This document shows positions 1 to 36,351 of a stretch of DNA of 36,351 bases, one piece after another (positions within the stretch are counted from its first letter, which is position 1; every line of letters begins with the position of its first letter). This DNA is from an uncultured Lachnospiraceae bacterium. GTDB taxonomy: Bacteria; Bacillota; Clostridia; Lachnospirales; Lachnospiraceae. Made by a program: the position numbers and the translations under genes. Location: assembly GCA_902793335.1 (NCBI GenBank), contig CADBCZ010000028.1, positions 1-36,351 of the forward strand. Reading direction: 5' to 3'. The notes beneath the pieces were generated by a model. It did no database searches. It was not told the origin of the DNA and saw only the letters and a list, made by a program, of their open reading frames with translations.

Positions 1-102
1 AAGCATTATAATGACATGAGTGCCTTACAATCAATCATCCACTCGACACTGCCATTTGGTTTGATCAAGATAAATATTCGGTTAATCCACTACAGATTAT
101 AA
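1..102 (+). CDS. Possible 3' end of an upstream gene (partial)
   Basis: Frame 1 is open from the window edge to a TAA at 100-102 and encodes about 33 residues, ending in IRLIHYRL. Codon choice looks like real coding sequence and the product has a hydrophobic/basic character, but I do not recognise the family. The last eight or so codons lie inside the 23-bp repeat that recurs inverted at 36329-36351. There the same frame (IRLIHYRL) is also open, running toward manC and stopping just inside it. This suggests the repeat may be the 3' end of a duplicated gene. The start lies outside the window. Confidence 0.35.
   Translation, partial: KHYNDMSALQSIIHSTLPFGLIKINIRLIHYRL
77..99 (+). repeat. 23-bp inverted repeat, left copy
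   Basis: The 23 bases beginning TTCGGTTAATCC and ending ACAGATTA are identical to the reverse complement of 36329-36351. The match stops at position 100 (T here, A in the other copy). Its outer limit cannot be set because the other copy ends at the window edge; position 76 is the next base to compare. It lies 20 bp before the start codon of the first gene of the plus-strand set. Confidence 0.9.
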
Positions 103-119
103 GATAAGTTGAGACATTT

Positions 120-464
120 ATGAATTATGTTATAAAAACACCCAGCGCTACAAAGCTGAAGAAAGAAATCATTGATTGTGTTTCTAATAAAGTGGATGCC
201 AATGGCAAAGGTATAGCCACATGGCAATGTGTGGAAACAGACGCAAGCGAGAAAGTGTTGGTTCATACAACTAACCAGTGGGCAGAAAAAGGTTGCATGG
301 TCATCAAACACGACATAAGTCACAATGAACTTCAAGTCAGATTTCATTATTGGGACTCATGTTCTGAAAGAGATAATGCAGATGACAAGTATATGCTTGG
401 ACGTTTTACGGAATTCCTTCTGCTTCATTTCTCTTATTTCGTAGATAGAATTGTGATAGAATAA
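120..464 (+). CDS. Small hypothetical protein, head of plus-strand set
   Basis: A 114-residue protein that I do not recognise. It is predicted soluble, with no signal peptide or membrane segment: a basic N-terminal stretch (MNYVIKTPSATKLKKEI), a middle that reads as beta strands (about residues 33-80), and an aromatic-rich C-terminus (FTEFLLLHFSYF). The start at 120 is the first ATG after the inverted repeat and the upstream partial frame. A long minus-strand frame over the same bases (90-347) is a less likely coding choice. The gene is separated from the pyruvyltransferase by a 208-bp AT-rich gap, so it may be a stand-alone regulator-sized gene rather than an operon member. Function unknown. 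Confidence 0.6.
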   Translation: MNYVIKTPSATKLKKEIIDCVSNKVDANGKGIATWQCVETDASEKVLVHTTNQWAEKGCMVIKHDISHNELQVRFHYWDSCSERDNADDKYMLGRFTEFLLLHFSYFVDRIVIE

Positions 465-672
465 GACGTACAATGTTTAAGATGATTTTTTAATAACACA
501 AATTAATATTGTAAGTTCTTTTGCGTCATGTATTAAATAATTGTATCAGAAACAAAATACGCATATATGATTATAAGCACATTGTTTTGCTCTATACAAC
601 CATATGAAGATAGTGGATATATTCTCTAAGAGATAGTAGCATGTAAAAATTGTTAATATATACAGAATTGTT
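465..672. other. AT-rich gap before the polysaccharide genes
   Basis: This 208-bp gap is the only sizeable space at the 5' end of the plus-strand set, so it is the natural place for its main promoter. I searched for the Bacteroidota -7 consensus TAnnTTTG and found no exact match. No strong hairpin or ORF was seen either. A promoter here is inferred from position only. Confidence 0.3.
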
Positions 673-1800
673 ATGAAATATATAGGCCAAGTTAGCTATA
701 ATATCAATTGTAATTTTACTAATTATGGTTCAGCCTTACAATCATGGGCCTTGAGTAAGGCAATTGATAGAATAGGAAAAGATATCGGAGTGCAGTCTAA
801 ACTTATAGACTATTGTCCGAAAGTGCTGGAGGATTGTGATGTGCTTAATCCGTTCAAACGGATGTGGGACACTGACGAGGAATCTCGCCGTATGGTAGAG
901 TTAACAATGCCAGCTATAAAGGAGAACTATAAGAAATTTGAAGATTTCTATACCAATAGATTTCGTCGTACAAAGAAAAAGTATCATGATAGTGACTTCA
1001 ATGAAATTGTAAATGACGAGGGTATAGATGGCTTTGTGTGTGGTAGCGATACAATTTTCTGCTTTACTGAGTTTAAAGGCTTTGTAGAAGGCTATTATGC
1101 AAACTTTGACTGTATGAGGGGACGCAGTGTGGCTTATGCAGCAAGTTTTGGTGACCCTCACTTTAACGATGAAAAATATAATACGCTCAATGAAAGACTC
1201 AAAAACTTTAAGAGTATAGGCTTGCGAGAGAACTTGATGTTAGACTATGTAAAGAGCCATACAAGCATTCCTGTTCAGAGGGTGGTAGATCCTACATTAT
1301 TGCTGACATCCCAAGACTATGAAACGATTACCGCTGAAAGAATAGTCCCAGAAAAGTATCTCCTTCTATATTCCCGTCGCTATAATAAGAAAATGGAAGC
1401 CTTTGCAGAACAAATGGCAAAGGAAAAGGGATTGAAGATAATTGAGATAAGTCTTAGAGCCACAAATGCGGAAAAAGGACATATGATGATGTATGAAGCT
1501 GGTGTTGAGGAATTCCTTTCACTTATTAAGTATGCAGAATGCATTGTTACCAATTCTTTCCATGGAATCATTATGAGTGTTCAGTTCCGCAAGTTGTTCT
1601 ATGGATTCTCACGTGAGCAATGCGACAACAAGACACAGGAGCTCACTGAATTGATGGGGCTAAATAATAGAATGCTAGTATCAGACGATGAAGAATGCCC
1701 TAATACTATTGATTATGACAAGGTTCATGCTTTAATAGACGTTGTCAGGAAAGATTCTATAGCATTTCTAAGAAACGAACTTACGGTTTTATCTAAGTAA
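673..1800 (+). CDS. Polysaccharide pyruvyl transferase family protein
   Basis: A 375-residue protein of the polysaccharide pyruvyltransferase family (PF04230, CsaB/WcaK-like). Members transfer pyruvate from phosphoenolpyruvate to hydroxyls of a sugar, making an acidic ketal. Family marks visible are the N-terminal NYGSALQSWAL (about residues 17-27), VCGSDTIF (about 122-129), VAYAASFGDP in the middle, VDPTLLL, and the C-terminal TNSFHGIIMSVQFRK, which matches the family's conserved SxHG region. Length is normal. The protein is cytoplasmic and would act on lipid-linked repeat units. It is followed 11 bp later by the ThDP enzyme. The modified sugar cannot be told from sequence. Confidence 0.85.
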   Translation: MKYIGQVSYNINCNFTNYGSALQSWALSKAIDRIGKDIGVQSKLIDYCPKVLEDCDVLNPFKRMWDTDEESRRMVELTMPAIKENYKKFEDFYTNRFRRTKKKYHDSDFNEIVNDEGIDGFVCGSDTIFCFTEFKGFVEGYYANFDCMRGRSVAYAASFGDPHFNDEKYNTLNERLKNFKSIGLRENLMLDYVKSHTSIPVQRVVDPTLLLTSQDYETITAERIVPEKYLLLYSRRYNKKMEAFAEQMAKEKGLKIIEISLRATNAEKGHMMMYEAGVEEFLSLIKYAECIVTNSFHGIIMSVQFRKLFYGFSREQCDNKTQELTELMGLNNRMLVSDDEECPNTIDYDKVHALIDVVRKDSIAFLRNELTVLSK

Positions 1801-1811
1801 AAACAACCCAA

Positions 1812-3503
1812 ATGGAAAGACATTATACAAACGAACGAAACCATCAGATACTGATTTCATTGCTGAAAGCGCATAATATCAGTAAAGTAGTAGCATCGCC
1901 AGGTACAACAAATTCGGTTTTCATTGGCAGTATTCAACATGATCCGTATTTCACAATATATTCAAGTGTTGACGAACGCTCTGCTGCATATATGGCCTGT
2001 GGCCTGTCATATGAATCAGGAGAGCCGGTAATTATCAGTTGTACGGGAGCTACCGCAGCAAGAAATTATATGTCTGGTGCGACCGAAGCATATTATAGCA
2101 AAATGCCAATTCTTATCTTGACTTCATCGCAACCGAACAGAGCAATAGGACACTTAACGCCGCAGGTGACTGATAGAACATCTCCACCCAATGATGTCTG
2201 TAAAATCAGCATAGAGCTTCCTACGTGTAATGATAAGGCTGACGAGTGCTTCTGTGAGATACAGGCTAATAAAGCTCTGACAGAATTAAGGCGTCATGGA
2301 GGAGGCCCTGTTCATCTGAATCTGATTACGACCTACTCATATAATGAGAAAACTGCACTAACAGCAACGTCTTTCCCAGACGCACGTGTTATAAGAAGGG
2401 TTTCCCAAACAGATGTCTTTCCTGTAATAACAGGAACAAAGAATGCTATTTTTGTTGGTTCCCATAAGAAGTGGACACCAGAATTGACAGAAAGTGTAGA
2501 TAGGTTCTGTGAGACAAATAATGCGGTGGTTCTGTGTGATCATACTAGTAATTATAAAGGGAAGTATGGTATTCCCTTTGCATTAGTCATAAATCAAGCT
2601 TCTTTAAATAGAGCGAACACTCCTGCTTATACGGTAGATATTCTTATTCATATAGGGGAGGTTACAGGTGAAGAAGGTGCACCACGAATGATAAAAAGTA
2701 AGGAAACTTGGCGCGTATCAGAAGACGGGGAAATTAGAGATTATTTCAAAAATATGAGCCACGTCTTTGAAATGCCAGAAACACTGTTCTTTACACATTA
2801 TGCTAATAAAGAAAGTAAAGAGGCTTTGTATTATGATGAATGTATAAAAGTCTATAATGATTATGCTTGCCTTCGTAATAAAAGACTGGATGAAATGTCA
2901 TTCTCAAACACATGGATAGCTCAACGTATAGCCCCCCAGATTCCAGATGGCTCTACTGTGGTTTTGAGTATTCTTAACACTTTGCGTGTATGGAATTATG
3001 CAGAATTTAAACCTGCGGTAAACGTATATTGCCCTCTTGGTGGTTTTGGTATTGATGGAGCATCCTCTCTGACAGTAGGTGCTTCATTGGCAAATGCTAA
3101 TAAATTGTATTTCGGTATTACTGGAGATTTAGCTTTCTTCTATGACTTGAATTCTTTGGGAAACAGGCACATAGGAAGTAACTTGAGAATTTTACTAGTC
3201 AACAATGGATTGGGCTTTGAGTTTAAAAAGTGTTACGCAATGGCTTATCGCTTGCTTGAAGATGAAGTTGAACCATATGTTGCTGCGGCAGGTCACTTTG
3301 GAAAACAGTCCAGTGCTTTAGTCCGTCATTATGCAGAGGATCTGGGATTTGAATATTTAGCAGCATCAAATAAAGAAGAATTTGAAAAGGCATATCAGCG
3401 TTTCGTATCTCCCGAGATAACAGAGATGCCTATAGTGTTCGAGTGCTTTGTTTCTGCAGAAGAAGAATCTACGGCATTGAATGTTGTACAAAACAGAGAT
3501 TAG
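1812..3503 (+). CDS. MenD-like thiamine diphosphate-dependent enzyme
   Basis: A 563-residue protein with full Pyr-middle-PP architecture of ThDP enzymes. The activating glutamate is seen in DERSAAYMACGL (E55), a form typical of MenD. The PP-domain cofactor motif is GD (438-439) followed 24 residues later by NN (464-465). A GIDG stretch (about 413-416) also resembles MenD. The family performs decarboxylation of a 2-oxo acid with or without carboligation. In this polysaccharide locus a menaquinone role is unlikely. Next to a PhnW-like aminotransferase, a 2-oxo acid decarboxylase yielding an aldehyde that is then aminated is the simplest reading, analogous to phosphonopyruvate decarboxylase. It is much longer than typical Ppd proteins (about 380 residues), so the substrate is open. 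Gap to the next gene is 3 bp. Confidence 0.75.
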   Translation: MERHYTNERNHQILISLLKAHNISKVVASPGTTNSVFIGSIQHDPYFTIYSSVDERSAAYMACGLSYESGEPVIISCTGATAARNYMSGATEAYYSKMPILILTSSQPNRAIGHLTPQVTDRTSPPNDVCKISIELPTCNDKADECFCEIQANKALTELRRHGGGPVHLNLITTYSYNEKTALTATSFPDARVIRRVSQTDVFPVITGTKNAIFVGSHKKWTPELTESVDRFCETNNAVVLCDHTSNYKGKYGIPFALVINQASLNRANTPAYTVDILIHIGEVTGEEGAPRMIKSKETWRVSEDGEIRDYFKNMSHVFEMPETLFFTHYANKESKEALYYDECIKVYNDYACLRNKRLDEMSFSNTWIAQRIAPQIPDGSTVVLSILNTLRVWNYAEFKPAVNVYCPLGGFGIDGASSLTVGASLANANKLYFGITGDLAFFYDLNSLGNRHIGSNLRILLVNNGLGFEFKKCYAMAYRLLEDEVEPYVAAAGHFGKQSSALVRHYAEDLGFEYLAASNKEEFEKAYQRFVSPEITEMPIVFECFVSAEEESTALNVVQNRD

Positions 3504-3506
3504 CAG

Positions 3507-4218
3507 ATGAAAAAAATATTGGTTTTTGGCGGAACAGGGGCCATGGGAGTTTATTTAGTTGATATTCTCTCAAAGACAGGGTTATACGAGATTGATGTTA
3601 CTTCTCGTTCAAATCGTGAATCCACTCTTCCTTACCTAAAATACATCAAGGGAAATGCGCGTGATAATGATTTCATGAGGTCATATGGCTATGATGTGTC
3701 CTTGGCTATTTCTAAGTTAGTAGATAATCAAGATGCCTTTGGAAAGGTTATTCAGATTGCTTCAAGCGAAAATATGACTTGGAGGGAGATTCTCAAGTTG
3801 TATTTGGATATTCTAAAAGAGAAAAAGAATCTTACGCCCAGAATCTATTTGACTGACCACATGCAGGCTATAGATGAACTATATGAGGGGGGGATATAAT
3901 ACTATTTACGACAGAGTTTATAACCGTCATTTCAATAGTAGTCTTATTGAGACGTTAACACATAGCTGTGGCCGCGTTTTTAACAAAGATATGAGAAGTG
4001 GCCTTAGTGAATGTCTTTCTGATTTCTTGGATAACAACCGAGGCTTTTTGAGAATCGACTGGCAGTTTGAAGCATATCAAGATATATTAACGGGTGGAAT
4101 GGCTTCATCTGATGAATTTAGTTCTAAGGAGGAATATGAAACTTACCTTCTATATAGAAATACTCCGATTAATGAAATAGATGGATTAAATAGTGAATTA
4201 GAAGAAATTTACGTGTAA
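3507..4218 (+). pseudogene. Broken NAD-dependent epimerase/reductase (SDR)
   Basis: Two adjacent frames together resemble one extended-SDR protein. The first (3507-3899) starts MKKILVFGGTGAMG, an intact Rossmann dinucleotide-binding loop. The second continues as YNTIYDRVYNRHF and ends at 4218. Two lesions are apparent. First, around 3672-3692 the text jumps from an early strand (YIKGNARDNDFMR) to late-domain sequence (GYDVSLAISKL), so roughly the central half, including the SDR catalytic YxxxK, is missing; this rests on recalled family layout. Second, a run of seven G (3887-3893) shifts the frame: with six G the two parts would fuse as DELYEGGYNTIYD. Spacing to both neighbours (3 and 1 bp) is operon-like, so decay is probably recent. 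The G-tract lesion could be phase variation or a base-calling error; the core loss would not be rescued by it. Confidence 0.75.
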
Positions 4219-4219
4219 T

Positions 4220-5299
4220 ATGATAAACTTTACAGTAGGCCCTGTACAGTCTTCTGAAGCTGTACGAGCAATAGGTGCCGAGCAGGTGCCTTATTTTAGA
4301 ACCGCAGAGTTCTCTGAAACGATGTTTGAGAATGAGCAATTGGTGAAGAAGTTTGCAAATGCTACCGAAGATAGTAAGGTGGTATTTATGACATGTTCCG
4401 GAAGTGGTGGTATGGAAACTGCTATCATCAACTGCCTTAATAAGAACGATAAGGCGCTTGTTATTAATGGCGGTAGCTTTGGCGAGCGTTTTGTGGAGTT
4501 ACTTACTCTTCATGAGATACCTTTCACAGAAATCAAACTGGAGCATGGCAAAGCCCTGAAGCCAGAGCATCTTGCACCATATGAAGGGAAAGGTTATACA
4601 GCGTTCCTGATGCAGAAGCATGAAACATCAACTGGTGTTCACTATGACATCGATATGGTTTCTGATTTTTGCAAGCGTAATAATCTATTCTTGATAGTTG
4701 ATACCATCAGTACTTTCCTCTGTGATCCATTCGATATGACAGCAACAAATACCGGCATCATGATTACTGGCTCGCAGAAGGCTTTGGCATGTGCACCTGG
4801 TATTGCCGTTATGATTCTAGCTCCTTCTGCCTTGATGCGTGTAGAGGAAAATAAGTGCTGTTGCCAATATCTTGATTTAAAACTAGCACTTAAGAATATG
4901 GAGAGAGGCCAGACGCCATGGACTCCCGCTGTTGGTATTCTCCGTCAGATTAACGTTCGTCTGAAGGAAATAGAAGAGATGGGCGGCGCTGATGCTGAAA
5001 TTGCACGTTGTGCAGACCTGGCTAAATACTTCCGTGATAAGTTGGTGGAGTATGACCTGCCATTTGAGATAGTTTCAGAAAGCCTCTCTAATGCAGTAAC
5101 ACCACTTCATCCTACAACACGATCAGCCTACGAAATCTTCCTGAAGATTAAAGATGAGTATGGCATGTGGATCTGTCCTAATGGTGGTGATATGAAGGAT
5201 ACCATTTTCCGTGTTGGTCATATTGGTTATCTACAAAAGGAGGATTACGACCAATTGATTAATGCTTTCCTTGATTTAAGAAATAAGAAATTCATCTGA
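4220..5299 (+). CDS. PhnW-like class V aminotransferase
   Basis: A 359-residue PLP-dependent aminotransferase of the alanine-glyoxylate / 2-aminoethylphosphonate transaminase group (class V fold). Marks are the N-terminal FTVGPVQ, the GSG cofactor-phosphate loop (about 61-63), IVDTISTF with the PLP-ring aspartate D161, and the Schiff-base lysine K187 in [12 protein letters not shown]. The C-terminal FRVGHIGYL resembles the end of PhnW. It would aminate an aldehyde (or deaminate the reverse) using an amino-acid donor. It sits between the ThDP enzyme/SDR remnant and a cytidylyltransferase fusion, which points to making a small amine that becomes CDP-linked, such as 2-aminoethylphosphonate, phosphoethanolamine or a related aminoalkyl phosphate. 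The substrate is inferred only from context. Confidence 0.8.
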
Positions 5300-5301
5300 T
5301 T

Positions 5302-6648
5302 ATGGTTAAGGTTATAACATATGGCACATATGATCTTCTGCATTATGGCCATATTAAACTTCTTGAACGCGCCAAATCTCTAGGTGATTACCTTATTGTT
5401 GGTGTAACAGCCGATGATTTTGACAAGTCTAGAGGCAAAATAAACGTGCAACAAACATTGATGGAACGTATTGAGGCAGTTCGTGCAACAGGTATTGCAG
5501 ATAAGATAATAGTTGAGGAGTATGAAGGCCAGAAGATTGATGATATCAAACGTTATAATGTTGACATTTTTACTGTAGGATCCGATTGGGCTGGGCATTT
5601 TGACTACTTGAAAGAGTATTGTAATGTCATTTATCTGGATCGTACTCAAGGTATATCAAGTTCCGAACTTCGTGCTGAAAAAAATGAGATAAAAATTGGA
5701 TTGGTAGGAGAACCAACCGTTGTTATGAGCAAATTTGTGTCGGAGTGTAACTATGTTAATGGGGTTAAAACAATAGGAATATGTACTACCAATCAGCAAG
5801 AACTTCCTGAAACTCTTCTTAAACTACCCTTGGTAACGAATGACTATTCTCTTTTGCTAAATCAAGTAGATGCTGTATATATTATTTCTCAACCAACAAA
5901 GCATTACAATCACATCAAACAAGCACTGAAATCGGGGAAACATGTACTTTGCGAATCGCCTGTTTGCTTAAAATTAGAAGAATGTAAGGAACTATTTTTA
6001 CTCGCCAAACAGAAAGGACTTATATTGACGGAAGCAATTAAGACTGCTTATTCAACGGCATACAATCGCATGATTCTGCTAAGTAAGGGAGGCAAAATAG
6101 GTGACATTATTTCAGTAGATGCAATATGCACCAGTCTTCGCCAAATAGATTATTCAAACCATATAGAACTGGAGAATACTTGGAATAGTTTGACGGCATG
6201 GGGCCCAACAGCATTACTTCCTTTATTCCAGATCTTAGGAACAGATTATAAACGAAAAGAAATTATCTCACGTGTAGGTAGTGAGGAATATAGTTATGAT
6301 GAATTTACAAAGATTACTTTTCTTTATCCTCATGCAGTTGCATCCATCAAGGTAGGTAAAGGAGTAAAGAGTGAAGGAGAATTGATTATCTCTGGCACAG
6401 AAGGATATATCTATGTGCCGGCTCCATGGTGGAAGACTGACTATTTTGAGATAAGATACGAAAGAAGTGAAGAAACTAAACGCTATTTCTATCAACTTGA
6501 TGGAGAGGGGATTAGAAATGAAATTGTGGCATTTGTGAAAGCCATACAAACAGGTCAGAATATTTCATATTTATCGCAAGATAAGTCGGAGGCCATTTCA
6601 AAAATAATGGAAGATTATTATAATAAAATTAATTATATAACAATATGA
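5302..6648 (+). CDS. Cytidylyltransferase fused to Gfo/Idh/MocA-like oxidoreductase
   Basis: A 448-residue two-domain protein. Residues 1 to about 128 form a TagD-like nucleotidyltransferase: GTYDLLHYGH (8-17) supplies the HxGH motif and RTQGISSSELR (114-124) the C-terminal nucleotide-binding motif. Such enzymes join CTP to an alcohol or alkyl phosphate, for example glycerol 3-phosphate. Residues about 130-448 look like an NAD(P)-dependent Gfo/Idh/MocA oxidoreductase. In that domain the usual EKP motif reads ESP (218-220), so the usual conserved lysine is replaced by serine, and the nucleotide-binding loop is atypical (GLVGEPT). The second domain may therefore be inactive or do different chemistry. 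It overlaps licD by 4 nt (ATGA), so translation is likely coupled. The product would be a CDP-activated group for the LicD-type transferase. Confidence 0.8.
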   Translation: MVKVITYGTYDLLHYGHIKLLERAKSLGDYLIVGVTADDFDKSRGKINVQQTLMERIEAVRATGIADKIIVEEYEGQKIDDIKRYNVDIFTVGSDWAGHFDYLKEYCNVIYLDRTQGISSSELRAEKNEIKIGLVGEPTVVMSKFVSECNYVNGVKTIGICTTNQQELPETLLKLPLVTNDYSLLLNQVDAVYIISQPTKHYNHIKQALKSGKHVLCESPVCLKLEECKELFLLAKQKGLILTEAIKTAYSTAYNRMILLSKGGKIGDIISVDAICTSLRQIDYSNHIELENTWNSLTAWGPTALLPLFQILGTDYKRKEIISRVGSEEYSYDEFTKITFLYPHAVASIKVGKGVKSEGELIISGTEGYIYVPAPWWKTDYFEIRYERSEETKRYFYQLDGEGIRNEIVAFVKAIQTGQNISYLSQDKSEAISKIMEDYYNKINYITI

Positions 6649-7364
6649 TTTTTAAGCATTTTTTAAAGAAGTATTTGTTTCAGGAAGGCAAACTTTTTTA
6701 TAAAATATTAAAGGAAGTGCGATTAAAAAATGACGCACACAAGCTAAAGAAATATGGTCATCATTTATTAAGAGCCTTGTTCGATGCTGCTCTTGAAAAT
6801 AACATACCAGTATGGCTTGAGTTTGGAACTTTGCTTGGCGCTTACAGAGAAAAGTCCTTTATAAAACATGATTTTGATATAGATTGCGGAATGTATGCAA
6901 ACGATTATTCTCTTGCTTTTGAAGATAATCTATTATCTAAAGGATTTATCAAAATTAGATCTTTTTATATGAAGGACTTAAAAACAAACTCAGAAATACT
7001 GACTGAAGTTACGTTTGATTACTATGGTCTTCTTGTTGATGTTTTTTTATATAGAATTGATGGTGAAGAAAGATATTCTTATGGATATAGAAATTACGAT
7101 GATTTAAGCTCTAGTATGAAAACATATAAAGTTATTATGTTTTATTATCCTAAAATCAAAGGGTTTTCTACTCTTCCAATTGATGATCATTTTTATCCTG
7201 TACCTGCAAATACAGTGGAAATGTTAAAGTGTTATTATGGTGATGAATATATGATGCCAATAAAAAACTATGTAACATCACTTGAAGATAAAAAGCATAA
7301 ATCACTCAATTATACTGAACATAGAGGGTATTTAAAAGGCTTCAGAAGTATTGCTGATAGATAA
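6645..7364 (+). CDS. LicD-family transferase
   Basis: A 239-residue LicD/fukutin-like protein. The nucleotidyltransferase-fold core is clear: EFGTLLGAYREKSF (59-72) then HDFDID (75-80), with a later acidic strand VDVFLY. LicD proteins move phosphocholine or similar phospho-groups from a CDP carrier to sugars. Here the donor would come from the cytidylyltransferase encoded just upstream, whose stop codon it overlaps. The N-terminus is basic and amphipathic (FKHFLKKYLFQEGKLFYKILK), possibly for membrane association; no transmembrane helix is evident. From this gene to about 12044 the DNA becomes visibly more A/T rich than the flanking genes. Confidence 0.8.
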   Translation: MIFKHFLKKYLFQEGKLFYKILKEVRLKNDAHKLKKYGHHLLRALFDAALENNIPVWLEFGTLLGAYREKSFIKHDFDIDCGMYANDYSLAFEDNLLSKGFIKIRSFYMKDLKTNSEILTEVTFDYYGLLVDVFLYRIDGEERYSYGYRNYDDLSSSMKTYKVIMFYYPKIKGFSTLPIDDHFYPVPANTVEMLKCYYGDEYMMPIKNYVTSLEDKKHKSLNYTEHRGYLKGFRSIADR

Positions 7365-7368
7365 ACAT

Positions 7369-8799
7369 ATGAAAGACTCTGTTTTTAGTGCTGTTATTTG
7401 GGGTATTCTTGAACGGTTCTCTACACAAATTATTTCATTTTTAATTGGAATAATATTAGCTAGACTATTATCTCCGCATGATTATGGTGTAGTAGGAATT
7501 ATCACAATATTTATTGCATTTTCAAATGTCTTTATTGATGCAGGTTTTTCTAACGCAATAATAAGAAAACTTAATTGTACTGAATCTGATTATTCGACAG
7601 CATTTTTCTCAAATATCGCAATAGGTTTTTTGGTATACTCGATATTATGGCTATCAGCTCCTATTATTGCGTTTATTTTTAAGGAAAAGATATTAGAAAC
7701 GCTTATTAAAATTGCAGGTTTAAATGTCATATTTAATTCGTTATGTATTGTTCAAAATGCAATTTTAACATCAAAATTAAATATTAGGCTACAAACACTA
7801 ATTAATATAGGAGGTCAATTGCCTGCAGGATTGATAGCAATTATTCTTGCATACCATGGTTTTGGCATATATGCACTTGTAATTCAAACTATTGGGGCAT
7901 CTTTTATAAAAACGGTTTTATTGTGGACTTTTGCTGGTTGGAGGCCGCTTTCAAAATTTAGCAGAGATTCTTTTACTTATTTGTGGAATTTTGGTTCAAG
8001 ATTATTATTTGCTAATTTAATTGGCGTGATTTTCAACGAAATTAATTCAATATTGATAGGCAAATTCATTAGCAAAGATGCTTTAGGTTATTATTCAAAA
8101 GCTTCACAACTTAATACTAATGTCAGCGGGGTAAGCACAGGCGTTGTCCAGAAAATAGCGTTACCATTATTGTCAAAGTATCAAAATGATATACCGACTT
8201 TACGATTAAAATTTAGGGAAATGATGTCGTTATTATTGATGGTATTAGCCCCAATAACAGCTTTTCTCTGTTTTTCTTCTAAAGATCTGATTTGTGTCTT
8301 ATGGACTAGTCGATGGATTGAATCTGCTGACATATTCTCTTTATTGATTTTAGGATCTATTTTTTCTCCAATAAGTAGTTTAAGTTTGACGTTATTACAG
8401 GTTGTTGGAAAATCTAGCACAATACTGAAGTTAGAAGCTCCCAAAAAAGCGATATATATAATTCTGATATTTTGTGGTTTCTACTATGGCGTTATAGGAT
8501 TAGCAATCTCTTCTGTTTTTATTAATTTTGTTGCCGCCGTGGTTAATATGTTTCCTACAAAGAGTATTATTAGTTATAGTTACAAAGATCAATTCAGTGA
8601 CTTAGCTAGATATGTCCTATTTGCTTTTCCACTGGGATATTCTTTACATATTTTAACCTCAATCCAGAATATCTATTTGTCAATAATATCTTATGCGTTC
8701 TTATTTTTTTCTTCATATATTTTATTGCTTTTCTTATTTGGAGATCAAAATTTTAAAAAGCAAGTGAAACATATTCAGAAATTTGTTGGAAATGATTGA
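7369..8799 (+). CDS. wzx: Wzx-type oligosaccharide flippase (first copy)
   Basis: A 476-residue integral membrane protein of the polysaccharide transporter/MOP superfamily. It starts MKDSVFSAVIWGILERFSTQII, followed by the hallmark ARLLSPHDYGVVGI near the end of the first helix, and has about 12-14 hydrophobic segments. It would flip undecaprenyl-linked repeat units to the periplasm. I chose the ATG at 7369, five bases past the licD stop, over an upstream in-frame TTG at 7351, because the ATG puts the family-typical start at the N-terminus. It overlaps the next gene by 8 nt. Wzx sequences diverge with the glycan, so no substrate can be named. Confidence 0.85.
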   Translation: MKDSVFSAVIWGILERFSTQIISFLIGIILARLLSPHDYGVVGIITIFIAFSNVFIDAGFSNAIIRKLNCTESDYSTAFFSNIAIGFLVYSILWLSAPIIAFIFKEKILETLIKIAGLNVIFNSLCIVQNAILTSKLNIRLQTLINIGGQLPAGLIAIILAYHGFGIYALVIQTIGASFIKTVLLWTFAGWRPLSKFSRDSFTYLWNFGSRLLFANLIGVIFNEINSILIGKFISKDALGYYSKASQLNTNVSGVSTGVVQKIALPLLSKYQNDIPTLRLKFREMMSLLLMVLAPITAFLCFSSKDLICVLWTSRWIESADIFSLLILGSIFSPISSLSLTLLQVVGKSSTILKLEAPKKAIYIILIFCGFYYGVIGLAISSVFINFVAAVVNMFPTKSIISYSYKDQFSDLARYVLFAFPLGYSLHILTSIQNIYLSIISYAFLFFSSYILLLFLFGDQNFKKQVKHIQKFVGND

Positions 8800-10006
8800 T
8801 AAAATTGTAATTGCAGCATTAACATTCTTTTTAGTTGCTGACAATTATTTTTTAGATTATTATTTTACAGTTAGAATTGGTTTACTATTGTTTTCTATCT
8901 GTTTAATTCTGTTTTCCAAACAGAACTCTCCGCGTTATTTTTTAAATGGGTTATCAAAATATTATATATATATATGGTCGCTTTGCATTGGACATCTTGT
9001 TTTTATTGCCTATTTTAACTATTCACCCTTTCTTTTGATTCAAGTACCTAGGGCTATTTCAATGTTGTTCCAAACTTTTATTGGATATCTGTTATCTTAT
9101 GGTTTATTATCTTTTTATGGTTCGAAGGCTCTAAAAATACTATGTTTATCTTTTATCTGTGCATATATTGTCTGTATAGCAAAAGGTACATTAGTTTTGG
9201 GGCCTATTGGATTAATTAATTATGCTTTTGATTTTTCAGATAATAAGATTGCTGCTGAGAATTTTGAGTTAAATAAGATGTTTGAAATACATTCTTTAGG
9301 TTTAACTTTTCCCTTGTTTCTTTTATCTCATTATATGTATAAGTTTTCTAATGATAAGAAACTCTTTTCTAAAGGGGTTATCCTCTTGCTTTTATTTTTT
9401 ACATTGCTGTCTTTAAAAAGAATCTCTATTATTGCAGCAATTATAACGTATGTTATTTTTGTTATTGCTAACAAGTTGAATCTTTTGAATTTTGTAATTA
9501 AGAAATTTTTGTATTTTGCAATTATTATCGCTTTTCTTATTATAACATTTGTCTATAGCCCTTCTTTTTCGGACTTTATTAAAGAGCACAATATTAATGT
9601 GATGGGCCGTGATATTCTTTATAAGGGTATTACTGATCAAACAACATTTTCTGTTGACTATATTGGAAAAGGATGGGCTTGGGTTAGTGCCTATATGAAA
9701 TTTATGAGTGAGAATGACAATATCTTTAATGGAATTTTAGGCTTGCATAATGATATATTAAAATTGTATGTCGAACTAGGTTTTATTGGTTTTATTATTC
9801 TGTTTATTATACAGTATCGCTCTATTCCCAATTATCTTTCACGTACTAGTAAGCAACTGGCTGTATGCTATTTGTTTTTCCAAATATTTGCTTTTATCAC
9901 ATACGTTACAGATAATACTTTCCAATATTGGGATTTCCAGACTGTATTGATAGTTATACCTTTATGTTATTATTATAAGTCTACTAGTGTAAAAATAAAA
10001 AAATAG
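8792..10006 (+). CDS. wzy: Wzy-type O-antigen/capsule polymerase (first copy)
   Basis: A 404-residue polytopic membrane protein with roughly ten or more hydrophobic helices and a large loop between helices (about residues 265-320, containing GMGRDILYKGI-like polar text). That layout is typical of Wzy polymerases, which join flipped repeat units. Sequence conservation in Wzy is low, so the call rests on topology, length and its place directly after Wzx. The ATG at 8792 overlaps the Wzx stop; upstream TTG codons at 8783 and 8786 are less likely starts. Strongly A/T rich. Confidence 0.75.
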   Translation: MIDKIVIAALTFFLVADNYFLDYYFTVRIGLLLFSICLILFSKQNSPRYFLNGLSKYYIYIWSLCIGHLVFIAYFNYSPFLLIQVPRAISMLFQTFIGYLLSYGLLSFYGSKALKILCLSFICAYIVCIAKGTLVLGPIGLINYAFDFSDNKIAAENFELNKMFEIHSLGLTFPLFLLSHYMYKFSNDKKLFSKGVILLLLFFTLLSLKRISIIAAIITYVIFVIANKLNLLNFVIKKFLYFAIIIAFLIITFVYSPSFSDFIKEHNINVMGRDILYKGITDQTTFSVDYIGKGWAWVSAYMKFMSENDNIFNGILGLHNDILKLYVELGFIGFIILFIIQYRSIPNYLSRTSKQLAVCYLFFQIFAFITYVTDNTFQYWDFQTVLIVIPLCYYYKSTSVKIKK

Positions 10007-10013
10007 TATAATT

Positions 10014-11060
10014 ATGTTCCCCAAAGTAAGTATTATACTCCCTATTTATAATGTCGAGAAGTATTTGGACAAATGTCTTGATACTTTGGTTAATCAAACA
10101 CTTAAAGAGATTGAAATCATTTGTGTGATTGATAAGTCTCCTGATAATAGTATTGATATTTGTAAGAAATGGGCTGCAGAGGATAACAGAATTGTCATTA
10201 TAGATAAACCTATAAATGAAGGTCTAGGACTTACTAGAAACGCAGGTCTTGAAGTGGCAACTGGTGAATACGTTGCTTTTGTCGATTCTGACGACTATGT
10301 TGACGTTGAAATGTATGAGAATTTATACTCATTCGCCAAAGAGTATAAATTAGACGCTTCATTTTGCAATTATGCTAGAGATACAAATGGTAGTATTTCA
10401 AGTTCGAATGAACCAACAAAAGAACTATTTTTTGATAATCATTTCAAAACGACTCAATTTATGTTGGATATGGTTGGTCCAGAACCATCTTATCCACATG
10501 ATGTCAAATATCTTGTATCAGTGTGGAGATCCATATATTTGAATAAGATTATTAAGGAGTATCATATTAAATTCGAGTCGGAACGAAACGTGGTTTCTGA
10601 AGACATTTTTTGGAATATTGATTTTTTGATGCATACAAACAGATCAGGCTATATTCCCTTTGTTGGGTATTATTATCGATATAATACAGTATCACTTTCG
10701 AGAACTTATAATCATGAAAAAGCAAATAAGATGCTGGATATGCTTTGTCTTATTCGTGAAAAACTAAATTCGTATTTTCCAAATGACTGTTCTGCTTACT
10801 TATTGAATTATCAAAGAATGGTATTTTATATTTTTAGAAACTTGATAAAATACGAGTCTGTTGTAAATATTGAAAACAACAGGCAGAAACATATTAAGGC
10901 ATTACTTGAGAATTCATTGATACATGACGTCATGAGTGAATATCCCATAAGCAAAATGACCATTGATAGAAGATTTTTTTCTTTTTGCATGAAAAAGAAA
11001 TTAGTTCGCCTTCTTATTACAATTTCACTATTAGACAATTATAGACATCGTTTTATATAA
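10014..11060 (+). CDS. Family 2 glycosyltransferase
   Basis: A 348-residue GT-A fold (GT2) enzyme. It opens VSIILPIYNVEKYLDKCLDTLVNQTL, the typical nucleotide-binding start, and has the metal-binding DSDD at 91-94 in FVDSDDYVD. The usual DDGSTD loop reads IDKSPDNS. A C-terminal extension (about 230-348) is basic and helical and probably contacts the membrane or acceptor. It adds one sugar to the lipid-linked repeat unit; donor and acceptor cannot be read from sequence. It starts 7 bp after the polymerase gene. Confidence 0.85.
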   Translation: MFPKVSIILPIYNVEKYLDKCLDTLVNQTLKEIEIICVIDKSPDNSIDICKKWAAEDNRIVIIDKPINEGLGLTRNAGLEVATGEYVAFVDSDDYVDVEMYENLYSFAKEYKLDASFCNYARDTNGSISSSNEPTKELFFDNHFKTTQFMLDMVGPEPSYPHDVKYLVSVWRSIYLNKIIKEYHIKFESERNVVSEDIFWNIDFLMHTNRSGYIPFVGYYYRYNTVSLSRTYNHEKANKMLDMLCLIREKLNSYFPNDCSAYLLNYQRMVFYIFRNLIKYESVVNIENNRQKHIKALLENSLIHDVMSEYPISKMTIDRRFFSFCMKKKLVRLLITISLLDNYRHRFI

Positions 11061-11078
11061 TTTTGCAACACTAGTATT

Positions 11079-12044
11079 ATGTTTAAAGTATCTTCTATCA
11101 AAGACAAGATTTATGCGAAACTTATAAACATAGAAAAAGAATACAAGCAAAAAAAGTATTTCTTTGGACGCTTTCGTGCATTGTTGTATTCCGTATCTTT
11201 TTATTTAGGGGCCATTGCATTTCTTAAGCATAAAGCAATTCTATGTTTTTTGAATAAAAACATTATCACGATTCAAGACCGAAAATATAAGAATTCCGAG
11301 TTCCTAACAAACAATAGTGTCTCTAGCACGTTATGTGGGGAACGGATTTCTGATGATTGCAAAATATGGATTATGTGGTGGCAAGGTGCTGACCACATGC
11401 CTCCAATTGTGCAATCTTGTTATAATTCTGTTTTACAACATAAAGGTAACCATGAAGTAATTCTGCTTGACCAGTATAATTATAGTAATTACATAGAAAT
11501 CCCTGATGAAATAATAAATAAAATAAAAAGGATTGAAAGGATTGCATATGTAAGTGACTTGGTCAGATTTGGATTGCTTTCTAAATATGGTGGTATTTGG
11601 CTTGATTCAACTATTTTTATATCAAATGAAATTAAAGGCTTTGAAGTTTCTCTTTATAGTATAAGACATGCAAATGGGATGCCGCGTTTTGTGTTAAATG
11701 GTGACAAGTGGTCTTCGTATATGTTTGCCTCAACTAAAGATCATCCATTTACAACGGCTGTATTCGAAAGTCTACTAGAGTATTTTAATAAGTTTGATTA
11801 TTTGGTTGATTATCTTTTAACTGATTATTTGATAGCAAACATGTACTTAAGTAATAGAATGTTTAAGTATTATATAGATGTTTTACCTTTAGACAATCCT
11901 AATTCTTTACAATTGTTACTTGAAAGAGATATGCCATTGAATGAACTAAGATTGAAGGAAATCCTAAAAACAAATACATATCACAAATTAGATTGGAGAT
12001 TAAATATTAAACCCAACAGCATGCTTTCTTATGTATTAAAATAA
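11079..12044 (+). CDS. Capsular polysaccharide synthesis glycosyltransferase (GT32-like)
   Basis: A 321-residue protein resembling the capsular polysaccharide synthesis family (PF05704) and GT32-type transferases. Key marks are IWIMWWQGADHMPPIVQSCYNSV (about 96-118, conserved WWQG...P) and RIAYVSDLVRFGLLSKYGGIWLDS (about 154-177), in which the aspartate of YGGIWLD plays the DxD-like metal role. Length fits the family. It follows the GT2 by 18 bp and precedes the CDP-sugar block by 33 bp. The sugar transferred is unknown. Confidence 0.8.
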   Translation: MFKVSSIKDKIYAKLINIEKEYKQKKYFFGRFRALLYSVSFYLGAIAFLKHKAILCFLNKNIITIQDRKYKNSEFLTNNSVSSTLCGERISDDCKIWIMWWQGADHMPPIVQSCYNSVLQHKGNHEVILLDQYNYSNYIEIPDEIINKIKRIERIAYVSDLVRFGLLSKYGGIWLDSTIFISNEIKGFEVSLYSIRHANGMPRFVLNGDKWSSYMFASTKDHPFTTAVFESLLEYFNKFDYLVDYLLTDYLIANMYLSNRMFKYYIDVLPLDNPNSLQLLLERDMPLNELRLKEILKTNTYHKLDWRLNIKPNSMLSYVLK

Positions 12045-12077
12045 GTAAGTACTGCTTCTAATTAAGTAAATACAACA

Positions 12078-12899
12078 ATGAAAGTAGTTCTTCTTGCAGG
12101 CGGTTTTGGCTCCCGTATTTCTGAGGAATCTCAGTTTAAACCAAAGCCAATGATTGAAATCGGTGGAATGCCTATTATTTGGCATATCATGAAGGAGTAT
12201 GCTTATTATGGACATACAGAGTTTATTGTATGTGCCGGTTATAAACAGGAGTATATTAAGGAATGGTTTGCTAACTATTTCCTACATAATTCTGATGTTA
12301 CCTTCGACTATAGAAATGGTAAGAATGAAATGACTGTTCACCAAACGAATATGGAGCCTTGGAGGGTTACAGTCGTGGATACAGGTTATAATACTATGAC
12401 TGGTGGCCGCATCAAAAGGATCCAGAAATATGTTGGTGATGAGACATTCATGATGACATATGGCGATGGCGTCTGTGATGTGGAAATCGATAAACTTTTG
12501 GAGTATCATAAGTCACATGGTAAGATTGCTACTCTTACAGCAGTAAAAATGGTGCAGGATAAGGGCGTGCTTGATATCCAAGGAGGTGCAGTTACTGCAT
12601 TTCGTGAAAAGAATTCTGCAGATGGCGCACCTATAAATGCGGGTTATATGGTTCTGGAGCCTAAGGTGTTTGATTATCTTACAGACGACACTTGTGTTTT
12701 CGAGAAGGTTGCCCTTACCAAGCTTGCTGAAGAGGGACAGTTGATGTCATATATTCACGAAGGATTCTGGCAATGTATGGATAATATCCGAGAGAAGAAT
12801 ATGCTTGAAAAGTTTTTGGCAGAAAACAAAGCTCCATGGAAACGATGGGATCGTAGTATTCCAAGTATCGAGGCAAGAAAACTCACAGGGAATTTATAA
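12078..12899 (+). CDS. rfbF: Glucose-1-phosphate cytidylyltransferase
   Basis: A 273-residue enzyme making CDP-glucose from CTP and glucose 1-phosphate (RfbF/DdhA family). It opens MKVVLLAGGFGSRISEESQFKPKPM, the nucleotidyltransferase signature with the family-specific spacing, and has YGDGVCDV for metal binding and EGFWQCMDNIREKN near the end. It is slightly longer at the C-terminus than typical homologues. It is followed 12 bp later by CDP-glucose 4,6-dehydratase, which confirms the pathway. Base composition is more balanced than in the upstream wzx/wzy genes, as is common for nucleotide-sugar genes in such clusters. Confidence 0.95.
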   Translation: MKVVLLAGGFGSRISEESQFKPKPMIEIGGMPIIWHIMKEYAYYGHTEFIVCAGYKQEYIKEWFANYFLHNSDVTFDYRNGKNEMTVHQTNMEPWRVTVVDTGYNTMTGGRIKRIQKYVGDETFMMTYGDGVCDVEIDKLLEYHKSHGKIATLTAVKMVQDKGVLDIQGGAVTAFREKNSADGAPINAGYMVLEPKVFDYLTDDTCVFEKVALTKLAEEGQLMSYIHEGFWQCMDNIREKNMLEKFLAENKAPWKRWDRSIPSIEARKLTGNL

Positions 12900-12911
12900 A
12901 AAGAAGACAGC

Positions 12912-13988
12912 ATGATAGATATTTTTGATAGTTTTTACAAAGGAAAAAAAGTCCTTGTTACTGGACATACAGGTTTCAAAGGTTCTTGGCTTTCTATTTG
13001 GCTTCATGAGTTAGGAGCTGAAGTAATAGGTATAGGTCTTGATCCTTATTCAGAGAAAGACAACTTCGTTCTTTCGAATATTGGCAAGAAGATTAAGGCT
13101 GATATTCGTGCTGATATTTGCAATGGCGAGAAGATGAAGCAAATCTTTGCAGAATATCAACCAGAGATTGTATTTCATCTTGCAGCACAGCCTCTTGTCC
13201 GTTTGAGTTACGAGCAACCAGTTGAGACTTATCAAACAAATGTAATGGGGACTATCAACATCATGGAAGCCATTAGAGCAACTAAGAGTGTCAAAATTGG
13301 CGTAATGATTACAACTGACAAGTGCTATGACAACAAGGAACAGCTAAAAGGATATGTGGAAACAGATCCTTTTGGTGGTTATGATCCATATTCTTCTTCT
13401 AAGGGGGCTTGTGAGATTGCAATTCAGAGTTGGAGAAGAAGCTTCTTTAACCCTAAAGATTATGGTAACACGCACAATGTTTCGTTAGCCTCTGTTCGTG
13501 CTGGTAATGTAATTGGTGGTGGTGACTGGGCAAAGGATCGTATCATCCCTGATTGCATCCGCGCTTTGGAGACAACGAAGGTCATTGATATTCGATCTCC
13601 AAAAGCTATCCGTCCGTGGGAACATGTTCTCGAACCTCTCTCTGGTTATATGCTTCTCGCACAGAAAATGTGGGATAGTCCTACCGAATATTGTGAAGGA
13701 TGGAATTTCGGTCCTGAGGCAGACAGCGTACTTACAGTGTGGAATGTCGCATCTGCCATCATCGACAACTTTGGATTTGGTAAGTTGAAAGATGTTTCAG
13801 ATCCGAATGCGCTCCATGAAGCAAACTTATTGATGCTTAATATTGAGAAAGCAAAAACTCGCTTGGGGTGGAAGCCAAGACTTAACGCAAAACAGTGTGC
13901 TGTTCTGACATCAGACTGGTATAAGAGATACAAGACAGAAAATGTATATGACCTCTGTTTGGAGGAGATTAATAAATTTATCGGATAA
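12912..13988 (+). CDS. rfbG: CDP-glucose 4,6-dehydratase
   Basis: A 358-residue extended SDR that converts CDP-glucose to CDP-4-keto-6-deoxyglucose (RfbG/DdhB). The dinucleotide loop is TGHTGFKGSWL (17-27), distinctive for this family. HLAAQPLVRLSY follows, then TTDKCYDN (about 134-141) and the catalytic Y160-SSS-K164. The gene ends flush against the next start codon (13988/13989), indicating one transcript. The product is the branch point for CDP-deoxyhexoses. Confidence 0.95.
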   Translation: MIDIFDSFYKGKKVLVTGHTGFKGSWLSIWLHELGAEVIGIGLDPYSEKDNFVLSNIGKKIKADIRADICNGEKMKQIFAEYQPEIVFHLAAQPLVRLSYEQPVETYQTNVMGTINIMEAIRATKSVKIGVMITTDKCYDNKEQLKGYVETDPFGGYDPYSSSKGACEIAIQSWRRSFFNPKDYGNTHNVSLASVRAGNVIGGGDWAKDRIIPDCIRALETTKVIDIRSPKAIRPWEHVLEPLSGYMLLAQKMWDSPTEYCEGWNFGPEADSVLTVWNVASAIIDNFGFGKLKDVSDPNALHEANLLMLNIEKAKTRLGWKPRLNAKQCAVLTSDWYKRYKTENVYDLCLEEINKFIG

Positions 13989-14879
13989 ATGAAGATTTCT
14001 ATTTTAGGTACAAATGGTTTCCTTTCTACTGCCATAGCTACGTATGCAAACAGAAATGGGTGGTTACTGGATATGTATGGACTTGACGTTCCTACTGGAC
14101 ATAAGTGCGCTAACTTTTACAAGGTTAATCTTATGGATGCAGAATTGGACTGTAAAGGTCTACTAGATTCTGATATTATTGTTTATGCAATAGGTGCTGG
14201 CATCCAAGCTAACTTGAAAGAGGGATTTAATCTGATATACAATCTTAACGTCACGGCTCCTGTAACTATCTGCAATAAACTGAAAGAACTTGGTTATAAG
14301 GGCGTTTTTGTGACATTTGGAAGTGTGTTCGAGATGGGGGAAACAAAGGAAGAGAGGCTCTTCAATGAGGAGGATATATTGACGTCAACTGCATCTGCTC
14401 CAAGTGATTATGTTGTGTCTAAGCGTATGCTTACTCGCTTTGTAACTAGTTATAAGCATGAGTTCACGCATTGGCATTTCATTATTCCTACAATTTATGG
14501 GGCGGGAGAAAACCCTAAACGCTTGATACCTTATGTGATTAGTGCGATAAAAAATAATGAGGAACTTCATTTTACAGCAGGTGATCAGACACGCCAATAT
14601 GTGCATGTTACAGAAGTTCCCCGTATGATGGAATTAGCTTTCAAAGAGAATTTGCCTTCAGGCATGTACAATATTGAGGGTAAGGAAACGCTTACAGTAA
14701 AAGAAATTGTTACAGAGATCCACCATTATTACGGAAAAGAAGTACCAGATGGATGTTTTGGTAGTGTTCAGCGTTCAGATGTAGGAATGAAATATCTGGC
14801 ATTGAAAGGGGAAAAGCTGCGCGATGCCATAGGCTTCAATGCTACTGTAAAGATTACTGATGTCATAAATACATACTAA
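13989..14879 (+). CDS. NAD-dependent epimerase/reductase acting on a CDP-6-deoxyhexose
   Basis: A 296-residue SDR. The cofactor loop is GTNGFLS (7-13) and the catalytic pair is Y141-VVS-K145. The C-terminal RQYVHVTEV and late QRSDVGMKYLALKGEKL are reminiscent of abequose/paratose synthase-type CDP-4-keto reductases. It lies between RfbG and a cupin with no gap on either side, so it probably reduces the 4-keto group of a CDP-4-keto-6-deoxysugar. The 3-dehydrase RfbH needed for 3,6-dideoxyhexoses is not in the window. The product is therefore more likely a CDP-6-deoxyhexose, unless RfbH is elsewhere. The exact stereochemistry is not predictable. Confidence 0.75.
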   Translation: MKISILGTNGFLSTAIATYANRNGWLLDMYGLDVPTGHKCANFYKVNLMDAELDCKGLLDSDIIVYAIGAGIQANLKEGFNLIYNLNVTAPVTICNKLKELGYKGVFVTFGSVFEMGETKEERLFNEEDILTSTASAPSDYVVSKRMLTRFVTSYKHEFTHWHFIIPTIYGAGENPKRLIPYVISAIKNNEELHFTAGDQTRQYVHVTEVPRMMELAFKENLPSGMYNIEGKETLTVKEIVTEIHHYYGKEVPDGCFGSVQRSDVGMKYLALKGEKLRDAIGFNATVKITDVINTY

Positions 14880-15284
14880 ATGTCACAGATACAAAATGTT
14901 AAAATCATCCCTCGTCGTTTGATAAAGGATGATAGAGGTTGGTTCCTGAAAGCAATAACAGGCATGGAAGAGAATATCCCTTCCCATACAGGTGAGGTAT
15001 ATCTTACAATGGGCAAACCTGGTCAGGCAAAGGGAGGGCATTATCATCCTGAGGCAGTAGAATGGTTCATCGTTATTGAGGGTTCTGCTATCCTTAAGTT
15101 GGAAGATATAGAAACCCATGAGCGTAGGGACATAGTTATGTCATTAGATAATGCAATTACAGTGTATATACCTAACAACGTCGCTCATGTCGTGGTTAAT
15201 AATAGTGATAACGATTTTATTTTGTTGGCATATACAGATAAGTTGTATGATCCAGCAGACACAATAGCTTATAAAATAGAATAG
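14880..15284 (+). CDS. Cupin sugar isomerase/epimerase (FdtA/WxcM or RmlC-like)
   Basis: A 134-residue single-domain cupin. It has GGHYHPEAVEWFIVIEGSA (about 52-70), whose H54 and H56 sit where related sugar isomerases carry catalytic or ligand histidines, then IYIPN-like TVYIPNNVAHVVVNN. Small cupins of this kind include 3,4-ketoisomerases and 3- or 5-epimerases of NDP-4-keto-6-deoxysugars. The ATG abuts the stop of the SDR gene and its own stop abuts the next ATG, so it belongs to the CDP-sugar block. It would change configuration or keto position on CDP-4-keto-6-deoxyglucose before reduction. Confidence 0.7.
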   Translation: MSQIQNVKIIPRRLIKDDRGWFLKAITGMEENIPSHTGEVYLTMGKPGQAKGGHYHPEAVEWFIVIEGSAILKLEDIETHERRDIVMSLDNAITVYIPNNVAHVVVNNSDNDFILLAYTDKLYDPADTIAYKIE

Positions 15285-16262
15285 ATGAATAAATTGATTT
15301 CAATAGCAATCCCAACCTTAAATAGAAGAGAACTACTTAAGTTTACGCTTAGCCACTTCATATCACAGATAGAGCCTGTTAAAGATAATGTTGAACTGGT
15401 AGTTTGTAACAATGCTTCAGAGGATGGAACGGATAAAATGCTAACTGAACTAAAGAAGAAGTATGATTGGTTAGTTATTCATAATTGTAATGAACGATTG
15501 CCTTTAGGTGATAATTTCAAGAGAGCAGTATCTTTTTCTTTAGGTAAGTATGTAATATTGTGGGGTGATGATGATATTCCTGCACCAGGGCTCATTGGCT
15601 ATTTAATAGATTTGGTAGCAAAATTACCAAACATTTCACTTTTTTATTTTAACAGGCTTGTCGGTTATGAAGAGGGAAATTCACTTAAAGCCTTAACATT
15701 ATACGAAAACAGATATGATGGTATCCGAAAGATATATGATGATTCTACAGAATTTATAACTGAAAACTTTTGGGGTGCCACCTTTATGTCTGCCATGATG
15801 TTTACTCGTGAAGTGTGGGAAAGAGGCTTGTCGTTCGATACCTCATCACATTATGGATTTGAATTCATGGGTATTCTTTATTATGGGAATAAAGGAGGTA
15901 ATATTGATTATGAGAACTATCCACTTTGTATTCAACGTAAAGTGGCTAAACGCGCTTGGGGTACTGATTGGCCTATTTATGCGCTACTGGGACTTCCAAA
16001 TATGTCCAAGGATTTGGAAAAGGAAGGACTGTTTGATGATGGATTGAATGTGTGGAACCGCAAATACAATAAGTTTATACTATTCTGCTACATCTTAATG
16101 TCTGCTGCAACAGACAAGAAAAAGTTTAAACCTTATTGCTCACAATTTGCCAGCTATCAGAAAGGTGTATTAAGAAAGGCTCTAGTTTATCTCATAATAT
16201 ATCTGATGCCAGGGTTTGTTTACAATCTTTCTAGAAAAATATTGTTTAGTTTGAAAAGATAA
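15285..16262 (+). CDS. Family 2 glycosyltransferase, abequosyltransferase-like
   Basis: A 325-residue GT2 enzyme opening ISIAIPTLNRRELLKFTLSHF, with VCNNASEDGTD (40-50) and the metal motif GDDD (94-97) in ILWGDDDIPAPG. The overall look (NNASxDGT, WGDDD, late aromatic region) resembles RfbV/WbaV-type abequosyltransferases, which use CDP-dideoxyhexoses. Placed directly after the CDP-6-deoxyhexose genes with zero spacing, it is the best candidate to transfer that sugar. A C-terminal hydrophobic basic stretch (VLRKALVYLIIYLMPGF) probably associates with the membrane. Confidence 0.75.
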   Translation: MNKLISIAIPTLNRRELLKFTLSHFISQIEPVKDNVELVVCNNASEDGTDKMLTELKKKYDWLVIHNCNERLPLGDNFKRAVSFSLGKYVILWGDDDIPAPGLIGYLIDLVAKLPNISLFYFNRLVGYEEGNSLKALTLYENRYDGIRKIYDDSTEFITENFWGATFMSAMMFTREVWERGLSFDTSSHYGFEFMGILYYGNKGGNIDYENYPLCIQRKVAKRAWGTDWPIYALLGLPNMSKDLEKEGLFDDGLNVWNRKYNKFILFCYILMSAATDKKKFKPYCSQFASYQKGVLRKALVYLIIYLMPGFVYNLSRKILFSLKR

Positions 16263-16270
16263 TAAATATT

Positions 16271-16927
16271 ATGCTAAGAATATTGTTATCTTTACCGAAG
16301 GTTATTTGGTTTAATTTTCGATATCTTCCATTTAAAATAGCTGTTAAGCTGCCGATATTCCTAACCTATAACACACAGGTTAATATCAAGGGAACTATCA
16401 ATTATTTGGGTCCTTTAAAAATGGCGAGTGTGAGAATAGGCTTCCATCGAGCAGACGGATGCAACTTATCTGATGAAACTCAGCTCGTTATCAGGAAGCA
16501 TGGAACTTTGTCAATAAATGGAACTGCACACATCGGTAATGGATCAAAAATTATTGTTGATAAAAAAGCAAACCTTTCATTAGGTGATAATTTCGCTATT
16601 TCTGCCTCCTCAAAGATTTTGTGCTATAAACAGATCTCTTTTGGTAATGATATTCAACTTTCGTGGGGAAATGTTATCATGGACAGTGACACTCATTCCA
16701 TTCATGATAAAGAAGGAAATGTAATAAACTTTCCGAAATCTATTGTTCTAGACAATAAAATATGGACTGGATGTAATGTCCTAATTCTTAAAGGAATTCA
16801 TATTCCTTCTAATTGCGTAATTGGGGCAAATAGCATATTAAGTATTAATAGTTTTAATCCAAATTCTATAATTGCTGGATGTCCGGCAAAATCAATAAAA
16901 GAAATTGGAGGATTTATAATAGATTAG
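16271..16927 (+). CDS. Left-handed beta-helix O-acyltransferase
   Basis: A 218-residue hexapeptide-repeat acyltransferase (WbbJ-like, usually acetyl-CoA dependent). Successive isoleucine-patch turns are visible from about residue 75 (GTLSINGTAHIGNGSKIIVDKKANLSLGDN) to the C-terminus (NCVIGANSILSIN). The active-site segment is DSDTHSIHD (138-146), and the capping AGCPAKSIKEIGG is typical. It would O-acetylate a sugar of the repeat unit. The N-terminal 35 residues are basic and hydrophobic and may hold it at the membrane. It starts 8 bp after the GT2. Confidence 0.85.
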   Translation: MLRILLSLPKVIWFNFRYLPFKIAVKLPIFLTYNTQVNIKGTINYLGPLKMASVRIGFHRADGCNLSDETQLVIRKHGTLSINGTAHIGNGSKIIVDKKANLSLGDNFAISASSKILCYKQISFGNDIQLSWGNVIMDSDTHSIHDKEGNVINFPKSIVLDNKIWTGCNVLILKGIHIPSNCVIGANSILSINSFNPNSIIAGCPAKSIKEIGGFIID

Positions 16928-16933
16928 ATTGAT

Positions 16934-17947
16934 ATGATTACAAAAGATGACATGATTCTGATAACCGGTGCTTCTGGTTTTATTGGAACAAATTTGATTG
17001 AGCTGTTCGAGGAGAAAGGATACAAGTTTGTAAACTATGACAAGGCTGACGTTACCAAGCCTGCTCAGCACAAGTATTGGCATAAGGGTAATATTATGGA
17101 CAAAGAGGCGCTTGCTGCAGCTTTTGAAAAGTATAAGCCAACTATCGTAATCCATTTAGCAGCACGAACCGATACATTGAGTGATAGACTTGAAGACTAT
17201 ATCGAGAATACAGAGGGTACAGAAAATGTTGTAAACGAGATCATGAAGCATGATTACGTAAAACATGCGCTATTTGCTTCTACACAATATGTCTATAAGG
17301 ATAAAGTGACACCATTTGGGCTGACTGACGATAGTTATGCACCACATACAGTGTATGGCATCAGTAAGAAAATGGATGAAGAATATATTAGAAAGTCAGG
17401 CATGAAGTGTAAATGGACGATCTTTAGGCCTTGTAATGTATGGGGGCCGTGGCATATGCGGTATCCTAATGAATTGTGGAAATTCATTGCTAAGGGTATG
17501 TATGTTCATCCCAGCAAGAAACCTGTCATTAGAACATATGCCTACGTAAAGAATCTTGTGCGTCAGTTGGATGCTATTATGAATGCTCCAGATGAGCTTT
17601 CGGACAAGAAGACTTATTATCTCGGTGATATGCCTATTGATAGTTATGTATGGTTGAATGCATTATCGCAGGAGATAACAGGTAAGAATATTAGGCGTAT
17701 TCCAAAGTTTTTCTTTGGCGCTGGTGCATTAGTGGGGGACTTCCTACGTTTGTTTGGTATTAATTTCCCACTTTATTCCATGCGATATCGAAATATGATC
17801 GAAGATTTCTATGCCCCCAGCAATGTAACGATTGCACTGTTTGGTGCGTTCAGTCAGAGCTATGAGCAGAACGTGAAAGAAACCATTGACTGGCTGAGAG
17901 GAGAAGGTAAAGAATATTTTGAGTTCTGGAAAAAATACTTCAAATAA
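16934..17947 (+). CDS. NAD-dependent sugar epimerase/dehydratase (paralogue of the 20120 gene)
   Basis: A 337-residue extended SDR. The cofactor loop is TGASGFIG (11-18), followed by HLAARTD (74-80) and catalytic Y141-GIS-K145 with a conserved upstream ASTQYVY. It shares overall order and many motifs with the protein at 20120-21088, including HLAARTD, APHTxYGxSK, the WGPW segment and a late YxxDxxxW region. It is paralogous to a gene near the end of the opposing operon. Activity is likely nucleotide-sugar epimerisation or reduction; substrate unknown. An alternative start is M7 (MILITGASG), which would fit the family well. Confidence 0.8.
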   Translation: MITKDDMILITGASGFIGTNLIELFEEKGYKFVNYDKADVTKPAQHKYWHKGNIMDKEALAAAFEKYKPTIVIHLAARTDTLSDRLEDYIENTEGTENVVNEIMKHDYVKHALFASTQYVYKDKVTPFGLTDDSYAPHTVYGISKKMDEEYIRKSGMKCKWTIFRPCNVWGPWHMRYPNELWKFIAKGMYVHPSKKPVIRTYAYVKNLVRQLDAIMNAPDELSDKKTYYLGDMPIDSYVWLNALSQEITGKNIRRIPKFFFGAGALVGDFLRLFGINFPLYSMRYRNMIEDFYAPSNVTIALFGAFSQSYEQNVKETIDWLRGEGKEYFEFWKKYFK

Positions 17948-17953
17948 TTCGAT

Positions 17954-18739
17954 ATGTTGAAACTAAGTAACTTGAGCATTGTAGAATCACAAGATGCTCT
18001 AAGAGATATCCCCGATGGTAAAGTGCTGATAAATACCATCAATGCGCACTCTTTTAATACTGCGCAGAAAGATGAACTTTTTGCCGAAGCTCTGGCAAAA
18101 GGCGATTATTTGATTCCTGATGGTGCAAGCATCATCAAGGCTTGTAAGTTATTAAAGGCGAAAAGCCAGCCTAAAGAACGTATTGCAGGATGGGATCTCT
18201 TCGCCTTTGAAATGCAAAGGCTAGATAAAAGAGGTATGAAGAATAATGTAAAAGGTAAGGTGATGTTTATGGGCTCGTCGGAAAAGGTGCTTTCGCTGAT
18301 TCGCAAGAAGGCTGCAATAGATTACCCGAATTTGGAAGTTATTACTTATTCTCCACCATACAAGCCAGAGTTCACAAATGAAGATAATGCTGCTATCATC
18401 AAGGTCATTAATGAGGCTAATCCTGATTTGCTATGGATTGGTATGACTGCTCCCAAACAGGAGAAATGGACGTACCAGCATTGGAAAGAGCTGAACATCC
18501 ACTGCCATGTAGGAACCATCGGCGCAGTATTCGATTTTTACGCAGGCACAGCACAACGGGCACCAAAATGGTGGCAGGAGCATTCCTTAGAATGGTTGTA
18601 TCGCCTGATAAAAGAACCAAAGCGCATGTGGAGGAGGTATGTAATAGGAAATCCGCTTTTCCTTTGGAACATCCAGAAGGAAAGGCGTCAACGAAGATGG
18701 CATTTCTCAAGGAGAATATACCACCAAAACTTAATCTGA
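17954..18739 (+). CDS. WecG/TagA/CpsF family glycosyltransferase (GT26)
   Basis: A 261-residue GT26 enzyme. Marks are INTINAHSFNTA (26-37), YLIPDGASIIKACK (52-65) with the family aspartate D56, ERIAGWDL (75-82), and the long C-terminal signature VGAVFDFYAGTAQRAP-like (written here GTIGAVFDFYAGTAQRAP) followed by WLYRLIKEPKRMWRRY. These enzymes transfer ManNAc, ManNAcA or glucose-type residues to lipid-linked intermediates, often as an early step. It is the last gene of the plus-strand set, and the terminator hairpin lies 72 bp past its stop. The final 20 residues are unusually basic (QKERRQRRWHFSRRIYHQ). Confidence 0.9.
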   Translation: MLKLSNLSIVESQDALRDIPDGKVLINTINAHSFNTAQKDELFAEALAKGDYLIPDGASIIKACKLLKAKSQPKERIAGWDLFAFEMQRLDKRGMKNNVKGKVMFMGSSEKVLSLIRKKAAIDYPNLEVITYSPPYKPEFTNEDNAAIIKVINEANPDLLWIGMTAPKQEKWTYQHWKELNIHCHVGTIGAVFDFYAGTAQRAPKWWQEHSLEWLYRLIKEPKRMWRRYVIGNPLFLWNIQKERRQRRWHFSRRIYHQNLI

Positions 18740-18810
18740 TCTATAAGCCATTGTGTCATCTCGCCTGCAAAGATAAGAATAATATTTGTAAATCGACAGA
18801 TAGAAAACCA

Positions 18811-18849
18811 AAAACTGGCTCTCACAATCAAAATGTGGGAGCCAGTTTT
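18811..18849. terminator. Strong bidirectional terminator hairpin
   Basis: A 16-bp stem (18811-18826 with 18834-18849) with one T-G wobble and a 7-base loop (ATCAAAA). The arm begins AAAA and ends TTTT, so each strand has its own U-run: TTTTGTATTTATT in the plus direction and TTTTTGGTTTTC in the minus direction. It sits 72 bp after the last plus-strand gene and should end that transcript. Confidence 0.85.
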
Positions 18850-18877
18850 GTATTTATTGTGCAATAATAGTTCGTTA

Positions 18878-18933
18878 GTAAGCATTCTATAAGTCATATG
18901 GTAATGCCTATTTATAGTTTGTCGAATGCTTAC
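18878..18933. repeat. 10-bp inverted repeat between terminators
   Basis: GTAAGCATTC (18878-18887) and GAATGCTTAC (18924-18933) are perfect reverse complements separated by 36 bases. A third partial copy (GTAAGCATT) occurs near 19045. This could be a weak stem or a protein site; no function can be assigned. Confidence 0.4.
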
Positions 18934-19077
18934 ACTTTTCATTCCGATACTATTATATTATACCAACAGCAGCTGCAACTTCATATGACACTATATGTAC
19001 GAGCTAAAAAGAAGAATGTGTATATCTTACTATAAGCATATATCGTAAGCATTTGTAGAGATAAAGTGAAAAACAGT

Positions 19078-19116
19078 AAGTGTCCTGGAGAAGAATCGGT
19101 CTTCTCCGGGACACTT
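19078..19116. terminator. Second terminator hairpin, best placed for the minus-strand set
   Basis: A 16-bp stem (19078-19093 with 19101-19116) with one T-G wobble and a 7-base loop (AATCGGT). On the minus strand it is followed by ACTGTTTTTC, a U-run suited to ending transcripts arriving from the minus-strand genes. Their last stop codon is at 19365, so the transcript would carry a 3' untranslated region of about 250 bases. Confidence 0.75.
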
Positions 19117-19222
19117 CATTATTAGGGGTAGCGTTTTTTTATGTTTATCTCTTACATAAAAACTCTTGGTTAATAATATATAACTTTGGATATACAATTA
19201 TTCGTATTCATATGATTCTTTA

Positions 19223-19230
19223 TATCTTTG
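19223..19230 (+). promoter_or_regulatory. Candidate Bacteroidota -7 promoter box
   Basis: TATCTTTG matches the TAnnTTTG consensus exactly. It is followed by CAG and, 8 bases after its end, by the ATG of a 41-codon ORF. A clear -33 TTG at the usual distance is not seen (TTCG at 19201-19204 is the nearest). A second match, TAACTTTG, lies at 19181-19188. A transcript from here would run antisense into the 3' end of the GT gene at 19365-20123. Confidence 0.4.
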
Positions 19231-19238
19231 CAGCCGAA

Positions 19239-19364
19239 ATGAAAGTTATACGTAATATCAAATCCCGAATAATCAACTTCCTAATCTGGTTAGATGCCAA
19301 ACTGGGAGGTGATAGTAGCACGCAGTCGCATGCCAGCAGTTGGCACAACGGCGATAATACCTAG
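19239..19364 (+). CDS. Possible 41-residue small protein
   Basis: An ORF encoding 41 residues, starting MKVIRNIKSRIINFLIWLDAKL and ending in a polar tail (about GGDSSTQSHASSWHNGDNT). The N-terminal half is amphipathic and basic, suggesting peripheral membrane binding; there are no cysteines. The frame continues open upstream to about 19080 but this ATG lies just after the TATCTTTG box. Its TAG (19362-19364) directly abuts the TAA of the minus-strand GT gene (19365-19367). If transcription starts from that box the mRNA would be almost leaderless. Not recognised; it could equally be chance. Confidence 0.4.
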   Translation: MKVIRNIKSRIINFLIWLDAKLGGDSSTQSHASSWHNGDNT

Positions 19365-20123
19365 TTATACGTTCATAAACTTCGCCTCAACAAATTGGGG
19401 AACTTTCCACATCATCTTCATGATTTTGGTTGGAACGCCCCAGCGACCGTGACTGCGATACATGCGTACATCCTCGTCCCACATCATTTTTCGTTTGGCG
19501 CTATCTGTCGACAAACCTCCCATACGCATTCTGATTATCTTGCGTTTCATATAGGTTACTTTCAAATTTGCCATATATAGATAGCGAAACAAAAGATCTG
19601 AATCGGCTGCAATTTTATACGATTCGTCGTACAATCCCTCACGCATCATCACATCCCTGCGAATATAACAAGTTGGGTGCAGCGGCAACCATCCGCACGC
19701 CACCTTCCACCGGTGATACGTGCCACCTATCCAATTACGCACAGGTTTGTAGGTGTCATTAGCATTCACAAATACCCCATCGCCATACAAGAAATCGGCA
19801 TTAGTTTCTTCAAACCGTTTTACAACATTCGATATCACATGGTTGTCGTACAAGAAATCATCTGAGTGCACCAATCCAATGATATCTCCCGTAGCCATAT
19901 GTATACCTTTGTTAATTGCTTCATACATACCATGGTCGCGTTCTGATACTATTTTCGCAACCCTATCCTTATACCTATTAATTATATCCATAGATCCATC
20001 TTTCGACAGACCATCAACAACTATATATTCGATATCAGAATAATCCTGCGCCAACACGCTCTCGATGGCACCTTGTATGGTAGCCGCTCTATTATAGCAA
20101 GTAGTTATTATTGAGATCTTCAT
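19365..20123 (-). CDS. Family 2 glycosyltransferase (WcaE-like)
   Basis: A 252-residue GT2 enzyme. It opens MKISIITTCYNRAATIQGAIESVLAQDY, with VVDGLSKDGS (35-44), the segment ISERDHGMYEAINKGI-like (here VSERDHGMYEAINKGI, 59-74) and the metal motif HSDD (86-89). The short single-domain form with xDxGxYDA/EAxNKG text is typical of colanic-acid WcaE-type transferases. It is the last gene of the minus-strand set and overlaps the stop of the SDR gene by 4 nt. The C-terminus is strongly basic and methionine-rich (RMGGLSTDSAKRKMMWDEDVR). Confidence 0.85.
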   Translation of the reverse strand: MKISIITTCYNRAATIQGAIESVLAQDYSDIEYIVVDGLSKDGSMDIINRYKDRVAKIVSERDHGMYEAINKGIHMATGDIIGLVHSDDFLYDNHVISNVVKRFEETNADFLYGDGVFVNANDTYKPVRNWIGGTYHRWKVACGWLPLHPTCYIRRDVMMREGLYDESYKIAADSDLLFRYLYMANLKVTYMKRKIIRMRMGGLSTDSAKRKMMWDEDVRMYRSHGRWGVPTKIMKMMWKVPQFVEAKFMNV

Positions 20124-21088
20124 TTCTGCTTGTTTTCTACATTTTTAATCCAATCTAATGTTCTCTTGGTCCCCTCAATTCTTGAAACAGGGAGGTTTGG
20201 AGCAATAGATTTAATTGGCTCAAAGTCATGTACATTGTCTGTGGTCATGTTATGTAGCCTGAAACTGGTCATAGGGAAAGCAATACCAAACTTCTTAAGC
20301 AAATCACCAAACCAGCCAGCACACTTAAAGCACCAATATGGAATCCTTGGAATCCAAATCCCAGCCTCTTTTGCTATTTCATTTGCCCATTCCGTGATGT
20401 CATAAGGCTTATAATCACCGATGTAGAAAACTTTACGATTAACCTTCTCTGCATCAGCATTAACTATTGACATGATCTGGTAGATGGCATTATCCACATA
20501 GCCGTATGTCTTCTTGCAAGCGCGTTTGCCCATATGGAAATACATGTGGCTTAGCACGATATGGAAAAATTTATTATATGGTTCACCAAACCAAGGCCCC
20601 CAGATGGACGTTGGACGTATGATAGACCATGTGTACTTTGGATTACGTTCCTTAATGCGACGTTCTGTCTCTACTTTACTTTCTCCGTAAAGTGTATGAG
20701 GCGCATAATCCTCAAAGTCCTTAGGCATATAACCTGGTTCGCATACATACATGGATGATGCAAACACCGCCTGTTTAAGGTTCGGGACCTGCTCAAGAGC
20801 ATCCAAGAGATTAGACACGCCCTGCATATTAGCATCATAGTCTTGGAGAGTCTTACCATTCAAATCTGTACGAGCAGCAAGATGGATTACGTAGTCAGGA
20901 GAGAACGTTCTGATCTCTTCTGTGATTATGGCCTTATCCCGAACGTCTACTTGATGCCATATCGAACGATGCTGTTCCAACTTTGGCGCAGCAATGTCAA
21001 TACTTAATAACTTAGCATTTGTTTTACGTAATGCTTCTATCAGGTTTGTCCCGATGAAGCCACTACCTCCAGTAATAAGTATTTTCAT
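20120..21088 (-). CDS. NAD-dependent sugar epimerase/dehydratase (paralogue of the 16934 gene)
   Basis: A 322-residue extended SDR. The cofactor loop is TGGSGFIG (6-13), followed by HLAARTD (69-75) and catalytic Y134-GES-K138. It is paralogous to the plus-strand SDR at 16934-17947 but well diverged. It overlaps both neighbours by 4 nt (GT2 downstream, GT4 upstream), so it is translationally coupled. A nucleotide-sugar epimerase or reductase; substrate not readable. Confidence 0.8.
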   Translation of the reverse strand: MKILITGGSGFIGTNLIEALRKTNAKLLSIDIAAPKLEQHRSIWHQVDVRDKAIITEEIRTFSPDYVIHLAARTDLNGKTLQDYDANMQGVSNLLDALEQVPNLKQAVFASSMYVCEPGYMPKDFEDYAPHTLYGESKVETERRIKERNPKYTWSIIRPTSIWGPWFGEPYNKFFHIVLSHMYFHMGKRACKKTYGYVDNAIYQIMSIVNADAEKVNRKVFYIGDYKPYDITEWANEIAKEAGIWIPRIPYWCFKCAGWFGDLLKKFGIAFPMTSFRLHNMTTDNVHDFEPIKSIAPNLPVSRIEGTKRTLDWIKNVENKQK

Positions 21089-22131
21089 TTTTTCTGTAAT
21101 TCTAATATTTCTTTTCCCATTTGTTCATAATCTAATTCATCAAAGAAACTAGCTTTATCGTAATCAAATAATATTTCTCTGCTGAAAGGGGTATCACTTG
21201 CTATTATATAGCATCCAGTTATTTTGGCTTCAAGTAAAGGTAGTCCAAAAGATTCCACATAGGAGGGGAATAATAAAACCGACTCAGAATAAAACTTAAA
21301 TACTTCATCACGCCGCATTGGCCCTTTGAAATCAACATTTAGACTATTTTTCTTGGAAAAATCATAGAGTTTTTTTGTATAATCATTTTCGTCAGCCCTT
21401 ATAGTGAATGTAACATTATAATCAGTTAAACCTCTGTCTTGTGCATATAGAAGCGCTTTTAAAAGAGTAAAATGATTTTTGTATGTGAACGCTGTTGCTG
21501 GATAGAAGAAACTTTTTCTATTCTCAATAGAGTCTTTGTATTTCCAATAAGAATTTGTACTTATATCAGGACTCAAAATAAGTATTTTATCATCTGAAAT
21601 ATTCGCTTTTGTTTTTAAAGCACTTTTCATCCAAGCTGTTTGGACAATAGTATAGTCAACCTTCCTCAGAGATGAAAAAATCAGTCTGCTAATAATATTT
21701 TGATAAATCCATAATGTTTTTCCATCCTTTTTTAAAGAAAATCTATGATCTGTTAAGACAAAGGGTAGATGCAAATATACATATTGTGGGCCTTTAAAAC
21801 AGCTTAATCCCTTGTTCTGTAAAGAAAAGACTTTTTGGGGATCAATTCTATTTATTATTTTTTTTAGATATACAAAATCAAATAAAAGGCGATAACACCA
21901 TCCTTTTTTTATCCATGGATATCTAAGTATTCTTATGTTACTTGTTTCTTCGTATTTTGGAGTACTAACAATAAACCACCAATTAACACTTTTATCAGGC
22001 CAGGACTTAACTTGTTCATAAAAGTCATTAAGTATAGATAAAGCTCCAGACTCGCTCGCATGAACATCGCACACAAGAATGGTACTACCAGGTGTGGGAC
22101 AAATTACCTCAATAAGTGATATGGGTTCCAT
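21085..22131 (-). CDS. Family 4 glycosyltransferase
   Basis: A 348-residue GT-B enzyme. The C-terminal half carries the GT4 signature: YPATAFTYKNH (about 210-220), FKGPMRRDEVFKFY, and the E-x7-E donor-site motif E293...E301 in SYVESFGLPLLEAKITG. The N-terminal acceptor domain is divergent, lacking the usual glycine-rich GG..V start (it has ASESGALSIL at about 25-34). It should be a retaining transferase adding one residue to the repeat unit. A 22-bp gap separates it from the upstream GT2. Confidence 0.8.
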   Translation of the reverse strand: MEPISLIEVICPTPGSTILVCDVHASESGALSILNDFYEQVKSWPDKSVNWWFIVSTPKYEETSNIRILRYPWIKKGWCYRLLFDFVYLKKIINRIDPQKVFSLQNKGLSCFKGPQYVYLHLPFVLTDHRFSLKKDGKTLWIYQNIISRLIFSSLRKVDYTIVQTAWMKSALKTKANISDDKILILSPDISTNSYWKYKDSIENRKSFFYPATAFTYKNHFTLLKALLYAQDRGLTDYNVTFTIRADENDYTKKLYDFSKKNSLNVDFKGPMRRDEVFKFYSESVLLFPSYVESFGLPLLEAKITGCYIIASDTPFSREILFDYDKASFFDELDYEQMGKEILELQKK

Positions 22132-22153
22132 TTCCTATATTATTTTGTGGTTA

Positions 22154-22903
22154 TCAACGATGATAATTATAAAACCGAAAAGCTAATAAACTCTTTAGGA
22201 GAATTATAACATTGAATATTGCGGGTATGGTATGATGAGCTTTTCTGATTTTAAAAGTTTCGATAACGGCAGCTCTTGACATACTCATTCCGCCTTCTTG
22301 CATCCTTGCAATTGTTTTTCCTACAAGAAACTTATATGTCAGATTTGATTTCTTTCTAAGTAGTAATTCATAATCAGCACATATATGATAATCTAAGCTA
22401 TATAAACCAACTTCATCAAAAAGGCTCTTTTTGTTATGCAGTGAGCCCACATGTGCAGCAGCCATATATTTGCGCATATTTTCCCAAGATGGCTCCTTAC
22501 CTATTTTTTTTATCAATTTACCTTTATAATCTACATAGTCGTTTTGAGCACATATATAATCATACGCTTCAATCGCTGTCGTGTTTAAAATATACTTAAG
22601 ATATGTCTTTATAGAACCAGGCAGCAATTCATCATCAGCACCTACAAACATCAGCCAATCTCCAGATGCCAGCATGACACCTTTATTCCAGGCATCATAT
22701 ATTCCTTTATCTGGTTCAGATATTAAACATGTAACTTTATTACCATAACTCTTTATTATTTCCAAGGTATTGTCTTTTGATCCACCATCAATTATTAATA
22801 GCTCACAATTGTCATTCAATTGGCTTGATATACTACTCAAACAGCGGTTAAGAGTCTTTCCTGCATTATAAGTTGCGATTATTATTGATATAAGTTTTGA
22901 CAT
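22154..22903 (-). CDS. Family 2 glycosyltransferase (WcaE-like)
   Basis: A 249-residue GT2 enzyme opening MSKLISIIIATYNAGKTLNRCLSSI, with IDGGSKDNT (38-46), SEPDKGIYDAWNKGV (62-76) and metal motif GADD (88-91). It is a compact single-domain type like the other GT2 of this set. Its start overlaps the 3' end of the polymerase gene by 38 nt; the start is well supported because the canonical GT2 opening begins right there. Donor unknown. Confidence 0.85.
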   Translation of the reverse strand: MSKLISIIIATYNAGKTLNRCLSSISSQLNDNCELLIIDGGSKDNTLEIIKSYGNKVTCLISEPDKGIYDAWNKGVMLASGDWLMFVGADDELLPGSIKTYLKYILNTTAIEAYDYICAQNDYVDYKGKLIKKIGKEPSWENMRKYMAAAHVGSLHNKKSLFDEVGLYSLDYHICADYELLLRKKSNLTYKFLVGKTIARMQEGGMSMSRAAVIETFKIRKAHHTIPAIFNVIILLKSLLAFRFYNYHR

Positions 22904-24146
22904 AATTATTTGGATTTAGACAATTTAATAAAAAAGATTCATCAATAGACTTTTTCGAGCATTGATAATATAGATACTGAAACAATACTGAGCAATTTAG
23001 AGAATATAATCCGCCTTTAATTAAGGCGCTGATAATAAAAATCAACAAACAATAGCTCAATATATTTCTCTTATTAAAGAATTTAATCAAGAAACATAAA
23101 TAAAGAACTATTCCAATTAAACCAAACTCAGAAAACATTCTTGTAAACAAAGAATATCCGTCCTCCTTATTGAAACCATAATATATATAATCAGAGTCAT
23201 ACATTGCTTCATAATTTTGCTGGTGTGTTCCTAAACCAGTACCCGTAATACGGTATGGAGCGTTTAAAGCAACCCATGCATTTGTCATAGTCGTATAAGT
23301 ACTTAAATTAAAATTTTCGAAATATGAAGGGGAAGAATCCGAAGACATTAAAAACTTCAACGCTTCAGCAGACTGCAAAATTTTTTGGTAAGCATTTTTC
23401 ACACCTGTACTTTCTTGGTACTCGGAATTATTGTAATCAACAGAAAACAAACTAAAGGCTAAGAAAACTCCAAATAACATAAAAGATAATCTGAGTTTAC
23501 GAAGTTTCTTATATAATTTAATCATTATTGCGATGCCAATACCAATATACATTGAACTGCTAAAAGTAAGAATAGCTGCAGATAAAATAACCAAGCTCTT
23601 TATTTTATTAATGCCATAAAAAAAACGTGATATTATAATATAACTTACTGCAGGCGTCAGAAATAAGGCTAAATGACCAGCCTCTATTAAGACAGAATGC
23701 ACTCTTTCTGAGTTTTGTGTGGGCCTTAAATCCAGTGTATATGGGAAAACATTAATATCAACTGCAAGTTTCATGAATAGTTGAAAGAGTCCTAGAATTG
23801 AAACTATATAAGAAAATCCCATATACATACCAAACCAGTAATCTACACTTTTTTTTGAGGACTTGTATAGTTGAATATACCCATATAGCACAATTACAAT
23901 AAGTACTAGCTGTTGAAGAAACTTATTTATATTATATCCAGTAAAAAGACTCATGGAAAAACCGTGAAGTACTAATACCAAAAATAATAATGATACTTTG
24001 GACTTAAAAACAGGGCCTCTGACCATCTGGAATAACAAGAAAAGCAGAAGATATAAAGGTTCTGTATAAACCCCTAATACACCTGCAGCAATTACACCAG
24101 AATATTTTCTGTTTTTTTTATTCCAATAATACTTAACAAGATTCAT
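22866..24146 (-). CDS. wzy: Wzy-type polymerase (second copy)
   Basis: A 426-residue polytopic membrane protein with about ten or more hydrophobic helices and a long extracytoplasmic loop between about residues 245 and 320 (including ITGTGLGTHQQNYEAMY). The GTGLGTHQ segment before a tyrosine-rich stretch resembles O-antigen polymerase/ligase-like loops. Given its place in a glycan operon with its own Wzx, a repeat-unit polymerase is most likely. Codon-dense A/T-rich composition like the first Wzy. A 49-bp gap lies upstream. Confidence 0.75.
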   Translation of the reverse strand: MNLVKYYWNKKNRKYSGVIAAGVLGVYTEPLYLLLFLLFQMVRGPVFKSKVSLLFLVLVLHGFSMSLFTGYNINKFLQQLVLIVIVLYGYIQLYKSSKKSVDYWFGMYMGFSYIVSILGLFQLFMKLAVDINVFPYTLDLRPTQNSERVHSVLIEAGHLALFLTPAVSYIIISRFFYGINKIKSLVILSAAILTFSSSMYIGIGIAIMIKLYKKLRKLRLSFMLFGVFLAFSLFSVDYNNSEYQESTGVKNAYQKILQSAEALKFLMSSDSSPSYFENFNLSTYTTMTNAWVALNAPYRITGTGLGTHQQNYEAMYDSDYIYYGFNKEDGYSLFTRMFSEFGLIGIVLYLCFLIKFFNKRNILSYCLLIFIISALIKGGLYSLNCSVLFQYLYYQCSKKSIDESFLLNCLNPNNYVKTYINNNRNL

Positions 24147-24195
24147 ATAAACGTATTTCAGTGTATATTATCTATTAACATTTACAAAAATTCCT

Positions 24196-25410
24196 TCATA
24201 CCCGATGATTGTAAATTGTTTTTAGGTTATCTTTATAATGAGACCAGGTATAGTTCTGAGATATCGTCCTAGCGGCTTCTTTACCAAGTCTCTCTCTTAG
24301 ATATTGTGATTCGTACATTTTCTTTACCGCACTAACTATAGCCTTTTCATCCTTTATTGGCACTATTAACCCATTCACACCATCTTGAACAGGACATCCA
24401 CAATTATCTGTAAGTATTACCGGCAATCCTGCTGCCATTGCTTCCATACCAGCCCTTGTAGATCCTTCGCAGAGAGAGGGGAACAAGTATACATCGCTCT
24501 GAGAATAGTATTTTTTTAGATCTTCATATAACACAGTGCCTATAAATTCAAAGTGACTCATATCAGACTTTCTTACAAGCTCATCAATTTCATTTAGTTT
24601 GCCAATTACTACTATCTTATAATTTATAGGCATTTTATTAAGGATTTGTGAAGCTTTAATTAAATATTCAGCACCTTTTCTAATTCCAAATTCGCCGATA
24701 AATAAGATTTTCATCAAACCATCTTTAAGATTATAATCTTTCTTTAGAAAGAACCAGTCTTCACGAACTCCCAAATAGTTTACTAAAATTTTACTAGAAT
24801 CATATCCATGTCTAACAAACGATTGTTTAACATAATCAGAATTAGCAACTATCAAGTCTGCTGCTTGACAGTCTTTGATTACAAGTTTCCAAAATTCTGA
24901 TTTCGGCCCGATACCTATATTTATTCCATACCGCTCATATTCAGGACTCAATATTTCATCAATTTCTTCTGTACAAGCAATAGAATGGTCTGCAATTACT
25001 TTAACACCTCTTTTTTTCGCATTTTTAACGACTTCACCTTGACCATATCCAGTTCTATAGTGCAATATGTCAACATCCTTTATATATAAAGAAGCTAAGC
25101 GCCCATAATTCCTTGCAACTGTAGCCTCGCCTTTGTCTCTTGAGTAACCAAATTTAGCAGCTATTTTAAATAAGACTTTCAGCAAATCATTTAATAACAA
25201 CCCGTGAACTATCACTTTTGAAGATTTGCATCGTCGCACTTGTAATCTTCTAAACCTTGTCTTAAAAATAGTATCAAAGATTGTCAGAAGCTTAACCATC
25301 CATTTACTAGGAGTATAGTTTTGCACAAGAATAATATCATAATCTTCTGACATCATATCTGCAGTTTTATTCAAAAAAAAACTGTCGCTGTTTAAAATTA
25401 ATATTTTCAT
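24196..25410 (-). CDS. Family 4 glycosyltransferase
   Basis: A 404-residue GT-B enzyme. Marks are ILFIGEFGIRKGAEYLIKA (about 235-253), FIGTVLYEDLKKYYSQSDVYLFPS and the E-x7-E motif E315...E323 in CEGSTRAGMEAMAAGLPVI. It should be a retaining GT4 adding a residue to the repeat unit. It lies directly after the 3-ketoreductase (4-nt overlap), so it is a candidate for transferring the 2,6-dideoxysugar, though this is only positional. Confidence 0.85.
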   Translation of the reverse strand: MKILILNSDSFFLNKTADMMSEDYDIILVQNYTPSKWMVKLLTIFDTIFKTRFRRLQVRRCKSSKVIVHGLLLNDLLKVLFKIAAKFGYSRDKGEATVARNYGRLASLYIKDVDILHYRTGYGQGEVVKNAKKRGVKVIADHSIACTEEIDEILSPEYERYGINIGIGPKSEFWKLVIKDCQAADLIVANSDYVKQSFVRHGYDSSKILVNYLGVREDWFFLKKDYNLKDGLMKILFIGEFGIRKGAEYLIKASQILNKMPINYKIVVIGKLNEIDELVRKSDMSHFEFIGTVLYEDLKKYYSQSDVYLFPSLCEGSTRAGMEAMAAGLPVILTDNCGCPVQDGVNGLIVPIKDEKAIVSAVKKMYESQYLRERLGKEAARTISQNYTWSHYKDNLKTIYNHRV

Positions 25411-26435
25411 AAAGCCGCCTTAAATTCCGATAATAAAGTTGCCTGTCTTCGTAAAACTTGATAATTACTTCGCCTAGAAACTGCATTGTTTACACATTTT
25501 ACAAAATGAGTTATAGATTTATGAAAAGCATCATCGGATGGCAATTCACACGTTTGGTAATCTTGATTTTTTTTTATAGTATAAGTAGGCACATAGCCTT
25601 CTGGAGCCGTTAGGATTCGATTTGATGTTATAGTACCCTTACTCCCCCATATCTCCACTTCGCACTTATAATCATTATCCATGCCAAAGGCTAACTGAGC
25701 TGTTAATCCAGCCTCATTAACCATCGTACATGAGCCAAACATCTCTACCTCAAAGTCATCAATATAATTAACTTGTGCTGTAACAACTTTAGCAGTGTCG
25801 CCCAACAGAAAGTTGGCATACTTCATGGTATAACCTCCGGCATCAAGCAATGCTCCACCACCTAAAGCCTTATTATATCTAAAGTCGTTCTTCTGCCTCA
25901 AAGGGAATCCAAAACTAATCCTATATAGGTGTATGTCACCTATCTCTCCACTCTTGACAACATCATCAAGCGCTTTCAGTTGATCATGGTAAACAAACAT
26001 ATAATTCTCATGTAGTGCCAGATTCCTCTCCTTGGCTATTCTAATAAGTTCTTCGGTATCAGCCAAACATGTTGTAGATGGTTTTTCAACAAACACATGC
26101 TTGCCATTTTCCAATGCCATTTTGGCCCATTTAAAATGGAGAGCAGGGGGCAATGGCAAGTATACGGCATCAACATCCTTTGATTCTATCAATTTCTGAT
26201 AACCATCATATATTTTGCCTCCATAAGCATCAATGAACGTTTGAGCCTTTGAAAGTTCACGTTCTTGTTGCTCTGCAATAGCTTTGGCTTTCACTTTACT
26301 TACATCACCAAACCACTCTCCTGGGCTGGCATAACCAATACCTGCAAACGTTATTTCATTATCAGCCTTCTTCAAAGCAGGCATAAATCTCCTGAAAGCA
26401 ATTTCAGAAGGGCAAATTATTCCGATTCTAATCAT
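25407..26435 (-). CDS. NDP-hexose 3-ketoreductase (Gfo/Idh/MocA family)
   Basis: A 342-residue NAD(P)-dependent oxidoreductase. The catalytic EKP motif is present (117-119 in VFVEKPS), followed by NYMFVYHDQ and RYNKALGGGALLDAGGY. These and the later MDNDYKCEVEIWGSKG text closely follow 3-ketoreductases of 2,6-dideoxysugar pathways (KijD10/TylC1/EvaB-type functional group). Such enzymes reduce the C3 keto group of NDP-3,4-diketo-2,6-dideoxyglucose. The gene follows the 2,3-dehydratase by 10 bp, as expected because the dehydratase product is unstable without this partner. Confidence 0.85.
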   Translation of the reverse strand: MIRIGIICPSEIAFRRFMPALKKADNEITFAGIGYASPGEWFGDVSKVKAKAIAEQQERELSKAQTFIDAYGGKIYDGYQKLIESKDVDAVYLPLPPALHFKWAKMALENGKHVFVEKPSTTCLADTEELIRIAKERNLALHENYMFVYHDQLKALDDVVKSGEIGDIHLYRISFGFPLRQKNDFRYNKALGGGALLDAGGYTMKYANFLLGDTAKVVTAQVNYIDDFEVEMFGSCTMVNEAGLTAQLAFGMDNDYKCEVEIWGSKGTITSNRILTAPEGYVPTYTIKKNQDYQTCELPSDDAFHKSITHFVKCVNNAVSRRSNYQVLRRQATLLSEFKAAL

Positions 26436-26445
26436 AATATCATAA

Positions 26446-27885
26446 TTAATAAAAACTTATAGCTGAAAGTAGACTTCGAGCTGCAATGTTCAAATAGTTG
26501 TTATAAGTAACAAAGCTGAGCATCTGGTTAAGAGTCATCCAACAGTAATTCTCATCAACTTCCACCGGGAACTCATCGCCAACCTCTACGATGATATTCA
26601 AATTCTGTTCTTGAAAAAAGCGTCCTCCTTCTTCACTCTGGTAACTACTATACCAAATATTATCCTTTGGTGCTTCAAGTACTGTCTCGAGGTATGGTAT
26701 CGTATATTCGTTTTTCCCCTTTCGATAGTTACCTGTCAGACATTGCACTGTTGGCGCCATCTCAACGACATCAAAGTTGCCAGATTCCAATTTGGCTTGC
26801 ACAAGGAAATGATAGATGCCGTTTATCTTCTTTACCACAAAACCCATCAAGCCCTCCTGAGCAGAGCGCACCATTGGTTGATCCCAAGATACGACCTCAC
26901 GGTTGCCAATCTCAACACGGACACCAATCACATCAAAATACTTATCCCCCTCATGATGGATACTATCACCATCATAGGCCCAGTGTTGCATTTGTGAGAT
27001 ACCAATAGGAGAAACACTAAGCTCATATTTGAACTTCAACGAAGTGATCCATTGAATGATATCCTGCAAATCATGCAAATGATTCTCCGAGCTCAGAACA
27101 GAATACAAGAAAGAATCTGGTTTTGATGAATGAACACCAGCCATACGCTTTACCTTATCAAGAAGTCTCAAAGAATGCTCCGAATAGCTGCCGAACTTGA
27201 TACAAGATATAACAGTACGGCTATCCATATTCACCACATTAGGATAGCGTAGCAACTCCTTTATTTGCCCTAGCGACACCCATATAAAATTGGTCTTTAC
27301 CTCTATTTCTTCGTCTTCATCCACTTCAACAATGATATTACGATTGCGTTTATGCAGAAACCTTGCTCCCTGCTCAGATTGCAATTGATCAACAAGTACC
27401 GTAACATCCTTTTCGCCATTGAAATACTCTAGATACGTTGGCGACTTACCACCATGCACTCTAGTATAGTTGCTACGAGTTGCCTGTAGCGTTGGTGAAA
27501 GCTGAACAATATTCAAATTTCCAGGTTCAATCTTGGCTTGCATCAAGAAGTGCATAATACCATTGAATTTCTTGACTATAAAACCAAGAAATCCTATTTC
27601 AGGCTGATTGATAATGGGCTGATCCCAATGAGGTATATTTCTGTAATTGGTCTCAATATGAATACCATCTATGCTAAAGAATTTACCAGAATCATGGCGT
27701 ATCCTATCATCTCTATAGGCCCATCCTTTCAACTCGCTAATAGGTATTTGTTTGATGTTTGATACTACCTCCTCGTTCTGCTGCTTCATCCAAGCAAGAA
27801 TTTCTTTAGTTGGCATAAAACAGCCATGACTCAGTGCAGAAACCAAAAAATCAAGCTGTTCATCCTCTACATTTCTTGTTCTCAT
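26446..27885 (-). CDS. NDP-hexose 2,3-dehydratase (EvaA/TylX3-like)
   Basis: A 479-residue protein made of two tandem copies of the NDP-hexose 2,3-dehydratase domain (PF03559). Paired motifs show the duplication: WAYRDDRIRHDSGKFFSIDG / WAYDGDSIHHEGDKYFDVIG; WDQPIINQPEIGFLGFIVKK / WDQPMVRSAQEGLMGFVVKK; HFLMQAKIEPGNLNIV / HFLVQAKLESGNFDVV. The family removes the C2 hydroxyl of NDP-4-keto-6-deoxyglucose, the committing step to 2,6-dideoxyhexoses. I chose the ATG at 27885, 10 bp after the SDR stop, over a TTG at 27918. Length matches the family. Confidence 0.9.
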   Translation of the reverse strand: MRTRNVEDEQLDFLVSALSHGCFMPTKEILAWMKQQNEEVVSNIKQIPISELKGWAYRDDRIRHDSGKFFSIDGIHIETNYRNIPHWDQPIINQPEIGFLGFIVKKFNGIMHFLMQAKIEPGNLNIVQLSPTLQATRSNYTRVHGGKSPTYLEYFNGEKDVTVLVDQLQSEQGARFLHKRNRNIIVEVDEDEEIEVKTNFIWVSLGQIKELLRYPNVVNMDSRTVISCIKFGSYSEHSLRLLDKVKRMAGVHSSKPDSFLYSVLSSENHLHDLQDIIQWITSLKFKYELSVSPIGISQMQHWAYDGDSIHHEGDKYFDVIGVRVEIGNREVVSWDQPMVRSAQEGLMGFVVKKINGIYHFLVQAKLESGNFDVVEMAPTVQCLTGNYRKGKNEYTIPYLETVLEAPKDNIWYSSYQSEEGGRFFQEQNLNIIVEVGDEFPVEVDENYCWMTLNQMLSFVTYNNYLNIAARSLLSAISFY

Positions 27886-27895
27886 ATTTTGTACT

Positions 27896-28777
27896 TTATA
27901 AATCGTTAGTAAACTCAACCAGTCGTTTGTATGGCTTCAGATGAAGCAGAGACTGTATCTTGCTGTCGTCAAAATAGGTATGATCACTTTCAATACGCAA
28001 GTCCTTCTCAGGCCAAGGTACAGCAACCACATTTGTTCCATATTTATTTGCAATTATATCCGCAGCATCGTGCAAAGAGAGTGTTTCGCCACCTACATTA
28101 TATATCTGACCATTGCTTTCAGCCCTAAAAGCCGCCTCAACAATCTGATAACATAGATCTTCCATATGGGTAAAGGTTCGTTTGATTGTTCCACCCCCAT
28201 AAAGTGTGATATTATTACCTGCCTTAGCCTGTTTAATGAAAAAACCTACAGTACCAAAAGAATAGTCCGACGATAAAAGATTGCCATAGGGCAAACAAAT
28301 ACGGAATATTGTATAAGGTATGTCAAAACTATCATGATATGCTTTTAAATAGCCTTCGCATGCTAATTTGTTTGCAGCATAGATTGTCTTCGATTCTTTT
28401 TCATCTTCCTCTTTAAGCGGTCTATCATCCCCTTTGTAAACCAACCGGGTTGAGGGGAATATTACTTTAGGGCGAAAAGAAGAATTTCTAATTACATTAA
28501 GTAGATTACACAACCCTCTTTCGTTAATATTAATATAATCATCAAATTTATCAAAACCGACATATGTTCCAGTTAAACCTGCAAACATAAAAATATAGTC
28601 TACATCAAGATTGATGGAGTTTATCGATTGCTTATCTGTAATATCTACCCTTTTGTAATTAGGCAAATTACTTTCTTGAGCCATGTCATAACATTCAATA
28701 ATAGCATTGTATTTTTGCAAATACTTTACAAGATGCTTTCCTATGTATCCATTAGCCCCAACAATAGCACTTTTCAT
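27896..28777 (-). CDS. NAD-dependent SDR, likely 4-ketoreductase of the dideoxysugar
   Basis: A 293-residue SDR. The cofactor loop is GANGYIG (7-13) and the catalytic pair Y133-AAN-K137. Late text GTIKRTFTHMEDLC and YNVGGETLSLHDAADII is typical of extended SDRs acting on nucleotide sugars. As first gene of the EvaA/3-ketoreductase trio it is the natural enzyme for reducing C4 after the 2,3-dehydratase and 3-ketoreductase have acted. An AGGGGG sits about 9 bases before the ATG, an unusually good Shine-Dalgarno for this window. A 151-bp AT-rich gap lies upstream. Confidence 0.75.
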   Translation of the reverse strand: MKSAIVGANGYIGKHLVKYLQKYNAIIECYDMAQESNLPNYKRVDITDKQSINSINLDVDYIFMFAGLTGTYVGFDKFDDYININERGLCNLLNVIRNSSFRPKVIFPSTRLVYKGDDRPLKEEDEKESKTIYAANKLACEGYLKAYHDSFDIPYTIFRICLPYGNLLSSDYSFGTVGFFIKQAKAGNNITLYGGGTIKRTFTHMEDLCYQIVEAAFRAESNGQIYNVGGETLSLHDAADIIANKYGTNVVAVPWPEKDLRIESDHTYFDDSKIQSLLHLKPYKRLVEFTNDL

Positions 28778-28928
28778 TATAGTCCCCCTACTTTAATCAG
28801 TTATTAAATAAATCTACAATTCCATATAGTAACAAACATTTATTACTGTGTCATACTGTATAAAAATAAACAATAACAAAAAAAACTATTGTTTCATTAT
28901 TATGCTTGAGTTATAAGATTGTCTATTT

Positions 28929-30116
28929 TTATTCATACCTCTGAAATAATTCAATATGTTTCCCTGCTATAATTTCTGATGAATAAATATTCTTCAGCAT
29001 TTCTGTTGCATTACGTTGTAAATCACCAGATACTTTTGGCTCTAATACTTTTTCCATTGCATAAAAGATCGCACTGGGATTCTTTATATCGCAGATAAGA
29101 CCGTATTTACCATGCCCCAATACATCCGGCACAGCACCAGCATCAGCTCCTCCAATGCATAGTACACGCCGTGACATTGCCTCAAGCAATATGTTACCAA
29201 AAGTTTCCTCTAAAGAAGGGTGAACAAGGCATGACATCCTATCAAGCAGTTTGGCCAAATCGTTATGAGGTAAAAGTCCATAAAACACAACGCCTTCAGT
29301 CAACTTCCTTTTTTCCCAATTTTTGTATACCTCGTCAGTTTTATCATACCCGCCTACCAAATGTAAAGTCGCATCTTTAAACTTTTTACGGTACAGAGAA
29401 AACGCCTCCAATAATGTCCCTATATTTTTACGAGGACTTAACAAACCTGTTGCAATTGATATGATTTGATGCTTTGTCTGTTCGCTTTTTTCTTCCAAAA
29501 TCCAATTTTTATCTATTGGATTAGGAATAATCGGCATTTCTTTGCTGGGGTATGCTTCCTTTAGCATCCTATACGTGTAACCAGAATTAGCTATAAAAGT
29601 AATATTCTTGTCAGACATAACTTGTCTAAATATTAAATATTTTATGCTCCAATATATTTTGTCGCGTCCTTTCATTATACTAAGTTGATAAGGGCACCAA
29701 TCACGTACAGTGTCAAAAACAGGAATTTTATCAGAAAAGCATGATGCTGCTTTTGCATATTCGTAAGTCCAGTGGGCATGAAGCACGTCAAGCCCCTCTA
29801 ATTCTTTATTTATTACTTTCGATATTCTACGAGATAGGAAATAAAGGCCAATGATGAACATATGATTGCCAAATAAACTTGGAAACAAACCAGAAGGTAT
29901 AATATGTATTTCAACATTCTCTCCTTTTATTACCTGGTAAACGTTTGGCTTAATTGATGACAGTGTAAATATTTTCAAATAATGGCCCTGCTTCAAAAAT
30001 TCTTTAGCTAACGTATTTACAGCTGTAGTTCCCTCGTTTATAAATGGAACATCGTCCCCATATAGGAAACTGGCAATACTTAAAGGATTAAATGGCCCAA
30101 CTATACCTATTCTCAT
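28929..30116 (-). CDS. Family 4 glycosyltransferase
   Basis: A 395-residue GT-B enzyme. The N-terminus is MRIGIVGPFNPLSIASFL, and VLHAHWTYEYAKAA (111-124) is typical of GT4 acceptor domains. ATGLLSPRKNIGTLLEAF (222-239) and the E-x7-E motif (E304...E312 in EETFGNILLEAM) mark the donor domain. It starts 2 bp after the flippase gene. Downstream of it lies a 151-bp gap containing a weak AT-rich hairpin (28868-28875 with 28887-28894), not strong enough to call. Confidence 0.85.
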   Translation of the reverse strand: MRIGIVGPFNPLSIASFLYGDDVPFINEGTTAVNTLAKEFLKQGHYLKIFTLSSIKPNVYQVIKGENVEIHIIPSGLFPSLFGNHMFIIGLYFLSRRISKVINKELEGLDVLHAHWTYEYAKAASCFSDKIPVFDTVRDWCPYQLSIMKGRDKIYWSIKYLIFRQVMSDKNITFIANSGYTYRMLKEAYPSKEMPIIPNPIDKNWILEEKSEQTKHQIISIATGLLSPRKNIGTLLEAFSLYRKKFKDATLHLVGGYDKTDEVYKNWEKRKLTEGVVFYGLLPHNDLAKLLDRMSCLVHPSLEETFGNILLEAMSRRVLCIGGADAGAVPDVLGHGKYGLICDIKNPSAIFYAMEKVLEPKVSGDLQRNATEMLKNIYSSEIIAGKHIELFQRYE

Positions 30117-30118
30117 AA

Positions 30119-31660
30119 TTATAACTTTATATTAAGTTTTTTTGTTAAATAATCCCATAGTAATTTTCTCTCACTTTTATTCAGTCCACTTATAAAAGTG
30201 ACGGTTAAAGCAACAATCAGTGATATAATACCTTTTATTACCCAATCACAATCTTCAAATCTTTGTATATGGGAGACAACTATAAAAAAGGATAATGATT
30301 CTATCAAAATTAAAAAAACTGGTAGTAATACACTAGTAAAATAATGCATTTCACTTATCTGAATGATAGGAGATACTATGTGTATTCTTATTAAAAGAGC
30401 TACAAAATACACTATAGATAAAAGAATCATAGACATGTATGCAGGAGCTCCCATTATAAAAATGAAAACACAAAGTGGGATAAATGATAGTGTAAGTAAA
30501 CCAACCATTACTTGGTATTTTTTTATGTTCCCCGTAGCTCTCACAGCCATTGTAATAGGTTGTTCCAAAATATTTACTAACGAATAAACTATAGTGTATT
30601 GACAGAATTTTACCATTTCATATGAGACCTGCTCTTTCCCTAGCCAAAAAGTAAGCAAAGGCTCCATAATTATAAAAAGCGGTACGGATATAACAAACAG
30701 CATAAAGAACGAATAGCGAGAACTATTTAAAACCAGAGTTCGCATATAATCAATATCTTTAATCGCGTATGATTTAATTATTTGCGGAGCTACTGCCATG
30801 TAAAAATTCTGCGAAAACTGATTTATCAAGCCATTAACCTTATCTGCTATAGCTTTTGCTGCGTTAATTATAGGACCAAAAAAATAATTTAGAACAATAG
30901 CCTGCCCTTGAAGATTCATAACTCCCGTTGTTGAACCAAACAAGTTCCAACCTGAATAGGCAATTAATTCTTTTACATACCGACTATTCCAATAACTTAT
31001 ATATCTACAATCCTCCATTTTCTTGTAGCAGTATAATACCATGATGGCTATTATTAAAGTATTAACAATTAAAATCAAAAGCCCATAAGCAACAAGTTGA
31101 TCTACCTTAATATTCTGTAGGAATAATACGACACTAAGGTACAAAATCGCCTCAATAATACCGAAATATGCATAAGCCCCCATTTTTTCGTAAGCAATAA
31201 TTGATGACCTAAAAGGGACCGATAATGTATTAATTATGAATGTTATAAGAGAAAAATGGAATACCCACTGTGCAGCAACAACCCGTTCTTGTGGAATAGT
31301 CATGTAATAGCTTATATAAATAGGCCCCACGACCTCGAGTACTAATAGCGCAAAAATACAAAATATCAAATAAATATTTATTAGAAGGCTAAATGTTTGT
31401 TTAAATCGAATGCTGTCACCAATACCTAAGTGATATGTAAGATAGCGTTGTGTCGCCGATGACATTGTTGCCGTCAAAAATCCCATAAATGACACAACTC
31501 CGCCAACAACATTATAAATACCAAAATCCTCAACTCCTAATAATTTTAGAACCAATCTAGCTGTATATAATGACAAGATTGTTGTAAATAGCATTCTTAA
31601 ATATAGGAATGCAGTATTTTTGGCGATTCGTTTGTTGTTCGCCGTAGTATTTGATTCCAT
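30119..31660 (-). CDS. wzx: Wzx-type oligosaccharide flippase (second copy)
   Basis: A 513-residue polytopic membrane protein of the MOP/polysaccharide-transport group with about 12-14 hydrophobic helices. After a polar start (MESNTTANNKRIAKNTAFLYLRM) comes LYTARLVLKLLGVEDFGIYNVVGGVV, the family-typical first-helix end. The sequence NLQGQAIVLNYFFGPIINAAKAIADKVNG in mid-protein is common in a Bacteroidota branch. It is different from the first Wzx and probably serves the second glycan. A candidate promoter lies about 50 bp upstream. Confidence 0.85.
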   Translation of the reverse strand: MESNTTANNKRIAKNTAFLYLRMLFTTILSLYTARLVLKLLGVEDFGIYNVVGGVVSFMGFLTATMSSATQRYLTYHLGIGDSIRFKQTFSLLINIYLIFCIFALLVLEVVGPIYISYYMTIPQERVVAAQWVFHFSLITFIINTLSVPFRSSIIAYEKMGAYAYFGIIEAILYLSVVLFLQNIKVDQLVAYGLLILIVNTLIIAIMVLYCYKKMEDCRYISYWNSRYVKELIAYSGWNLFGSTTGVMNLQGQAIVLNYFFGPIINAAKAIADKVNGLINQFSQNFYMAVAPQIIKSYAIKDIDYMRTLVLNSSRYSFFMLFVISVPLFIIMEPLLTFWLGKEQVSYEMVKFCQYTIVYSLVNILEQPITMAVRATGNIKKYQVMVGLLTLSFIPLCVFIFIMGAPAYMSMILLSIVYFVALLIRIHIVSPIIQISEMHYFTSVLLPVFLILIESLSFFIVVSHIQRFEDCDWVIKGIISLIVALTVTFISGLNKSERKLLWDYLTKKLNIKL

Positions 31661-31708
31661 TTAAAACAAACTGCTAAATTATTGAGACCGTTTTGTATAC
31701 TATTTTTT

Positions 31709-31716
31709 CAAATATA
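31709..31716 (-). promoter_or_regulatory. Candidate internal promoter upstream of the second wzx
   Basis: On the minus strand TATATTTG matches TAnnTTTG, with a TTG 17 bases upstream inside the 3' end of ugd (31734-31736). The 62-bp gap between ugd and wzx is the largest in the 5' half of this set, so a separate promoter for the glycan-specific genes is plausible. Confidence 0.45.
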
Positions 31717-31722
31717 AACATT

Positions 31723-33036
31723 TTATTTTTCTCCAATCCTTGTATAAACGAATCCTAGCTCCTCGAGTTCCTGGCGCTCGTAGATGTTTCGGCCATCAAC
31801 AACCACATTTCCTGTCATAACTTTCTTTATCACATTCCAACTTGGCATGCGGAACTGGCGCCATTCGGTCATCAGGGCAAATACATCGGCACCATCGGCG
31901 GCGTCATACAAATTTTCACAATAGGTAACCGTGTCGCCAATTCTACGTTTACACTCATCTATTGCAATTGGGTCGAATACTCTAACAGTTGCCCCGTCTT
32001 TCAGCAGTTTATCAATAACCACCAAAGCTGGTGCCTCGCGCATATCGTCGGTCTCTGGTTTAAATGCCAAACCCAGAATAGCTACAGTCTTACCTTTGAC
32101 GTCTCCTGCAGCCTTAATTATCTTATCATAGACAATAGACTTCTGTTTTTCGTTTACACGCTCCACGGCTTCGATAACCTCCATGTGGTAGCCGTTGTCA
32201 AGACCTGTGTGTACCAAAGCCTTAACGTCTTTAGGGAAACAGCTACCACCATAGCCACAGCCTGCATAGAGGAATTTAGAACCAATACGAGAATCAGTAC
32301 CTATACCCTTACGAACGCTGTCAACATTAGCACCTACACGCTCACAAAGGTTTGCAATATCATTCATAAAAGAAATGCGGGTAGCCAGCATGGCATTAGC
32401 TGCATATTTGGTCATCTCTGCAGAAGGGATATCCATAAAGATAACTCGGAAGTTATTAATAAGGAATGGCTTGTAAAGGCGAGTCATCACTTCCTTCGCT
32501 TTTTCGCTTTCGGTACCTACTACAACACGATCAGGACTCATAAAATCCTTTATGGCTGCACCCTCCTTAAGGAACTCTGGGTTGCTAGCCACATCAAAAG
32601 GCACATTGACTCCTCGTTTGTCCAACTCTTCCTGAATAGCAGCCTTTACTCTCTTTGCTGTGCCTACAGGTACTGTTGATTTTGTTACAAGGATTGTGTA
32701 TTTATTGATATTCTGACCGAACTGACGGGCAACTGCAAGCACATATTTTAAATCGGCACTACCATCCTCATCAGGAGGTGTACCGACGGCAGAAAAGACA
32801 ACTTCTACATCATCGAGCACCTCTGTAAGATCGGTTGTAAACTTGAGACGTTCGAAACCTACGTTACGTTTAACGAGTTCTTCGAGCCCAGGCTCGTAGA
32901 TGGGCATAATGCCATCCTTCAGTTTCTGAATTTTCTGTGCGTCAACATCCACACAAGTTACATGTGCGCCCATCTCTGCGAAACAAGTTCCTGTTACCAG
33001 GCCCACATAGCCTGTTCCTACTATTGCAATATTCAT
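31723..33036 (-). CDS. ugd: UDP-glucose 6-dehydrogenase
   Basis: A 437-residue enzyme oxidising UDP-glucose to UDP-glucuronate with two NAD+. The N-terminal GTGYVGLVTGTCFAEMG (7-23) is the Rossmann loop. TKYAANAMLATRISF (209-223) carries the conserved lysine K210, and GYGGSCFPKD (261-270) carries the catalytic cysteine C266. Full length. It precedes the flippase by 62 bp and follows fcl by 11 bp. It provides an acidic sugar precursor. Confidence 0.95.
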   Translation of the reverse strand: MNIAIVGTGYVGLVTGTCFAEMGAHVTCVDVDAQKIQKLKDGIMPIYEPGLEELVKRNVGFERLKFTTDLTEVLDDVEVVFSAVGTPPDEDGSADLKYVLAVARQFGQNINKYTILVTKSTVPVGTAKRVKAAIQEELDKRGVNVPFDVASNPEFLKEGAAIKDFMSPDRVVVGTESEKAKEVMTRLYKPFLINNFRVIFMDIPSAEMTKYAANAMLATRISFMNDIANLCERVGANVDSVRKGIGTDSRIGSKFLYAGCGYGGSCFPKDVKALVHTGLDNGYHMEVIEAVERVNEKQKSIVYDKIIKAAGDVKGKTVAILGLAFKPETDDMREAPALVVIDKLLKDGATVRVFDPIAIDECKRRIGDTVTYCENLYDAADGADVFALMTEWRQFRMPSWNVIKKVMTGNVVVDGRNIYERQELEELGFVYTRIGEK

Positions 33037-33047
33037 GTTATAAAATA

Positions 33048-34220
33048 TTAAGTCAAACTTTCTTTATACCATTCAAATAGTTTTTTAACACCATCCTCGA
33101 TTTCAACTTTGTGAGTCCAACCGAGAGAGTGGAGTTTAGAAACATCAATGAGCTTGCGCATCGTGCCATCGGGTTTTGATGTGTCGAACTCAACCTCACC
33201 TTCGAAACCAACAGCCTTAACAACAAGTTCTGACAGTTCGCGGATAGTGAGTTCCTTACCTGTACCAACATTGATGTGGCAATTGCGGATTTCGCCCAAC
33301 TTGGGGATTGCACCGCCACGTCCTGCTGAGTGGTTGCGGTCGACAGCACCATCGGTACTAGCACCGTAATGTACTGATGAGTATTTCTCGATGCCAATAA
33401 TGTCGCTGAAGTTTACGTTCAGCAGAACGTGTACACTGGCATCGGCCATATCCTCACTCCACAAGAACTCACGAAGTGGTGTACCAGTGCCCCAGAGGGT
33501 TACCTTATTATTCTCTATGCCGTACTTGGCAAGTACATCCAGAATTTCTTTCTGGCTGGCGTTGCCAGTCACTCCTTCTACGGGGCGCTTATTCAAGTCG
33601 ATGGCAATCTTATCCCATGCTCCATCGTGGATGAGCTTGGCCAGATATACCTTACGCATCATGGCAGGCATGACGTGACTGTTCTCCAAGTGGAAGTTGT
33701 CGTTAGGGCCATAGAGGTTGGTAGGCATCACTGCTATATAGTTGGTGCCATACTGCAAGTTGTAGCTCTCGCACATTTTCAGACCAGCAATCTTGGCGAT
33801 AGCATATTCCTCGTTGGTGTACTCCAATGGACTTGTCAGCAAGCAATCCTCCTTCATAGGCTGTGGTGCGTTCTTAGGATAGATACAAGTGCTACCCAAG
33901 AAAAGGAGTTTCTTCACGCCATGGGCATAGGCCTCGCTGATGACGTTGCACTGTATCTTCATGTTCATCATAATGAAGTCAGCACGATACAGTGAATTTG
34001 CCATAATACCACCTACGAAGGCGGCTGCCAGCACCACCGCATCCGGCTGCTCCTCGTCAAAGAACTTATTGACAGCCACTTGGTCTGTCAAGTCCAACTC
34101 ACGATGACTTCTACCCACAAGGTTATTGTACCCGCGAGCCTTCAGGTTATTCCAAATAGCAGAGCCCACCAGACCGTGGTGGCCTGCTACATATATCTTA
34201 CTATTCTTATCGAGTGCCAT
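33048..34220 (-). CDS. fcl: GDP-L-fucose synthase
   Basis: A 390-residue SDR with epimerase and reductase activity, turning GDP-4-keto-6-deoxymannose into GDP-L-fucose (WcaG/Fcl). The cofactor loop is [10 protein letters not shown] (13-22). [18 protein letters not shown] (107-124) contains the family's Ser/Cys site, and the catalytic pair is Y139-AIA-K143. At 390 residues it is longer than enterobacterial Fcl (about 320). The extra segment lies in the middle (about 190-280), as in many Bacteroidota versions. Its ATG overlaps the gmd stop by one base (TAATG). Confidence 0.95.
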
Positions 34221-35308
34221 TACTTTACAATTCCTTTCTCCAGGTACTCTACCAGATTATGGCGTACCTTCATAGCTGCATCTTCTGATGCCACCTTGGC
34301 CATATCGCTATCTACCATAATGTTTACCAACTCCTCGAATGAGGTCTTTGCAGGATTCCAACCAAGCTTAGCCTTAGCCTTGGTAGGATCACCCCACAAG
34401 TTTACTACGTCAGTTGGGCGATAGAAATCAGGAGATACTTCTATAAGCACATTGCCTGTAGCCTTGTCGATACCCTTTTCGTTCTCACCTTCGCCTACAA
34501 ACTCAAGTTCGATACCTACACGCTTAAAGGCATAGTAACAGAATTCACGAACACTATGCTGAACACCTGTGGCAATTACAAAGTCCTCTGGTTTGTTCTG
34601 CTGGAGGATGAGCCACATACACTCTACGTAGTCCTTAGCATAGCCCCAGTCACGCAGCGAGCTCAGGTTACCAAGGTATAACTTGTCCTGCTTACCCTGC
34701 TTAATGCGAGCTGCGGCAAGTGTAATCTTTCGGGTTACAAATGTCTCACCACGACGCTCTGACTCATGGTTGAACAGAATACCTGAGCAGCAGAACATAT
34801 TATAAGCCTCACGATACTCTTTTACAATCCAGAAACCATATTGCTTAGCTACTGCATATGGTGAATATGGGTGGAATGGTGTATTTTCGTTCTGAGGAAC
34901 TTCTTCTACCTTTCCATAAAGTTCTGATGTAGAAGCCTGATATATACGACATTTATCTGCCAGACCGCATTGGCGAACAGCCTCTAGCACACGCAATACA
35001 CCTGTTGCATCTACATCGGCTGTAAACTCAGGCGAATCGAATGATACCTGCACATGGCTTTGAGCTGCCAGATTGTAAATTTCATCAGGCTTAACCTTAT
35101 TAATAATCGAGATGATACTCATTGAGTCACCCAGATGACCAAAGTGCAGGTGGAAGTTCTTTACGCCCTCCAGATGCGCAATGCGCTCACGGTAATCTGA
35201 TGAATTACGACGAATCATGCCATGAACGTCATAACCCTTCTCTAACAAAAACTCGGCCAAGTAACTTCCGTCCTGACCTGTAACACCAGTAATTAATGCT
35301 GTTTTCAT
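34220..35308 (-). CDS. gmd: GDP-mannose 4,6-dehydratase
   Basis: A 362-residue extended SDR making GDP-4-keto-6-deoxy-D-mannose. The opening [24 protein letters not shown] and the [11 protein letters not shown] segment identify Gmd. [12 protein letters not shown] and the [12 protein letters not shown] catalytic region (YxxxK) follow. The later text [21 protein letters not shown] is characteristic. It lies between the broken manC (19 bp) and fcl (1-nt overlap), completing a GDP-L-fucose route. Confidence 0.95.
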
Positions 35309-35327
35309 TTATTGAATTATTGATTTA

Positions 35328-36312
35328 TTATTCTGCTGAAAATTCTCTGATTCGTTGCTCCTCACTACGTTTGCAAAGAAGTATCTGGCCATTCTTCTCA
35401 CTAAAGATATAGCCATCAAGTCCTTGGAGCACCACTTTCTTTGCATCTTCGGCATGAACCACGCAGTTATTACACTCGTAGAGTTTAATGTTGCCAACGG
35501 CTCCGTTGTTATGTTCATCCTTCTGCAACTTATCGTGCAACGAGGCCCAGTTTCCCAAATCGCTCCAACCGAAATCGGCAGGATGGGTATATACCAATCC
35601 ATCGGCAGCTGCTGGCTCCATCACAGCAAAGTCGATAGAAATCTTTTCGCACTGTGGAAATATGTTTGCTACATCGCCTGTAGTTGCAATTATTTCCATG
35701 TCGGCAGCGATGTTAGGCTTATATTTGGTAATACATTTGGTGATGGTTTCGATATTCCATACAAAGATGCCTGCATTCCAAAGATAATTGCCTGCCTGCA
35801 AATATTTCTCGGCTGTATCATGGTCTGGCTTTTCTTTAAAAGCATTCACAACACAGATTTCGTTGTCAACGGCCGCAGAAGTTTCAACATAGCCATAGCC
35901 TGTTTCGGGACGTGAGGGCTTGATGCCAATAGTTACGATGGCATTTTTCTTGGCAGTGAATGCCAAAGCATTTGTTATTACACGTCGAAACTCTTCAGAA
36001 TTCATCACCACAGCATCGGCAGGGGTTACAACAACATTAGCTGTAGCATCTGCCTGTTTGATACTCCAGCAAGCCCATGCGATACAAGGGGCTGTATTGC
36101 AGTTGCTGTTTAACGATATCAACGTATTTGGCATTTGTTACCACCCAGAAGTTCTGCATAGGGCAGATGCCCTTAAAACGATCGGCTGTTAACTGGATGA
36201 GGGTTCGACCACATCCCAGAATGTCGATGAACTGCTTAGGCAGCTCTGGTGTACTTAAAGGCCAAAAGCGACTACCAACGCCGCCCGCCATTATTACTAT
36301 ATGGTTATTCAT
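35328..36312 (-). pseudogene. manC: Frameshifted mannose-1-phosphate guanylyltransferase
   Basis: The gene starts at 36312 as MNNHIVIMAGGVGSRFWPLS with PKQF (25-28), the classic GMP-transferase signature, and reads correctly to about KQQL (residue 71, near 36100). Then the matching text jumps to another frame that continues with NTAPCIAWACWSIKQ, ETGYGY and WSDLGNWASL to the stop at 35328. The stretch normally between KxQL and RNTAPC (about 14 residues in family members I recall) is absent. A deletion of about 41-44 bases near 36096-36105 therefore explains both the loss and the frameshift; total length 985 is not a multiple of three. It is probably non-functional unless this is a sequencing error. 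GDP-mannose for gmd would then need another ManC. Confidence 0.85.
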
Positions 36313-36328
36313 ATTGTCTTGTATATTT

Positions 36329-36351
36329 TAATCTGTAGTGGATTAACCGAA
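36329..36351 (-). repeat. 23-bp inverted repeat, right copy
   Basis: The reverse complement of these 23 bases is identical to 77-99. It lies 16 bp upstream of the manC ATG and reaches the last base of the window, so the true repeat may be longer. Read toward manC, the frame IRLIHYRL seen on the left side is also open here and would stop inside the first codons of manC. Confidence 0.9.

Follow-up and report, generated by a model that had tools for sequence, protein, structure and literature searches.

A cytidylyltransferase-Gfo/Idh fusion paired with an aminotransferase in an uncultured Lachnospiraceae bacterium: a plausible route to an amino-alkyl phosphate

The stretch of DNA analysed here (hereafter the window) comprises 36,351 nucleotides of contig C28 of an uncultured Lachnospiraceae genome. 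The initial annotation had proposed that a ThDP enzyme, a PhnW-like aminotransferase, a TagD-like cytidylyltransferase and a LicD transferase lie there in order, and profile matches recovered all four on the plus strand, among the following features:

673..1800, plus strand: polysaccharide pyruvyltransferase-family protein, 375 aa (PF04230, 98.6 bits)
1812..3503, plus strand: MenD-like ThDP enzyme (NCBIfam menD, 171 bits, cut-off 244)
3507..3899, plus strand: broken NAD-epimerase/SDR gene, first fragment (matches the L037 homologue)
3874..4218, plus strand: broken NAD-epimerase/SDR gene, second fragment, in a different frame (matches the L037 homologue)
4220..5299, plus strand: class V aminotransferase (AT), PhnW-like (PhnW-AepZ, 144 bits, cut-off 361)
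5302..6648, plus strand: TagD-like cytidylyltransferase (CT) fusion, whole gene (TIGR01518, 114 bits, cut-off 165)
5302..5679, plus strand: TagD-like CT domain, residues 1-126 of the fusion (matches to 2b7l and 1coz)
5692..6645, plus strand: Gfo/Idh-like domain, residues 131-448 of the fusion (PF01408, 67 bits)
6645..7364, plus strand: LicD-family phosphotransferase (PF04991, 37.9 bits over 40 residues, cut-off 22.6)
7351..8799, plus strand: Wzx-type flippase, as context (PF13440, 268 bits)

CDP-glucose genes are found downstream of this cassette. The CT-Gfo fusion, the broken SDR pieces and the recurring pyruvyltransferase-family gene at 673-1800 are additions to the initial annotation. The two short ORFs at 3507-4218 are pieces of one SDR gene, which has lost an internal segment in frame and shifts frame further on: the first matches residues 1 to about 55 and then about 186 to 268 of an intact 376-aa homologue at locus L037, and the second matches residues 267-375 of that homologue with 60.6% identity. 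No second epimerase homologue was found in the genome, in a search run without a positive control.

The TagD-like gene encodes a CT domain fused to a Gfo/Idh-like domain. The CT domain keeps the HxGH and RTxGISS signatures, and its closest solved relatives, 2b7l (E 2.1e-36) and 1coz (E 2.1e-35), are glycerol-3-phosphate CTs. In an alignment of 37 such fusions, which were searched with cut-offs of E 1e-80 and 1e-90, the Gfo/Idh-like domain of the window lacks GxGR, EKP and GGxFxExG and has GLVGEP and ESP. We take the dinucleotide glycine motif and the EKP lysine to be NAD-binding and catalytic elements, respectively; the NAD-binding and catalytic motifs, including this lysine, are lost in 25 of the 37 fusions. 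Conservation figures were drawn from the alignment without L125, a near copy of L124, and without L128 and L129. On the fusion tree, a single branch (99/95) sets 23 motif-less rows apart; motif loss is also seen in a distant second lineage, in which L129 has the AT at 62%. The motif loss suggests that the fused domain no longer acts as a dehydrogenase. A model of the fusion predicted with 4 sequences as input had a mean pLDDT of 51 and was set aside.

The closest solved chain of the AT is 3f0h (E 1.5e-146). Within six genes of the fusion, the AT or a HisC-like aminotransferase, which belong to two unrelated families, is present at 19 of the 25 motif-less loci and at only one of the 12 motif-bearing loci (L162, HisC-like), and the proportions are 14/20 versus 1/12 when the window and the four loci found via the ThDP enzyme are set aside. 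HisC-like partners were counted in this comparison above 33% identity. Neighbours at all loci were labelled by their best BLASTP match (E 1e-5) against a small reference set, which may overlook aminotransferases of other kinds. At six motif-less loci neither family was found within six genes (L128, L149, L153, L154, L156 and L158). The HisC-like partner replaces the AT at five of the 25 loci; these rows require five changes on the fusion tree, of which well-supported branches force only one. The HisC-like partner at L037 scores 235 bits as HisC versus 132 bits as CobD decarboxylase, both below the cut-offs. Moreover, in a sample of 391 genomes from one class, eight have a motif-less CT fusion; the AT occurs in six of these eight versus 2 of the 383 others, so that the two co-occur more often than expected by chance (Fisher's test, uncorrected for kinship). 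A LicD relative is also found within six genes at 16 of the 25 motif-less loci, window included, and the set of transaminase, CT and LicD thus recurs.

At two further loci, L176 and L177, the AT occurs without the fusion (E 1e-80) and is adjoined by a nucleotidyltransferase that, among solved structures, matches LicC best; PntC ranks second or fifth. GDPD or TagF-like (CDP-glycerol-transferase-like) genes flank 8 of the 12 motif-bearing fusions, for instance L124, where Pfam assigns a PF04464 CDP-glycerol transferase and a GDPD, versus 3 of the 25 motif-less fusions (a TagF-like neighbour lies at L149, L156 and L159). Candidate amine-acting genes lie beside some of the pairs: a GNAT acetyltransferase (L117), an ATP-grasp amino-acid ligase (L119) and an octopine dehydrogenase (L120). 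The motif-less fusion of L153 is accompanied by an HMGL aldolase, a ThDP enzyme and an Fe-alcohol dehydrogenase, and that of L128 by a ThDP enzyme and an SDR, which suggests that some fusions may take other substrates. ThDP enzymes do, then, recur beside motif-less fusions at these two loci. One could also regard the cassette as a mosaic of unrelated steps, in which the CT and LicD add glycerol phosphate and the AT acts on a nucleotide sugar. Capsule loci are mosaic, the CT domain is nearest to glycerol-3-phosphate CTs and the downstream CDP-glucose genes fit such an arrangement; however, it is chiefly the motif-less fusions that have an aminotransferase partner, and the two other AT loci have a LicC-like enzyme instead of the fusion, so we consider a mosaic unlikely.

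The closest family of the window ThDP enzyme is MenD (171-172 bits, cut-off 244), and no match was obtained to the phosphonopyruvate decarboxylase model TIGR03297 at E 0.001. The earlier description of this enzyme as MenD-like rather than Ppd-like is thus borne out, yet it is not MenD itself, which is ruled out by the score below cut-off and by replaced arginine positions; no protein of the genome passes the menD cut-off. In an 85-row alignment, which omits the distant ThDP enzyme of L128, Glu55, GD438-439 and NN464-465 are kept in all 85 rows, and three of the four MenD arginine positions are replaced in most relatives (the window enzyme keeps R392 and has T, Q and L at positions 33, 107 and 409); we presume that these are functional, cofactor and substrate-binding sites of MenD.

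To describe the neighbourhood of this family, we used 76 loci, that is, the best 80 of 586 relatives minus L042, L045, L057 and L114, where the ThDP gene was masked in ORF calling. An SDR and a pyruvyltransferase-family gene both lie within three genes of the ThDP gene at 46 of these 76 loci, an aminotransferase at four and a CT fusion at three; at least three genes are available on both sides at 54 of the 76, so absences may be overstated. The SDR is therefore the steady partner of the family, and it is broken in the window. The pyruvyltransferase-family gene has a relative of at least 57% identity at 7 of the 25 motif-less loci, window included, and at L151 and L167 it is present with no ThDP gene found within six genes.

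The four aminotransferase-bearing loci are exactly the four closest relatives, with at least 65% identity, among the best 80 of 586. Their aminotransferase is class V in L038 and L039 and HisC-like in L037 and L040 (in L040 as fragments only, on a contig that stops 1.1 kb after the ThDP gene), and ThDP enzyme, aminotransferase and CT fusion occur together in L037, L038 and L039. In L039, the locus of Ruminococcus flavefaciens ATCC 19208, the ORFs of epimerase, ThDP enzyme, AT and CT fusion are all full-length. The proposal that the ThDP enzyme feeds the aminotransferase is thus not supported as a general rule, and it fits these four relatives, so that a joint ThDP-aminotransferase-CT pathway may exist in that clade. 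A route on this basis, in which the ThDP enzyme decarboxylates 3-phosphohydroxypyruvate or another phosphorylated 2-oxo acid, the AT forms phosphoethanolamine from the aldehyde, the CT forms CDP-ethanolamine and LicD transfers it, would also fit L020, which has the complete set although its ThDP enzyme is only 31% identical. We nevertheless judge it improbable: a ThDP relative is labelled at just 6 of the 25 motif-less loci, 72 of the 76 ThDP loci have no aminotransferase within three genes, the usual SDR partner is broken here, and C2 chemistry would leave unexplained the CDP-glycerol-type genes beside the sister fusions.

PEP mutase had been reported absent, and this holds for the window and for the whole of contig C28, where the genome-wide profile search gave no match above cut-off. 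It does not hold for the genome: the search that the initial annotation had proposed found a mutase at C4:45405-46256 of the same genome (TIGR02320, 408 bits, cut-off 319.6), followed closely by PhnW (422 bits, cut-off 361) and phosphonopyruvate decarboxylase (TIGR03297, 458 bits, cut-off 312.5), with a LicC/PntC-like nucleotidyltransferase in the same set. Contig C4 therefore carries a full aminoethylphosphonate set, complete by itself, and the organism cannot be described as lacking PEP mutase. Contig C16 has another PF13714 match, which does not reach the family cut-off. The window has none of a mutase, a TIGR03297 match and a PhnW/AepZ above cut-off, by which an aminoethylphosphonate (Pnt/Aep) cassette would be recognised. 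PEP mutase is found in 4 of the 25 genomes with a motif-less fusion, in none of the four genomes of the closest ThDP relatives among the best 80 of 586, and in neither of the two genomes with an AT and a LicC-like gene. It is very improbable that the window enzymes take phosphonopyruvate or phosphonoacetaldehyde from the C4 set to make CMP-aminoethylphosphonate: mutase, PhnW, nucleotidyltransferase and decarboxylase are in the genome and the AT resembles PhnW, but the C4 set is self-sufficient, the mutase is missing from most genomes with the fusion (21/25), and the AT falls far under the PhnW cut-off and the ThDP enzyme is unmatched by the decarboxylase model, both of which the C4 proteins pass.

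The pairing with the motif-less fusion, the LicC-like gene beside the AT and the presence of mutase in 4 of 25 genomes only make an amino-alkyl phosphate route through aminotransferase, CT and LicD plausible, and in this respect the earlier proposal of a mutase-free CDP-amine route stands. We infer the following substrates and products. The working core would be the AT (4220-5299), the CT fusion (5302-6648) and LicD (6645-7364). The AT would aminate a small phosphorylated ketone or aldehyde of central metabolism, most likely converting dihydroxyacetone phosphate (DHAP) to serinol phosphate (2-amino-2-deoxyglycerol phosphate). From this the TagD-like domain would form CDP-serinol, and LicD would attach serinol phosphate to the glycan in phosphodiester linkage. 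The CDP-glycerol-type genes that often adjoin the intact-motif sister fusions favour a three-carbon skeleton. The fusion line may descend from CDP-glycerol-type synthases whose Gfo domain handled the C2 carbonyl, a carbon that the aminotransferase would have taken over; the Gfo/Idh-like domain, its dehydrogenase function presumably lost, could now serve binding, assembly or channelling. The ThDP enzyme, the SDR (here broken) and perhaps the pyruvyltransferase-family protein would form a separate glycan-decoration module.

We hold this explanation as a whole, from the core and the conversion of DHAP to CDP-serinol to the pseudo-dehydrogenase domain and the separate ThDP module, to be evenly poised between right and wrong. 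Counted against CDP-serinol are the nearness of the CT domain to glycerol-3-phosphate enzymes, the six motif-less loci without an aminotransferase, the exception at L162 and the three motif-less loci with a TagF-like neighbour; the joint occurrence of ThDP enzyme, aminotransferase and fusion in L037, L038 and L039 is counted against it as well. More tentatively, and with the balance somewhat against it, CDP-serinol (CDP-2-amino-2-deoxyglycerol) could be a new surface building block made by a system evolved from a CDP-glycerol-type synthase, with the former dehydrogenase kept as a conserved pseudo-oxidoreductase domain and with interchangeable class V and HisC-like partners, giving zwitterionic phosphodiesters without C-P chemistry. 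Neither the term CDP-serinol nor a publication joining three of the four gene families was found in the literature searched, whose coverage leaves out most subscription journals.

Amine-bearing phosphates make capsules zwitterionic, which matters for the immune recognition of gut bacteria. If the CDP-serinol reading is true, such loci would draw their amine from a glycolytic intermediate rather than from phosphonate chemistry, and the loss of one active site together with the gain of a partner gene would have switched the chemistry of a fused enzyme; two simple enzymes would be ready targets for assay. The ThDP-SDR-pyruvyltransferase module would be a separate and widespread glycan module.

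Among known systems, MenD (SEPHCHC synthase) is the closest family to the window ThDP enzyme, which keeps Glu55 and the cofactor motif, but the enzyme scores below cut-off, three of the four arginine positions are replaced in most relatives, and its family neighbours are SDR and pyruvyltransferase-family genes. The solved structures nearest to the CT domain are TagD/TarD glycerol-3-phosphate cytidylyltransferases, whereas the window CT carries a fused domain and scores below the family cut-off. In the Lic pathway, the cytidylyltransferase LicC and the transferase LicD handle phosphocholine. The Pnt pathway, as far as described in the excerpt of PMC6697681, uses PntC and aminoethylphosphonate. 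The cassette resembles both in that it would activate a small amine-bearing phosphate or phosphonate with CTP, and the Lic pathway in its LicD-type transfer, and the nucleotidyltransferase beside the AT in L176 and L177 is LicC-like; it differs in a TagD-like CT fused to a motif-less Gfo domain and in having no PEP mutase. In the synthesis of CDP-6-glucitol and CDP-mannitol by HS5.18/HS5.17 and Mnp1/Mnp2, as summarised in the excerpt of PMC10918830, a CT is likewise followed by a carbonyl-handling enzyme acting on a CDP-linked open-chain sugar, but the families are PF01128 and PF01370 and the product is a polyol formed by reduction, with no amine. A likeness in reaction, judged from the portion of PMC11800397 that describes it, is seen in Campylobacter jejuni Cj1437, which transaminates DHAP to serinol phosphate, as proposed here for the AT (Cj1436 converts phosphoserine to phosphoethanolamine); in C. 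jejuni, by that account, serinol phosphate ends as an amide on glucuronate, in contrast to the phosphodiester that the window genes would form.

The genome holding the window spans 3.61 Mb in 157 contigs, the window being contig C28, and the cassette is composed as follows.

673-1800, + strand, pyruvyltransferase-family protein
1812-3503, + strand, MenD-like ThDP enzyme
3507-4218, + strand, epimerase/SDR gene in two pieces
4220-5299, + strand, class V aminotransferase (AT)
5302-6648, + strand, cytidylyltransferase (CT) fused to a Gfo/Idh-like domain
6645-7364, + strand, LicD
7351-8799, + strand, flippase

The four main genes of the initial annotation (ThDP enzyme, aminotransferase, cytidylyltransferase and LicD) were called correctly, but the CT-Gfo fusion and the broken epimerase/SDR gene were overlooked. 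A second, convergent glycan cluster lies on the - strand (19365-36134) and includes an NDP-hexose 2,3-dehydratase (26446-27918, 517 bits).

We compared 37 fusions, namely all those from two relative searches, those of loci L020, L037, L038 and L039, and that of the window. The EKP lysine, GxGR and most of GGxFxExG are kept in the Gfo domain of 12 fusions (motif-bearing), whereas 25 (motif-less) have lost both the EKP lysine and the glycine motif. The 23 main motif-less rows form one side of a tree branch (support 99/95); those of loci L128 and L129 are distant from them, and L129 has an AT. Between these 23 and 11 motif-bearing rows, the Rossmann fold shows the steepest drop in conservation over its first half (0.47 vs. 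0.64) and a smaller one over its second (0.62 vs. 0.68), whereas the CT domain (0.84 vs. 0.82) and the C-terminal part (0.65 and 0.68 vs. 0.65 and 0.67) show no drop. Because conservation drops in the Rossmann fold and not elsewhere, the motif-less Gfo domain is retained but apparently no longer acts as a dehydrogenase.

An AT or HisC-like aminotransferase is found within six genes of the fusion in 19 of the 25 motif-less loci (14 AT and 5 HisC-like), in contrast to 1 of the 12 motif-bearing loci. Since the best tree requires five changes for the five HisC-like rows and well-supported branches force only one, repeated AT/HisC-like swapping is likely but not proven. AT occurs in 8 of 391 genomes of one class sample, and 6 of these 8 bear a motif-less fusion. 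In the AT-bearing genomes G437 and G551, neither a CT fusion (at E 1e-80) nor a PEP mutase was found, and the nucleotidyltransferase adjoining AT has LicC as its best solved match, PntC ranking fifth (locus L176) and second (L177). Both the aminotransferase and the CT have, at certain loci, an unrelated but functionally similar enzyme in their place, an argument that the two serve one pathway. Candidate amine-acting neighbours are a GNAT acetyltransferase (L117), an ATP-grasp amino-acid ligase (L119) and an octopine dehydrogenase (L120). Ornithine-cyclodeaminase-like genes also lie near AT/CT pairs (L118:5021-7559, L120:6780-8994 and L129:17108-18070); in addition, L120 carries an octopine-dehydrogenase-like gene and L118 a 108-aa fragment of a relative.

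It had been proposed that the ThDP step feeds the aminotransferase; this does not hold as a general rule. The best 80 of 586 ThDP relatives (by record title from Bacteroidota, Spirochaetota, Pseudomonadota, Bacillota and others) gave 76 mappable loci, of which only 4 have an aminotransferase within three genes (2 AT and 2 HisC-like, one of the latter in fragments) and 3 a CT fusion; none has a PEP mutase match at that distance. A pyruvyltransferase-family gene is this close in 52, an SDR or NAD-epimerase in 64 and both in 46, a module recurring in glycan loci of several phyla (L037-L116, from the same best 80). Among 32 CT-fusion loci without the ThDP enzyme, a pyruvyltransferase-family protein is present within three genes in 3 and an SDR/NAD-epimerase in 0. 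The split is not clean, however: an aminotransferase occurs at precisely those four loci (L037-L040) whose ThDP enzymes, among the best 80, reach 65% identity, L020 has the full set beside a distant ThDP enzyme, and at L128 and L153 the fusion is accompanied by other ThDP enzymes. In L153 (8208-13379), an HMGL aldolase, a ThDP enzyme, a motif-less fusion and an Fe-alcohol dehydrogenase are consecutive, with no aminotransferase in the row, perhaps a further form of CDP-alkyl chemistry. All 85 aligned ThDP rows contain Glu55 and the cofactor motif, and in most of them three of the four arginines that contact the substrate in MenD are replaced; the enzyme is of its own kind and looks functional. 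Against its intact homologue in L037 (376 aa), the broken epimerase/SDR gene covers residues 1 to ~55, then ~186-268, then 267-375 in another frame, and a search of the genome at E 1e-20, run without a positive control, found no second homologue. Unless the break is an assembly artefact, the usual partner of the ThDP branch would be missing from the window's strain.

PEP mutase, which had been thought absent, is encoded once in this genome, on contig C4, and is followed by PhnW, a nucleotidyltransferase (best solved matches LicC and PntC) and phosphonopyruvate decarboxylase. The mutase, decarboxylase and PhnW all exceed curated cut-offs, whereas the window AT falls below that for PhnW and the ThDP enzyme has no match to the phosphonopyruvate decarboxylase model; the phosphonate pathway thus looks complete on C4 and separate from the window cassette. 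Ahead of these aminoethylphosphonate genes (region L003), two paralogues that each combine a YidC/60KD_IMP with a sulfatase-superfamily domain (2433-4949 and 6290-8908) flank a PF04464 gene and are possibly surface phospho- or phosphonotransferases. Only 4 of the 25 genomes with a motif-less fusion, this one included, have PEP mutase. The comparative evidence upholds the proposed CDP-amine route with LicD, requiring no mutase.

By neighbour labels, GDPD or TagF-like genes accompany 8 of the 12 motif-bearing loci vs. 3 of the 25 motif-less loci, and the CDP-glycerol-type neighbours in L124 were checked by Pfam. Because such genes often lie beside motif-bearing fusions, the ancestor probably made a CDP-glycerol-like product whose C2 carbonyl the Gfo domain acted on. 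This role would pass, in the motif-less clade, to the aminotransferase found there, the simplest product being CDP-serinol, formed from DHAP via serinol phosphate; transfer of the phosphate ester would then fall to LicD. Possible alternatives are phosphoethanolamine and 3-aminopropanediol phosphate. We give the full mechanism, from aminotransferase through CT fusion to LicD via predicted CDP-serinol, an even chance. Precedents exist for DHAP transamination, by C. jejuni Cj1437 (PMC11800397), and for CDP-linked carbonyl chemistry, in CDP-6-glucitol synthesis (PMC10918830).
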